Below, piece by piece: positions 1 through 45,571 of a stretch of DNA of 45,571 nt; the stretch's first letter is position 1, and each line of letters opens with the position of its first letter. The position numbers and the translations under genes are program-made. Where the stretch lies: assembly GCF_018476525.1 (NCBI RefSeq), contig NZ_JAHCST010000073.1, positions 1 to 45,571 of the forward strand. The letters run 5' to 3'. Below the pieces are notes generated by a model. It worked only from the letters and a program-made list of their open reading frames with translations, had not been told where the DNA came from and made no database searches. This stretch comes from Acrocarpospora catenulata. Lineage in GTDB: Bacteria > Actinomycetota > Actinomycetes > Streptosporangiales > Streptosporangiaceae.

Positions 1-1
1 C

Positions 2-33
2 CCGCCGCGCCGGAGGCGCGGCCAATGTCACAG
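2..33. repeat. 32-bp intergenic repeat, copy 1
   Basis: This 32-bp stretch matches 2281-2312 at 31 of 32 positions; the one difference is C8 versus T2287. On the minus strand both copies start with CTGTGACATTGGCC and lie just after the stop codon of a minus-strand gene. Here a second partial copy of CTGTGACAT overlaps the methyltransferase stop at 44-46. The window edge cuts off whatever lies to the left, so the full element cannot be seen. Confidence 0.85.
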
Positions 34-43
34 CGGGCCTATG

Positions 44-859
44 TCACAGCTTGACGGCGACGCCGCCGAGAATGGGCACGTCTGGGTCGGAGGCGAGGAT
101 CCATTCGTCGGGACGCCAGCGGCGTAGGCCGACCAAGCCGGGTTCGACCAGTTTCAGGCCGTCGAAAAAGGCGGCGATCTCAGCCGTGGTGCGGGGGACG
201 GCGGGCGAGGTGGCACCCTCGTAGCAGTCCACCAGCGGGTGTAGTACGGGGTCCCGGTGCAGGTGCGAGATGACCAGGCAGGAGCCGGGGGGCAGGGCGG
301 CGAGCAGCGTGGCCACCACCTGGTGCGGGTGCTCGGCGTCCGTCACGAAGTGCAGCACCGCCAGCAGCAACAGCGCCACCGGCTGGGCGAAGTCGATGAG
401 CCCGCGCACCTCGGCGTCGGCGAGGATGTCGGCGGGTTTGCGCACGTCCCCCTCCACCGCCACGGTACGGCTGTCGCGGGCCAGCAGCGCCCGCGCGTGC
501 GCCAGCACGATCGGGTCGTGGTCCACGTAGACGACCCGGGACTCCGGGTCCGCCCGCTGGGCGATCTCGTGCACGTTCTCCTGGCCGGGCAGACCGGCCC
601 CGATGTCGATGAACTGGCGGATGCGCCGCTCGCCCGCCAGGAACCGGACCGCCCGGCCGAGGAACCGCCGGTTGGCCCAGGCGATCTCCCTGACCGGCGG
701 GACCTGGCGGACCACCTCGTCCGCGCAGGCCCGGTCGATCAGCGTGTTGTCCTTGCCGCCCAGCAGGTAGTCGTACATGCGGGCGACGTTGGGGACGCTG
801 ACGTCGACACCCTCCGGCACGACGGGAAGCGGCGGCTTCTCGGGCGGGGGGGAATTCAC
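44..859 (-). CDS. SAM-dependent methyltransferase, DUF574 family
   Basis: Predicted cytosolic class I SAM-dependent methyltransferase of the actinobacterial DUF574 (Methyltransf_19) family; the substrate is unknown. The hallmark PNVARMYDYLLGGKDN is near the N-terminus, followed by a Rossmann SAM-binding segment (FIDIGAGLPGQENVHE), an acidic strand end (VVYVDHDP) and a motif-IV-like ALLLLAVLHFV. With the GTG at 859 the protein is 271 aa, usual for the family. A TTG at 925 would add 22 residues that look unlike the family, so I prefer 859, although its ribosome site (AGGG, 3 nt away) is weak. It is the third gene of a run with the XRE and PPC genes and starts 66 bp after the PPC stop. DUF574 genes often sit next to XRE regulators in actinomycetes; why is not known to me. 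Confidence 0.88.
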   Translation of the reverse strand: MNSPPPEKPPLPVVPEGVDVSVPNVARMYDYLLGGKDNTLIDRACADEVVRQVPPVREIAWANRRFLGRAVRFLAGERRIRQFIDIGAGLPGQENVHEIAQRADPESRVVYVDHDPIVLAHARALLARDSRTVAVEGDVRKPADILADAEVRGLIDFAQPVALLLLAVLHFVTDAEHPHQVVATLLAALPPGSCLVISHLHRDPVLHPLVDCYEGATSPAVPRTTAEIAAFFDGLKLVEPGLVGLRRWRPDEWILASDPDVPILGGVAVKL

Positions 860-925
860 GGTCCCTAGGAAAGGGGAAAGCCGCCTTTCTGGGGGTAGCC
901 CGCGAGGGTGGCCAGCTGAGGACAA

Positions 926-1261
926 TCAGGCATCAAGAGGCACGACATAGACATTGGCGAACCACGTGCCGACCGTGGCCGCGTGCAGATGACCGGAAAC
1001 GCCCTTGTCGCCCTCGATCGCCATCACCACGTGGATGTGCGGGGCGCCGTTGACAATCTCCCCGGTGCCGGTCATCTCAGCCGGGACGTCATAGTCGGTG
1101 ACGATGTCCTTGGTGGCGTCCGCGGCCGGCATGGTGGAGAGCCGGAACGAGTCCACCCCGCCGATCAGCGAGACGATGGCGCCGTTGGCGATGTCGAGCT
1201 CGGCCAGCCGGGCCTGGAGCGTCTCGATCAGCTCGCCGTTCTTGATCTCGATCAGATGCAC
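926..1261 (-). CDS. PPC/DUF296-domain protein, putative DNA-binding
   Basis: 111-aa single-domain protein matching the PPC (DUF296) family, which forms trimers and in plants accompanies AT-hook DNA-binding motifs. Bacterial members are small and of unknown role. Typical features are visible: a beta-rich fold, the segment NGAPHIHVVMAIEGDKGVSG followed by GHLHAATVG, and a C-terminal strand VYVVPLDA. The histidines of HIH and GHLH suggest a metal or ligand site at the trimer interface. The GTG start at 1259-1261 has a GGAG about 8 nt upstream and lies inside the last codons of the XRE gene (10-bp overlap), so the two are probably translationally coupled. No AT-hook is present. Confidence 0.85.
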   Translation of the reverse strand: MHLIEIKNGELIETLQARLAELDIANGAIVSLIGGVDSFRLSTMPAADATKDIVTDYDVPAEMTGTGEIVNGAPHIHVVMAIEGDKGVSGHLHAATVGTWFANVYVVPLDA

Positions 1262-2049
1262 GGGTCCACTCCACTAAGGATCATGCCAATAGTCCGGATA
1301 TTTTCGGATATTGGCTCGGACCGCAATGCGGCGCGCAGGGCGGAAGTGGTGCTTTCGTCCGGATGATCCCGAAGGAGCATCGCCGAGCACCAGCGGGCGC
1401 CCGCGTCCCTCGGGTTGTACAGCTCCTTGATCAGCGCCTGCGGGCTGGTGCCCACCCGGTTGCCGACCGCGCGCAGGTAGAGGTCGCGGATCTCGTGGTC
1501 CCGGCGGAGCGCGTGGGTGGCCGAGTCCACCAGTTCCGGACGGGCCGACTTGGCCACGATGCCGCAGGCGTTCACCCGGAGCACGGCCGGGCCCTCCTCC
1601 AGCCAGCGCACCAGGCGGCGCGAGGTGGCCGCGTCCCCGGAGGCGAAGTGGGAGATCAGCAGGTCGGTCTCGTGCGAGGTCTGCACGGTGGCCAGCGGGC
1701 CGGTGTCACCGGCCGCGATGGCGGAGACGATCTCGGCCGCCGAGTCGTGGGAGTGGGCGGGTAAGCGCAGGTTCGGCGGGCTGAGCGCGCCGAACGAGCC
1801 GGACAGGGCGGGCAGCACGAACGCGCGCCGCCGTGCCTGCCCGAGTTCCAGCACCCGGACGTCGACGTCCAGGGCTCTCGCGATATGCGGCAGCCAGAAC
1901 GTGGGTTGGCGCTTCCCGTTCTCCCACCGCGACACCATCTCCCGAGTAACCGTCGTGCGTCCCGAAATATCGCAGCAAAGGCGGGCGAGCTCTGCTTGAG
2001 ATAATCCGGCGGCTTCCCGAAGGTCTTTGATCAGGGGACCGATCGCCAC
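1252..2049 (-). CDS. XRE-family transcriptional regulator with helical C-terminal domain
   Basis: Cro/C1-type helix-turn-helix regulator. The HTH occupies roughly residues 3-58, including GLSQAELARLCCD and the recognition stretch TVTREMVSRWENGKRQP. The remaining ~190 residues are helical and alanine/leucine rich with a HEAT-like look (pairs such as SRRLVRWLEEGPAVLRVNA); no DUF5753 signature was seen. I chose the GTG at 2047-2049 because it starts just before the HTH and because TACGAT lies 7 nt upstream of it, which would fit a leaderless mRNA. A TTG at 2109 would add 20 residues. The 3' end overlaps the PPC gene. The 10-bp palindrome at 2053-2062 suggests autoregulation. Confidence 0.85.
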   Translation of the reverse strand: MAIGPLIKDLREAAGLSQAELARLCCDISGRTTVTREMVSRWENGKRQPTFWLPHIARALDVDVRVLELGQARRRAFVLPALSGSFGALSPPNLRLPAHSHDSAAEIVSAIAAGDTGPLATVQTSHETDLLISHFASGDAATSRRLVRWLEEGPAVLRVNACGIVAKSARPELVDSATHALRRDHEIRDLYLRAVGNRVGTSPQALIKELYNPRDAGARWCSAMLLRDHPDESTTSALRAALRSEPISENIRTIGMILSGVDPCI

Positions 2050-2052
2050 AAA

Positions 2053-2062
2053 TACGATCGTA
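2053..2062 (-). promoter_or_regulatory. Palindrome at the xre start, possible -10/operator
   Basis: TACGATCGTA is a perfect 10-bp palindrome just upstream of the GTG at 2049. On the minus strand TACGAT stands 7 nt before that GTG, the spacing expected of a -10 box for a leaderless transcript. A convincing -35 is not visible. It could equally be the regulator's own operator. Confidence 0.35.
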
Positions 2063-2119
2063 CGGGCCAAGTGCCGCACATGTCCGTTCCCGCAATCCAA
2101 TTCGGTCAACTGTCACATT

Positions 2120-2129
2120 CTGTTAACAG
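2120..2129. promoter_or_regulatory. CTGTTAACAG palindrome upstream of xre
   Basis: A perfect 10-bp palindrome in the 263-bp gap (2050-2312) between the xre start and the kinase-like gene. It sits about 70 bp upstream of the proposed xre start. The rest of the gap holds no plausible gene, only the large inverted repeat at 2198-2281 and the 32-bp repeat at 2281-2312. Confidence 0.3.
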
Positions 2130-2197
2130 GATTCCCAGGCCACCCCTTAGAAACCAACCCACCCGGCAATCGACTCCGGTAGTCGTATGTGGGGTTT

Positions 2198-2281
2198 GCC
2201 CGGCCGCGCCGGTGTCTGGACTGAACGGAGGGAGCGCAGCGACCGGAGAGAGGGAAGACACCGGCTGCGAAGCGGCCGGGC
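2198..2281. repeat. Large imperfect inverted repeat, possible terminator or REP-like element
   Basis: The left arm 2198-2217 (GCCCGGCCGC then GCCGGTGTCT) pairs with AGACACCGGC at 2256-2265 and GCGGCCGGGC at 2272-2281, giving two perfect 10-bp stems separated by a 6-nt bulge (TGCGAA). The 38-nt loop carries GGGAGCGCAGCGACCGG. The element lies 31 bp beyond the stop of the minus-strand kinase-like gene and directly abuts the 32-bp repeat, so it could end that transcript. There is no T-tract. Confidence 0.7.
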
Positions 2282-2312
2282 CGCCGTGCCGGAGGCGCGG
2301 CCAATGTCACAG
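2281..2312. repeat. 32-bp intergenic repeat, copy 2
   Basis: Matches 2-33 at 31 of 32 positions and directly abuts the stop codon (2313-2315) of the kinase-like gene. With the neighbouring inverted repeat it looks like one end of a dispersed intergenic element placed after stop codons. Confidence 0.85.
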
Positions 2313-4049
2313 TCAGGACTTGACGCGGGTGCGGTTACGTGCGCGGAAGGCCCGTATTTGAGCTGCGGCCTTCTCGGCCAGTTCCAGCAGGGTGATCGCG
2401 ATCTTCCGGAGGACCACCGGTCCACGTCGCCGGATCTCGCCGAGAAGCGTGAGCGCGCCCTCCTGCGCCCTGGCCAGGGCGGCGCGGCCCTGGTCGGCGG
2501 CCTCGTCGCGGCGGCGGGCCAGTTCGCGGCGGTTCTCCTCGGCCAGTTGGCGGCCCGCCACCTCGGCCCCGGCGGTGAGCAGGACGACCACCATCAGGGC
2601 CGCCCGGGTGGCCAGTTCGTCGGTGCGGCCGTCCAGCGCGTACCGACGTTGTTCGCGCCACCAGTCGACCCAGGCGGGGCCGCCCTTGCCGAGCGAGGAC
2701 AGGCCCTCCAGGCGGAGGCGGCGACGGTGCCGCCGGATGGCGCCGGGGTCCAGGGTGGTCTCCACGGCCACCGCGACGCCCCGGTTCCACTCCCGGGCGA
2801 CGATCTCGCCGGTGCGCTCGCGCATCTGGTCCAGCACGTCCCTGGCCTGGGCGAGGATGATGGGCAGCTCGTCGCGGACCCGGGCCACCTCACGGCAGTC
2901 GGCCCCGGCGCAGGCCTGGTGCCCGCACGGGTGCCGGGCGACGTGGGCGAGGGCCCCGGAGGTGAGCACCTCGGCCAGTACGAGGTGGCCGGTGGTGTCC
3001 CCGGAGGCCAGTTCCCTGAGCCCGTCCGCGTCCACGGCGAAGCCTCGGTAGCGGGGGCGCAGGCCGGGGGTGAAGGTGGCGGCCAGCCCGGTGAGCACCA
3101 GCGGGGGCGGTTCCTCCAGCAGGGCCCGGTCCAGTTTCCGGTCGCCGACGTCCAGATCCAGCCAGTTGGCCAGGAGCACGTCGCCGCCCTCGAGGAGCCA
3201 CCGTTCGGTGTCGGCGGGGTGCGCGGTCATGTGGGCGACCAGCGCGGCGGGAGTGCGGTGCTCGCGGCCCTCGAAGCGGATCGGCTCGGGGACCCGGTCG
3301 GGCGTGACGGCGGGCGTGCCCCCGGCCAGCCAGGCGGCCACCTCGCGGCCGGTCCAGCGGGCCTGCGGGTCCACGGTGAGCAGGCCCGCCAGCAGCGGGC
3401 GCCACCGGCCGGGACCGGCCTCGCCCAGCTCGACGGCGGGCTCGCCCGGGGTGAACTCGGGCGGCCGGCCGGTGAGCAGCTCGTGCACGACCACGCCCAG
3501 CGCCCACCAGGTGGCGGGGTCGCCGTTCTCCCCTGCCTGGCTCTCCGGCGCGGGTGGGCGGCTCCAGCCGTACCTGGCGGGGCGCGGGATCAGGCCCACG
3601 CTCAGGGTGAGCGGTTCGAAGCCGCTCACGGTGAGGTCCTCGGGGCGGAAGTCGCCGAGGTCCCGGTCGGTGGCCGCGCGCCAGGCGGCGGCCAGGTCGG
3701 CGACCGCGGCGACCACCTCCTTGGCCCGCTCCTCCGTCCAGGGTTCACCGGTCATCAGGCCGCGCAGGGAGCCGGCGGGCTGGTGGACCTGGGTGAGCCA
3801 GGGCAGGTCGCCGGCGCCGGACCCGGCCCTGCCGTACCCGAGCAGTCCGGCCACGGGCTGGCCGGTGAGGCGGTCCAGCAGGGGTTCGTCCAGCCAGCGG
3901 CCCGGCTGGTAGACGCGGAGGGTGAGCGGTCCCGTGCCGTTGTTCCTGGGCCGCGCGAGGTAGAGGTCGCTCTCGTCGTCCTGGGCGAGCAGGGATTCGA
4001 TCACGAATCGCCGCCGCAGGGAGAGGGGCACCAGGGAGAACCGGGTCAC
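2313..4049 (-). CDS. Degenerate Ser/Thr protein kinase-like protein (probable pseudokinase)
   Basis: 578 aa from the GTG at 4047-4049, which has AGAGGA about 10 nt upstream; a TTG at 4067 is possible. The first ~260 residues keep the outline of a protein kinase: an [11 protein letters not shown] segment where HRDLKPxN is expected, then [17 protein letters not shown] and the subdomain XI-like [19 protein letters not shown]. The VAVK lysine, the HRD histidine and a DFG motif are not recognisable, so catalysis is doubtful. The remaining half has a short cysteine cluster ([11 protein letters not shown]) and a basic, helical C-terminus with a hydrophobic stretch ([15 protein letters not shown]). 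No clear signal peptide. It is divergent from the DUF1445 gene across a ~100-bp gap. The function is unknown; a scaffold or allosteric role is a guess. Confidence 0.75.
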
Positions 4050-4146
4050 AGGGACGGATCCTCTCAATCACCAACTAAAGGGAGCCAGACGATCTGACTA
4101 CGAACTGCTAACGGGCCTGGCCGCCCACCCGGTTCCTCGGTCGGCC

Positions 4147-4929
4147 ATGCTGGAGGACATGGAGCTGACTCCGGCGCAGGCGCGGCTGCGGTTCCGGCGC
4201 GGGGAACGGGTTCCCACAGCGGGGTGGTGCCCCGGCTGGACGCAGGCGAACCTGCTCGCGGTCCCCAGGGAGCACGCCTTCGACCTGCTGCTGTTCGCGC
4301 AGCGCAATCCGCGGCCCTGCCCGGTGCTGGACGTGGGCGATCCCGGCGCGACCCGGACCGCGCTGTTCGCGGGGGATCTCCGTACCGACCTGCCCGCCTA
4401 CGTGGTCTACCGGGACGGCGCGCCGGTGGCGGAGCTGCCCGAGGTGACCGCGCACTGGCGGGAGGATCTGGTTCCGTTCCTGTTCGGGTGCAGTTTCACC
4501 TTCGAGGAGGCGCTGCTGCGGGCCGGGGTGCCGGTGCGGCACATCGAGGCGGGGGTGAACGTGCCGATGTACCGCACCTCGCTGCCCTGCGTCCCGGCGG
4601 GCGTGTTCACCGGGCCGCTGGTGGTGTCGATGCGGCCGGTCCCGGCCGGTCTGGTGCCCACCGCCGTACGGGTGACCGCTCGTTACCCGGCGGTGCACGG
4701 CGCCCCCCTGCATGTGGGGGCGCCCGAGGAGATCGGGGTGACCGACCTGGACCGGCCCGACTTCGGCGACCCGGTCGAGATCCGCCCCGGCGAGCTCCCG
4801 GTCTTCTGGGCCTGCGGCGTGACCACGCAGGCCGCGGTGATGGCCGCCGCGCTGCCGTTCGCGATCGGGCACGCGCCCGGCCACATGGCGATCACCGACG
4901 CCCGGGATGCGGATTATGCGGTGCTGTAG
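4147..4929 (+). CDS. DUF1445 putative hydro-lyase / D-glutamate cyclase-like protein
   Basis: 260-aa cytosolic protein of the DUF1445 (YcsI-like) family, annotated as putative hydro-lyases; the mammalian relative is a D-glutamate cyclase. Family motifs are plain: [52 protein letters not shown] and the C-terminal [12 protein letters not shown]. The length is normal. The start is uncertain: ATG at 4147 lacks an obvious ribosome site, while ATG at 4159 gives the more family-like N-terminus (MELTPAQAR) but has GGAGG only 2 nt away. It is followed after 38 bp by the SNF2 gene on the same strand, with no evident metabolic link to it. Confidence 0.9.
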
Positions 4930-4967
4930 GGCCGGAGCGGTCCGGCGGCGCTGCTAGCTTGAACGGC

Positions 4968-7850
4968 GTGGGGACGAGGGTGGCGCACGCGGTGTGGACG
5001 GGAGACCGGATCGCGTGGTGGGTGGAGGACGCCGCGCTGCCCCGGACCGCCACTTCCCGCGCGGAGGTCCGCGACCACCCTTTCGCCAGCTCTGAGCGGG
5101 CCGAGGGCTCCGTCGTCCTGCTGCTGCCGAGCACGGCGCGTGGACCGCTGCCGTCACCGGAATCGGGCCTGCCGGTCCAGGCCCGCGCGCCCCGGCCGGG
5201 CCGCTGGCGGGTCCCGGTCCGGTACGGCGCCGCCGACGACGCCCTGCCCGGCCCTTCGGTGCGGTACTTCGGCGTGGTGGAGGAGTTCGCCCGCGACCTC
5301 GTCCGCCGGGGCCGCATTCTGCCGCAACTGCTCGCTGAGGAGGCCCGCTGGCGGCCGGTGCTGACCGGCCAGGACGCGGCCCGGTTCCGGGAGCTGGCGC
5401 TGGCCATGCCGCCGGTGTGCCGGGCGGTGGAGCGGGAGCGGCCGTCGGCCGGGGTGCTCCGCGAGACGCTGGACGCGCTGGTGGACCGCACGGCGCGCAA
5501 GGCCTTCCCGGAACGGCTGATCGGCGCCTACCGGCCCGGCCGCAAGGCCGCGCTCGCCGACAGGTGGCTGCTGGCGCTGACCGACCCCGACCCCCGGCTC
5601 ACCGAGGTGGAACAGGACGAGGCGGTTGAGCTGACCCGTGCGCTGACCGCCTGGTTCGACGCGGCGCACCGCTTCGACGGCCCGATCCGGCTGGGGTTCC
5701 GGCTGGTGGAGCCCGCTCTGGAGGGCGACGACTGGCGGGTGGCGTTCGACCTGGTGTCCACGGAGGATCCGAAGGTGCGGATCAGCGCGGCACGGGTGTG
5801 GGCCGGAGAAGGGTTGCCCGGCATCGAGGCCGACCCGGTGGAGGCGTTGCGCGGCGGGCTGACCAGGGCGGTTCGGCTCTACCCGGACCTCGACCGGGCG
5901 CTTCGGGTGCCGTACCCGACGGAGGTGACCGTGGACACCCGGGGCGCGTTCGGGTTCCTCCGGCACAACGCGCCGCTGCTCGGGGCGGCCGGCTTCGAGG
6001 TCACGCTGCCGCCCTGGGTGGGCAGTACCCGGCTGGGGGTGAAGATGACCACCCGGGCCCGGCGCGACCCCGGCGGGCAGGGGCTGGGCGAGCGGGTGGA
6101 CTTCCGCGTCGATCTCATGGTGGGCGACCAGGTGATCGGTGAGGCCGAGCTGGCCGAGCTGGCGCGGCGGCGGGTGCCGCTGGTGCGGGTGGACGGCGGC
6201 TGGGTGGAGCTGGCGGACGGGCAGCTGAAGGCCGCGCTGCGGGCCATGGAGCAGCGCAGGGCCGGGGAGCTGACCGTGGGCGAGGTGATCCGCGAGGTCG
6301 TGGTCGGCGGCGTGGAGGAGCTGCCGCTGGTGGCGGTGGACGCCGACGGGCTGCTCGGCGACCTGCTCTCCGGTGAGACCGAACGGCGGCTGCGGCCGGT
6401 GCCCACGCCGGTGACGCTGCACGGGACGCTCCGGCCGTACCAGGAGCGGGGGCTGGCCTGGCTGGGGTTCCTGAACGGGCTCGGGCTCGGCGGCATCCTC
6501 GCCGACGACATGGGGCTGGGCAAGACGGTCACCACGCTGGCGCTGCTGCTGGCCGAACGGGAGGCCGGAAAGCCGGAGCCCACCCTGCTGGTCTGCCCGA
6601 TGTCGCTGGTCGGCAACTGGCAGAAGGAGGCGGCCAGGTTCGCGCCGAGCCTGCGCCTCTACATCCACCACGGGGGCGCCCGCCGCCGCGACGAGGAGCT
6701 CGACGAGGCGGTGCGCGCCGCCGACCTGGTCATCACCACGTACGGCACGGCCCTGCGCGACCTGCCCGCGCTGGCCGGGCGGGCCTGGGAGCGGGTGGTC
6801 TGCGACGAGGCCCAGGCGATCAAGAACAGCGCGGCCAGGCAGGCCCAGGCGGTGCGCGGCATCCGGGCGCGGAACCGGGTCGCGCTGACCGGCACCCCGG
6901 TGGAGAACCACCTGGCCGAGCTGTGGTCGATCATGGAGTTCTGCAACCCCGGCCTGCTCGGCCCGGCCCGGCTCTTCCGGGAGCGCTACCAGGAGCCGAT
7001 CGAGACGCGCCGGTCTGAGACCGCGATGGCGGCCCTGCGCCGCGCCACCGGCCCGTTCGTGCTCCGCCGCCTGAAGACCGACAAGAGCATCATCTCCGAC
7101 CTGCCGGAGAAGCTGGAGATGAAGGTCTGGTGCACGCTCACCCCCGAGCAGGCCGCCCTCTACCAGCGGGTGCTGATCGAGGGCATGGGCCGGATCGAGG
7201 ACAGCGACGGCATCGAGCGGCGCGGCAACGTGCTGGCCACCATGACCCGGCTCAAGCAGGTCTGCAACCATCCGGCCCACCTGCTCAAGGACGGCTCCCG
7301 GCTGGACGGGCGGTCCGGCAAGCTGGCGCGGCTGGAGGAGATCGCCGAGGAGATCCTGGCGGAGGGCGACAAGGCGCTGGTGTTCACCCAGTACGCCGAG
7401 TTCGGCACCCTGCTCCAGCCGTACCTGGAGGCCCGGCTGGAGCGGCCGGTGCTCTGGCTGCACGGGGGTCTGAGCAAGCGACGGCGGGACGAGCTGGTGA
7501 CCCGGTTCCAGGAGGACGACGAACCCATGATCTTCCTGCTCTCGCTGAAGGCGGGCGGGACCGGGCTGAACCTGACCGCCGCCACCCAGGTGATCCATGT
7601 GGACCGGTGGTGGAACCCGGCGGTGGAGAACCAGGCCACCGACCGGGCCTTCCGCATCGGGCAGACCCGGAACGTGCAGGTGCGGAAGTTCATCTGCGCG
7701 GGGACGCTGGAGGAGCGGGTGGACGAGCTGATCGAGCGGAAGCAGGCGCTGGCCGAGCGGGTGGTGGGCGCCGGCGAGGAGTGGATCGCCGAGCTCTCCG
7801 CCGAGCAGCTGCGCGAGCTGTTCCGGCTGGACCCGGAGGCGGTGCGATGA
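4968..7850 (+). CDS. SNF2-family DEAD/DEAH-box helicase
   Basis: About 960-aa SWI2/SNF2 ATPase of the bacterial type, expected to translocate on double-stranded DNA. The N-terminal half resembles the SNF2-associated region (DUF3670-like) of actinobacterial members. The ATPase core is intact: Walker A in DDMGLGKT (K519), DEAQ box (D613-E614), motif III LTGTPVENHLAELWS, and in the C-terminal RecA lobe GGTGLNLTAATQVIHVDRWW and the arginine-finger block ATDRAFRIGQTR. The frame stays open far upstream, but that stretch overlaps the DUF1445 gene and has no family resemblance. GTG at 4968 or 4980 is therefore the likely start, with GGACGAGG near the second. Its stop overlaps the next ORF by ATGA. 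In many actinomycetes a SWIM zinc-finger gene accompanies this helicase; none is seen here. Confidence 0.92.
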   Translation: MGTRVAHAVWTGDRIAWWVEDAALPRTATSRAEVRDHPFASSERAEGSVVLLLPSTARGPLPSPESGLPVQARAPRPGRWRVPVRYGAADDALPGPSVRYFGVVEEFARDLVRRGRILPQLLAEEARWRPVLTGQDAARFRELALAMPPVCRAVERERPSAGVLRETLDALVDRTARKAFPERLIGAYRPGRKAALADRWLLALTDPDPRLTEVEQDEAVELTRALTAWFDAAHRFDGPIRLGFRLVEPALEGDDWRVAFDLVSTEDPKVRISAARVWAGEGLPGIEADPVEALRGGLTRAVRLYPDLDRALRVPYPTEVTVDTRGAFGFLRHNAPLLGAAGFEVTLPPWVGSTRLGVKMTTRARRDPGGQGLGERVDFRVDLMVGDQVIGEAELAELARRRVPLVRVDGGWVELADGQLKAALRAMEQRRAGELTVGEVIREVVVGGVEELPLVAVDADGLLGDLLSGETERRLRPVPTPVTLHGTLRPYQERGLAWLGFLNGLGLGGILADDMGLGKTVTTLALLLAEREAGKPEPTLLVCPMSLVGNWQKEAARFAPSLRLYIHHGGARRRDEELDEAVRAADLVITTYGTALRDLPALAGRAWERVVCDEAQAIKNSAARQAQAVRGIRARNRVALTGTPVENHLAELWSIMEFCNPGLLGPARLFRERYQEPIETRRSETAMAALRRATGPFVLRRLKTDKSIISDLPEKLEMKVWCTLTPEQAALYQRVLIEGMGRIEDSDGIERRGNVLATMTRLKQVCNHPAHLLKDGSRLDGRSGKLARLEEIAEEILAEGDKALVFTQYAEFGTLLQPYLEARLERPVLWLHGGLSKRRRDELVTRFQEDDEPMIFLLSLKAGGTGLNLTAATQVIHVDRWWNPAVENQATDRAFRIGQTRNVQVRKFICAGTLEERVDELIERKQALAERVVGAGEEWIAELSAEQLRELFRLDPEAVR

Positions 7851-8140
7851 ACGACTTCCAGGACAGGGAGATCGAGGATGTTCCGTTCGCGGAGCGGATG
7901 GACGACTTCTACGGGACCGGGGTCTCGGTGGCCCGGCTGAGGGCCCATCGGGAGGCCGCCGCCCCGGCCGACCTGCTGCTGCGGGCACTGGAGCCGCCGC
8001 CCATCAAGATCCGGCACATTCCGCTGCTCGACCTGCTCCGCCCCGCCTACCGGGGTCTGGCCTCACGTGTCGACGAAATCCTGCCCGACCATGACACGGA
8101 CGCCGTTGGGGATGGTGGTGAGGGTCAGGGGGGTGCGTAG
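7847..8140 (+). CDS. Small hypothetical protein coupled to the SNF2 gene
   Basis: 97-aa ORF whose ATG overlaps the SNF2 stop (ATGA), a strong sign of translational coupling. The first ~75 residues (MNDFQDREIEDVPFAERMDD onward) look like real protein, with acidic and helical stretches and a PPPIKIRHIPLLDLLRPAY segment. The last ~26 residues lie antisense to the C-terminus of the convergent lipid kinase gene and turn Gly/Asp rich, so they may be an extension created by loss of an earlier stop. No family is recognised. It could be the shortened remains of the accessory protein usual beside such helicases; that is inference. Confidence 0.6.
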   Translation: MNDFQDREIEDVPFAERMDDFYGTGVSVARLRAHREAAAPADLLLRALEPPPIKIRHIPLLDLLRPAYRGLASRVDEILPDHDTDAVGDGGEGQGGA

Positions 8141-8992
8141 CCGTACCTCGCCGTCGATGTCGGCGGCCATCGGGGGGTCGGTTTCGATGAGCATCTCCCG
8201 GCCGACCACGAACGGGCCGCCGGCCAGGCTCCGCCACTTGCCGGTGGTGGCCCGGACGAGGGTCTCCACCAGCAGCCTTAACCGCTTGCCCGACCCCAGC
8301 TGGTAGGCGACCAGCTGCCGGTTGTCGATGCTGATGTCGCGAGCGATCTGCCAGCCGCCGTGGAAGCGGCCGTTGGCGATGTTGAGCTGGTGGGTGAGGA
8401 GTTCGTGGCGGACGCCGTCCACGGTCACGTACGCGCGGAAGGGGCTGTGGCCGGGCAGCACGGTGAGGGCGGTCAGCGGGTAGGCGGGCCGGCCGAGCGC
8501 CCGCTTCAGCCAGGGTTTCACGGTGCCGGCCACCTCCACGGAGACGCCGAAGCTGGCCAGGTTGGCGAACGGGCGGTCGCCGCACAGGCCCACGTCGATG
8601 TCGGCCACCTTGCCCTCGGTGAAGATCCGCACCGCCCCGGCCAGGGTGAGCGGCAGCCCGAGGCTGCGGGCGAAGTTGTTGGTGGTGCCCAGCGGGAGCG
8701 CGCCGAGGGCCACGTCGCGGTGGGTGAGGTGCTTGACGGCGCTGCTCAGCGTGCCGTCGCCGCCGCCCACGACGAGCAGGTCGGGCTCCAGCCCGAGCGC
8801 CTCGTCCAGCAGCGCGCGGAGCCGCCGGGGGTCCTCCACCGGGAAGACTCCGAGCGGGGCGAACCCGGCGGCCCTGATCAGCCGCAGCACCTCGTCGTAG
8901 TGCTTGCGACCGCGCCGGGACTTGGTGTTGACCACGACGGCGGCCCTCCGGTTCTCCCGGACGGCCGCCGTGTGCTCAGCCTTGCTGCGCAT
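8063..8992 (-). CDS. YegS/DgkB-like diacylglycerol or lipid kinase
   Basis: 309-aa lipid kinase of the diacylglycerol kinase catalytic-domain (DAGK_cat) family, which phosphorylates diacylglycerol or a related lipid at the inner membrane face using ATP. The nucleotide-binding motif VVGGGDGTLSSAV (GGGDGT at residues 76-81) and ALPLGTTNNFARSLGLP are both intact. A C-terminal beta-rich domain ends with a family-like DIDGEVRLRTPLTLTTIPNGV segment. The ATG at 8990-8992 is preferred; an in-frame GTG at 8998 is possible and neither has a good ribosome site. The 3' end overlaps the small ORF after SNF2 by 78 bp, tail to tail. The inverted repeat at 9005-9069 separates it from the protease gene upstream on the same strand. 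Confidence 0.9.
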   Translation of the reverse strand: MRSKAEHTAAVRENRRAAVVVNTKSRRGRKHYDEVLRLIRAAGFAPLGVFPVEDPRRLRALLDEALGLEPDLLVVGGGDGTLSSAVKHLTHRDVALGALPLGTTNNFARSLGLPLTLAGAVRIFTEGKVADIDVGLCGDRPFANLASFGVSVEVAGTVKPWLKRALGRPAYPLTALTVLPGHSPFRAYVTVDGVRHELLTHQLNIANGRFHGGWQIARDISIDNRQLVAYQLGSGKRLRLLVETLVRATTGKWRSLAGGPFVVGREMLIETDPPMAADIDGEVRLRTPLTLTTIPNGVRVMVGQDFVDT

Positions 8993-9004
8993 GATCACAT
9001 GCTA

Positions 9005-9069
9005 GCCCTGTATTTCGCGCATCAATCCCTACCGATATCCCGTTCGAAGGGAACCACGAAATACAGGGC
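9005..9069 (-). terminator. 13-bp inverted repeat between protease and lipid kinase genes
   Basis: GCCCTGTATTTCG (9005-9017) is perfectly complementary to CGAAATACAGGGC (9057-9069), with 39 nt between the arms. On the minus strand it begins 5 nt after the protease stop at 9075 and ends about 12 nt before the lipid kinase ATG. A terminator or attenuator is the simplest reading. The long loop and lack of a U-run are unusual, and a dyad for a regulator is an alternative. Confidence 0.65.
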
Positions 9070-9074
9070 TTGGC

Positions 9075-11885
9075 TCACTTCTTTGGTGCTGTCACCTGAA
9101 GAATCACGCCCAGGTTGAGCGGGAGTGGGGTGATCAGCTTGATCTTCGCGCCGAGTGCCTTGCCCTCGTCGCCGGGGTTGCCGGTGCCCAGGGTGAAGCC
9201 CAGGAGCTGGCTGCCGTAGACCTCCGTCGCCGGGGTGCCGTCGGGCTTAACGACCCGTACGCCGTACGGCTGGTTGTCCTTGGCGGGGACCACTGCGGAG
9301 GCGTCCCGGCTCCGGTTGATGAACGAGGTGCCGCCCCGCCACTCGAAGCCCGGGTACCAGGTCTTGGCGTCGGTGAACTCCTTGACCGGATCCTGCGCCG
9401 GGAAGTTCGTGCAGTACATGCTGTACGGCTCGCCCGCCGCCTCCAGGCACTCCTTGAACGGGTAGGTCTTGTTGAAGCCGAATGCCCCGTTGGACGCCTG
9501 CGGACGCATCGGGATGTTCTTACTCGTGCTGGGATCCTTGGTGGCGGCCACGCCGGTCCTGCGCAGCGGGTCGAAGTGCGAGTCGACCAGCAGCAGCCCG
9601 CCCTTGGAGCCGTAGGACGGCAGCTCGGCCGTGTGCAGCGCCGGGTTGTTCTGCTCGTAGTAGGAGGCGTCCCGCAGCCAGACCAGCAGGCCGGGCGCGT
9701 TGTACTTGATCTTCTCCACGTTCCAGACGCCGTCGCGCTGGTAGTTGGTATCGTAGGTGTAGGCCAGGCCCTTGTCGAAGCCGTCCAGGTTCCGCCACTC
9801 GGCCAGGTAGAACTGGTCGGTGATCTCGGTGCCGCTGTGGATCTTCCAGCCCTGGCCCTTGCTGTCGGTGAAGGTGCCGGTGGTGGCGGTCCAGCCGTTG
9901 GCGCCGGACTCCACGTCGTCGCTCCACACGGTGGCGCCGGCGGCGGTCACCGCGAAGTCGTCGGCGAACCAGCCGCGCTCCATGAACGCGGCGTCGGTGG
10001 CGTACCGCAGGCGCAGCTGCACGGTCTGGCCGGCGAACGGGGTGAGGTCCACGTAGTCGTGCCGCCAGCCCTCGGTGGTGCCGGTCAGGCCGTACTTCTT
10101 GTCGCCGTAGTCCTTCAGGCGCTTGTTGGGGTCGCCGTAGCCGTCGTCGGTGGAGACCAGCGTGCCGCTCTCGTCGTAGACCTTCTGCTCGTGCCAGGTG
10201 GCGCCGCCGTCGGTGGACACCTCGACGAAGCCGTAGTCCCACTCGTCCTCGATGACGTAGTCGTTCCACATCCAGAACTTCACGTCGGACCCGGCCGGGA
10301 CCGGCACGGTGCGGGTGATCTTCGAGTCGGCCCAGTTCTGGTCGGAGCCGGTCCACCAGGCGTTGCCGCCGCTGTGCGGCACGGTCAGCTCGGTGGACTT
10401 GTCCGGCAGGTTGATGCGGACGCCGTCCTCGGTGAACTTGGGCGTGTTGGAGGACTGGCCGACGGTGATCGTCTTGGTGCCGTCGCCCATGTTGAGCGTC
10501 TTGGGGTTGGCCCAGCCGAGCACCCACTTGCCCCAGAGGTCGATGTGCGCGGGGAGTGACTGGAAGATCGGGCCGGAGTGCGAGCCGGTGGACATCAGCG
10601 ACCAGAACTCAACGCTGGTGTCGCCGGCGCCGGTCACGTCGTAGAGGTCGGGCAGGCCCAGGTCGTGGCCGTACTCGTGGGCGAAGACGCCGACGCCGGA
10701 GTCCTCGGGCTGCACGATGTAGTTGGCGATCTTCTTGTTGGTGCCGGGGATGGTGTAACCCCCGGTGATCGTCGAGGCGTGGGCCCAGATGGCGTAGGTG
10801 CCCTCGGCGCCACCGCCGCCCGACTTGTCCTTACCCGCGTGCACCAGCACCAGGTGGTCGATGACCCCGTCCGGCTCCAGCAGGTTGCCGTCGCCGTCGG
10901 CGTCGGAGATGTCCTCCAGGTCGTAGTCGGCCCACGGGAAGTTCGGCTGCTGGGCGGCCAGCGCGTTGATCGCGTCGACGGCGAGCGCCGCCGCGCCGAG
11001 CGGGTTGTCGGGGTGGCCGTTGGTGTTCTGCGGGGCGTTGTCCTCGCCCGCCACGCAGGCCGCGGCGCCGTACCAGGCCTCGGAGTGCGGGGCCTTGATC
11101 CAGCCGACCGCCTGGCCGCTGACCGAGTAGGCGCCCTTGGACATCTCCTCGTACATGTTCTTCATGGTGGAGCCGGAGATGTCGATGCCCTTCTTCCCGT
11201 CCCGGGGGTCGGTCAGGTCGGGGCGGACCCGCTTGGTGATCCCGGTGGTGCTGTAGAGCATCTTGTTGAAGTGGTCGGCGGAGAAGTCGTCGACCCACAT
11301 CGAGTTGTTGTCCTTGCCCGGCCCGGGCAAGGTGGCCGGATTCGGGATCTTGTTGTGCAGCGGGCCGTTCAGCTTGGTGCCGGGCGGCTCGACCACGCAG
11401 GTGTTCGGCTCGGCGGTGGACTTCTGGCGGCTGAAGCCGGAGAAGTCGTCGTTGGCGTTCTCGTTGAACTCCACCAGCAGTGTCAGCAGCTTCGCCGTCT
11501 GCTTGGTCTTGGCCTTCTTGTAGATGAACTCGAAGGGGTTCTTGCCGGTGCGCAGCGCCTCCCGCTCGTTGCGCGCCAGGATCCTGGCGGCGCCGGGGTT
11601 TCCGCTCGCGTACTTGCGGTCGACCTCCTTGGCGATGTCCTGGCCGGTGAGCGCGGTGGCGTCCTTGGCCTCCCGGCCGAGCCGCTCGGTGTCGGCCGCC
11701 GCGACATCGTCCTGGATCATCGGCGGGGCGTAGTTGATGTAGTGGTCGCTCGCCGACGGGACCCAGTTGGCCGCCGTCGCGTCAGCCGCGCCGGCCGGGA
11801 TGGCCGCCAGCCCGGCCGCCGCGAGGCCGAGGGCGGGCACGATGGCGGTTAATCGGCGGGCTCTTGAGGATGCTCTCGGAAACAA
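9075..11885 (-). CDS. Secreted M6-family metalloprotease (immune inhibitor A-like), paralogue 1
   Basis: 936-aa zinc metallopeptidase expected to be secreted. A basic N-region (RASSRARR) and a hydrophobic Ala/Leu core ending AAIPAGA form a signal peptide cleaved near residue 35. A propeptide follows, then the M6 catalytic domain with the zinc motif HEYGHDLGLPD near residue 400. An EF-hand-like loop DADGDGNLLEPDG upstream suggests bound calcium. The C-terminal half has two beta-sandwich modules with repeated FVEVSTDGGATW and DDVESGANGWTATTGTF-type motifs, as in the VEG region of InhA-like proteins. The TTG start at 11885 is fixed by AGGGAGGG 6 nt upstream, a layout shared with the paralogue; a GTG at 11918 would put that site inside the gene. 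Its nearest relative is the adjacent gene at 12079-14901, so the pair arose by tandem duplication. Confidence 0.93.
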   Translation of the reverse strand: MFPRASSRARRLTAIVPALGLAAAGLAAIPAGAADATAANWVPSASDHYINYAPPMIQDDVAAADTERLGREAKDATALTGQDIAKEVDRKYASGNPGAARILARNEREALRTGKNPFEFIYKKAKTKQTAKLLTLLVEFNENANDDFSGFSRQKSTAEPNTCVVEPPGTKLNGPLHNKIPNPATLPGPGKDNNSMWVDDFSADHFNKMLYSTTGITKRVRPDLTDPRDGKKGIDISGSTMKNMYEEMSKGAYSVSGQAVGWIKAPHSEAWYGAAACVAGEDNAPQNTNGHPDNPLGAAALAVDAINALAAQQPNFPWADYDLEDISDADGDGNLLEPDGVIDHLVLVHAGKDKSGGGGAEGTYAIWAHASTITGGYTIPGTNKKIANYIVQPEDSGVGVFAHEYGHDLGLPDLYDVTGAGDTSVEFWSLMSTGSHSGPIFQSLPAHIDLWGKWVLGWANPKTLNMGDGTKTITVGQSSNTPKFTEDGVRINLPDKSTELTVPHSGGNAWWTGSDQNWADSKITRTVPVPAGSDVKFWMWNDYVIEDEWDYGFVEVSTDGGATWHEQKVYDESGTLVSTDDGYGDPNKRLKDYGDKKYGLTGTTEGWRHDYVDLTPFAGQTVQLRLRYATDAAFMERGWFADDFAVTAAGATVWSDDVESGANGWTATTGTFTDSKGQGWKIHSGTEITDQFYLAEWRNLDGFDKGLAYTYDTNYQRDGVWNVEKIKYNAPGLLVWLRDASYYEQNNPALHTAELPSYGSKGGLLLVDSHFDPLRRTGVAATKDPSTSKNIPMRPQASNGAFGFNKTYPFKECLEAAGEPYSMYCTNFPAQDPVKEFTDAKTWYPGFEWRGGTSFINRSRDASAVVPAKDNQPYGVRVVKPDGTPATEVYGSQLLGFTLGTGNPGDEGKALGAKIKLITPLPLNLGVILQVTAPKK

Positions 11886-11933
11886 GTCTGTCCCTCCCTG
11901 CCTGTGACGGCACAGCACGTGCGCCGCATGCGG

Positions 11934-11991
11934 GACGTTAGATCAACCCGCTGGAGAAAGGGAAAGTCAACTATGGATGTTGCGAAACCGT
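11934..11991 (-). promoter_or_regulatory. Conserved 58-bp upstream block of protease 1
   Basis: Three segments match the block upstream of the second protease at identical spacing: GACGTTAGATCAAC (11934-11947), AAAGTCAAC (11963-11971) and TGGATGTTGCGAAACCGT (11974-11991). The sequence between them differs. On the minus strand TTGACT could serve as a -35 box. The 3' edge of the block lies about 50 bp from the TTG start. Conservation with fixed spacing implies a promoter plus activator or repressor site rather than chance. Confidence 0.7.
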
Positions 11992-12027
11992 AATGAGACC
12001 GGAAATTTCACACGGCCGGTCAAACGA

Positions 12028-12061
12028 CGGCGGCCGCCCGGGAGGTCCCGGACGCCCGCCG
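12028..12061 (-). terminator. Strong GC-rich hairpin after protease 2
   Basis: A nearly perfect hairpin centred on GGGAGGTCCC; 14 of 16 pairs match, with mismatches at 12037/12052 and 12034/12055. It starts 17 nt after the protease 2 stop (12079-12081). A small second hairpin, CCGCGAAACGCGG (12066-12078), directly abuts the stop codon. Together they probably end the transcript before the promoter of protease 1. Confidence 0.75.
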
Positions 12062-12078
12062 CTTTCCGCGAAACGCGG

Positions 12079-14901
12079 TTACTTCTTGGCCGCGGTCACC
12101 TGGAGGATGACACCCAGGTTCAGCGGGAGCGGGCTGAGCAGCTTGATCTGCACGCCCGCCGCCTTGCCCTCGTCACCGGGGTTGCCGCTGCCGAGCAGGA
12201 ACCCGTTGACGTCCTCTCCGTAGAGTTCGGTCGCCGGGGAACCGTCGGGGTTGACGATCCTGGTCGAGTACGGCTGGTTGCCCCGCGACGGGACCACCAC
12301 GGAGCCGTCCCTGTAGCGGTAGAACAGGCCGCCGTTGCGGAACTCCAGACCCGGGTACCAGGTCTTGGCGTCGGTGAACTCCTTGACCGGGTTCTGCGCC
12401 GGGAAGTCCGTGCAGTACATGCTGAACGGCTCGCCCGCCCCTTCCAGGCACTCCCGGAACGGGTAGGTCTTGTTGAAGCCGAACGCCACGTCGGAGGACT
12501 GCGGACGGGACGGAAGGTTCTTCAGCGTGCTCGTGTCCTTGGTGGCCGCGACGCCGGACCTGCGGAGCGGGTCGAAGTGGGAGTCCACCAGGAGCAACTG
12601 GCCCTTCGACCCCACCGACGGAAGGGTGAAGGTGTTGGCCGCCGGGTTGTTCAGGCTGTACGAGGCGTCCCGCAGCCAGACCAGCAGGCCGGGGGCGTTG
12701 TACTTGATCTTCTCCACGCTCCATTTGTCGTCGCGCTGGTAGTTGGTGTCGTAGGTGTAGGCCAGGCCGTTGTCGAAGCCGTCCAGGTTCCGCCACTCGG
12801 CCAGGTAGTACTGGGCCGCCTGGACGTCGCCGCTGTGCCTGGTCCACCCGGCGCCGGTGCTGTCGGTGAAGGTGCCGGTGGTGGCGGTCCAGCCGTTGGC
12901 GCCGGACTCCACGTCGTCACTCCACACGGTGGCGCCGCCGACGGTCACCGCGAAGTCGTCGGCGAACCAGCCGCGCTCCAGGGCCGCCGCGTCGGTGTTG
13001 TACCGCAGGCGAAGCTGGACGGTGGTCCCGGCGAACGGGGCCAGATCCACGTAGTCGTGGCGCCAGCCGTGGGTGTCACCGGTCAGGCCGTACTTCTTGT
13101 TGCCGTAGTCGTGCAGGCGGCCGTTGGGGTCGGAGTAGCTGTCGTCGGTGGTGACCAGCGTGCCGTCCTCGGCGTAGACCTTCTGCTCGGCCCAGGTGGT
13201 TCCGCCGTCGGTGGACACCTCGATGAAGCCGAAGTCCCAGTCGGACTCGATGACGTAGTCGTTCCACATCCAGAACCTGGCGTCGGACCCGGCCGGGACC
13301 TGCACGGTGCGGGTGATCTTCGAGTCGGCCCAGTTCTGGTCGTTGCCGGACCACCAGGCATTGGCCCCGCTGTGCGGCGTGGTCATGACCACGTGCTTGT
13401 CCGGCAGGTTGATCCGCACGCCGTCCTCGGTGAGCTTGGGCGTGTTGGAGGTCTGGCCGACGGTGACCAGCTTGGTGCCGTCACCGGGGTTGATCACCTT
13501 CGGGTTGGCCCAGCCGAGCACCCACTTGTCCCACAGGCCCATGTGGGTCGGCATGGACTGGAAGATCGGGCCGGAGTGCGAGCCGGTGGACATCAGGTCC
13601 CAGAAGTCCACGGCGGAGTCGCCGGCGCCGCTGGCGTCGTACAGGTCGGGCAGGCCCAGGTCGTGGCCGTACTCGTGGGCGAAGACGCCGACGCCGGAGT
13701 CCTCGGGCTGCACGATGTAGTTGGCGATCTTCTTGTTGCTGCCCGGGATGGTGTAGCCGCCGGGGATGGAGGAGGAGTGCGCCCAGATGGCGTAGGTGCC
13801 CTCGGCGCCACCGCCGCCCGACTTGTCCTCACCGGCGTGCACCAGCACCAGGTGGTCGACCACACCGTCCGGCTCCAGCACGTTGCCGTCGCCGTCCGCG
13901 TCGGAGGTGTCCTCCAGGTCGTAGTCGGCCCACGGGAAGTTCGGCTGCTGCGCGGCCAGCGCGTTGATCGCGTCGATGGCCAGGCGGGACGCGCCGGCCG
14001 GGTTGTCGGGGTGGCCGGACATGTTCTGGGGGGCGTTCCCGCCGCCGGGGTTGCAGCGGGCGGCGCCGTACCAGGCCTCCGAGTGCGGGACCTTGATCCA
14101 GCCGACCGCCTGGCCGGTGACCGTGTAGGCGCCCTTGGACATCTCCTCGTACATCTTCTTCATGGTGAAGCCGGAGATGTCGATGCCGTTCCTGCCGTCC
14201 CGCGGGTCCTTCAGGTCGGGGCGGACGCGGGTGGTGATGCCCTTGTCGGAGTAGAGCATCTTGTTGTAGTGGTCGGTGCTGAAGTCCGCCACCCACATGG
14301 AGTTGTTGTCCTTGCCCGGTCCCGGCAGGGTGGCCGGGTTCGGGATCTTGTTGTGCAGCGGGCCGTTCTGCTTGGTGCCGGGCGGCTCGACCACGCAGGT
14401 GTTCGGTTCCGCGGTGGACTTCTGGCGGCTGAAGCCGGAGAAGTCGTCGTTGGCGTTCTCGTTGAACTCCACCAGCAGCGTCAGCAACTTCGCCGTCTGC
14501 TTGGTCTTGGCCTTCTTGTAGATGAACTCGAAGGGGTTCTGGCCGGTCCTGATGGCCCGGTGCTCCCGACCGGCCAGCACGCGCGCCGCGGCGGGGTTGC
14601 CGCTGGCGAACTTGCGGTCGAAGCGCTCGGCGGCGATCTGCCCCGGCGTGCCGGACCGGTTGTTGGCCCCGGTGGGCACCCGTTCCGCGCCGGCGTCCCC
14701 GACGTCGTCCTGGACCATGGGCGAGGCGTAGTTGATGTAGTGGTCGCTCGCTGACGGCACCCAGTCGGCCACCGTCGTGTCGGCCGCCGCCGCGTTGACC
14801 GCCGCGCCGGGGATGGCCGCCAGCCCCGCAGCCGCGAGGCCGAGAACGGAAGCCACGGCGGCCAGTCGCCGGGTCCGTCCTAAGGATGATCTGCTTGACA
14901 A
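12079..14901 (-). CDS. Secreted M6-family metalloprotease (immune inhibitor A-like), paralogue 2
   Basis: 940-aa tandem paralogue of the neighbouring protease, alike along its whole length by eye. Signal peptide: RTRRLAAVASVLGLAAAGLA with cleavage after an Ala-rich stretch. The catalytic motif HEYGHDLGLPDLYD lies near residue 405, the calcium-like loop DADGDGNVLEPDG before it, and the same beta-sandwich C-terminus after it. The TTG start at 14899-14901 has AGGGAGGG 7 nt upstream. Differences cluster in the propeptide, in the loop holding ARCNPGGGNAPQ (paralogue 1 has AACVAGEDNAPQ) and in the last ~100 residues, which suggests divergence in processing or substrate choice. Its leader is about 70 nt longer than that of paralogue 1 and contains a hairpin. 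Neither protein shows a sortase motif or a C-terminal anchor. Confidence 0.93.
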   Translation of the reverse strand: MSSRSSLGRTRRLAAVASVLGLAAAGLAAIPGAAVNAAAADTTVADWVPSASDHYINYASPMVQDDVGDAGAERVPTGANNRSGTPGQIAAERFDRKFASGNPAAARVLAGREHRAIRTGQNPFEFIYKKAKTKQTAKLLTLLVEFNENANDDFSGFSRQKSTAEPNTCVVEPPGTKQNGPLHNKIPNPATLPGPGKDNNSMWVADFSTDHYNKMLYSDKGITTRVRPDLKDPRDGRNGIDISGFTMKKMYEEMSKGAYTVTGQAVGWIKVPHSEAWYGAARCNPGGGNAPQNMSGHPDNPAGASRLAIDAINALAAQQPNFPWADYDLEDTSDADGDGNVLEPDGVVDHLVLVHAGEDKSGGGGAEGTYAIWAHSSSIPGGYTIPGSNKKIANYIVQPEDSGVGVFAHEYGHDLGLPDLYDASGAGDSAVDFWDLMSTGSHSGPIFQSMPTHMGLWDKWVLGWANPKVINPGDGTKLVTVGQTSNTPKLTEDGVRINLPDKHVVMTTPHSGANAWWSGNDQNWADSKITRTVQVPAGSDARFWMWNDYVIESDWDFGFIEVSTDGGTTWAEQKVYAEDGTLVTTDDSYSDPNGRLHDYGNKKYGLTGDTHGWRHDYVDLAPFAGTTVQLRLRYNTDAAALERGWFADDFAVTVGGATVWSDDVESGANGWTATTGTFTDSTGAGWTRHSGDVQAAQYYLAEWRNLDGFDNGLAYTYDTNYQRDDKWSVEKIKYNAPGLLVWLRDASYSLNNPAANTFTLPSVGSKGQLLLVDSHFDPLRRSGVAATKDTSTLKNLPSRPQSSDVAFGFNKTYPFRECLEGAGEPFSMYCTDFPAQNPVKEFTDAKTWYPGLEFRNGGLFYRYRDGSVVVPSRGNQPYSTRIVNPDGSPATELYGEDVNGFLLGSGNPGDEGKAAGVQIKLLSPLPLNLGVILQVTAAKK

Positions 14902-14969
14902 GGTATGACCCTCCCTGCCCGGGGTTACCGGGCGACATCCTTCAAGCGCGCAAGGGGTTGACGCGCGCC

Positions 14970-15016
14970 TGCGACGTGCGAAACCCCGGAAATCACAGGG
15001 GATGACACACGTCGCA
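14970..15016 (-). promoter_or_regulatory. Leader inverted repeat of protease 2
   Basis: TGCGACGTG (14970-14978) and CACGTCGCA (15008-15016) form a perfect 9-bp inverted repeat enclosing a CCCC/GGGG pair. It lies between the conserved 58-bp block and the TTG start, in a stretch that paralogue 1 lacks. It may fold in the 5' leader or be a dyad for a regulator. Confidence 0.5.
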
Positions 15017-15021
15017 AGCCG

Positions 15022-15079
15022 GACGTTAGATCAACAGGTCAAGGAACGGTAAAGTCAACAGTGGATGTTGCGAAACCGT
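15022..15079 (-). promoter_or_regulatory. Conserved 58-bp upstream block of protease 2
   Basis: Same three segments and spacing as 11934-11991: GACGTTAGATCAAC (15022-15035), AAAGTCAAC (15051-15059) and TGGATGTTGCGAAACCGT (15062-15079). It lies in the divergent gap before the GlcD-like gene, which is one reason for placing that gene's start at 15156 and not at 15078 inside this block. Confidence 0.7.
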
Positions 15080-15155
15080 GATCGATTCGGATTTTTCATG
15101 CGACGGACGGCGATGCGACGGCCTGAGCATTCCGGCTGGCGATTATGTTCGAAGC

Positions 15156-16508
15156 GTGAAAGATCTGATCGCGGCGCTGCCGCCGGGACGGGTGATCGTG
15201 GACCCCGACGTGGTCGGCACCTATACCCGGGACCGGACCTATCTTCAGCCAGGGCAGGCGGTCGGGGCCGTGCTGGCCGAGTCCCGCGAGGACGTGGTGA
15301 CCACCCTGCGCTGGGCCACCGAGCACCGGGTGCCGGTGGTGCCGCGCGGCGCGGGCACCGGCCTGGCCGGGGCGGCCACCGCCACCGACGGGTGCCTGGT
15401 CCTCGCCCTGCACCGGATGACGGCCATCACCGAACTCTCCCCCGACGACGAGATCGCGGTGGTGCAGCCGGGCGTGATCACCGCCGACCTGGACCGCGCC
15501 GCCCGGGTGCACGGCCTCATGTACGCGCCCGACCCGTCCTCGTACGAGATCTCCACCATCGGCGGCAACCTGGCCACCAACGCGGGCGGTCTGCGCTGCG
15601 TGAAGTACGGCGTGACCCGGGACTCCACGCTCGGCCTCGAGGTGGTGCTGGCCGACGGGCGGGTGCTGAACACCGGCCGCCGCACCATGAAGGGCGTCAC
15701 CGGCTACGACCTGACCAGCCTGTTCGTCGGCTCGGAAGGCACCCTGGGCGTGATCACCGAGGCCACCGTACGGCTGCGCCGCGCCCCCGCGGAGCCCCCG
15801 GCCACGGTGGCCGCCGAGTTCGGCTCGCTCCGGGACGCCGCGGCGGCGGTGGCGGCGATCATTGCCGCCGGCTGCCAGCCGGCCATGTTGGAGCTGATCG
15901 ACCGCAACACCCTCCAGGCCATCGACGACTGGAAGCACATCGGCCTGGAGCCGGGGACCCGGGCCATGCTGATCGCCCAGTCCGACGCCGCCGACTCGGC
16001 CACCGCCACCGCGCGCATGGCCAAGCTCTGCGACGAGAACGGCGCGTCGTTCACGGCCGTCTCCAGCACCCCGCAGGAGTCCGCCGAGTTGGTCGGCATC
16101 CGGCGGCTGGCCTACGACGCCAAGGAGCGGCTCGGCGCCTGCCTGGTGGAGGACGTCTGCGTGCCGCGTTCCGCGCTGCCCGACATGATCTCGGCCGTGG
16201 AGGCGGCCGGGGACCGGCACGGGGTGCTGATCTGCACGGTCGCGCACGCCGGTGACGGCAACGTGCACCCGGTCTTCATCTTCGAGCACGGGCTGGCCGA
16301 GCCGCCCGAGCACGTGTGGGCGGCGGCCGATGAGGTGTTCCGCGCCGCGCTGGCGCTCGGCGGCACCCTCACCGGGGAGCACGGGGTGGGGATGCTGAAG
16401 CGGCGCTGGCTGGCGCTTGAGGCCGGGCCGGTGGTGGCCGATCTGCACCAGGGCATCAAGGCTGTCTTCGATCCGCTGAACATTCTCAATCCCGGCAAAG
16501 CCATCTGA
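15156..16508 (+). CDS. FAD-linked oxidase, GlcD/D-lactate dehydrogenase-like
   Basis: 450-aa flavoprotein oxidising a 2-hydroxyacid such as glycolate or D-lactate, by family. The PCMH-type FAD domain covers roughly residues 15-210 with VPRGAGTGLAGAA and TIGGNLATNAGGLRCVKYG. The FAD-oxidase C domain follows with VAHAGDGNVHP, GGTLTGEHGVGMLKR and the terminal LNPGKAI. The GTG at 15156 gives the usual start just before the FAD domain; the GTG at 15078 lies in the divergent protease promoter block. No partner GlcE or GlcF gene is present, so it may act alone or with subunits elsewhere. The kinase gene follows after 45 bp. Confidence 0.92.
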   Translation: MKDLIAALPPGRVIVDPDVVGTYTRDRTYLQPGQAVGAVLAESREDVVTTLRWATEHRVPVVPRGAGTGLAGAATATDGCLVLALHRMTAITELSPDDEIAVVQPGVITADLDRAARVHGLMYAPDPSSYEISTIGGNLATNAGGLRCVKYGVTRDSTLGLEVVLADGRVLNTGRRTMKGVTGYDLTSLFVGSEGTLGVITEATVRLRRAPAEPPATVAAEFGSLRDAAAAVAAIIAAGCQPAMLELIDRNTLQAIDDWKHIGLEPGTRAMLIAQSDAADSATATARMAKLCDENGASFTAVSSTPQESAELVGIRRLAYDAKERLGACLVEDVCVPRSALPDMISAVEAAGDRHGVLICTVAHAGDGNVHPVFIFEHGLAEPPEHVWAAADEVFRAALALGGTLTGEHGVGMLKRRWLALEAGPVVADLHQGIKAVFDPLNILNPGKAI

Positions 16509-16553
16509 CACTGGTACCGTTCAGCCACTTGAGCACCGATATTTCGGGGAGAA

Positions 16554-18059
16554 GTGGTGGAAGGGGATCCGGTACGGCTGGGGCCGTTCACGATCGTGCG
16601 CCGCCTGGGCGAGGGCGGGCAGGGCGTGGTGTTCCTGGGCACCGGGCCATCCGGGGAACAGGTGGCCGTCAAGCTGCTGCACACCCGGCTCACCGCCGAC
16701 CCCGAGGCCAGGACCCGCTTCCTGCACGAGGTGGCGCTGGCCCAGCGGGTGGCCAGGTTCTGCACCGCCCCCGTGCTCCACGCCGACCTGGCCGGCAACC
16801 AGCCGTACATCGTCAGCGAGTACGTGCCCGGCAGTTCCCTGCGCGACCTGGTCGACCAGGAGGGCCCGCGCCGGGGGGCGGCGCTGGACCGGCTGGCGAT
16901 CAGCACGGCCACCGCGCTGGCCGCCATCCACCGGGCGGGCATCACCCACCGCGACTTCAAACCGGCCAACGTGCTGATGGGCCCGGAGGGCCCGGTGGTG
17001 ATCGACTTCGGCGTCGCCAAGGCGCTGGACTCGCCGCAGACCACCGGCACCGGCGCCACCATGGGCACCCCGGCCTACCTGGCCCCCGAGGTGATGTCCG
17101 ACGGCCAGGCCACGGCCGCCTCCGACGTGTTCGCCTGGGGGGTCACCATCGTCTTCGCGGCGACCGGCCGCCCCGCGTTCGGGGCGGACTCGATCCCGAA
17201 GGTGATGAACCGCATCCTGCACCAGCCGCCGGACCTCGGCGAACTGACGGGCGAGCTGCGCGAGCTGGTCACCGCCTGCCTGGCGAAGGACCCGGCGCGG
17301 CGGCCGACCGCCGAGGCGGTGGTGGCGCATCTGACGGGCGGCGCCAAGGTCACGGCTCCCCTCCCGGCACGCCGTCCCGACCGGCGGCGTCCGGTGATCG
17401 TGGCCGCCGCCGCGGCCGTCTCGGCGCTGGCGGTCACCGCCGCCGCCGTGCTCTCCAACCAGCAGCCCGACCCGGTCCCGGTGGCGGCGCCGCCGACGTT
17501 ACCCGCCCCGGCGGCCACCACCCCGGAGAGCTCGCCGTCCCGGCCGCCCCGGAGGTCGCCCGCGCCCGTGAAGAGCGCGGCGGTGGTCCCGGTCAAGCAG
17601 CCGGTGAAACCGTCCCAGACGCCGAAGCCCACGCCCAGTCCCACGCCGAGCCCTTCCCCCACTCCCTCCCCCAGCCCCTCGCCCAGTCCTTCCCCCAGCC
17701 CGTCGCCGACGCCGAAGCCGGCGCCCAAGCCCAACCCGTACACGCCGCGCGGGCTCTGCGGCGGGCAGTTCCGGGTGATCGGCACCCACGGCTGGTCCGG
17801 CAAGGCGACCACCTACCTGCTGAAGAACCCGGCCAACAACCGCTACTGCGTGGTGACGCTGTCCAAGAACGAACTGGAGGGCAAGGTCAGGATGGGCGCG
17901 GTGCTGCTGGTGAAGGACGGCCCCACCGGCCGCGACTGGGGCCGGTACACCGCCTACGCCGGGCCGATCAAACTGGCCGCCCCCGGCAAGTGCGTGATCT
18001 GGGGCGGCGGCTACGCCCAGACCTCCTGGAAGAGCACCTGGACGCACTGCGGAACCTGA
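16554..18059 (+). CDS. Transmembrane Ser/Thr protein kinase with Pro/Ser linker and Cys-containing sensor domain
   Basis: 501-aa Hanks-type kinase. The cytosolic domain has a glycine loop (GEGGQGVV), VAVK (K40), HRDFKPANV (D134), DFG (151-153) and GTPAYLAPE (171-179), so it should be active. One membrane helix (about 280-300) leads to an extracellular Pro/Ser/Thr tether, including ~25 residues of PSPTPSPS type, then a compact ~100-aa domain with four cysteines (CGGQ, YCVV, KCVIW, HCGT) that may form two disulfides. No PASTA repeat is present; the ligand is unknown. GTG at 16554 and at 16557 both follow GGGGAGAA, and 16557 has the better spacing. It lies between the GlcD-like gene and the carboxylase operon with no clear tie to either. 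Confidence 0.92.
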   Translation: MVEGDPVRLGPFTIVRRLGEGGQGVVFLGTGPSGEQVAVKLLHTRLTADPEARTRFLHEVALAQRVARFCTAPVLHADLAGNQPYIVSEYVPGSSLRDLVDQEGPRRGAALDRLAISTATALAAIHRAGITHRDFKPANVLMGPEGPVVIDFGVAKALDSPQTTGTGATMGTPAYLAPEVMSDGQATAASDVFAWGVTIVFAATGRPAFGADSIPKVMNRILHQPPDLGELTGELRELVTACLAKDPARRPTAEAVVAHLTGGAKVTAPLPARRPDRRRPVIVAAAAAVSALAVTAAAVLSNQQPDPVPVAAPPTLPAPAATTPESSPSRPPRRSPAPVKSAAVVPVKQPVKPSQTPKPTPSPTPSPSPTPSPSPSPSPSPSPSPTPKPAPKPNPYTPRGLCGGQFRVIGTHGWSGKATTYLLKNPANNRYCVVTLSKNELEGKVRMGAVLLVKDGPTGRDWGRYTAYAGPIKLAAPGKCVIWGGGYAQTSWKSTWTHCGT

Positions 18060-18078
18060 CCCCGAGCACAATGTGCCC

Positions 18079-19674
18079 ATGAGTCTGATCGCCAGCGGGC
18101 TGGACACGGCAGCCCCCGAGTACGGCGCCCGTCGTGCCGCCATGCTCGCCAAACTGGACGACCTGGCGGCCGAGCACGCCAAGGCGGTGGCCGGCGGCGG
18201 CCCCAAGTACGCCGACCGGCACCGGGAGCGGGGCAAGCTCCTGGCCAGGGAGCGGGTGGAACTACTGCTGGACCCCGACTCCCCCTTCCTGGAGCTGTCG
18301 CCGCTGGCCGCCTGGGGCAGCGACTTCCCGGTCGGGGCCAGCGTGGTGACCGGCATCGGGGTGGTCGAGGGCGTGGAGTGCGTGGTCGTCGCCAACGACC
18401 CGACCGTGCGGGGCGGCGCGTCCAACCCGTGGACGCTCCGCAAGACGCTGCGGGCGGCCGACATCGCGCTGAAGAACCGGCTGCCGCTGATCAACCTGGT
18501 CGAGTCCGGCGGCGCAGACCTGCCCACCCAGAAGGAGATCTTCATCCCGGGCGGCCAGGTCTTCCGCGACCTCACCCGGCTGTCGGCGGCGGGCGTCCCC
18601 ACCATCGCGCTGGTCTTCGGCACCTCCACCGCCGGCGGCGCGTACGTGCCCGGCATGAGCGACCACGTGGTCATGGTCCGGGACCGGGCCAAGGTCTTCC
18701 TGGGCGGCCCGCCGCTGGTGAAGGTGGCCACCGGGGAGGAGTCCGACGACGAGTCGCTGGGCGGGGCGCTGCTGCACGCCCGCGACTCCGGCCTGGCCGA
18801 CCACCTGGCCGCCGACGAGCGGGACGCGCTCCGGCTGGGCCGCCGCATCGTGCGCCGCCTCAACTGGCGCAAGCTCGGCCGCGCCCCCGGCCCGGTCACC
18901 GCCCCGGTCTACGACGAGGACGAACTGCTCGGCGTGGTGCCGGAGGACCTGCGGGTGCCGTTCGACCCGCGTGAGGTGATCGCCCGCATCGTGGACGGCA
19001 GCGACTTCGACGAGTTCAAGCCGCTGTACGGCGACAGCCTGGTCACCGGCTGGGCGGCCCTGCACGGCTACCCGATCGGCATCCTGGCCAACGCCCGCGG
19101 CGTGCTGTTCGGCGCCGAGTCGCAGAAGGCCGCCCAGTTCATCCAGCTGGCCGACCAGACCAGGACGCCGCTGCTGTTCCTGCAGAACACCACCGGCTAC
19201 ATGGTGGGCCGGGAGTACGAGCGCTCCGGCATCGTCAAGCACGGCTCGATGATGATCAACGCGGTGGCCAACTCCACGGTGCCGCACATCACGATCGTCC
19301 TGGGCGCCTCCTACGGCGCGGGAAACTACGGCATGTGCGGGCGGGCCTTCGATCCGCGCTTCCTGTTCGCCTGGCCGAGCGCCAAGTCGGCGGTGATGGG
19401 CCCGGCCCAGCTGGCGGGGGTGCTGTCCATCGTCGGCCGGGCCGCCGCCGAGTCGCGCGGGCAGGTCTACGACGAGGAAGGGGACGCGGCCATGCGCGCC
19501 ATGGTGGAGTCCCAGGTTGAGGCGGAGTCGCTGGCGTTCTTCCTGTCGGGGCGGCTCTACGACGACGGGGTGATCGATCCCCGGGACACCCGTACCGTGG
19601 TCGGGCTCTGCCTGTCCGCGATCAACAACGCCGCCGAACCCGCGCCTGGCGGGTTCGGCGTCTTCCGGATGTGA
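18079..19674 (+). CDS. Acyl-CoA carboxylase, carboxyltransferase (beta) subunit
   Basis: 531-aa carboxyltransferase subunit of a biotin-dependent acyl-CoA carboxylase. It moves carboxylate from carboxybiotin to an acyl-CoA such as 3-methylcrotonyl-CoA or geranyl-CoA. Crotonase-fold N and C halves are complete, with family motifs ESGGADLPTQKEIF, FGTSTAGGAYVPGMSD, NTTGYMVGREYE and GASYGAGNYGMCGRAF followed by FLFAWPSAKSAVMGP. The length and the GNYGMCGRAF block are those of the MccB/AtuC group rather than the propionyl-CoA group. ATG at 18079 is the first start with the family's N-terminus; no strong ribosome site is seen. It is the first gene of a four-gene operon and lies 7 bp before the biotin subunit. 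The choice between leucine and terpene substrates cannot be settled from sequence alone. Confidence 0.92.
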   Translation: MSLIASGLDTAAPEYGARRAAMLAKLDDLAAEHAKAVAGGGPKYADRHRERGKLLARERVELLLDPDSPFLELSPLAAWGSDFPVGASVVTGIGVVEGVECVVVANDPTVRGGASNPWTLRKTLRAADIALKNRLPLINLVESGGADLPTQKEIFIPGGQVFRDLTRLSAAGVPTIALVFGTSTAGGAYVPGMSDHVVMVRDRAKVFLGGPPLVKVATGEESDDESLGGALLHARDSGLADHLAADERDALRLGRRIVRRLNWRKLGRAPGPVTAPVYDEDELLGVVPEDLRVPFDPREVIARIVDGSDFDEFKPLYGDSLVTGWAALHGYPIGILANARGVLFGAESQKAAQFIQLADQTRTPLLFLQNTTGYMVGREYERSGIVKHGSMMINAVANSTVPHITIVLGASYGAGNYGMCGRAFDPRFLFAWPSAKSAVMGPAQLAGVLSIVGRAAAESRGQVYDEEGDAAMRAMVESQVEAESLAFFLSGRLYDDGVIDPRDTRTVVGLCLSAINNAAEPAPGGFGVFRM

Positions 19675-19681
19675 GCGCCAC

Positions 19682-21649
19682 ATGAGCCGTACGAGCATCG
19701 CCCGCCTGCTGGTGGCCAACCGGGGGGAGATCGCCCGCCGGGTGCTGCGTACCTGCCGGGAGCTGGGCATCGAGACCGTCGCGGTGTTCACCGCCGCCGA
19801 CGCCGCCGCGCCGCACGTGGCCGAGGCCGACCACGCGGTACGCCTCGGGGACGGCGACCCGAAGGCATATCTGGACATCGGCCTGGTCATCGAGGCCGCC
19901 ACCCGCGCGGGGGCGGACGCGGTGCACCCCGGCTACGGCTTCCTGTCGGAGAACGCCGAGTTCGCCCGTGCCGTACAGGCCGCGGGGCTGACCTGGATCG
20001 GGCCCCCGCCGGAGGCCATCGCGGCGATGGGCTCCAAGATCGAGGCCAAGGAGCTGATGGCCAGGGCCGGGGTGCCGGTGCTGCCGGGCGTCACGGTGGC
20101 GGACTCGCAGGATCCGGCCGAACTGGCGGCCCAGGTCGCGGAGACCCTGGGCGAGCAGCCGCTGCTGGTCAAGGCGTCCGCCGGGGGCGGCGGGCGGGGC
20201 ATGCGCATCGTCCGGGACCCCGCCGAGCTGCCCGACGCGGTGGCCGCCGCCCGGCGGGAGGCGGCGGCCGCGTTCGGCGACGGCACGGTCTTCGTCGAAC
20301 CTCTGGTGGAACAAGCCCGGCACGTCGAGGTGCAGATCCTGGCCGACGCGCACGGCACGGTCTGGGCGCTGGGCGAGCGTGACTGCTCGATCCAGCGCCG
20401 CCACCAGAAGGTGATCGAGGAGGCGCCCTCCCCCGCCGTCACGCCGGAGCTGCGCCGCGAGCTGGCCGAGGCGGCGACGCAGGCCGCCAGAGCCATCGGC
20501 TATCAGGGTGCGGGCACGGTGGAGTTCCTGCTCGCCGGGGGCCGCTTCCACTTCCTGGAGACCAACACCCGGCTCCAGGTCGAGCACCCGGTGACCGAGT
20601 GCGTCTACGGCGTCGACCTGGTCCGGCTCCAGATCGAGATCGCCGAAGGGCTGGCCCTGCCCGCGCTGCCGCCCAGCCCGGTCGGCCACGCCATCGAGGT
20701 CCGCCTCTACGCCGAGGACCCGGCCAAGGACTGGCTGCCCGGCCACGGCACCCTCCACCACTTCGCGATCCCGGGCGTGGAGAGCGAGTTCGAAGCCGGT
20801 GGCCTCCGCCTGGACTCAGGGGTGGTGGACGGTGACGAGATCGGCACCCACTACGACCCGATGCTGGCCAAGCTCATCTGTTACGCGCCCACCCGCGACG
20901 CCGCCGCCCGCCGCCTGGCCACCGCGCTGGCCGGAGCCCGCATCCACGGCCCCGTCACCAACCGCGACCTGCTGGTCCGCGTGCTCCGCCACCCGGAGTT
21001 CCGCTCCGGCGCCACCGACACCGGCTTCCTGGACCGGCACCGGCTCACCGAACCCCTCGCCGACCCCGAATCCGTGCGACTGTCGGCGCTGGCGGCGGCA
21101 CTGTCCCGCTCGGCCGCCAACCGCCACACCGCACCCGTACTCGGCGGCCTGCCCAGCGGCTGGCGGAACGTGCCCTCCCAACCCCAGCGCGTCGAGTACG
21201 CGGAAACCGGGCCGATCGAATACCGCTTCACCCGCGACGGCCTGGACCACCCGGGCGTCGTCCTGGTGAGCGCCGACCCCGGCCGGGTGGTGCTGGAGTC
21301 GGAGGGCATCACCCGCACCTTCACGGTCGCGGCCCACCCCGAGGCCACCTTCGTCGACTCCCCCCTCGGCCCGGTACGGCTCACGCCACTCCCCCGCCTC
21401 CCCGAACCGGCGGAAAAAGTCGCCCCCGGATCGCTACTGGCCCCCATGCCGGGCACAGTGCTCAGGGTGGAAGCCGCCCAAGGCGAGCGAATCGCCGCGG
21501 GAAAGGCCGTGGTGGTCCTGGAGGCCATGAAGATGGAACATCAGATCGCCGCACCGGCCGACGGGCTGGTGGCGGAGCTCAACGTCGCCCCAGGCGACCA
21601 GGTCGAGGCCGGGAGCGTGCTCGCGGTCATCACAGCGGAAGGCGAATAG
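19682..21649 (+). CDS. Acyl-CoA carboxylase, biotin carboxylase/BCCP (alpha) subunit
   Basis: 655-aa alpha subunit joining an ATP-dependent biotin carboxylase (residues ~5-450) to a biotinyl carrier domain (last ~75 residues). The chain shows LLVANRGEIARRV, HPGYGFLSENAEFA, the ATP-grasp glycine loop KASAGGGGRGMRIV, the catalytic block ETNTRLQVEHPVTE and the biotin motif EAMKMEH with K617 as the biotinylated lysine. Together with the beta subunit it should form an (alpha-beta)6 type carboxylase in the cytosol. Its ATG lies 7 bp after the beta stop and its stop is 4 bp before the hydratase ATG. Length and domain order are typical of MccA/AtuF. Confidence 0.94.
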   Translation: MSRTSIARLLVANRGEIARRVLRTCRELGIETVAVFTAADAAAPHVAEADHAVRLGDGDPKAYLDIGLVIEAATRAGADAVHPGYGFLSENAEFARAVQAAGLTWIGPPPEAIAAMGSKIEAKELMARAGVPVLPGVTVADSQDPAELAAQVAETLGEQPLLVKASAGGGGRGMRIVRDPAELPDAVAAARREAAAAFGDGTVFVEPLVEQARHVEVQILADAHGTVWALGERDCSIQRRHQKVIEEAPSPAVTPELRRELAEAATQAARAIGYQGAGTVEFLLAGGRFHFLETNTRLQVEHPVTECVYGVDLVRLQIEIAEGLALPALPPSPVGHAIEVRLYAEDPAKDWLPGHGTLHHFAIPGVESEFEAGGLRLDSGVVDGDEIGTHYDPMLAKLICYAPTRDAAARRLATALAGARIHGPVTNRDLLVRVLRHPEFRSGATDTGFLDRHRLTEPLADPESVRLSALAAALSRSAANRHTAPVLGGLPSGWRNVPSQPQRVEYAETGPIEYRFTRDGLDHPGVVLVSADPGRVVLESEGITRTFTVAAHPEATFVDSPLGPVRLTPLPRLPEPAEKVAPGSLLAPMPGTVLRVEAAQGERIAAGKAVVVLEAMKMEHQIAAPADGLVAELNVAPGDQVEAGSVLAVITAEGE

Positions 21650-21653
21650 ACAG

Positions 21654-22418
21654 ATGGAAAACGTGGTGCACCTGGCGGTGGAGCGGGGCGTCGCGACGGT
21701 CACCCTCGACTCGCCCCGGAACCGCAATGCCCTGTCCCGGCAGTTGGTGGAGGAGCTCTCCGGCCATTTGGAGGCGGTCACCGCCGACGAAGCGGTGCGG
21801 GCTGTGCTGCTCACCCACACCGGATCGGTCTTCTGCGCCGGGGCCGACCTGGGCGAGGCCGCCGCCGAGGGCATGGAGGCGGGCAGTCGCCGCCTGATCG
21901 ACCTGCTCACCCTCATCGTCGAGTTGCCCAAGCCGGTGGTGGCCATGGTCACCGGCAAGGCCAGGGCGGGCGGGCTCGGCGTGCTCGGGGCCTGTGACAT
22001 CGTGCTCGCCGACGCGGGCGGCGACTACGCCTTCACCGAGGCCCGGCTGGGGCTCAGCCCGGCGATGATCTCGCTCACCCTGCTGCCCCGGCTGGACCCG
22101 CGCGCCGCCGGGCAGTACTTCATCACCGGCGAGACCTTCGACGCGGCGGAGGCCGAACGCATCGGCCTGATCACCCGGGCGGTGCCCGCGCCCGGCCTGG
22201 CGGAGGCGGTGGAGAGCGTGCTGGACGGGCTCCGGCTGGCCTCGCCGCAGGGTCTGGCCGAGTCCAAGCGCCTTGTCACCGAGCCGGTTCGGCGGGCGCT
22301 CGCCGAGCGGGGCGCGGAGATGGCCACCCTGTCCGCGCGGCTCTTCTCCTCCCCGGAGGCCCGCGAGGGTATGAGCGCCTTCCTCCAGAAACGACCGCCG
22401 AGCTGGGCCGTGCGGTGA
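21654..22418 (+). CDS. Enoyl-CoA hydratase/isomerase family protein (AtuE/LiuC-like position)
   Basis: 254-aa crotonase-fold protein likely to hydrate the product of the carboxylase (3-methylglutaconyl-CoA or isohexenylglutaconyl-CoA). Seen: SPRNRNALSRQLV near the start, the oxyanion-hole CAGADLGEA, then ARAGGLGVLGACDIV and FTEARLGLSPAMIS. The glutamate usual in the GGG/A-E-L helix is replaced here by glycine or valine, while the second catalytic glutamate (TEARLGL) is present, as in methylglutaconyl-CoA hydratases. The gene overlaps the following AtuA-like gene by 4 bp (GTGA). Without biochemistry the acyl chain is a guess from context. Confidence 0.9.
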   Translation: MENVVHLAVERGVATVTLDSPRNRNALSRQLVEELSGHLEAVTADEAVRAVLLTHTGSVFCAGADLGEAAAEGMEAGSRRLIDLLTLIVELPKPVVAMVTGKARAGGLGVLGACDIVLADAGGDYAFTEARLGLSPAMISLTLLPRLDPRAAGQYFITGETFDAAEAERIGLITRAVPAPGLAEAVESVLDGLRLASPQGLAESKRLVTEPVRRALAERGAEMATLSARLFSSPEAREGMSAFLQKRPPSWAVR

Positions 22419-24175
22419 CCGGGCCGCTGCGGATCGCCAACTGCTCCGGCTTCTACGGAGACCGGCTGTCGGCGGCGCGGGAGATGGTCGAGGGCGGGCG
22501 GATCGACGTGCTCACCGGCGACTGGCTGGCCGAGCTGACCCTGCTCATCCTGGCGGGGAACCGGCGCAAGGGCCGTCCCGGCTACGCCACCACGTTCCTG
22601 CGGCAGCTGGAGCAGGTGCTGGGCGCCTGCCAGGAGCGGGGCATCCGGATCGTGGCCAACGCCGGCGGTCTCGACCCGGCCGGGTGCGCGGAGGCGGTCG
22701 CCGAGCTGGCCACCCGGCTCGGCCTGCACGGCCTGCGCATCGCCCACGTCACCGGCGACGACCTGCTGACCTCGCTCGCCGGGGAGCCGCTGGTCAACGC
22801 CGACACCGGGGAGATCCTGGCCGCCCAGCCGGTCACCGTCAACGCGTATCTGGGCGGGCGGCCGATCGCGACGGCGCTGGCGGCCGGGGCGGACGTGGTG
22901 GTGACCGGCAGGGTCACCGACGCCGCGCTGGTCACCGGGCCCGGAATGTGGCGGTTCGGCTGGGGTCCGGAAGACCTGGACCCGCTGGCGGGGTCGGTGG
23001 TGGCCGGGCACGTCATCGAGTGCGGCTGCCAGGCCACCGGCGGCAACTACGCGTTCTTCGACGAGGTGCCCGACCTGGCGCACGCCGGGTTCCCCATCGC
23101 CGAGCTGCACCCGGACGGCTCCGCGGTGATCACCAAGCATCCCGGCACGGGCGGGCTGGTCAGCGTGGGCACGGTCACCGCCCAGCTGCTCTACGAGATC
23201 GCCTCGCCCCGCTACCTCGGGCCCGACGTGACCGCCCGCTTCGACACCGTACGGCTCACGCAGGAGGGCCCCGACCGGGTCCTGGTCTCCGGGGTGACCG
23301 GGGAGCCGCCGCCGGAGACGCTCAAGGTCGCCGTCAACCACCTGGGCGGCTACCGGAACACCATGACGCTGGTGCTCACCGGGCTGGACATCCCGGCCAA
23401 GGCGCGGCTGGCCGAGCAGGCGATCTGGGCCAGGGTGCCCAGGGACTCCTTCGAGCAGGTCCACGTCGACCTGGTGGAAGGCAGCGAGACCGCGCTGCTG
23501 CGCATCACCGTGCTGGACCCGGACCCGGCGAAGGCCGGGCGCGCCTTCTCCTCGGCGGTGGTGGAGACCGGCCTGGCCTCCTATCCGGGCCTGTACGCCA
23601 TGGCCCCGCCGGGCGAGGCCACCCCATACGGGGTCTACTGGCCGGTCACGGTCCCCCGCGACCTGGTCAAGCCCGTGGTCTGGCTGGACGGCCGCCGCAT
23701 CCCCGTGGACCCCGCGCCGCCCCCGCTCCCGGAGCCGGAGCCCGCGGTCGAGCCCACTCTCCCGTACGGCACCCACGTCGGCCCCTGGACGTCGGCGGGG
23801 CTGCCGCTGCCACCCGACCATCCCCCGCTGGAGCCCTTCGGGAAGATCGCCGGGGCGCGTTCCGGGGACAAGGGCGGGAACGCCAACGTCGGGGTCTGGG
23901 TGCGGACGCTGGAGCAGTACAGCTGGCTGACCGGCTACCTCACCCCCGACCGCCTGCGCGAGCTGCTGCCCGAGACCCGCGCCTGCCGGATCGACCGTTT
24001 CGAGCTGCCCAACCTGCTGGCCGTCAACTTCGTGGTGCACGGCCTGCTCGGCCGGGGTGTGGCGGCCTCGCCGCTGCTCGACCCGCAGGCGAAGGCGCTG
24101 GGTGAGCGGCTACGGGCCGCGCTGGTACCGCTGCCCCGGACAAACGTGACGAACGGCCATTCCCCCGAAACATGA
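22415..24175 (+). CDS. AtuA-like DUF1446 protein, acyclic terpene utilization family
   Basis: 586-aa protein joining a DUF1446 domain (about residues 5-450; LRIANCSGFYGDRLSAA, VANAGGLDP, VTGRVTDAALVTGPG, TGGNYAFFDEVPD) to a small C-terminal AtuA-associated domain (about 480-580; AGARSGDKGGNANVGVWV). AtuA is essential for citronellol and geraniol growth in Pseudomonas, but its reaction is unclear. The Ser-Gly-Asp-Lys-Gly stretch resembles a phosphate- or CoA-binding loop. The GTG start at 22415 overlaps the hydratase stop by 4 bp. The two domains can be separate genes elsewhere; here they are fused. With the carboxylase pair and hydratase it makes a compact Atu/Liu-type operon, but AtuB, AtuD and AtuG counterparts are not adjacent. 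Confidence 0.9.
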   Translation: MTGPLRIANCSGFYGDRLSAAREMVEGGRIDVLTGDWLAELTLLILAGNRRKGRPGYATTFLRQLEQVLGACQERGIRIVANAGGLDPAGCAEAVAELATRLGLHGLRIAHVTGDDLLTSLAGEPLVNADTGEILAAQPVTVNAYLGGRPIATALAAGADVVVTGRVTDAALVTGPGMWRFGWGPEDLDPLAGSVVAGHVIECGCQATGGNYAFFDEVPDLAHAGFPIAELHPDGSAVITKHPGTGGLVSVGTVTAQLLYEIASPRYLGPDVTARFDTVRLTQEGPDRVLVSGVTGEPPPETLKVAVNHLGGYRNTMTLVLTGLDIPAKARLAEQAIWARVPRDSFEQVHVDLVEGSETALLRITVLDPDPAKAGRAFSSAVVETGLASYPGLYAMAPPGEATPYGVYWPVTVPRDLVKPVVWLDGRRIPVDPAPPPLPEPEPAVEPTLPYGTHVGPWTSAGLPLPPDHPPLEPFGKIAGARSGDKGGNANVGVWVRTLEQYSWLTGYLTPDRLRELLPETRACRIDRFELPNLLAVNFVVHGLLGRGVAASPLLDPQAKALGERLRAALVPLPRTNVTNGHSPET

Positions 24176-24184
24176 GTCCCCCTA

Positions 24185-24200
24185 CAATTGCCCGCAATTG
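24185..24200 (+). terminator. Short CAATTG hairpin after the carboxylase operon
   Basis: CAATTG (24185-24190), CCCG loop and CAATTG (24195-24200), followed by CGCGATTTTT. The stem is weak but the T-run is rare in this DNA. It may be a terminator for the AtuA operon or an AT-rich promoter patch for the small gene at 24240. Confidence 0.35.
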
Positions 24201-24239
24201 CGCGATTTTTCGTGCCTTTTCGGGGAAGGGGACATCCTC

Positions 24240-24476
24240 ATGCGACTGAGATTTCTAGGGTCCACCTCCGAGGCGGGCGCCTGCCCGTCCCTCTACGAGA
24301 CCGACCGGGGCACCATCGTGGTGCAGGGACTGGAGCTCGTGGACGCGGAGGCGCGCGGCGATCTGCGCCACGTGCTGGACGGCGAGACCGCGGTGGAGGT
24401 GCCCCGCGAGCTGCTGGTGGAGATCGCCCGACGGGTGCTGGTTCACGAGAAAACCGTCCCACAGCCAGCCGCATAG
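24240..24476 (+). CDS. Small conserved actinobacterial protein next to an XRE regulator
   Basis: 78-aa protein beginning MRLRFLGSTSEAGACPSLYE, with TDRGTIVVQGLEL and an acidic, helical second half (AVEVPRELLVEIARRVLVHE). Small proteins of this pattern (FLGxT...SPTLYxTDRGTYVVQGW) are common in Streptosporangiales beside DUF5753-type regulators; I recognise the pattern but know no function. ATG at 24240 is set by GGGGAAGGGG 8 nt upstream; a TTG at 24198 would extend it by 14 unlikely residues. It is followed by a perfect palindrome and then by the XRE gene. Confidence 0.75.
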   Translation: MRLRFLGSTSEAGACPSLYETDRGTIVVQGLELVDAEARGDLRHVLDGETAVEVPRELLVEIARRVLVHEKTVPQPAA

Positions 24477-24490
24477 CCCCTGATCAGGGG
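24477..24490 (+). promoter_or_regulatory. CCCCTGATCAGGGG palindrome
   Basis: A perfect 14-bp palindrome directly abutting the stop codon of the small gene (24474-24476) and lying 139 bp before the XRE start. A second palindrome, CGCCGCGGCG, follows at 24494-24503. It could be a terminator stem without a loop or, more likely, a dimeric regulator site. Confidence 0.5.
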
Positions 24491-24558
24491 ACTCGCCGCG
24501 GCGGCTGTCCAGATCACGCCTTTCTCATGAAGAATTGAGACCTGAACTGATCAACTCT

Positions 24559-24572
24559 TAGGGAGTTCCCTA
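24559..24572 (+). promoter_or_regulatory. TAGGGAGTTCCCTA dyad upstream of XRE-DUF5753 gene
   Basis: Perfect 6-bp half-sites (TAGGGA/TCCCTA) separated by GT, 57 bp before the GTG at 24629. The 139-bp gap 24491-24628 otherwise contains only the AT-richer run around 24525-24560 and the ribosome site GGAGGTGA. A dyad of this kind at a regulator promoter is a natural autoregulatory operator; this is inference. Confidence 0.5.
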
Positions 24573-24628
24573 TGGCCTGACGGTCACGATGCGTCTACCT
24601 TTGAGCGCACTATGGCCGGAGGTGAGTG

Positions 24629-25480
24629 GTGAGCGGGTTCCAGCAAGCTCGGATCGATCTTGGACTCCAGCTTCGGCAATTGCGGGAGAGCGCCCACCTG
24701 TCCGGCAAGGATCTGGCCGAGCGCCTGTCCTGGCAGCCCTCCAAGGTGTCCCGGATCGAGAACGCGCGGCAGACCGCCACCGAGGACGACGTGGTGGTCT
24801 GGGCGCAGGCCGTACAGGCCGAGCCGACCACCATGGACAACCTGATCCAGCAGGCGGTGGGGCTGGTGGAACGCCAGGACTCCTGGCGCGGGCGGCACAA
24901 GAGCGGGCTGGCCGCGCTGCAGGAGGACATCAGGGACCTGGAGTCGCGGACCCGGCTGTTCCGCGCCTTCGAACCGGGCGTGGTGGTCGGACTGCTCCAG
25001 ACCGCCGAGTACGCCCGGCACATCTTCACCAAGGTGCGCCGCCTCTACGACGCCACCGACGACGTGGACGCGGCCATCCGGGTGCGCATGCAGCGGCAGG
25101 AGATCCTCTACGACCCCACCCGCACCTTCCGGTTCGTGGTGCCCGAGGCGGTGCTGTACTACCGGCTGGCCCCGGTGGACGTGATGCGCGGCCAGCTGGA
25201 CCGGCTGCTGGCCGTCACCACCCTGCCCAACGTGGAGTTCGGCGTGCTGCCGTTCACCACGCCGCTGCCCTCCTCCCCGCTGAACGCCTTCTGGATCTAC
25301 AACGACGCGCTGGCCGCGGTGCCCACCCGGACCAAGGACATCCTGCTCCGCGACCCCGACGACATCGCCTTCTACGCCCGGGCCTTCGAGGAGTACGCCG
25401 AGGTGGCCAGCTTCCGCGAGGAGGCCAGGGCGATCATCGTCAAGGCCGCCGACGCGTACGCCAAACAATCGACGGATTGA
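24629..25480 (+). CDS. XRE-family regulator with DUF5753 domain
   Basis: 283-aa regulator. The HTH lies at about residues 8-62 (LRQLRESAHLSGKDLAERLS, then QPSKVSRIENARQ). The C-terminal DUF5753 domain covers about 90-270 with LFRAFEPGVVVGLLQTAEYA, RMQRQEILYD and VEFGVLPF. This is the large actinobacterial family that includes regulators of morphology and antibiotic production; the ligand is unknown. The strong site GGAGGTGA precedes two GTG codons; 24629 has the better spacing, 24626 is possible. It sits between two small genes, an arrangement repeated many times in these genomes, in which the small partners are often DUF397 proteins. Here neither partner shows the DUF397 signature. Confidence 0.92.
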   Translation: MSGFQQARIDLGLQLRQLRESAHLSGKDLAERLSWQPSKVSRIENARQTATEDDVVVWAQAVQAEPTTMDNLIQQAVGLVERQDSWRGRHKSGLAALQEDIRDLESRTRLFRAFEPGVVVGLLQTAEYARHIFTKVRRLYDATDDVDAAIRVRMQRQEILYDPTRTFRFVVPEAVLYYRLAPVDVMRGQLDRLLAVTTLPNVEFGVLPFTTPLPSSPLNAFWIYNDALAAVPTRTKDILLRDPDDIAFYARAFEEYAEVASFREEARAIIVKAADAYAKQSTD

Positions 25481-25551
25481 TCACTTCAATTGCTTGCTCT
25501 GTAGAAGTCAGGCGTGCAATCCTTTTCCCTTGACCGGGAGGTGATTGTGCA

Positions 25552-25809
25552 ATGCTGGACACAATGTCATGCCTTGAGCGGTTCGCCGCGGCCACGCGGG
25601 AGCACATCGATCTTTCGGTCCGGGTGATGACGGCGGCGCCGCCCCGGGTCCAGGTGCGCAACCGGTTCAGCGAGAACCTCACCGAGACGGTCACCGTCAC
25701 CGGCAACGGCGCCTTCATCACCTCCTGGGGCTACCGGCTCGGCACCGTCGACTCCGTCGAGGACGCCGCCGCCCGGCTGGCCTACCTGATGGCCGCACTC
25801 CCCGCGTAG
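25552..25809 (+). CDS. Small hypothetical protein downstream of XRE-DUF5753
   Basis: 85-aa protein with a very good ribosome site (GGGAGGTGA, 7 nt before ATG 25552). The sequence suggests a small alpha/beta fold: an N-terminal helix (CLERFAAATREHI), strands VRVMTAAPPRVQVRN and TVTVTGNGAFITSWGYRLG, then a helix DSVEDAAARLAYLMAALPA. I recognise no family; anti-regulator partners of XRE-DUF5753 proteins have comparable size. Its end overlaps the convergent aminotransferase gene by 28 bp. No internal terminator is visible. Confidence 0.7.
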   Translation: MLDTMSCLERFAAATREHIDLSVRVMTAAPPRVQVRNRFSENLTETVTVTGNGAFITSWGYRLGTVDSVEDAAARLAYLMAALPA

Positions 25810-27185
25810 TCCCGCGCCATCCGCTCCAGGTTGAGCAGGAACCGGCGGGCGTCGTCCTCACCGTGCTGCACCGAGAGCGTCCACTGCTCGCACTTGCCCC
25901 ACGGGGGCAGGAACACCCCGCCGTTGTGCTGGTAGAGCCAGTGCGCCTGGCCCCACTCCTCGGGGTAGTCCAGGAAGTCCCGGTAGTCGCGGAGCAGCCG
26001 ATCGTGGAAGATCACCGCGCCCTTGGCGCCGAAGGACTGCACGTAGCCGGGCAGGCCGTACCGTGCCAGCACCGCCTGGGCGCCCTCGGTCATGATCCTT
26101 CTGAGCCGGTCGAAGTGCCGGTAGGCGTCGGCGTCCAGCACCTCCAGCAGGGTGCTCCGGGCCGCGGCCATGGTCAGCGGGTTGCCGTTGAAGGTGCCGA
26201 CCTGCTCGTACACGCCCTCGGCGATAAGGCCCATCAGTTCGGGGGTGCCGCCGATGGCGCCGCACGGCAGGCCGCCGCCGAGCGCCTTGGCCAGGCAGAC
26301 CAGGTCGGGGACCACGCCGAACAGCTCGGTGACGCCGCCAGGGGCCACCGCCAGGCCGGTCTTGACCTCGTCGAAGGCCAGGTAGGCCCCGTACCGGTTG
26401 AGCAGGGCCTTCAGGGACGCCAGGTAACCGTCCGGCGGCGGGATCAGGCCGATGTTCATCATCACCGGCTCGATGATCATGCCGGCGATCTCGTTCGGGT
26501 TCTCGATCAGCACCCGCTCGACCGCCTCCAGGTCGCCGAACGGGACCACCACGGTCAGCCGGGCCAGGTCGGGGGGCACGGCCGGGCCCTGCCGCACCGA
26601 CCGGGGGCGCAGCGGCGGCCCGGCGTCCTCGGGGGACGGGTAGACCGAGACCTGCACAGAATCGTGGTGGCCGTGGTAGCTGCCCTCCACCTTGATGATC
26701 TTCATGCGGCCGGTGGCCACCCGCATCAGGTGCACCGCGTCCATGGTGGACTCGGTGCCGGAGTTGCCGAACCGCCACATCGGCAGGCCGAACCGGCGGG
26801 CCAGCTCGCGGGCCACCTCGACGGCGTTCTCGGTGGGCTGGGCGAAGTGGGTGCCCTTGCGGACCCGCTCGGCCACCGCGGCCACCACCGCAGGGTGGGC
26901 GTGCCCGACCAGGCCGACCCCGAAGCCGCCGTGCAGGTCGACGTAGGAGGTGCCGTCCACGTCCACGACCCGGGAGCCGGAGCCGTGCGAGATCCAGACC
27001 GCGCCGGGCGGGGCGTCCTGCCAGTTGGAGGCCACCCCGCCGGGAAGCACGTCCTCGCATTCGCGGCGGATGCGCCGGGATTCCGTGGTGCGGGCCAGGA
27101 AGATCTCCTCCTGGCGGGCGATCAGGTTTTCCAGGTTTCCGATGCTGTCTGGGCGAACCGTGATCGGCTCGCTGACGACGGACAT
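25782..27185 (-). CDS. Class III PLP aminotransferase, glutamate-1-semialdehyde aminomutase-like
   Basis: 467-aa PLP enzyme of aminotransferase class III. It follows glutamate-1-semialdehyde aminomutases closely in key motifs: RFGNSGTESTMDAVHLMRVA, EGSYHGHHDSV, FDEVKTG (D272 to PLP pyridine N) and CLAKALGGGLPCGAIGG with K300 as the Schiff-base lysine. ATG at 27185 has AGAGGA upstream and lies 1 bp after the Rieske gene stop, so the frame's 29-codon upstream extension is rejected. Its context (Rieske oxygenase, FAD enzyme, amine importer) argues for catabolism of an amine, not haem synthesis: no hem gene is near. The C-terminal WGKCEQWTLSVQHGEDDA is atypical of true HemL. It is the last gene of the three-gene operon under the dyad at 30001-30028. 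Confidence 0.9.
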   Translation of the reverse strand: MSVVSEPITVRPDSIGNLENLIARQEEIFLARTTESRRIRRECEDVLPGGVASNWQDAPPGAVWISHGSGSRVVDVDGTSYVDLHGGFGVGLVGHAHPAVVAAVAERVRKGTHFAQPTENAVEVARELARRFGLPMWRFGNSGTESTMDAVHLMRVATGRMKIIKVEGSYHGHHDSVQVSVYPSPEDAGPPLRPRSVRQGPAVPPDLARLTVVVPFGDLEAVERVLIENPNEIAGMIIEPVMMNIGLIPPPDGYLASLKALLNRYGAYLAFDEVKTGLAVAPGGVTELFGVVPDLVCLAKALGGGLPCGAIGGTPELMGLIAEGVYEQVGTFNGNPLTMAAARSTLLEVLDADAYRHFDRLRRIMTEGAQAVLARYGLPGYVQSFGAKGAVIFHDRLLRDYRDFLDYPEEWGQAHWLYQHNGGVFLPPWGKCEQWTLSVQHGEDDARRFLLNLERMARDYAGSAAIR

Positions 27186-27186
27186 T

Positions 27187-28317
27187 TCAGATCCTCTCCG
27201 GAAGGGCCGGGGCGCGGCCCGTGAGATAGGCGGTCGCCATGGTGGCGATCCACTGGTAGGTGACGTCCTCATCGGTGGAGAACGGGCCAGGCACGTAGCC
27301 GCGGGAGGAGACCCCCCGCTGCACGCCCTCGCAGGCCGCCCAGTCCTGCCGGTTGGTGAGGTCCCAGAAGTCGACCGCGTACGCCGTGTCGGTCGTGCCG
27401 GGCGGGAAGAGCCACTGGCAGGTCACCTTGGTGCGGCCCGCGCTCAGCGGCTCCATCACGTGCGTCATCACGTAGTCGGGGTGCAGGCTGAGCAGCACGT
27501 TGGGGAACAGGTGCAGGTACTCCACGATGCGCAGCCGCTCGCCGGTGATGCCCGGCAGCGGCCCCGCCGCCGAGGAGCCGTCCATGGACATGGTGGCGGC
27601 GCCCTCGACCAGGTCCATCCTGCCGCCCGCCCACAGGCCCGCCGGGCGGTAGTTGTCGCCGCTGTCGGGCGGGGAGACCCGGCAGAGCTCGGGGTGGATG
27701 GCCGGGCAGTGGTAGCACTCGTGGTAGTTCTCGATGATCAGCTTCCAGTTGGCGTCCAGCACGTACTCATGGGAGGCGGCCACCTCCAGGCCGGCCATGC
27801 CGTACGGGGCGACGATCTCCTCCAGGCCGGTCAGGTACTCCGCGATGGGCGGGGCGTCGCCGGAGGCATTGACGAACACGAAGCCGTGCCACTCGGTGAC
27901 GGGCACCGGCACCAGGCCCAGGCCGGGCGGCGTCGCCTCCCTGGGCACCTTGTGCAGGTCGCCGCGCAGGTCGTAGACCCAGTTGTGGTACGGGCAGGCG
28001 ATGAACCGGCCGGTGGCGCTGGAGCCGCAGGGCAGCAGTTCGTGGCCACGGTGACGGCAGACGTTGTAGAAGCCGCGCAGCGCGCCGTCCTCGTCCCGGA
28101 CCAGCAGCACCGAGTCGTCGCCGACGGCCACCGCCATCCGGGACCGGGGGGCCAGCGTGGTGGCCCGGCCCGCGCACACCCAGCCGCCGCCGAAGACCAC
28201 CCGGCGCTCCCAGTCCAGGACCGCGTCGTCGGTGTACGCCTCCCGGGGCAGCATCATCCCGGGCGGCTCCAGGCAGGCGCGGACGGCGTCGAGCTCCAAG
28301 GGGGCGGTCTGCGTCAT
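27187..28317 (-). CDS. Rieske [2Fe-2S] oxygenase alpha subunit, quaternary-amine type
   Basis: 376-aa Rieske non-haem iron oxygenase. The [2Fe-2S] ligands are CRH (C87, H89) and CPYH (C108, H111). The mononuclear iron site is in NYHECYHCPAIHPE (H203, H208), with a C-terminal acid as third ligand. E200 occupies the bridging position where most members have Asp; to my knowledge Glu there is a trait of carnitine monooxygenase CntA and related glycine-betaine/choline-type enzymes. This suggests an N-methyl or other quaternary amine substrate, but does not prove it. The ATG at 28317 overlaps the FAD gene stop as ATGA, which fixes the start; GTG codons at 28323 and 28326 are less likely. No ferredoxin reductase partner (CntB or GbcB type) is nearby, so electron supply is unexplained. 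Confidence 0.92.
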   Translation of the reverse strand: MTQTAPLELDAVRACLEPPGMMLPREAYTDDAVLDWERRVVFGGGWVCAGRATTLAPRSRMAVAVGDDSVLLVRDEDGALRGFYNVCRHRGHELLPCGSSATGRFIACPYHNWVYDLRGDLHKVPREATPPGLGLVPVPVTEWHGFVFVNASGDAPPIAEYLTGLEEIVAPYGMAGLEVAASHEYVLDANWKLIIENYHECYHCPAIHPELCRVSPPDSGDNYRPAGLWAGGRMDLVEGAATMSMDGSSAAGPLPGITGERLRIVEYLHLFPNVLLSLHPDYVMTHVMEPLSAGRTKVTCQWLFPPGTTDTAYAVDFWDLTNRQDWAACEGVQRGVSSRGYVPGPFSTDEDVTYQWIATMATAYLTGRAPALPERI

Positions 28318-29921
28318 TTCCACCACTTCCTGTCTTTAAGCACACGTTTGCCACAGAGATAACCAGCAATTCCCGTCACACCGCCACCACCGTGGGTGGC
28401 CGACGAGCACTGGTAGAGCCCCTTGACCGGTGTGGTGTAGTCCGCGTAGCCGGGGGCCGGGCGCAGGTGGAAGAGCTGGTCCGGGGAGAGCTCGCCGTGG
28501 AAGATGTTGCCGCCGACCAGGCCGTACTCCTCGGCCATCTGGTGTGGGCCGATCACCTGGCGGTGCAGCACGGACGCCTTGAAGCCGGGGGCGAGCCGGT
28601 CGTAGCCGTCGATCACCCGGTCCGCGTACGCGTCGAGCTCCTCGGTGTGCGGCTCGTCCGCCCAGGTGTGCGGGACCCACTGGGTGAACATCGACATGAT
28701 GTGGGTGCCCTCGGGCGAGAGCGACTTGTCCAGGGTGGTGGGGATGACGCTGTCGGAGAAGGGCGCGGTGGCGGCGCGCCCGGCGCGGGCGTCCTGGAAC
28801 GCCTGCTCGACGTACTCGATGGAGTGGCAGAGCTCCACCGACCCGCTCAGCTGCTCCTCCGTCAGCTCCGGATTCGCGGTGAACCTCGGGAGCTCGGCGA
28901 GGGCCACGTTGATCTTGACGACGCCGCTGCGGGAGCGCCAGCGTTCCATGTCGGCGACGAACTCCGCCGGGAGCCGGGACCGCTCGATCTGCTCCAGGAA
29001 GGTGATCCTGGGATGCGTGGCCGCCACCACGATCCTGGCGTGGAACTCCCGGCCGTCCTTGAGCGCGACCCCGGTGACCCGGCCGTCCGCCACGAGGATG
29101 CGCGCCACCGGCGCGTCGGTGAGCACGGTGGCCCCGAACGCCTCCGCCGAGCTCCGGATCGCCGCGCCGACCGCGCCCATGCCGCCCACCGGGTAACCCC
29201 AGCTGCCCATCTTGCCGTCGCCGACGTCGCCGATGGTGTGGTGCATCATCACGTACGCGGTGCCGGGCTCGGCCGGGCCCGCCCAGGTGCCGATCACGCC
29301 GTTGATCGCCATCATGCCCTTGACCTCGGGCGACTCGAACCACTCGTCGAGCAGGTCGGCGACCGACATGGTGAACAGCCGGACCGCGTCGGCCGCCCCC
29401 CGGGTGGACAGGCCACGCATGCCCCAGGCCAGCCGGAGCTGGTCGAGCAGATCGCGCGGGCGGGTGGAGCCGACGTTCGGCGGGGTCTTCATCAGCAGCG
29501 GGGAGAGCACGTCGCCGATGCCCTTCAGCCAGGCCTCGTACTTCGGCATGTTCTCGGCGTCCTTCTTGGAGAAGGCGGCCAGCTGGGCGTACTCGTGGGC
29601 GGGGTCGCCGGTCTCGGTGAGCAGCGAGCGGCCATCGGGGAAGGGCACGAAGGAGGGGCCCATCGGGATGACCCGGTAGCCGTGCTCGGTCAGGCGCAGG
29701 TCCTTCAGGATGGTGGGGGGCATCAGGCTCATCACGTACGAGAGCGCGGTGACCTTGAACTCGGGGCCCCAGGGGGTTTCCGTGGTGGCGGCGCCGCCGG
29801 TGACCGGGCGGGCCTCCAGCACGAGCGGCGACAGGCCGGCCCGGGCCAGATAGGCGGCGGCGACCAACCCGTTGTGCCCGCCTCCCACCACGATCGCGTC
29901 GTAGGTCTGCTTCAGGTCCAC
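28314..29921 (-). CDS. Phytoene-desaturase-like FAD oxidoreductase (PYROXD2-like), operon copy
   Basis: 535-aa flavoprotein of the phytoene desaturase/PYROXD2 group. The dinucleotide motif VVGGGHNGLVAAAYL is at residues ~11-25 and the C-terminal FAD block THGGGGVTGIAGYLCGKR near 515. The internal MGSWGYPVGGMGAVGAAI loop is shared with the paralogue at 43684-45204. No phytoene synthase or other carotenoid gene is present, so carotenoid synthesis is unlikely. Its place upstream of the Rieske and aminotransferase genes suggests amine or acyl oxidation in the same pathway. GTG start at 29919-29921 with GGGG about 9 nt before it. First gene of the minus-strand operon, 79 bp from the shared dyad. 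The actual substrate is unknown. Confidence 0.9.
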   Translation of the reverse strand: MDLKQTYDAIVVGGGHNGLVAAAYLARAGLSPLVLEARPVTGGAATTETPWGPEFKVTALSYVMSLMPPTILKDLRLTEHGYRVIPMGPSFVPFPDGRSLLTETGDPAHEYAQLAAFSKKDAENMPKYEAWLKGIGDVLSPLLMKTPPNVGSTRPRDLLDQLRLAWGMRGLSTRGAADAVRLFTMSVADLLDEWFESPEVKGMMAINGVIGTWAGPAEPGTAYVMMHHTIGDVGDGKMGSWGYPVGGMGAVGAAIRSSAEAFGATVLTDAPVARILVADGRVTGVALKDGREFHARIVVAATHPRITFLEQIERSRLPAEFVADMERWRSRSGVVKINVALAELPRFTANPELTEEQLSGSVELCHSIEYVEQAFQDARAGRAATAPFSDSVIPTTLDKSLSPEGTHIMSMFTQWVPHTWADEPHTEELDAYADRVIDGYDRLAPGFKASVLHRQVIGPHQMAEEYGLVGGNIFHGELSPDQLFHLRPAPGYADYTTPVKGLYQCSSATHGGGGVTGIAGYLCGKRVLKDRKWWK

Positions 29922-30000
29922 CGATTGGAACCCCTTCTGCGCGGCGTTACGACCCGGGAAACTTGTGCCCGCAAGCCTTGTTACCTGTGGGCCTCAGCGA

Positions 30001-30028
30001 CAGACTAACTGGGCAACCAGTCAGTCTG
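30001..30028. promoter_or_regulatory. 28-bp dyad, putative TetR operator 1
   Basis: An interrupted palindrome with 11 of 14 pairs matching, outer arms CAGACT/AGTCTG and inner CTGG/CCAG. It lies in the 143-bp divergent region between the FAD-Rieske-aminotransferase operon and the importer operon, 36 bp before the PotD-like ATG. On the minus strand its core TGACTGGTTGCCCAGTTAG matches the dyads at 34145-34164 and 34907-34926. Its position suits a repressor controlling both operons. Confidence 0.8.
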
Positions 30029-30064
30029 GCAAGAGGTGATTTGCGTTCCAGAAGAGAGACCGCC

Positions 30065-31261
30065 ATGCCCCCCTCGATAGATAGACGGAAGTTTCTGCTG
30101 GTCAGCGCACTCGCCGGGGTGACCGCCGCGTGCGGTTCCGATCCCACCCGGCGGCCCTCCGCAGCCTCGGCGGTGCCGCTCAGCCGTACCGACTCGCCGG
30201 CCGCGCTGCCACTGCACGACGACGTGCCGATGATCGCCAACGGCCTCTCCCCGGAGAGCGGTGGCACCCTGAAGCTGCTCAACTACGCCGAGTACATCTC
30301 CCCCGATGTGGTGAAAAAGTTCGGCAAAGAGCACGGGGTGGAGGTGGAGATCACCACCTTCACCACCATGGACGAGGCGATCGCCAAGCTCCGCACCGCC
30401 GGGACCAGCTTCGACGTGTGGTTCCCCACCCCCGACGTGATCGCCAAGGCGGCGGTGGGCAAGCTGGTGCAGCCGCTGAACAAGACCTACCTCGGCAACC
30501 TGGGCAACGCCTGGCCGCAGCTGCAGAACCCGTTCTACGACGAGGGTTCGCGGTACACGGTGCCGTACAACGCCTACACCACCGGGATCGGGTACCGGGC
30601 CGACAAGGTCAAGGAGGTCACCGGGTACGACCTGCTGTGGAACCCGGCGTACAACGGCAAGGCGTACCTGATCGACGACGCCCGCGAGGCGCTGGCGCTG
30701 GCCATGCTGAAGAACGGGTCCATCGAGATCAACACCGAGGAGCCCGGCAAGATCACCAAGGCGGGGGCCTGGCTGACCGAGCTGGTGGACCTGATGAACA
30801 TCAAGGTCGGGGTCACCGCGTACCAGTACATTCCCGAGGGCCAGGCGACCGTGCACCACTGCTGGTCCGGGGACATGGTCAACGCGCAGTCGTACCTGCC
30901 GAAGGGCGTCGAGGCCGACGTGCTCGGCTACTGGTACCCCGACGACAACACCGGCGTGGTCGGCACCGACGCGATGGCCGTGCCGCGCGGCGCCACCAAG
31001 CCGGTCCTCGCCCACCTGCTCATCAACCACCTGCTGGACAACGCCGTCGCCCAGGAGAACTTCTCCTACACCGGATACCAGCCCGCGCTGACCGCGATCA
31101 CCCCCGAGAAGATGGTCACCGACGAGTTCGTCACCGAGCAGCTCAAGAGCACCATCGTCACCCCCGAGGTGTACGCGCGCAGCCAGCAGATCTTCCAGAT
31201 CAGCCCCGCCGCCGAGGCGCTCTGGAACGACTCCTGGGCGCAGTTCAAGGCAGGCCAGTGA
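30065..31261 (+). CDS. PotD-like spermidine/putrescine-type substrate-binding lipoprotein
   Basis: 398-aa ABC importer binding protein. The N-terminus IDRRKFLLVSALAGVTAAC combines a twin-arginine-like motif with a lipobox; C23 would carry the lipid. The mature chain has the PotD-type start (GGTLKLLNYAEYISPDVVKK) and an extracellular two-lobe fold with TVPYNAYTTGIGYRADK. ATG at 30065 is chosen because the signal peptide starts there; the frame extends 34 codons upstream into the operator. It overlaps the first permease by 4 bp. The binding-pocket residues cannot be read reliably; a polyamine or other cationic amine is expected. Location at the shared dyad links it to the oxygenase operon. Confidence 0.92.
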   Translation: MPPSIDRRKFLLVSALAGVTAACGSDPTRRPSAASAVPLSRTDSPAALPLHDDVPMIANGLSPESGGTLKLLNYAEYISPDVVKKFGKEHGVEVEITTFTTMDEAIAKLRTAGTSFDVWFPTPDVIAKAAVGKLVQPLNKTYLGNLGNAWPQLQNPFYDEGSRYTVPYNAYTTGIGYRADKVKEVTGYDLLWNPAYNGKAYLIDDAREALALAMLKNGSIEINTEEPGKITKAGAWLTELVDLMNIKVGVTAYQYIPEGQATVHHCWSGDMVNAQSYLPKGVEADVLGYWYPDDNTGVVGTDAMAVPRGATKPVLAHLLINHLLDNAVAQENFSYTGYQPALTAITPEKMVTDEFVTEQLKSTIVTPEVYARSQQIFQISPAAEALWNDSWAQFKAGQ

Positions 31262-32145
31262 GGCGTCGCACAGGGTTCTGGGCCGCGCTGGCCGCGCCCG
31301 GAACCCTCTGGATCGTCGCCCTGTTCGCGGTGCCGTTCTACGCGGTCGCCGCCGTCGCGTTCGGCTACACCGACCCCGTGTTCAACTCCCCCGTGCCGGA
31401 GTGGGACCCCCGCTACTGGGACCTCACCGCGTTCGGGGAGATCCTCGACCGCTCGCTCACCGGCGACCTGCGGCCGGTGTTCCTGCGGACCTTCCTGTAC
31501 GTGCTGCTCGCGCTGGCCGTCTGCCTGCTGGTGGGCTACCCGGTGGCCTACTACCTGGCCCGGCACGCGGGGCGGCGGCGCGGGCTGCTGCTGGCGCTCA
31601 TCCTGGCCCCGTGGTGGGTCAACTACATCACCCGCATGCTGGCCTGGCTCAACCTGCTCCAGGACGACGGGTACGTCAACGACCTGCTGCTGCTCACCCG
31701 GCTGGTGGACGAGCCGGTGCGGTGGCTGTCGGGCAACCCGGTGACCGTGGTGCTGGCCCTGGTCTACGGCTACATCCCGTTCTTCATCGTGCCGCTGTTC
31801 TCGGCGCTGGACCGGATCGACGAGCGACTGCTGGAGGCGGCCAGGGACCTGGGCTGCTCGGGGCGGCGGGCGTTCTGGCACGTCACGCTGCCGCTGTCCC
31901 GGCCGGGGCTGATGACGGCGGGGGCGATCACGGCGCTGCCCATGTTCGGGGACTACTACACCAACAGTTTGGTTTCCGGCTCCCCCACCACGACCATGAT
32001 CGCCAACCAGATCGAGTTCTACCTGCTCGGCGGGACCCGGAAGGAGCTCGGGGCCTCGCTGGTGCTGCTGCTGTCCGCCCTGCTGATGGTGCTCATGGCG
32101 TACTACCTGGTGTCCAGCAGGCGGGCCGAGGAGGCGGGGGCATGA
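31258..32145 (+). CDS. PotB-like ABC transporter permease
   Basis: 295-aa inner-membrane permease of the spermidine/putrescine type. It has a first hydrophobic segment WAALAAPGTLWIVALFAVPF followed by a large extracellular loop, then about five more helices. The cytosolic EAA loop is EAARDLGCSGRRAFWHVTLP, which contacts the ATPase. The GTG at 31258 overlaps the PotD-like stop (GTGA), fixing the start. It should pair with the next gene product as a heterodimer. Confidence 0.92.
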   Translation: MRRRTGFWAALAAPGTLWIVALFAVPFYAVAAVAFGYTDPVFNSPVPEWDPRYWDLTAFGEILDRSLTGDLRPVFLRTFLYVLLALAVCLLVGYPVAYYLARHAGRRRGLLLALILAPWWVNYITRMLAWLNLLQDDGYVNDLLLLTRLVDEPVRWLSGNPVTVVLALVYGYIPFFIVPLFSALDRIDERLLEAARDLGCSGRRAFWHVTLPLSRPGLMTAGAITALPMFGDYYTNSLVSGSPTTTMIANQIEFYLLGGTRKELGASLVLLLSALLMVLMAYYLVSSRRAEEAGA

Positions 32146-32969
32146 GACGCAGACCCCTCGTGCTGGCCACGGTCACCTGGGCGTACGTCGTGTGGTCGCT
32201 GGTGCCGGTGCTGATCGCCATCCAGTTCTCCTTCAACGACGGCAAGTCGCGCAGCACCTGGCAGGGCTTCTCGTTCCAGTGGTACGCGGGGAACCCGAAC
32301 TCGGTAGCCGGGGATCCCTCGCTGCGTCTGGCGCTGGTCAACAGCCTGGTGCTGGCCACGCTGACCACGCTCATCGCCACCCCGCTCGGGGTGGCCATGG
32401 CGCTCGGGCTGGCCCGCTGGAAGGGCCGGACGAGCCGGGCGGCCAACGGGCTGATGCTGCTGCCGCTGGCCACCCCCGAGATCGTCATGGGCAGCGCGCT
32501 CTACCTGGTCTTCACCAACCTCTACCTGTTCGTGCCGCTGGGGATGCCGGCCCAGGTGCTCGGGCACGTGACGTTCTCGGTGTCGTACGTGGTGGTGATC
32601 GTCCGGTCCCGGCTGGTCTCGATCGGGACCGACTACGAGGAGGCGGCCAGGGACCTGGGCTGTGGCCGGCTGACCGCGTTGCGGCTGATCGTGCTGCCGC
32701 TGCTGGCCCCGGCCGTGTTCGCGGGCGCGATGATCGTCTTCGCCTCGTCCATGGACGACTTCGTGATCTCGGCCTTCCTGTCCCCGGACGCCTCCTCGGC
32801 GACCGTGCCGATCAAGCTCTACAGCGCGGTGCGGAACGCGCCGTCCCCGGCACTGAACGCGCTGGCCACGCTGCTGCTGGTCGGGTCGGCGGTGGCCCTG
32901 GTGCTCGCCTGGCTGGTGCTGCGGCGACGGACGGGGAGCAAGGCCCTGGAACAGCTGGCCTCGCTCTAG
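32142..32969 (+). CDS. PotC-like ABC transporter permease
   Basis: 275-aa second permease. Six hydrophobic segments are seen, starting VLATVTWAYVVWSLVPVLIA, with the EAA loop EEAARDLGCGRLTALRLIVLP. Its ATG overlaps the previous stop (ATGA). The gene ends tail to tail with the acyl-CoA dehydrogenase gene (4-bp overlap). The PotA-type ATPase normally in such operons is absent from the entire window. Confidence 0.92.
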   Translation: MRRRPLVLATVTWAYVVWSLVPVLIAIQFSFNDGKSRSTWQGFSFQWYAGNPNSVAGDPSLRLALVNSLVLATLTTLIATPLGVAMALGLARWKGRTSRAANGLMLLPLATPEIVMGSALYLVFTNLYLFVPLGMPAQVLGHVTFSVSYVVVIVRSRLVSIGTDYEEAARDLGCGRLTALRLIVLPLLAPAVFAGAMIVFASSMDDFVISAFLSPDASSATVPIKLYSAVRNAPSPALNALATLLLVGSAVALVLAWLVLRRRTGSKALEQLASL

Positions 32970-34129
32970 GCAATCACCGGACGGACGCCCCGGCGTTCCA
33001 GGGAGCGGGCGATGATCAGACGCTGGATCTCGCTGGTGCCCTCCCAGATCCGGTCAACCCGGAGTTCGCGGAGGAAGCGTTCGGCGACGTTGGTGCGCAT
33101 GTACCCGCGCCCGCCGAAGGTCTGCACCGCGCGGTCGGCGCAGCGGTAGGCGGCCTCGCTGGCGAAGAGCTTGGCCAGCGAGGCCTTGGCGTGGACGACC
33201 TTGCGATCGGCGCCCGCGTCGGACAGCGCGGCCACCTCGTAGACCATCAGCCGGGCGGCGGCCGCGTCGGCCGCCGAGTCGGCCAGCGGGAAGGCGACCC
33301 CCTGGTGGTCGATCAGCCGGGCGCCGCCCTGCTCCCGGGTGGTCGCCCAGGCCACGGCCTCCTCCAGCAGGCGGCCCATCGCGGCCACACAGTGCACGGC
33401 GATGCCGAGCCGCTCCTCCACGAACCAGTTCTGCTGGAGCGCGTCGGCCGCGCCCAGGCCGCCGAACACGGCCTCCGGACCGACCCGCACCCCGGTCAGC
33501 CGGAGGGTGGGGTGGCCGTGCGGGAAGGTGTGGGTGAACAGAGGGCTGTCGGCGAACTCCAGGCCCTCGGCGTCGGCGTCCACGATGAACAGCGTCGGGC
33601 CGTGGCCTTCGACCTGGGCCACCACGATGTGCGCGGCGGCCACGTCGCCGCTGGTCACGAACCACTTCTCGCCGTCCAGGCGCCAGCCGTCGCCGTCCGG
33701 GACCGCCGTGGTGGTGATGCCGGAGGGGTCGGATCCGGCGTGTTCCTCGGTCACCGCGTACGAGATCCAGGCTTCGCCGCGCAGGGCGGGGCGCAGGTAC
33801 TTCTCGATCTGCTCGGGGGTGCCGGCGGCCAGCACGTTGTAGGCGTCGGGCACCCACCACCACAGGCCGTTGGTGTTCCGGCCGAACTGCTCGTGCACCA
33901 CCACGTAGTCGGTGGCCGACCAGCCCTGGCCGCCGTGCGCGGGGTCGTGCCTGCCGCCGTTCAGCCGGGCCGCCACCGCCGCCTTCATGATCGCCTCGAC
34001 GTCCTCGGCCGGGAGGCGGCCGCCCGCGCGTTCCGCGGCCTCCTCGCGCGGGATCAGCACCTGGTCCACGAACGCCTTGGCCCGCTCCCGCAACTCGCCC
34101 TGCTCGGCGGTCAACCGCACCAGCGACAT
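32966..34129 (-). CDS. Acyl-CoA dehydrogenase
   Basis: 387-aa FAD acyl-CoA dehydrogenase: N-terminal helical domain, middle beta-domain with AVTEEHAGSDPSGI and KWFVTSGDVAAAHIVVA, and C-terminal helical domain with GGRGYMRTNVAERFLREL and RIWEGTSEIQ, whose Glu is the likely catalytic base. It introduces a 2,3 double bond in an acyl-CoA and passes electrons to ETF. The ATG at 34129 has AAAGGGG upstream; the frame's extra nine codons would cover the operator and are rejected. Dyad 34145-34164 ends 16 bp before the start, as expected for repression. The acyl chain is unknown; with the synthetase gene it suggests that the pathway ends in an acyl-CoA. Confidence 0.93.
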   Translation of the reverse strand: MSLVRLTAEQGELRERAKAFVDQVLIPREEAAERAGGRLPAEDVEAIMKAAVAARLNGGRHDPAHGGQGWSATDYVVVHEQFGRNTNGLWWWVPDAYNVLAAGTPEQIEKYLRPALRGEAWISYAVTEEHAGSDPSGITTTAVPDGDGWRLDGEKWFVTSGDVAAAHIVVAQVEGHGPTLFIVDADAEGLEFADSPLFTHTFPHGHPTLRLTGVRVGPEAVFGGLGAADALQQNWFVEERLGIAVHCVAAMGRLLEEAVAWATTREQGGARLIDHQGVAFPLADSAADAAAARLMVYEVAALSDAGADRKVVHAKASLAKLFASEAAYRCADRAVQTFGGRGYMRTNVAERFLRELRVDRIWEGTSEIQRLIIARSLERRGVRPVIA

Positions 34130-34144
34130 GCCCCACCCCTTTAA

Positions 34145-34164
34145 CTGATTGGTCACCCAGTCAA
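34145..34164 (-). promoter_or_regulatory. Putative TetR operator 2
   Basis: On the minus strand TTGACTGGGTGACCAATCAG, an imperfect dyad close to those at 30006-30023 and 34907-34926. It lies 16 bp upstream of the acyl-CoA dehydrogenase ATG and 43 bp from the TetR stop codon. Confidence 0.8.
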
Positions 34165-34206
34165 ATAGGGGTGGACAAGTGTGTCAATAGCGGGCTTTCC
34201 CCAAGG

Positions 34207-34842
34207 TCAGGCCGGGAACGACTCGCGCGCGACGCCGACCTCGTGGCAGGCGGCGATCCTGGCGTGCTCCAGCAGGCGCTTGCGGGACATCGCCCCGGAG
34301 TGCAGCGTGTAGCGCACGACCAGCCCGTCCAGCATGCCGTCGAGGCGCTCGGCCGCGCCGTTCGGGTCGTCGCAGACGAACTCGCCCTTCTGCACGCCCT
34401 CGGAGATCACCTCGGCCAGGATCTCGATCCAGCCGCCCTCCAGTTCCAGGAGGATCTCCCGGACGTGCGGCTCCCGCACCCCTAAGGCCCAGGCGTCCAG
34501 CCAGAGGATCCAGCTCTGGTCGGAGCGGGAACTGGGGATGTAGTAGCGCAACACCCGGTCCAGCCGCTGGATGGCGGTCCCCGGGCCGGCGATGATCTCC
34601 CGCAGCCGTTTGACCTCGGTCTCCGAGGTGGCGCGCAACATCGCGGTGATCAGATCGTCCTTGGTGGCGAAGTGGTAATGGATCAAGCCACCGCTGACAT
34701 TGGTCGCCTTCGCGATATCCGCGACCCGAGTGCTGGCCAGCCCTCGTTCGAGCACGACACGCCGGGCGGCGTCCAGCAGTTCGGCCCGGCGCTGATCAGC
34801 CTGATCGGCCCGGCTACTCCGGGCGCCCTCCGCACTGCGCAC
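34207..34842 (-). CDS. TetR-family regulator, BetI-like
   Basis: 211-aa TetR repressor. The HTH lies at about residues 20-65 with RRAELLDAARRVVLERGLAS and the recognition region NVSGGLIHYHFATKDDLITA. The helical ligand domain resembles the BetI/TetR_C_6 group (YYIPSSRSDQSWILWLDAWA). BetI relatives answer choline or betaine, which would suit a quaternary-amine Rieske enzyme; the link is inference. The GTG start at 34840-34842 has no clear ribosome site. It is divergent from the synthetase gene and lies among the three dyads, so it is the obvious repressor for this local regulon and probably of itself. Confidence 0.92.
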   Translation of the reverse strand: MRSAEGARSSRADQADQRRAELLDAARRVVLERGLASTRVADIAKATNVSGGLIHYHFATKDDLITAMLRATSETEVKRLREIIAGPGTAIQRLDRVLRYYIPSSRSDQSWILWLDAWALGVREPHVREILLELEGGWIEILAEVISEGVQKGEFVCDDPNGAAERLDGMLDGLVVRYTLHSGAMSRKRLLEHARIAACHEVGVARESFPA

Positions 34843-34906
34843 ACCGGCAAGACTACCGCAGTACGGGGTCCGTTTCGGGGGGAGCAGACAACCCTACCCT
34901 TGACGG

Positions 34907-34926
34907 TTGACTGGTCAACCAACCAG
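34907..34926 (+). promoter_or_regulatory. Putative TetR operator 3
   Basis: TTGACTGGTCAACCAACCAG, with two overlapping dyads: GGTTGAC/GTCAACC (34905-34920) and ACTGGT/ACCAGT (34910-34927). It lies in the divergent region between the TetR gene and the acyl-CoA synthetase and ends 11 bp before the GTG at 34938. Confidence 0.8.
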
Positions 34927-34937
34927 TGTGGGAAAAT

Positions 34938-36956
34938 GTGAATCCGGCACGTCTGCTCGCACCCAGGTCCATCGCCGTGGTGGGCGCCTCCACCCGGCCC
35001 GGCTCGTACGGAAACCAGGCCGTGGCCAATCTGGTGGCGGCCGGATTCGCCGGACCGGTGTTCGGGGTGCATCCGACGGCGGCCGAGGTACACGGCGTGC
35101 CGTGCTTCCCGACGATCGCCGATCTGCCGCTCGCGCCGGACGCGCTGGTGATCGCCACCCCCGCCGCCACGGTGCCGGGACTGGTGGCCGAGGCGGGCGC
35201 GTACGGGTGCGGGGGCGCGGTGGTCCTGGCGGCGGGCTTCGCCGAGGTGGCCGGGGGGCGGGCGCTCCAGGACGAACTGGTGACGGCGGCCCGGCGGTAC
35301 GGCCTGCCGGTCTGCGGACCCAACGGGAACGGCATCGTCTCGGTGACGCACCGGGCGCCGCTCTGGGGGGACGCCTACACCCCGCGCCGTCCCGGGCCGG
35401 TGGCGCTGGTCTCGCAGAGTGGGAACGTGGCGGTGAACGCGCTGCTCAGCACCCGGGCGCTGGGGCTGCACACGGTGGTCTCCTGCGGGAACCAGGCGGT
35501 GCTGGACGCGGCCGACTACCTGTCGGCGCTGGCGGAGCTGGACGGCGTGCGGTCGGTGGCGCTCTACCTGGAGGACGAGGGCGACGGGGAGCGCCTGGCG
35601 GTGGCCCTGGCGGACTGCGCCGAGCAGGGCATCAGGGTCGCCGTGCTGAAGGCGGGGAGCAGCGTGCTGGGGGCCGCGGCCGCCGCCGCGCACACGGGAT
35701 CGGTGGCCGGGGACGCGCGGGTCTCGCGGGCGCTGGTCGAGGAGGCCGGGGGCGCCTGGGCGCGCAATCCGCACGAGCTGCTCGAACTGGCCAAGACCCT
35801 GGCGATCCGGCGGCCGTCCCGGGCGCCCGGCGTGCTGGTGGTGACCTGTTCCGGCGGGGACGCGGCCACGGCCGCCGACGAGGCCGAGCGGCTGGGGGTG
35901 CCGTTGCCGGCCCTCGCTCCGGGGACCGAGCGGGCGCTCGGTGGTGTGCTGCCCGCGACGGCGACGCCGGGGAATCCGCTGGACTACACCGCGGTGATCT
36001 TCGGCGAGGTGGAACGCACCGCGGAGCTGATCACTATCGCCGCCCAGGACGCCGCGGTCGGGCCGGTGCTGGTGTACTACGACCGGCCTGCCCGGATGTC
36101 GGAGGAGGCCGCCGAGAGCTGGGACGGGGCGCTCGACGGGATCATCCTGGCCGCCTCCCGCCTCGACCAGCCGGTTCTGGTCGCGTCGACCCTGCCCGAG
36201 CTGATGCCGGAGGCGACCGCGGAACAGCTGGCCGCGCACGGCGTCGTCCCGGTGGCGGGGCTTTCCGAAGGGCTGCTCTGCGCGGGGGCGCTCCTCGGTC
36301 CGGTCCCGGATCCCGTGCGGCTCAAGGACATCGCGGCGGCGGCCGGGCGTCTGGAGTCTGGGGGCTGGCTTGCCGAGCATCGGGCGAAGGAACTGCTCGC
36401 CGGGCGGGGAATCCCGGTTCCCCGGGGCCGGGTGGTCGCCGATCCCGAGGACGCGGTCCGCGCCGTCGGCGAATTCGGGGGAAATATCGCGATAAAGGCC
36501 AGTTCGGAGGGCATTCAGCATAAATCGCGGATTGGCGCTCTGGTGCTGGGCGCGGACGCCGACCAGGCGCGTGCCGCGTTTCCCCGGCTGCGCGCCTTCG
36601 GCGAGGTCCTGGCCGAGGAGATGGTGACCCCCGGCGTGGAGGTCCTGGTCGCCGTCCGTCGTGACGGGCTTGTTCCCGTGCTCGTCCTGGGCCTCGGCGG
36701 CGTCTGGGTCGAACTCCTGGACGATGTGGCCTTGATCCCGCTGCCCGCCGACGCCGCCAGGGTGAGCCGTGCCCTGTCGACGCTGAAGGCCCACCCTCTA
36801 CTCAAGTCCGGAAATATCGGGAAATTGGTTGAACTAGCGGTGGCGGTTGGGGAGCTGGCGATGGACGAGGGTCTGGGGCTGGTCGAGCTGAACCCGGTGT
36901 TCGTCCGGCCCGACGGCGTGGTCGCGGTCGACGCGGTGATCCGCCGGGGAACCTGA
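34938..36956 (+). CDS. ADP-forming acyl-CoA synthetase (acetate-CoA ligase type)
   Basis: 672-aa fused NDP-forming acyl-CoA synthetase. N-terminal CoA-binding Rossmann domain (PRSIAVVGASTRPGSYGN), succinyl-CoA ligase-like domains (VCGPNGNGIV, ALVSQSGNVAVNAL), the phosphohistidine motif AAHTGSVAGD (H252), and a C-terminal ATP-grasp domain (VAIKASSEGIQHKS-like region, MVTPGVEVLVAV, LVELNPVFV). It converts an acid plus CoA and ATP to acyl-CoA, ADP and phosphate, or runs in reverse. GTG at 34938 gives a family-like N-terminus with GGGA upstream; GTG at 34926 overlaps the operator. The stretch 36470-36540 is noticeably less GC-rich and uses rare codons. Substrate unknown; the shared operator ties it to the oxygenase and importer operons. 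Confidence 0.9.
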   Translation: MNPARLLAPRSIAVVGASTRPGSYGNQAVANLVAAGFAGPVFGVHPTAAEVHGVPCFPTIADLPLAPDALVIATPAATVPGLVAEAGAYGCGGAVVLAAGFAEVAGGRALQDELVTAARRYGLPVCGPNGNGIVSVTHRAPLWGDAYTPRRPGPVALVSQSGNVAVNALLSTRALGLHTVVSCGNQAVLDAADYLSALAELDGVRSVALYLEDEGDGERLAVALADCAEQGIRVAVLKAGSSVLGAAAAAAHTGSVAGDARVSRALVEEAGGAWARNPHELLELAKTLAIRRPSRAPGVLVVTCSGGDAATAADEAERLGVPLPALAPGTERALGGVLPATATPGNPLDYTAVIFGEVERTAELITIAAQDAAVGPVLVYYDRPARMSEEAAESWDGALDGIILAASRLDQPVLVASTLPELMPEATAEQLAAHGVVPVAGLSEGLLCAGALLGPVPDPVRLKDIAAAAGRLESGGWLAEHRAKELLAGRGIPVPRGRVVADPEDAVRAVGEFGGNIAIKASSEGIQHKSRIGALVLGADADQARAAFPRLRAFGEVLAEEMVTPGVEVLVAVRRDGLVPVLVLGLGGVWVELLDDVALIPLPADAARVSRALSTLKAHPLLKSGNIGKLVELAVAVGELAMDEGLGLVELNPVFVRPDGVVAVDAVIRRGT

Positions 36957-36981
36957 GCGCCCCCGCCGGTGTACCGAGGGC

Positions 36982-38199
36982 ATGAAGCGACGCGCATTCC
37001 TGGCACTCTGCGGCGGAATCACGCTGACGGGCGCCTGCGCGGGCCCCGACCGGCCCGCCGCGAGCCCCTCGCTGCCTCCCAAGAGCTCCCTGCTGTACGC
37101 CGAGACCCCCGGCGGCCTGTCGGTCATCGACTCCGCCACCGGCCTGCCCCTCGCCGCCGCCATGCTGGCCGACACCAACTGGAACCGGCTCTACACCCTC
37201 ACCGGCCGATCCCTGATCACCCTGGACGGCAAGGGCGGCGAGCTCACCCGTACACCCGTTCCGGGCGGGGCGGCCGTCCGCACGGTCTCTCCCTCGGGCC
37301 TGCGCGTGGTGCTGGCCGACCCCGCCCCGGCCGACCCGTACGGCGCCGGAGGCCGTACCACCACCCGCCTGGTCGTCGCCGACCCCACGGGCGCCCGCCC
37401 CGCCAGGACGTACAAGCTGGACGGGAACTACCAGCCGGACGCCTTCTCCACCGCCGACAGCCACCTCTTCCTGGTGGACTACCTCCCGGCCGGTCACCCG
37501 GAGGGCTACCGGGTGCGCGTGCTGGACCTCGCCACCGGCGCGGTCGGCCCGGTGCTGACCCGGCTGAAGCAGGCCGTCCCGGAAGGCGCGGAAGAGATCA
37601 TGCGCGGCGACGGGCGGCTGGGCGTGCCGTCCCCCGAGGGCGACCGGCTGTACACGCTCTACACCCACCAGCCCAACCACCTGCACACCCGCGACCTGGT
37701 GGCGGGCCGCTCCACCGGCGTGCACGCCTTCGTCCACGTCCTCAGCCTGACCGAACACTGGGCGTACTGCCTGGACCTGCCCGACCCCTTCGGCCACGGC
37801 CCGGCCGAAAGCCACGCCGTCGCCGTCAGCCCCTCCGGCCTGTACGTCTTCGACACCGCGAACGGCCAGGTCCTGCGCGCCCAGACCCCCGACCTGGAGG
37901 CGGTGTCCACGGCCGCCATCCCCAAGTCCGAGGGCCCCGCCCACGCCGCCGCCACCGACGACGCGATCTACCTCGCCGCCGGGACGAACGTCCTCACCCT
38001 CGACCCCCACACCCTCGCGGTCCGGCACACGACCCCGATCCCGGGGACACCGCGCGGCCTGACCGTGGACCGGGACGGCACCTTCTGGCTGGGCCTGTCC
38101 GGCGCCGCCGTCCACCTCGCCCCGTCGGACGGCGCCGAACTCGCCCGGGTGTCCATCCCCGGCCTGGTCGCCCTCCGGCACGCCAGGCTCATGTTGTGA
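36982..38199 (+). CDS. Lipoprotein with predicted beta-propeller fold
   Basis: 405-aa extracytoplasmic lipoprotein. MKRRAFLALCGGITLTGAC carries a twin-arginine-like start and lipobox with C19. The mature part has repeated strand patterns (SVIDSATGLPLAAAM, RLVVADPTGARPARTY, VRVLDLATGAVGPV, GLYVFDTANGQVLRA, NVLTLDPHTLAVRHTTPIPG) of the YVTN/seven-bladed propeller type. No enzymatic motif is recognised; binding or sensing at the cell surface is plausible. It begins 25 bp after the synthetase gene and overlaps the convergent GT39 gene by 11 bp at the end. Whether it shares the synthetase promoter is unclear. Confidence 0.8.
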   Translation: MKRRAFLALCGGITLTGACAGPDRPAASPSLPPKSSLLYAETPGGLSVIDSATGLPLAAAMLADTNWNRLYTLTGRSLITLDGKGGELTRTPVPGGAAVRTVSPSGLRVVLADPAPADPYGAGGRTTTRLVVADPTGARPARTYKLDGNYQPDAFSTADSHLFLVDYLPAGHPEGYRVRVLDLATGAVGPVLTRLKQAVPEGAEEIMRGDGRLGVPSPEGDRLYTLYTHQPNHLHTRDLVAGRSTGVHAFVHVLSLTEHWAYCLDLPDPFGHGPAESHAVAVSPSGLYVFDTANGQVLRAQTPDLEAVSTAAIPKSEGPAHAAATDDAIYLAAGTNVLTLDPHTLAVRHTTPIPGTPRGLTVDRDGTFWLGLSGAAVHLAPSDGAELARVSIPGLVALRHARLML

Positions 38200-40174
38200 C
38201 CACATCCGTGGCGGCCAGTTCGTAGAGGGTGGTGTTCTCGGTTGTGCCGCCGTATTCGGAGGCGTCGACGAGGGTTCCGTGCTCCCGCACCCAGGCGGTG
38301 ATCTCGGAGCTTCCGCCACGGTCTCCGTCGCCGACCATGATGTAGCGGAGTTGGCCGGAGGCCACGTACGACGCCAGCTTCTCGACGGTCATCGCCGGGT
38401 CGGAACCCGTGAAGCCGCCCATCGCGATCACCGGGCGTCCGGTCGAAAGAATCAGCGAGGACGCGCTCTGCGCGCTGCTCACCGCCACCAGCCAGGTCGC
38501 GCCTCCCTGGTTCCGCACCAGGTAGTCGGCCATCTCCGACGTCACCTGATCACGCCCGCCGCCAGGTCCACGCCCGAACCCGATATCGCCGCCCTCAGGG
38601 GGCATTCCGCCCAGGTGCCCCGATCCGCCAAGTTCGCCGGGTTCGCCGCGCATCCCAGGGAATCCGCCGCCGCCAGGCATGCCCATGCCACCGCGAGTGG
38701 CCGGCCCGGCCGTGGGGTTCGTCCCGTTCACCGCCGAACTGAGGGGCGTGACGGCGAACGCGGCGGGTGCGGCCAGGCCCGCCACGAGCGTGGCCACGAT
38801 CGACACGGCGGCCACCCTCCGCGCGCCGAACGCCCGCGCCGCGAGAGCGAGGACCGCCACCACGGTCGCCGCCGCCACCGCCCACCACAGCCAGGGCACG
38901 AAGTCAGGCGTACGGCGCAGGACCACGACCGCCCAGCCACCGGTCACCGCGACTCCCACCGGGAGCACCCACGCCCAGCCACGGGGCGCCCGCCACAGCA
39001 GGACCACGCCGATACCGGTCAGGGCGGCGACGGCGGGCGCCATGGCCGTCGTGTAGTACGGATGGAAGGTCCCGCTCGACAGGCTGAACACCGCGAAGTG
39101 CACGACCAGCCAGCCGCCCCAGAGCAGCAGCGCCGCCCGCACGGCCGGTCGCCGGAACGCGAGCCACAACCCGGCGATCAGGGCGATCCCCGCGAAGGGC
39201 AGCAGCCACGAGATCTGACCGGCCATGACCTCGTTGAACAGGCGCCCGATCCCCGCCTCGCCGCCGAAGGAGGCGCCGCCGCCCCGGCCGCCCCCGCCGC
39301 CGAAGATCCGGCCGAGCCCGTTGTACCCGACGACGAGATCCCAGACCGTGTTGTCCGTGCTGCCGCCGATGTACGGCCGCGACGCCGCCGGCCACAGATC
39401 CACGACCACCATCCACCACGCGCTGGACACCACCAGCGCGACCCCGGCGACCAGCAGCCGCCCGAACCTGCGCACCAGCGTGCCGGGCGCGGCGTACAGG
39501 TAGACCAGCGCGAACGCCGGAACCACCAGATACGCCTGGAGCATCTTGGTGTTGAACGCGAACCCGACCAGCACGGCCGAGATCACGATCGTCCGGAGCC
39601 TGCCGGTGCGGATCGCCTCCAGGCAGAACCAGGCCGCCAGCACCAGCAGCAGCGCCAGGATCGTGTCGGGGTTGTTGTCCCGGTTGATGGCCACGGTGAT
39701 CGGCGTCAGCGCCATCACCAGGGCGGCGATCAGCGCGGCGGCGTGCGCAGCCCTGCGGGGAGCCAGCGAACGCCGTACCGCGGAATGGACCAGGCCGACC
39801 GTGGCCACCCCCGCGACGGCCTGCGGCAGGAGCAGGCTCCACGTGCCGAAGCCGAAGATCCGCGCCGACAGGCCCATCACCCAGAGGGCGAACGGCGGCT
39901 TGTCCACCGTGATGAAGGAGCCCGCGTCGAGCGCGCCGAAGAAGAAGGCGTGCCAGCTGCGCGTTCCGGACAGCACGGCCGCCGAGTAGTACGCGTTGGC
40001 GTAGCCGCCCGCGCCCAGCGCCCAGGTGTAGAGAACCGCCGCCAGGCCGAGCACGCCCCACAGGGCGGGACGCGCCCACACCGGATCCCCCACCGCACCG
40101 AGGAAGGTCCGCGCCAGTGCTCCCCTGGCCCGATGGCCCGCCACGACGTGTTTCGGAGTCAGAGTGGCGGTCAT
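38189..40174 (-). CDS. GT39-family polyprenol-dependent membrane glycosyltransferase
   Basis: 661-aa ArnT/PMT-like enzyme with about 11-13 membrane helices. The conserved FITVDKPPFALWVMGLSA loop holds the catalytic aspartate (DKPP) used by GT-C glycosyltransferases that take sugars from polyprenyl phosphate. Two Gly-rich stretches stand out: GRIFGGGGGRGGGASFGGEA mid-protein and a ~45-residue Gly/Pro-rich linker before the soluble C-terminal domain (VAVSSAQSASSLILSTGRPV and after). The ATG at 40174 has GGAGGG 5 nt upstream and overlaps the stop of the GT2-GtrA gene by ATGA; the longer open frame is a shadow of that gene. The product should act outside the membrane on a cell-wall or protein acceptor, using the sugar-lipid made by its partner. 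Confidence 0.92.
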   Translation of the reverse strand: MTATLTPKHVVAGHRARGALARTFLGAVGDPVWARPALWGVLGLAAVLYTWALGAGGYANAYYSAAVLSGTRSWHAFFFGALDAGSFITVDKPPFALWVMGLSARIFGFGTWSLLLPQAVAGVATVGLVHSAVRRSLAPRRAAHAAALIAALVMALTPITVAINRDNNPDTILALLLVLAAWFCLEAIRTGRLRTIVISAVLVGFAFNTKMLQAYLVVPAFALVYLYAAPGTLVRRFGRLLVAGVALVVSSAWWMVVVDLWPAASRPYIGGSTDNTVWDLVVGYNGLGRIFGGGGGRGGGASFGGEAGIGRLFNEVMAGQISWLLPFAGIALIAGLWLAFRRPAVRAALLLWGGWLVVHFAVFSLSSGTFHPYYTTAMAPAVAALTGIGVVLLWRAPRGWAWVLPVGVAVTGGWAVVVLRRTPDFVPWLWWAVAAATVVAVLALAARAFGARRVAAVSIVATLVAGLAAPAAFAVTPLSSAVNGTNPTAGPATRGGMGMPGGGGFPGMRGEPGELGGSGHLGGMPPEGGDIGFGRGPGGGRDQVTSEMADYLVRNQGGATWLVAVSSAQSASSLILSTGRPVIAMGGFTGSDPAMTVEKLASYVASGQLRYIMVGDGDRGGSSEITAWVREHGTLVDASEYGGTTENTTLYELAATDVVTT

Positions 40175-41361
40175 CGGACCCTCCGGTTCGGGTGGAAGAC
40201 CCAGCCGCGCAGCAGCGCGAACCGCACCACGGTCGCCACCAGGTTGGCGCCGATCACCGTGACCAGTTCCACCAACCGGGACGCCGTGGCCGGCAGCGAC
40301 GCCAGGGCGGCCGTGGTGACCGCGAGCCCGACCGCGAACGCGATCAGCCCCTCCAACTGGTGCCGCACCATCCCCGCCCGGGCGCGGACCCCGAAGGTGA
40401 ACCGCCGGTTGGCCGCCGTGTTCGCGACCGCCGTGACCAGCAGCGCCAGAAAGTTGGCCGCCACCGAGGGCAGCGCGAGCCGGAAGCCGGAGTACAACAC
40501 CAGGTACGCCAGCGTGCTGACCAGTCCGACCACCACGAAGACCGGGATCTGCCGCGCCATGCCGCCACCCGGTCCCGTACGCCTGGCGGTGACCAGGTCG
40601 CCGCCGTCCGACAGCGTCACGCGGGCGACCCTGGCCAGGCCGCGCAGATCGTCCAGGGCGGTACGGACGATGTCGACCCGGCTGTCGGGGTCGTCCACCC
40701 AGTCGACGGGCACCTCGTGGATGCGCAGGCCGTGCCGCTCCGCCAGCAGGAGCAGCTCGGTGTCGAAGAACCATCCCTCGTCCTCGACGGCGGGCAGCAG
40801 CGCCTGGACGACCTCGGTGCGGGCGGCCTTGAACCCGCACTGGGCGTCGGAGAAGCGCGCCCCGAGGACCGCGCGGAGCAGCAGGTTGTAGGCGCGCGAG
40901 ACGAGTTCGCGTTTCGGGCCGCGCACCACGTTGGCCGCCGCCGACAGCCGGGTTCCGATGGCCAGGTCGCTGTGGCCGGACATGAGGGGCGCGATCAGCG
41001 GCAGGAAGGCGTCCAGGTCGGTGGACAGGTCCACGTCCATGTAGCTGACCACATCGGCGTCGCTCAGCGTCCAGACCCGGCGCAGGGCGCGGCCCCGTCC
41101 CTTCTCGGACAGGTGGATGGCCCGTACCCCGGGCAGTTCCCTGGCCAGGTCCTCCGCGATGGCCCAGGTGTCGTCCGTGCTGGCGTTGTCGGCGATGGTG
41201 ACGCGGAAGCCGTACGGGAAGTCGCGGGAGAGGTGGGCGTGCAGGCGCCGGATGCTGTCGGCCAGCACGCGCCGCTCGTTGTGGACCGGGACCACGATCT
41301 CGACGAGCCGGGTCCGGTTGGACGCTTCGGCCGGTGGCGGGAAAACCGTTGTTGTGCTCAT
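40171..41361 (-). CDS. GT2 glycosyltransferase fused to GtrA-like flippase domain
   Basis: 396-aa fusion. Residues ~18-250 form a GT2 dolichyl-phosphate-mannose-synthase-like domain (VEIVVPVHNERRVLADSI, DNASTDDTW, DVDLSTD as the metal/DXD site, GTRLS). Residues ~275-395 form a four-helix GtrA domain (FVVVGLVSTLAYLVLYSGFR onward), thought to help move the polyprenyl-phosphate sugar across the membrane. Together with the GT39 enzyme this makes a complete sugar charging, flipping and transfer module. ATG at 41361 chosen; TTG at 41370 possible. No good ribosome site; the start directly abuts the half-site GCCGTTCAAG. The two-component genes lie just upstream on the same strand. Confidence 0.9.
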   Translation of the reverse strand: MSTTTVFPPPAEASNRTRLVEIVVPVHNERRVLADSIRRLHAHLSRDFPYGFRVTIADNASTDDTWAIAEDLARELPGVRAIHLSEKGRGRALRRVWTLSDADVVSYMDVDLSTDLDAFLPLIAPLMSGHSDLAIGTRLSAAANVVRGPKRELVSRAYNLLLRAVLGARFSDAQCGFKAARTEVVQALLPAVEDEGWFFDTELLLLAERHGLRIHEVPVDWVDDPDSRVDIVRTALDDLRGLARVARVTLSDGGDLVTARRTGPGGGMARQIPVFVVVGLVSTLAYLVLYSGFRLALPSVAANFLALLVTAVANTAANRRFTFGVRARAGMVRHQLEGLIAFAVGLAVTTAALASLPATASRLVELVTVIGANLVATVVRFALLRGWVFHPNRRVR

Positions 41362-41406
41362 GCCGTTCAAGCTCGCGGACCGATCTTGAACGGCGCTGAG
41401 CCGTTC
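41362..41406 (-). promoter_or_regulatory. Three GAACGGC half-sites before the GT2-GtrA gene
   Basis: GCCGTTCAAG (41362-41371), its exact inverse CTTGAACGGC (41385-41394) and GCCGTTC (41400-41406) lie between the sensor kinase stop (41431) and the glycosyltransferase ATG. The first two make a perfect 10-bp inverted repeat with a 13-nt spacer; the second and third make a 7-bp inverted repeat with a 5-nt spacer that could also be a terminator hairpin. Confidence 0.55.
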
Positions 41407-41430
41407 GTTAAGACCGAATGAGAAGGCAGT

Positions 41431-42804
41431 TCAGGGTGCCGGTTCGCTGCCGGGGAGGCGGATGGTGGCCAGGGTGCCGCCGTCCGGCGGGCTGGCGAGG
41501 GTGACCTCGCCGCACGCGCCGCGGACCGCCTGGGCGACGATGGCCAGGCCGAGGCCCGAGCCGGGCAGGCTGCGGGCCGACGGGGAGCGCCAGAAGCGGT
41601 CGAAGACGTGCGGCAGCTCGTCGTCGGGGATGCCGGGGCCCTCGTCCCGGACGGTCAGCACGCCGTCGCGGAGCCGTACGGTCACCTGCCCGCCGGGCGG
41701 GCTGAACTTCACGGCGTTGTCCAGGACGTTGACCGCCGCCCTGGCCAGCCCGCGGGCGTCCCCGTGCACCCGCCAGGGGCGCAGCTCCACGTCGAACCGC
41801 AGGCCGGGGCCACGCCGCCGGGCCCGCTCCACCGCCGCCGCGACCACGTCGTGGAACTCCACATCGGTGGAGAGCTCCCCGGTCTCGGCGTTCCTGGAGA
41901 GTTCGAGCAGGTCGCCGATGAGGCTGGACATCTCCTCGAACTGCTCCTTGACGCTGACCAGCAACCGGCGCTTGGCGTCGGGGTCGAGCGGCCGGCCGGT
42001 GTTCTCGCTGCGCAGCAGCAGATCGATGTTGGTGCGCAGGCTGGTCAGCGGGGTGCGCAGCTCGTGTCCCGCGTCGGCGACGAGCCGCCGCTGCCGGTCC
42101 CTGGAACTGGACAGGGCGGCGGTCATCGTGTTGAACGAGGCGCTCAGCCGGGCGATCTCGTCGGTTCCCGCCACCGGGATGCGGACCGTGAGGTCCTCGG
42201 TGCGGGCGATGTGCTCCACCACCCCGGTCAGCCTGCCCACCGGGTGCAGGGCGGTGCGGGCCAGCCAGAGCCCGGCCAGCGCGGCGCCGAGCACCCCGAC
42301 GGCGGTCACGGCGGTCAGCACCAGGCCGAGCACGCCCAGCGCCGCGTCGATGTCGTCGATGGGGCGGAACACGCTGAGCGCCAGCGGTCCCGGCAACTCG
42401 CCGGCGTGCGGCCCCGGCCGGAAGAGCTCGGTGTGGACGAGCACGGAGGCGCCGTCCTCGGTGGTCGCCTCCCTGACGATCGGGGCGCCGCCGGAGGCGG
42501 TCAGCGCGATCTCCTGGGCGGTCGGCGTGATCTGCGCGTACCCGCCGGGGCAGACCGTTCCGTCGGAGCGGATCACCTGCCAGCTCCGGCCCGCGGGATC
42601 CATCTTCGGCGAGTACGCCGACGGTTGCCCGCACGCCATCAGCGCCCGCGCCACCTGTTCGTCCGGCACCGGGCGCTCGATCTGCTCGACGACCTGGCCG
42701 TACAGCTGGCCCCTGACCAGCAGCCAGCTGGCCCCGGCGCAGACGGCGATGGCCACCGCGACCGCGACCGTGATCAGCAGGGTCAGCCGGCGGCGCAGGC
42801 TCAC
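41431..42804 (-). CDS. Two-component sensor histidine kinase
   Basis: 457-aa membrane sensor kinase. TM1 is at about 8-30, followed by an extracellular sensor of ~125 residues containing three cysteines (C60, C85 and a residue in TM1), TM2 at about 157-183, HAMP at about 184-236, and an H-box [16 protein letters not shown] with H247. HATPase motifs [27 protein letters not shown] and [13 protein letters not shown] are complete. GTG start overlaps the response regulator stop by 4 bp (GTGA). MprB/TcrY-like by architecture. The adjacent glycosyltransferases may be its regulon; the stimulus is unknown. Confidence 0.93.
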
Positions 42805-43496
42805 GGTGCTGTCCGCAGCACGTACCCGACGCCGCGCACGGTGTGGATCAGCCGGGGCAGGCCGCCCGCCTCGGTCTTGCGGCGCAGGTACATGACGTAC
42901 ACGTCCAGGGAGTTGGAGGACGGCTCGAAGTCGAAACCCCAGACCTGGCTGAGGATCTGCTCGCGGGTGAGCACCTGGCGCGGGTGGGCCAGGAAGAGTT
43001 CGAGGAGCAGGTACTCGGTGCGGGTCAGGTCCAGGGGGTTACCGTCCCTGGTGACCTCGCGGGACGCCGTGTCCATCCGCAGCCCCGCGTAGGCGAGCAC
43101 GTCTGATGAGGCCGGGCTGGACAGGGCGCTGCGGCGCAGCAGCGCGCGGACCCTGGCCAGCAGTTCGTCCAGCTCGAACGGCTTGACCAGGTAGTCGTCG
43201 GCGCCCGCGTCCAGACCGGAGACCCGGTCGCCGACCGCGTCCCTGGCGGTGAGCATCAGCACCGGCACGTGGTCGCCCCCCTGCCGGAGCCGCCTACAGG
43301 CGGTCAGGCCGTCCAGGCGGGGCATCATCACGTCCAGCAGGACGGCGTCGTACGACTCCCGCGCCAGCTCCTCCAAGGCGGTCTGGCCGTCGGCGGCCGT
43401 GGCCACCTGGTATCCCTCGAATTCCAGGCTGTTGCGCAGCGCGTCGCGCAACGCGGGCTCGTCGTCCACCACCAGCAGCCGTGCGCTCTCACTCAC
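42801..43496 (-). CDS. OmpR-family response regulator, MprA-like
   Basis: 231-aa response regulator. The receiver domain (1-115) has the acidic pair D11-D12, the phosphorylated D55 in [12 protein letters not shown] and the lysine of [11 protein letters not shown]. The winged-helix DNA-binding domain follows ([20 protein letters not shown] to [10 protein letters not shown]). GTG at 43494-43496 is chosen because the receiver begins right after it; the frame extends 14 codons further. The upstream region contains TTCAGGCGGCTCTCATAA on the minus strand (about 43518-43535), a direct-repeat-like pattern that could be an autoregulatory box. Confidence 0.93.
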
Positions 43497-43561
43497 GGGT
43501 CCACGGTAGTCAGGCTTTATGAGAGCCGCCTGAATCACGTTATTAGATCTTTAGTCGCCTC

Positions 43562-43716
43562 ATGAGAGCCGCCCGAGCACGGCCATCGCAGCATCGTGCC
43601 CAGGCGAGTCACCTCGTGGAGTTATGAGAGCCGCCCCAGCACGGCCATCGCAGCATCGTGCCCAGGCGAGTCACCTCGTGGAGTTATGAGAGCCGCCCGA
43701 GCACGGCCATCGCAGC
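43562..43716. repeat. 62-bp tandem repeat derived from the 3' end of the FAD gene
   Basis: ATGAGAGCCGCC recurs at 43562, 43624 and 43686, exactly 62 bp apart. Units 43562-43623 and 43624-43685 are nearly identical (one clear change, CCGCCCGAGC versus CCGCCCCAGC). The third is the true end of the FAD gene and matches for only its first ~31 bp. Each unit, read on the minus strand, would encode the gene's last ~12 residues (HDAAMAVLGRLS), so the gene's end has been copied downstream twice. A 12-bp piece (ATGAGAGCCGCC) also occurs at 43519-43530. No ORF is supported in 43497-43683. Confidence 0.9.
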
Positions 43717-45204
43717 GTTGTGTCCCGGAATGCCGCTGACGCCGCCGCCACGCCTGGCCCCCGCGCCGCACAGCAGCAGTCGCTCGTGCGCCGTTTCCAC
43801 GCCCCAGGGGCCGTCCTCGTCGGACTCGGCGAACGGCCAGCTCAGATCGCGGTGGAAGATGTGGCCGCCCGGCAGTCCCGCCTCCCGCTCCAGGTCGAGC
43901 GGGGTCTTGGCCTCCAGGCAGAGTTCGCCGGAGGGGGTGCGCAGCAGGCAGTCCTCGATCGGCTCGGCCAGCACGCTGTTGATCGAGGCGAGAGTGTGGC
44001 GGATCGCCTCCTCCTTGGCGCCGTCGCGCTCGAACAGCCGGGCGGGCAGGTGCAGGCCGAACAGGGTCATCGTCTGGGCCCCGGAGGCGCGCAGATCCGG
44101 GCCGAGGATGGACGGGTCGGTCAGCGAGTGGCAGTAGACCTCGGCGGGCGGTAGCGCCGGGATCCGCCCCGCGCTCGCCTCCGCGTACGCCGCAGCCAGC
44201 TGGTCGCGGCTCTCGTTGATGTGGAACGTGCCGCTGAACGCCTCCCGGGGGTCCACGTCCGGGTCCTTCAGCCGAGGCAGCCGGGAGAGCACCATGTTCA
44301 CCTTGAGCTGGGCCCCCTCGGGCTTCTCCGGGGTCTCCCCCAGCAACCGGGCCAGCACGGCCGGGGGCAGGTTGGCCAGCACGTGACCACCGCTTACGGT
44401 GTGCTCCCGCCCGTCCAGCGTGAAGGTCACCTCTCCGTTGCCCGGGTCCACCCCGGTGACCTCCGCCCCGGTACGGATCTCCGCTCCGGCCGCCCTCGCG
44501 ATCCCCGCCAGCCCCTCGGTGACCGCGCCCATGCCGCCCACCGGGACGTTCCAGTCCCCCGTCCCGTCGCCGATCACGTGATACAGGAAACACCGGTTCG
44601 CCAGCAGGTCGCTGTCCGGATCGGCGAAGGTTCCGATCAGCGCGTCGGTGAGCACCACGCCTCGCACCGTGTCATCCGCGAACCGCTCCGCCACCACCTG
44701 CCCGATCGGCCGCTCGAACAGGTCCCGCCAGGCTTCCGCGCCCACCAGCCCTCGGAACTCGTCCCTCCCCCGCAGCGGCTCCAGCAACGTCGGCGCGACC
44801 CGCTGCGCCACCTCGGCCGTCATCGCGTAGAACCGCCGCCAGGCGGTCAGATCCCCCGTCCCCCCGGTCACCTTGGCGAACGAGGCCACCGTACGGTCCT
44901 CGTCCCCGTTGTCCACCAGCAGCCCGGTCCCGTTCACCGGCGTGTACGAGGCGAACCTCCGCCGCTTGAGCTCCAGCTCCAGCCCCAGATCCCGCACGAC
45001 TTTGCCCGGCAGCAGACTCACCAAATACGAGTACCGCGACAGCCGAGCCTCCACCCCTGCGAACGCCCGCGCCGACACCGCCAGCCCACCCACATGCCCG
45101 AACCGCTCCAGCACCAGCACCTGCCGCCCGGCCTTGGCCAGATAAGCCGCCGCAACCAGCCCGTTGTGCCCGCCACCCAGCACCACGACGTCATACCGCG
45201 TCAT
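43684..45204 (-). CDS. Phytoene-desaturase-like FAD oxidoreductase, second paralogue
   Basis: 506-aa flavoprotein of the same family as the product of 28314-29921. FAD motif VVLGGGHNGLVAAAYLAKAG at residues 6-25; central NVPVGGMGAVTEGLAGI; C-terminal CGAGARRGGGVSGIPGHNAA. The ATG at 45204 has AAAGGA 8 nt upstream. It stands alone, with the two-component genes beyond the repeat region on the same strand and 367 bp without genes upstream. No carotenoid partner genes. Function unknown; by analogy it oxidises a hydrophobic or amine substrate. The 3' end is duplicated downstream (see the 62-bp repeat), but the gene itself appears intact. Confidence 0.88.
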   Translation of the reverse strand: MTRYDVVVLGGGHNGLVAAAYLAKAGRQVLVLERFGHVGGLAVSARAFAGVEARLSRYSYLVSLLPGKVVRDLGLELELKRRRFASYTPVNGTGLLVDNGDEDRTVASFAKVTGGTGDLTAWRRFYAMTAEVAQRVAPTLLEPLRGRDEFRGLVGAEAWRDLFERPIGQVVAERFADDTVRGVVLTDALIGTFADPDSDLLANRCFLYHVIGDGTGDWNVPVGGMGAVTEGLAGIARAAGAEIRTGAEVTGVDPGNGEVTFTLDGREHTVSGGHVLANLPPAVLARLLGETPEKPEGAQLKVNMVLSRLPRLKDPDVDPREAFSGTFHINESRDQLAAAYAEASAGRIPALPPAEVYCHSLTDPSILGPDLRASGAQTMTLFGLHLPARLFERDGAKEEAIRHTLASINSVLAEPIEDCLLRTPSGELCLEAKTPLDLEREAGLPGGHIFHRDLSWPFAESDEDGPWGVETAHERLLLCGAGARRGGGVSGIPGHNAAMAVLGRLS

Positions 45205-45571
45205 CGCAGAAATCCTTTACCTCATCGACTCTTCAGAGAATCCGGGCAACCTTCGGGCACCAGGGAAGCGGGAGTATCCGCAGAGAAGTAGATGAGGCCC
45301 TTAGAGGCCGGTCTGCCAGTGAGGTTCAGGGCAAGGGGCACTCATAACCCCGACACTACATGTCCCCTTTTGTCATGACTAGTAGCGATATGTCACCCTA
45401 CCCCCACAAGCCAAAACGAAGCGCTGACAACACATCCGATCACCCACCCGCCCACAGTGATTACCCCACCCACCCTTCTGCCCCTCCGGCTCCAGCCCCG
45501 ACTTCCACCGAAACGACCAACCACCACTCCGCCACACAAACCAGTTGCCGAAGCACACCCACCCACCCGCC
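45205..45571. other. Gene-free region upstream of the FAD gene
   Basis: 367 bases without a supportable gene. The part 45205-45380 should hold the FAD gene promoter, but no convincing -35/-10 pair was found. From about 45400 onward the plus strand becomes rich in C and A and poor in G, unlike the rest of the window, and may belong to the control region of a gene beyond the window. Confidence 0.6.
45443..45484 (-). other. G-quadruplex-capable tract on the minus strand
   Basis: C-runs on the plus strand at 45443-45453 (CCCACCCGCCC) and 45464-45484 (CCCC-A-CCC-A-CCC-TTCTG-CCCC). The second gives four G-runs of 3-4 on the minus strand with loops of 5, 1 and 1 nt, meeting the usual G-quadruplex pattern. 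A further CCCACCCACCC lies at the window end (about 45558-45568). Confidence 0.6.

What the first reader, a model, noticed from the sequence alone, without database searches (positions are those of the whole stretch)
25782..36956. A TetR-controlled amine uptake and oxidation regulon that matches no pathway I know
Three dyads sharing TGACTGG..(4)..CCA...AG sit in exactly three control regions: 30001-30028 (divergent FAD/Rieske/aminotransferase and PotD-PotB-PotC operons), 34145-34164 (acyl-CoA dehydrogenase) and 34907-34926 (TetR/ADP-forming acyl-CoA synthetase). The eight enzyme and transport genes plus TetR would form one system: import of a cationic amine, Rieske oxidation, FAD oxidation, transamination, CoA activation and dehydrogenation. 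I do not recall this gene set as a described pathway. The sites and gene order are seen; the joint pathway is inference.
Basis: partly seen in the sequence, partly recalled or inferred. Interest (0 to 1): 0.75.

Follow-up and report, generated by a model that had tools for sequence, protein, structure and literature searches.

The report
Conserved repressor-controlled amine-degradation gene set
Three matching DNA switch sites mark one set of genes, shared by many soil bacteria, that probably takes up and burns a positively charged amine by a route I could not find described; which amine is still unknown.

Summary
The three dyads are real: 3 exact matches, 0.01 expected in shuffles. All three are kept in 9 of 10 same-family relatives; the tenth shows one, its other operons lying outside the stretches fetched. 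The TetR, Rieske, flavoprotein, aminotransferase, PotDBC(A), acyl-CoA synthetase and acyl-CoA dehydrogenase genes cluster in shuffled orders in distant actinobacteria, where a variant palindrome sits at module promoters: 71 sites in 76 kb, none in 909 kb around; 179 scrambled half-sites average 0.14. A fourth operator, on another contig, precedes a second flavoprotein, perfect in 11 of 11 genomes; that gene lies in or beside the cluster in three distant loci. Function is inferred: the binding protein keeps the acidic polyamine clamp, the Rieske enzyme has the group V quaternary-amine signature in its own clade, and some distant clusters add N-demethylation-type enzymes. Best reading: import and oxidative breakdown of a polycationic, probably N-alkylated amine. 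Substrate, reaction order and TetR binding are untested; 39 of 68 distant loci show only one or two module genes. Ten literature searches listed no equivalent.

The parts
25782..27185 (-). class III aminotransferase, glutamate-1-semialdehyde aminomutase-like (AT); start read at 27185
   Evidence: Aminotran_3 191.8 bits; HemL models below their cut-offs
27187..28326 (-). Rieske oxygenase, group V-like subclade (RSK)
   Evidence: Rieske + Ring_hydroxyl_A; Y201, E203, C204, H206, C207, H211 aligned with CntA
28314..29921 (-). CrtO/CrtI-like FAD oxidoreductase (FAD1)
   Evidence: NCBIfam CrtO 261 bits, cut-off 1000; model pLDDT 88.8, nearest folds carotenoid desaturases, then among others amine oxidases
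30002..30027 (.). operator 1, between FAD1-RSK-AT and PotD-PotB-PotC
   Evidence: conserved in 10 of 10 relatives
30065..31261 (+). PotD-like solute-binding lipoprotein (SBP); twin-arginine signal and lipobox read by eye
   Evidence: SBP_bac_8; PotD alignment; conserved acidic residues; model and fold search
31258..32145 (+). PotB-like permease
32142..32969 (+). PotC-like permease
32966..34129 (-). acyl-CoA dehydrogenase (ACAD)
   Evidence: Acyl-CoA_dh domains
34146..34163 (.). operator 2, 16 bases before the ACAD start
   Evidence: 9 of 10 relatives, not in the stretches fetched for the tenth
34207..34842 (-). TetR-family regulator with BetI-type C-terminal domain
   Evidence: TetR_N, TetR_C_6; 92-96% identical in 8 of 10 relatives, 74% in G031, not in the stretches of G106
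34908..34925 (.). operator 3, between TetR and ACS
   Evidence: 9 of 10 relatives
34926..36956 (+). ADP-forming acyl-CoA synthetase (ACS)
   Evidence: CoA_binding_2, Succ_CoA_lig, ATP-grasp_5

Best explanation
A TetR/BetI-like repressor binds an 18-bp palindrome (TGACTGR-N4-YCAGTCA) at the operons of one catabolic module and lets go when a cationic amine or a product of it is present. PotD-PotB-PotC (with a PotA-type ATPase encoded elsewhere in this genome) imports a polycationic amine. A group V-like Rieske oxygenase attacks an N-alkyl or quaternary nitrogen or the adjoining carbon. Two CrtO-like flavoproteins and a class III aminotransferase oxidise and deaminate the chain. The resulting acid is activated to its CoA ester by the ADP-forming synthetase and dehydrogenated by the acyl-CoA dehydrogenase towards beta-oxidation. 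Shown: the sites, their conservation, the recurring gene set, the protein families and key residues. Inferred: TetR binding, inducer, substrate, and the order of steps.
For: Three sites against 0.01 expected; kept in 9-10 of 10 relatives. In 68 loci outside the window's near kin, 71 sites within one mismatch in 75.7 kb of module promoter DNA (37 loci) and 0 in 909 kb of other DNA; 179 scrambled half-sites average 0.14, maximum 3. Module recurs in shuffled orders: L055 has all nine window genes plus PotA, DAO, cupin and GPx in about 16 kb; 17 of 68 such loci hold at least 6 of 10 core genes. A fourth operator before FAD2 is perfect in 11 of 11 genomes, G000 included, and FAD2 orthologues lie inside the module in L124, and as partial genes at locus ends in L125 and L131. 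FAD1 is present in 30 of 30 genomes with the module-type Rieske and in 9 of the other 120. SBP: PotD positions Asp168, Asp257, Trp229, Tyr37, Tyr293 kept in 26 of 26, Glu171 in 22 of 26, position 36 Glu or Asp in 26 of 26, with new Asp at positions 85 (24 of 26) and 232 (26 of 26). Rieske: Tyr/Glu/Cys pair/His signature in 22 of 22. Demethylation-type partners in some distant clusters: DAO, DmdA/GcvT-like.
Against: No binding or expression data. No Rieske reductase was seen among the neighbours annotated, and none was searched for genome-wide. No PotA in the window's cluster, although it is present in others. 39 of 68 distant loci show only 1-2 of the core genes and 31 of 68 no site within one mismatch, some because contigs end, but long loci such as L147, L178 and L192 carry the Rieske gene with no partner of module identity and no site. 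With two mismatches the palindrome is hardly enriched genome-wide (50 forward against 40 for the reversed control), so weak sites mean nothing by themselves. ACS of the distant clade is only about 30% identical, so it may be an analogue. The acid-clamped SBP suits a di- or tri-cation, whereas the group V substrates named in the papers I saw carry one quaternary nitrogen; no compound is shown to satisfy both. The relaxed pattern was fixed after seeing the distant sites, and its loci are not independent.
Confidence: 0.7

Rival explanations
1. The regulon degrades ordinary polyamines (spermidine, putrescine, cadaverine), the Rieske enzyme acting on an unmethylated amine; CoA steps finish glutarate- or succinate-like acids.
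For: SBP keeps the polyamine clamp and its 30 best folds are polyamine receptors; FAD1 fold neighbours include putrescine oxidase; a related tandem motif precedes a carboxynorspermidine-synthase-like gene, kept in 7 of the 7 genomes that have it, of 8 searched.
Against: No gamma-glutamylation (PuuA) or aminobutyraldehyde dehydrogenase type gene was annotated among the module genes scanned (not searched for exhaustively); Rieske Tyr201 and Cys pair match enzymes of quaternary amines; PotD position W255 is Gly in 20 of 26; DmdA/GcvT-like and DAO partners in some clusters suggest N-methyl groups.
Confidence: 0.3
2. A carnitine/gamma-butyrobetaine-type betaine pathway: Rieske C-N cleavage plus CoA ligase and a CaiA-like dehydrogenase.
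For: Rieske shares CntA's Tyr203, Glu205, Cys206/Cys209 and His pattern; ACAD matches the crotonobetainyl-CoA dehydrogenase model weakly.
Against: ACAD scores 108.5 bits against a cut-off of 540 and six other models score higher; the acidic SBP suits dications rather than zwitterions; an aminotransferase is not needed; module-type Rieskes form their own clade apart from E. coli YeaW.
Confidence: 0.15
3. The sites belong to a TetR encoded elsewhere and the local TetR is a bystander.
For: TetR binding is not shown; actinomycete genomes usually hold many TetR genes (general knowledge); in G031 the TetR relative (74%) lies about 14 kb from ACS.
Against: A TetR gene is inside the module in shuffled clusters (L055; L124-L126, L159, L184, L186, L188) and a site lies at a TetR start in 9 site-gene pairs of the distant loci.
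Confidence: 0.08

Closest known systems
Carnitine monooxygenase CntA/YeaW and group V Rieske oxygenases (GbcA, Stc2, choline monooxygenase)
   Same: Rieske + catalytic domain, bridging Glu, Cys pair, His ligands, and Tyr at the CntA Y203 position that PMC7948474 ties to quaternary-amine recognition
   Different: 15 module-type Rieskes form their own clade (99/99) apart from YeaW and Stc2; far under the GbcA cut-off (201.8 of 670 bits); no reductase gene seen beside them
PotABCD spermidine/putrescine transporter
   Same: SBP fold, acidic clamp, two PotB/PotC-type permeases; PotA in many relatives
   Different: PotD, PotB and PotC equivalog cut-offs not reached; extra Asp residues, W255 to Gly; the ATPase gene is missing from the window's cluster
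BetI choline-responsive repressor
   Same: TetR fold with BetI-type C-terminal domain
   Different: 66.9 bits against a cut-off of 201.3; different target genes; operators were not compared
Glycine betaine / stachydrine N-demethylation routes (GbcAB-Dmg-Sox; Stc2-Stc4; routes recalled)
   Same: Rieske plus, in distant clusters, a sarcosine-oxidase-like DAO and, in some, a GcvT/DmdA-like protein
   Different: adds polyamine-type transport, an aminotransferase and a CoA ligation/dehydrogenation arm; stc4 lies beside the Rieske gene in S. meliloti, no such reductase seen here

Membership tests
TetR-controlled regulon (one repressor, shared operator) | shared palindrome at each operon, conserved in relatives | tested here: met
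TetR-controlled regulon (one repressor, shared operator) | the regulator binds the palindrome | not testable with these tools
   needs a binding assay
BetI equivalog | score above NCBIfam cut-off 201.3 | tested here: not met
   66.9 bits
Group V Rieske oxygenase | bridging Glu, Cys pair, 2 His around the iron | tested here: met
   invariant in 22 of 22 aligned sequences; aligned with CntA; signature from passages of PMC10952381 and PMC7948474
Group Va (aromatic at CntA 203) | Tyr or Phe at that position | tested here: met
   Tyr201 invariant; Asn in Stc2 and the Paracoccus protein
Group Va (aromatic at CntA 203) | branches with CntA in a tree | tested here: inconclusive
   own clade 99/99; YeaW on a long branch nearby, 89/90, open fork
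Glycine betaine monooxygenase GbcA | NCBIfam cut-off 670 bits | tested here: not met
   201.8 bits
Two-component Rieske system | reductase gene beside the oxygenase | tested here: inconclusive
   none among the neighbours annotated; many neighbours were not annotated and no genome-wide search was made
PotABCD | acidic polyamine-binding residues in the SBP | tested here: met
   26 SBPs; fold
PotABCD | PotA ATPase in the cluster | tested here: not met
   absent in window; 13 matches to a PotA elsewhere in the genome at E of 1e-60 or better, not all of them PotA proper; present in other clusters
PotABCD | PotD/PotB/PotC equivalog cut-offs | tested here: not met
Carnitine CoA pathway (CaiA) | crotonobetainyl-CoA dehydrogenase cut-off 540 | tested here: not met
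   108.5 bits

The most novel reading that the evidence does not exclude
An undescribed aerobic pathway, spread over several actinobacterial lineages, in which a new clade of group V Rieske oxygenases opens an N-methylated or quaternary polyamine, followed by flavoprotein oxidation, transamination and CoA-linked beta-oxidation, all under one TetR with a recognisable operator.
Probability: 0.35. Interest if true: 0.75.

Novelty: new variant of a known kind. Interest (0 to 1): 0.6.

Why it matters
It turns a list of generic gene names into one testable unit. The operator led to a regulon member at an unlinked locus (FAD2), so the pathway may be mapped in other genomes by its sites. It adds a separate clade to the quaternary-amine Rieske oxygenases and suggests a function class for CrtO-like flavoproteins that would otherwise be read as carotenoid enzymes. 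It also points to a cationic amine that many soil actinobacteria can use and whose breakdown I could not find described.

Tried and rejected
Chance origin of the dyads: rejected on exact matches and conservation, though looser patterns alone would not reject it. Simple carnitine, glycine-betaine or choline system: not supported by model cut-offs or by the tree. PotA hidden in the window's cluster: not found; the two best genomic PotA matches sit with their own SBP and permeases (C57) or permeases (C149); a 2-mismatch site near the C57 set lies inside a reading frame as called and was not pursued. Two one-mismatch sites on C144 lie inside reading frames as called and were set aside. Inserts beside PotC in three relatives (L039, L043, L048): of seven genes scanned, MFS, EACC1, sigma-factor, a weak TPR and three without a match; no PotA or DAO. 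Plasmid search for the Rieske gene: 665 records, best 35% identity, so no module-type copy. Solved-structure search with FAD1: only weak sequence matches. Ring-hydroxylating family in the own genome: 4 genes, of which one is the window's. Literature: ten searches, of which some were aimed at residue numbering and one at the host genera. No listed title or abstract start concerned this gene set; the lists of 54, 58, 86 and 87 were cut (15 of 27, 10 of 25, 12 of 86, 8 of 10 shown). Passages of three papers were read, no whole text.
Full report
What was claimed and what is there. The window lies on contig C153 of a 10.29-Mb genome. Its closest named relatives are Acrocarpospora species (one search lists four at 88-90% Rieske identity), so it is most likely an Acrocarpospora-like member of the Streptosporangiaceae; its own name is not given. 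The nine genes of the finding are present and correctly named. Three sites fit one 19-base pattern exactly, with 0.01 expected and no shuffle of 100 reaching three. Written as a palindrome, TGACTGR-N4-YCAGTCA, they have 1, 1 and 2 mismatches; at that tolerance 0.32 are expected and 1 of 100 shuffles reaches three. Looser patterns are not enriched in the genome, so conservation has to carry the case. The sites lie between the two divergent operons, 16 bases before the ACAD start, and between TetR and ACS.

Conservation near by. The Rieske protein was searched in 150 genomes of the same family; 75 matched at E of 1e-40 or better. In 30 of them the best match is 53% identical or more (two of these partial); the other 45 have only matches of 37-43% as their best. 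Stretches of up to 20 kb were fetched around 27 of the 29 such genomes other than the window's own, not G145 and G041, and 20 further stretches beside them. In ten close relatives (four of the same genus, six of two other genera) the module is kept in much the same order, with inserts of varying size, up to about 14 kb between ACS and TetR in G031; in G106 ACAD, TetR and ACS were not in my stretches. The divergent site is present in 10 of 10; the ACAD and ACS sites in 9 of 10.

Conservation far away. A scan of named genomes gave 80 loci, the best of 476 related stretches. Twelve belong to Acrocarpospora, Herbidospora and Sphaerisporangium; the other 68 include Virgisporangium, Catellatospora, Nocardioides agariphilus, Nannocystis and many metagenome-assembled genomes labelled Actinomycetota, Acidimicrobiia, Acidobacteria and Chloroflexi (labels of such genomes may be wrong). 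In a good part of these the same genes recur in other orders. For example, L055 (fetched) carries AT-SBP-PotB-PotC, ACS-FAD, TetR-PotA, cupin-DAO, ACAD, GPx and Rieske within about 16 kb, and L186 (Nocardioides) carries ACS, FAD, TetR, PotA, AT, SBP, PotB, PotC and Rieske. Of 68 distant loci, 17 hold 6 or more of 10 core genes, 12 hold 3-5 and 39 hold 1 or 2; 37 have at least one site. Many of the poor ones are short contigs, but some long ones (L147, L178, L192) show the Rieske gene with no partner of module identity and no site.

The operator test. The half-site TGACTG with a 6-base gap and its complement was counted in the 68 distant loci. Within 350 bases before (60 after) the inferred starts of module genes there are 71 places with at most one mismatch, in 37 loci and 75.7 kb; in the other 909 kb there are none. 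The 179 other orderings of the same letters give a mean of 0.14 and a maximum of 3 in the same promoter DNA. With stricter identity cut-offs for calling module genes, 2 of the 71 are unassigned. The sites fall at Rieske (28), ACAD (15), FAD (12), DAO (11), TetR (9), SBP (6), PotA (3), ACS (3) and AT (2); one site may count for two divergent genes. The relaxed gap was chosen after seeing the distant sites, and related loci are not independent, but the excess is far beyond either concern. In many distant sites the seventh base is A or T instead of G, and the TetR recognition-helix region also differs; I did not test whether the two changes go together.

A fourth operon. A scan of the whole genome with the palindrome finds one perfect match, on contig C99, a few bases before a second CrtO-like flavoprotein (FAD2). 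The gene and a perfect site are present in 11 of 11 genomes examined, G000 included. In L124 the FAD2 orthologue (79% identical) lies inside the module, after AT; in L125 (84%) and L131 (66%) partial copies lie at the ends of the locus or contig, beside module genes. An unlinked gene found through the operator alone thus proves to be a module neighbour elsewhere, which is the best evidence that the operator defines the regulon. Another tandem, less perfect motif precedes a carboxynorspermidine-synthase-like gene on C78 and is kept in 7 of the 7 genomes that have that gene, out of 8 searched. It lies near a GABA aminotransferase and a CoA-acylating aldehyde dehydrogenase; whether it answers to the same TetR is open.

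Co-occurrence. Among 150 family genomes, 30 have the module-type Rieske and all 30 have an FAD1 relative at E of 1e-120 or better. Nine more have an FAD1 relative only, several of them incomplete genomes; 111 have neither. Kinship inflates this figure, and some genomes have two FAD1 relatives.

What the parts say about function. The solute-binding protein aligns with E. coli PotD. Across 26 module proteins, about half of them from near kin, Asp168, Asp257, Trp229, Tyr37 and Tyr293 (PotD numbers) are invariant, Glu171 is kept in 22, position 36 is Glu or Asp in all, position 85 becomes Asp in 24, 232 becomes Asp in 26 and 255 becomes Gly in 20. PMC4096761 (passages) names Glu36, Glu171 and Asp257 as the residues holding spermidine's amines; the role of the other positions is recalled. 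A model of 85.9 mean pLDDT has polyamine receptors (PotD, PotF, SpuD, SpuE and their like) as its 30 best matches. The imported compound is therefore most likely a di- or polycation.

The Rieske protein carries Tyr201, Glu203, Cys204, His206, Cys207 and His211 in 22 of 22 sequences, aligned with CntA Tyr203, Glu205, Cys206, His208, Cys209 and His213 (numbers by offset). PMC10952381 and PMC7948474 (abstract starts and passages) describe the bridging Glu, the Cys pair and the aromatic 203 in group V and group Va enzymes that act on quaternary amines. In a tree of 26 sequences the 15 module-type Rieskes form one clade (99/99) outside E. coli YeaW, S. meliloti Stc2 and others (YeaW and several others have long branches, and two of the 15, from Nannocystis and Catellatospora, come from loci without the full module). 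It is thus group V-like but not shown to be CntA, GbcA or Stc2. No reductase gene was recognised beside it among the neighbours annotated.

FAD1 models well (88.8) and is closest in fold to carotenoid desaturases, then among others to putrescine, nicotine and cyclohexylamine oxidases and monoamine oxidase. The aminotransferase is glutamate-1-semialdehyde-like but under the cut-offs. Distant clusters add PotA, a sarcosine-oxidase/ThiO-like DAO, an EutQ-like cupin, glutathione peroxidase and, in six of the 80 loci (L158, which supplied the query, L132, L155, L157, L174, and L148 in part, all over 50% identical), a DmdA/GcvT-like protein, once divergent from the Rieske gene across an operator (L174). 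Such proteins commonly move one-carbon units from N- or S-methyl groups (general knowledge), which favours an N-methylated substrate.

Mechanism most likely. TetR represses the operons; a cationic amine enters through PotDBC with a borrowed ATPase; the Rieske enzyme, flavoproteins and aminotransferase strip and oxidise the nitrogens; ACS and ACAD pass the carbon chain to beta-oxidation. The regulon is very likely (about 0.9), the cationic amine likely (about 0.75), N-alkylation about even, and the order of steps is a guess.

Novelty. Every protein family is known, as is the style of regulation; the combination, the Rieske clade and the operator are not described in anything my ten searches listed, four of whose lists were cut. 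Most subscription journals and all bioRxiv preprints are missing from that library, so this is not proof of novelty.

Noticed in passing
G000:C78:19663-19714 (L108, L215): Tandem operator-like motifs before a carboxynorspermidine-synthase-like (saccharopine dehydrogenase fold) gene, kept in 7 of 7 genomes having the gene (8 searched); near MMSDH, an SBP, GABA aminotransferase and a weakly PmfR-like gene.
   Followed up: partly
window 30065-32969: PotD-PotB-PotC operon without PotA, while Virgisporangium, Nocardioides and several metagenome clusters keep PotA in the module: the ATPase seems lost or shared in the window's kin.
   Followed up: partly
window 36982-38199 +: 405-residue protein with no Pfam or NCBIfam match, 63-65% conserved downstream of ACS in three same-genus genomes; no match in the fetched stretches of the two other genera.
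   Followed up: no
window 18073-25480 +: Acyl-CoA carboxylase subunits, enoyl-CoA hydratase and AtuA followed by an XRE/DUF5753 gene; AtuA and XRE stay beside the module in most close relatives but no operator match within one mismatch lies there.
   Followed up: partly
L132, L148, L155, L157, L167, L189: Amidohydrolase-like protein (weak match to PRK08204) near the module-type Rieske gene in six distant loci.
   Followed up: no
L064 (G135) 6098-10979: Reduced version: amino-acid permease, FAD1, TetR (40%) and Rieske with an operator-like site (3 mismatches) before FAD1, suggesting a different importer for the same core pair.
   Followed up: no
   Followed up: no
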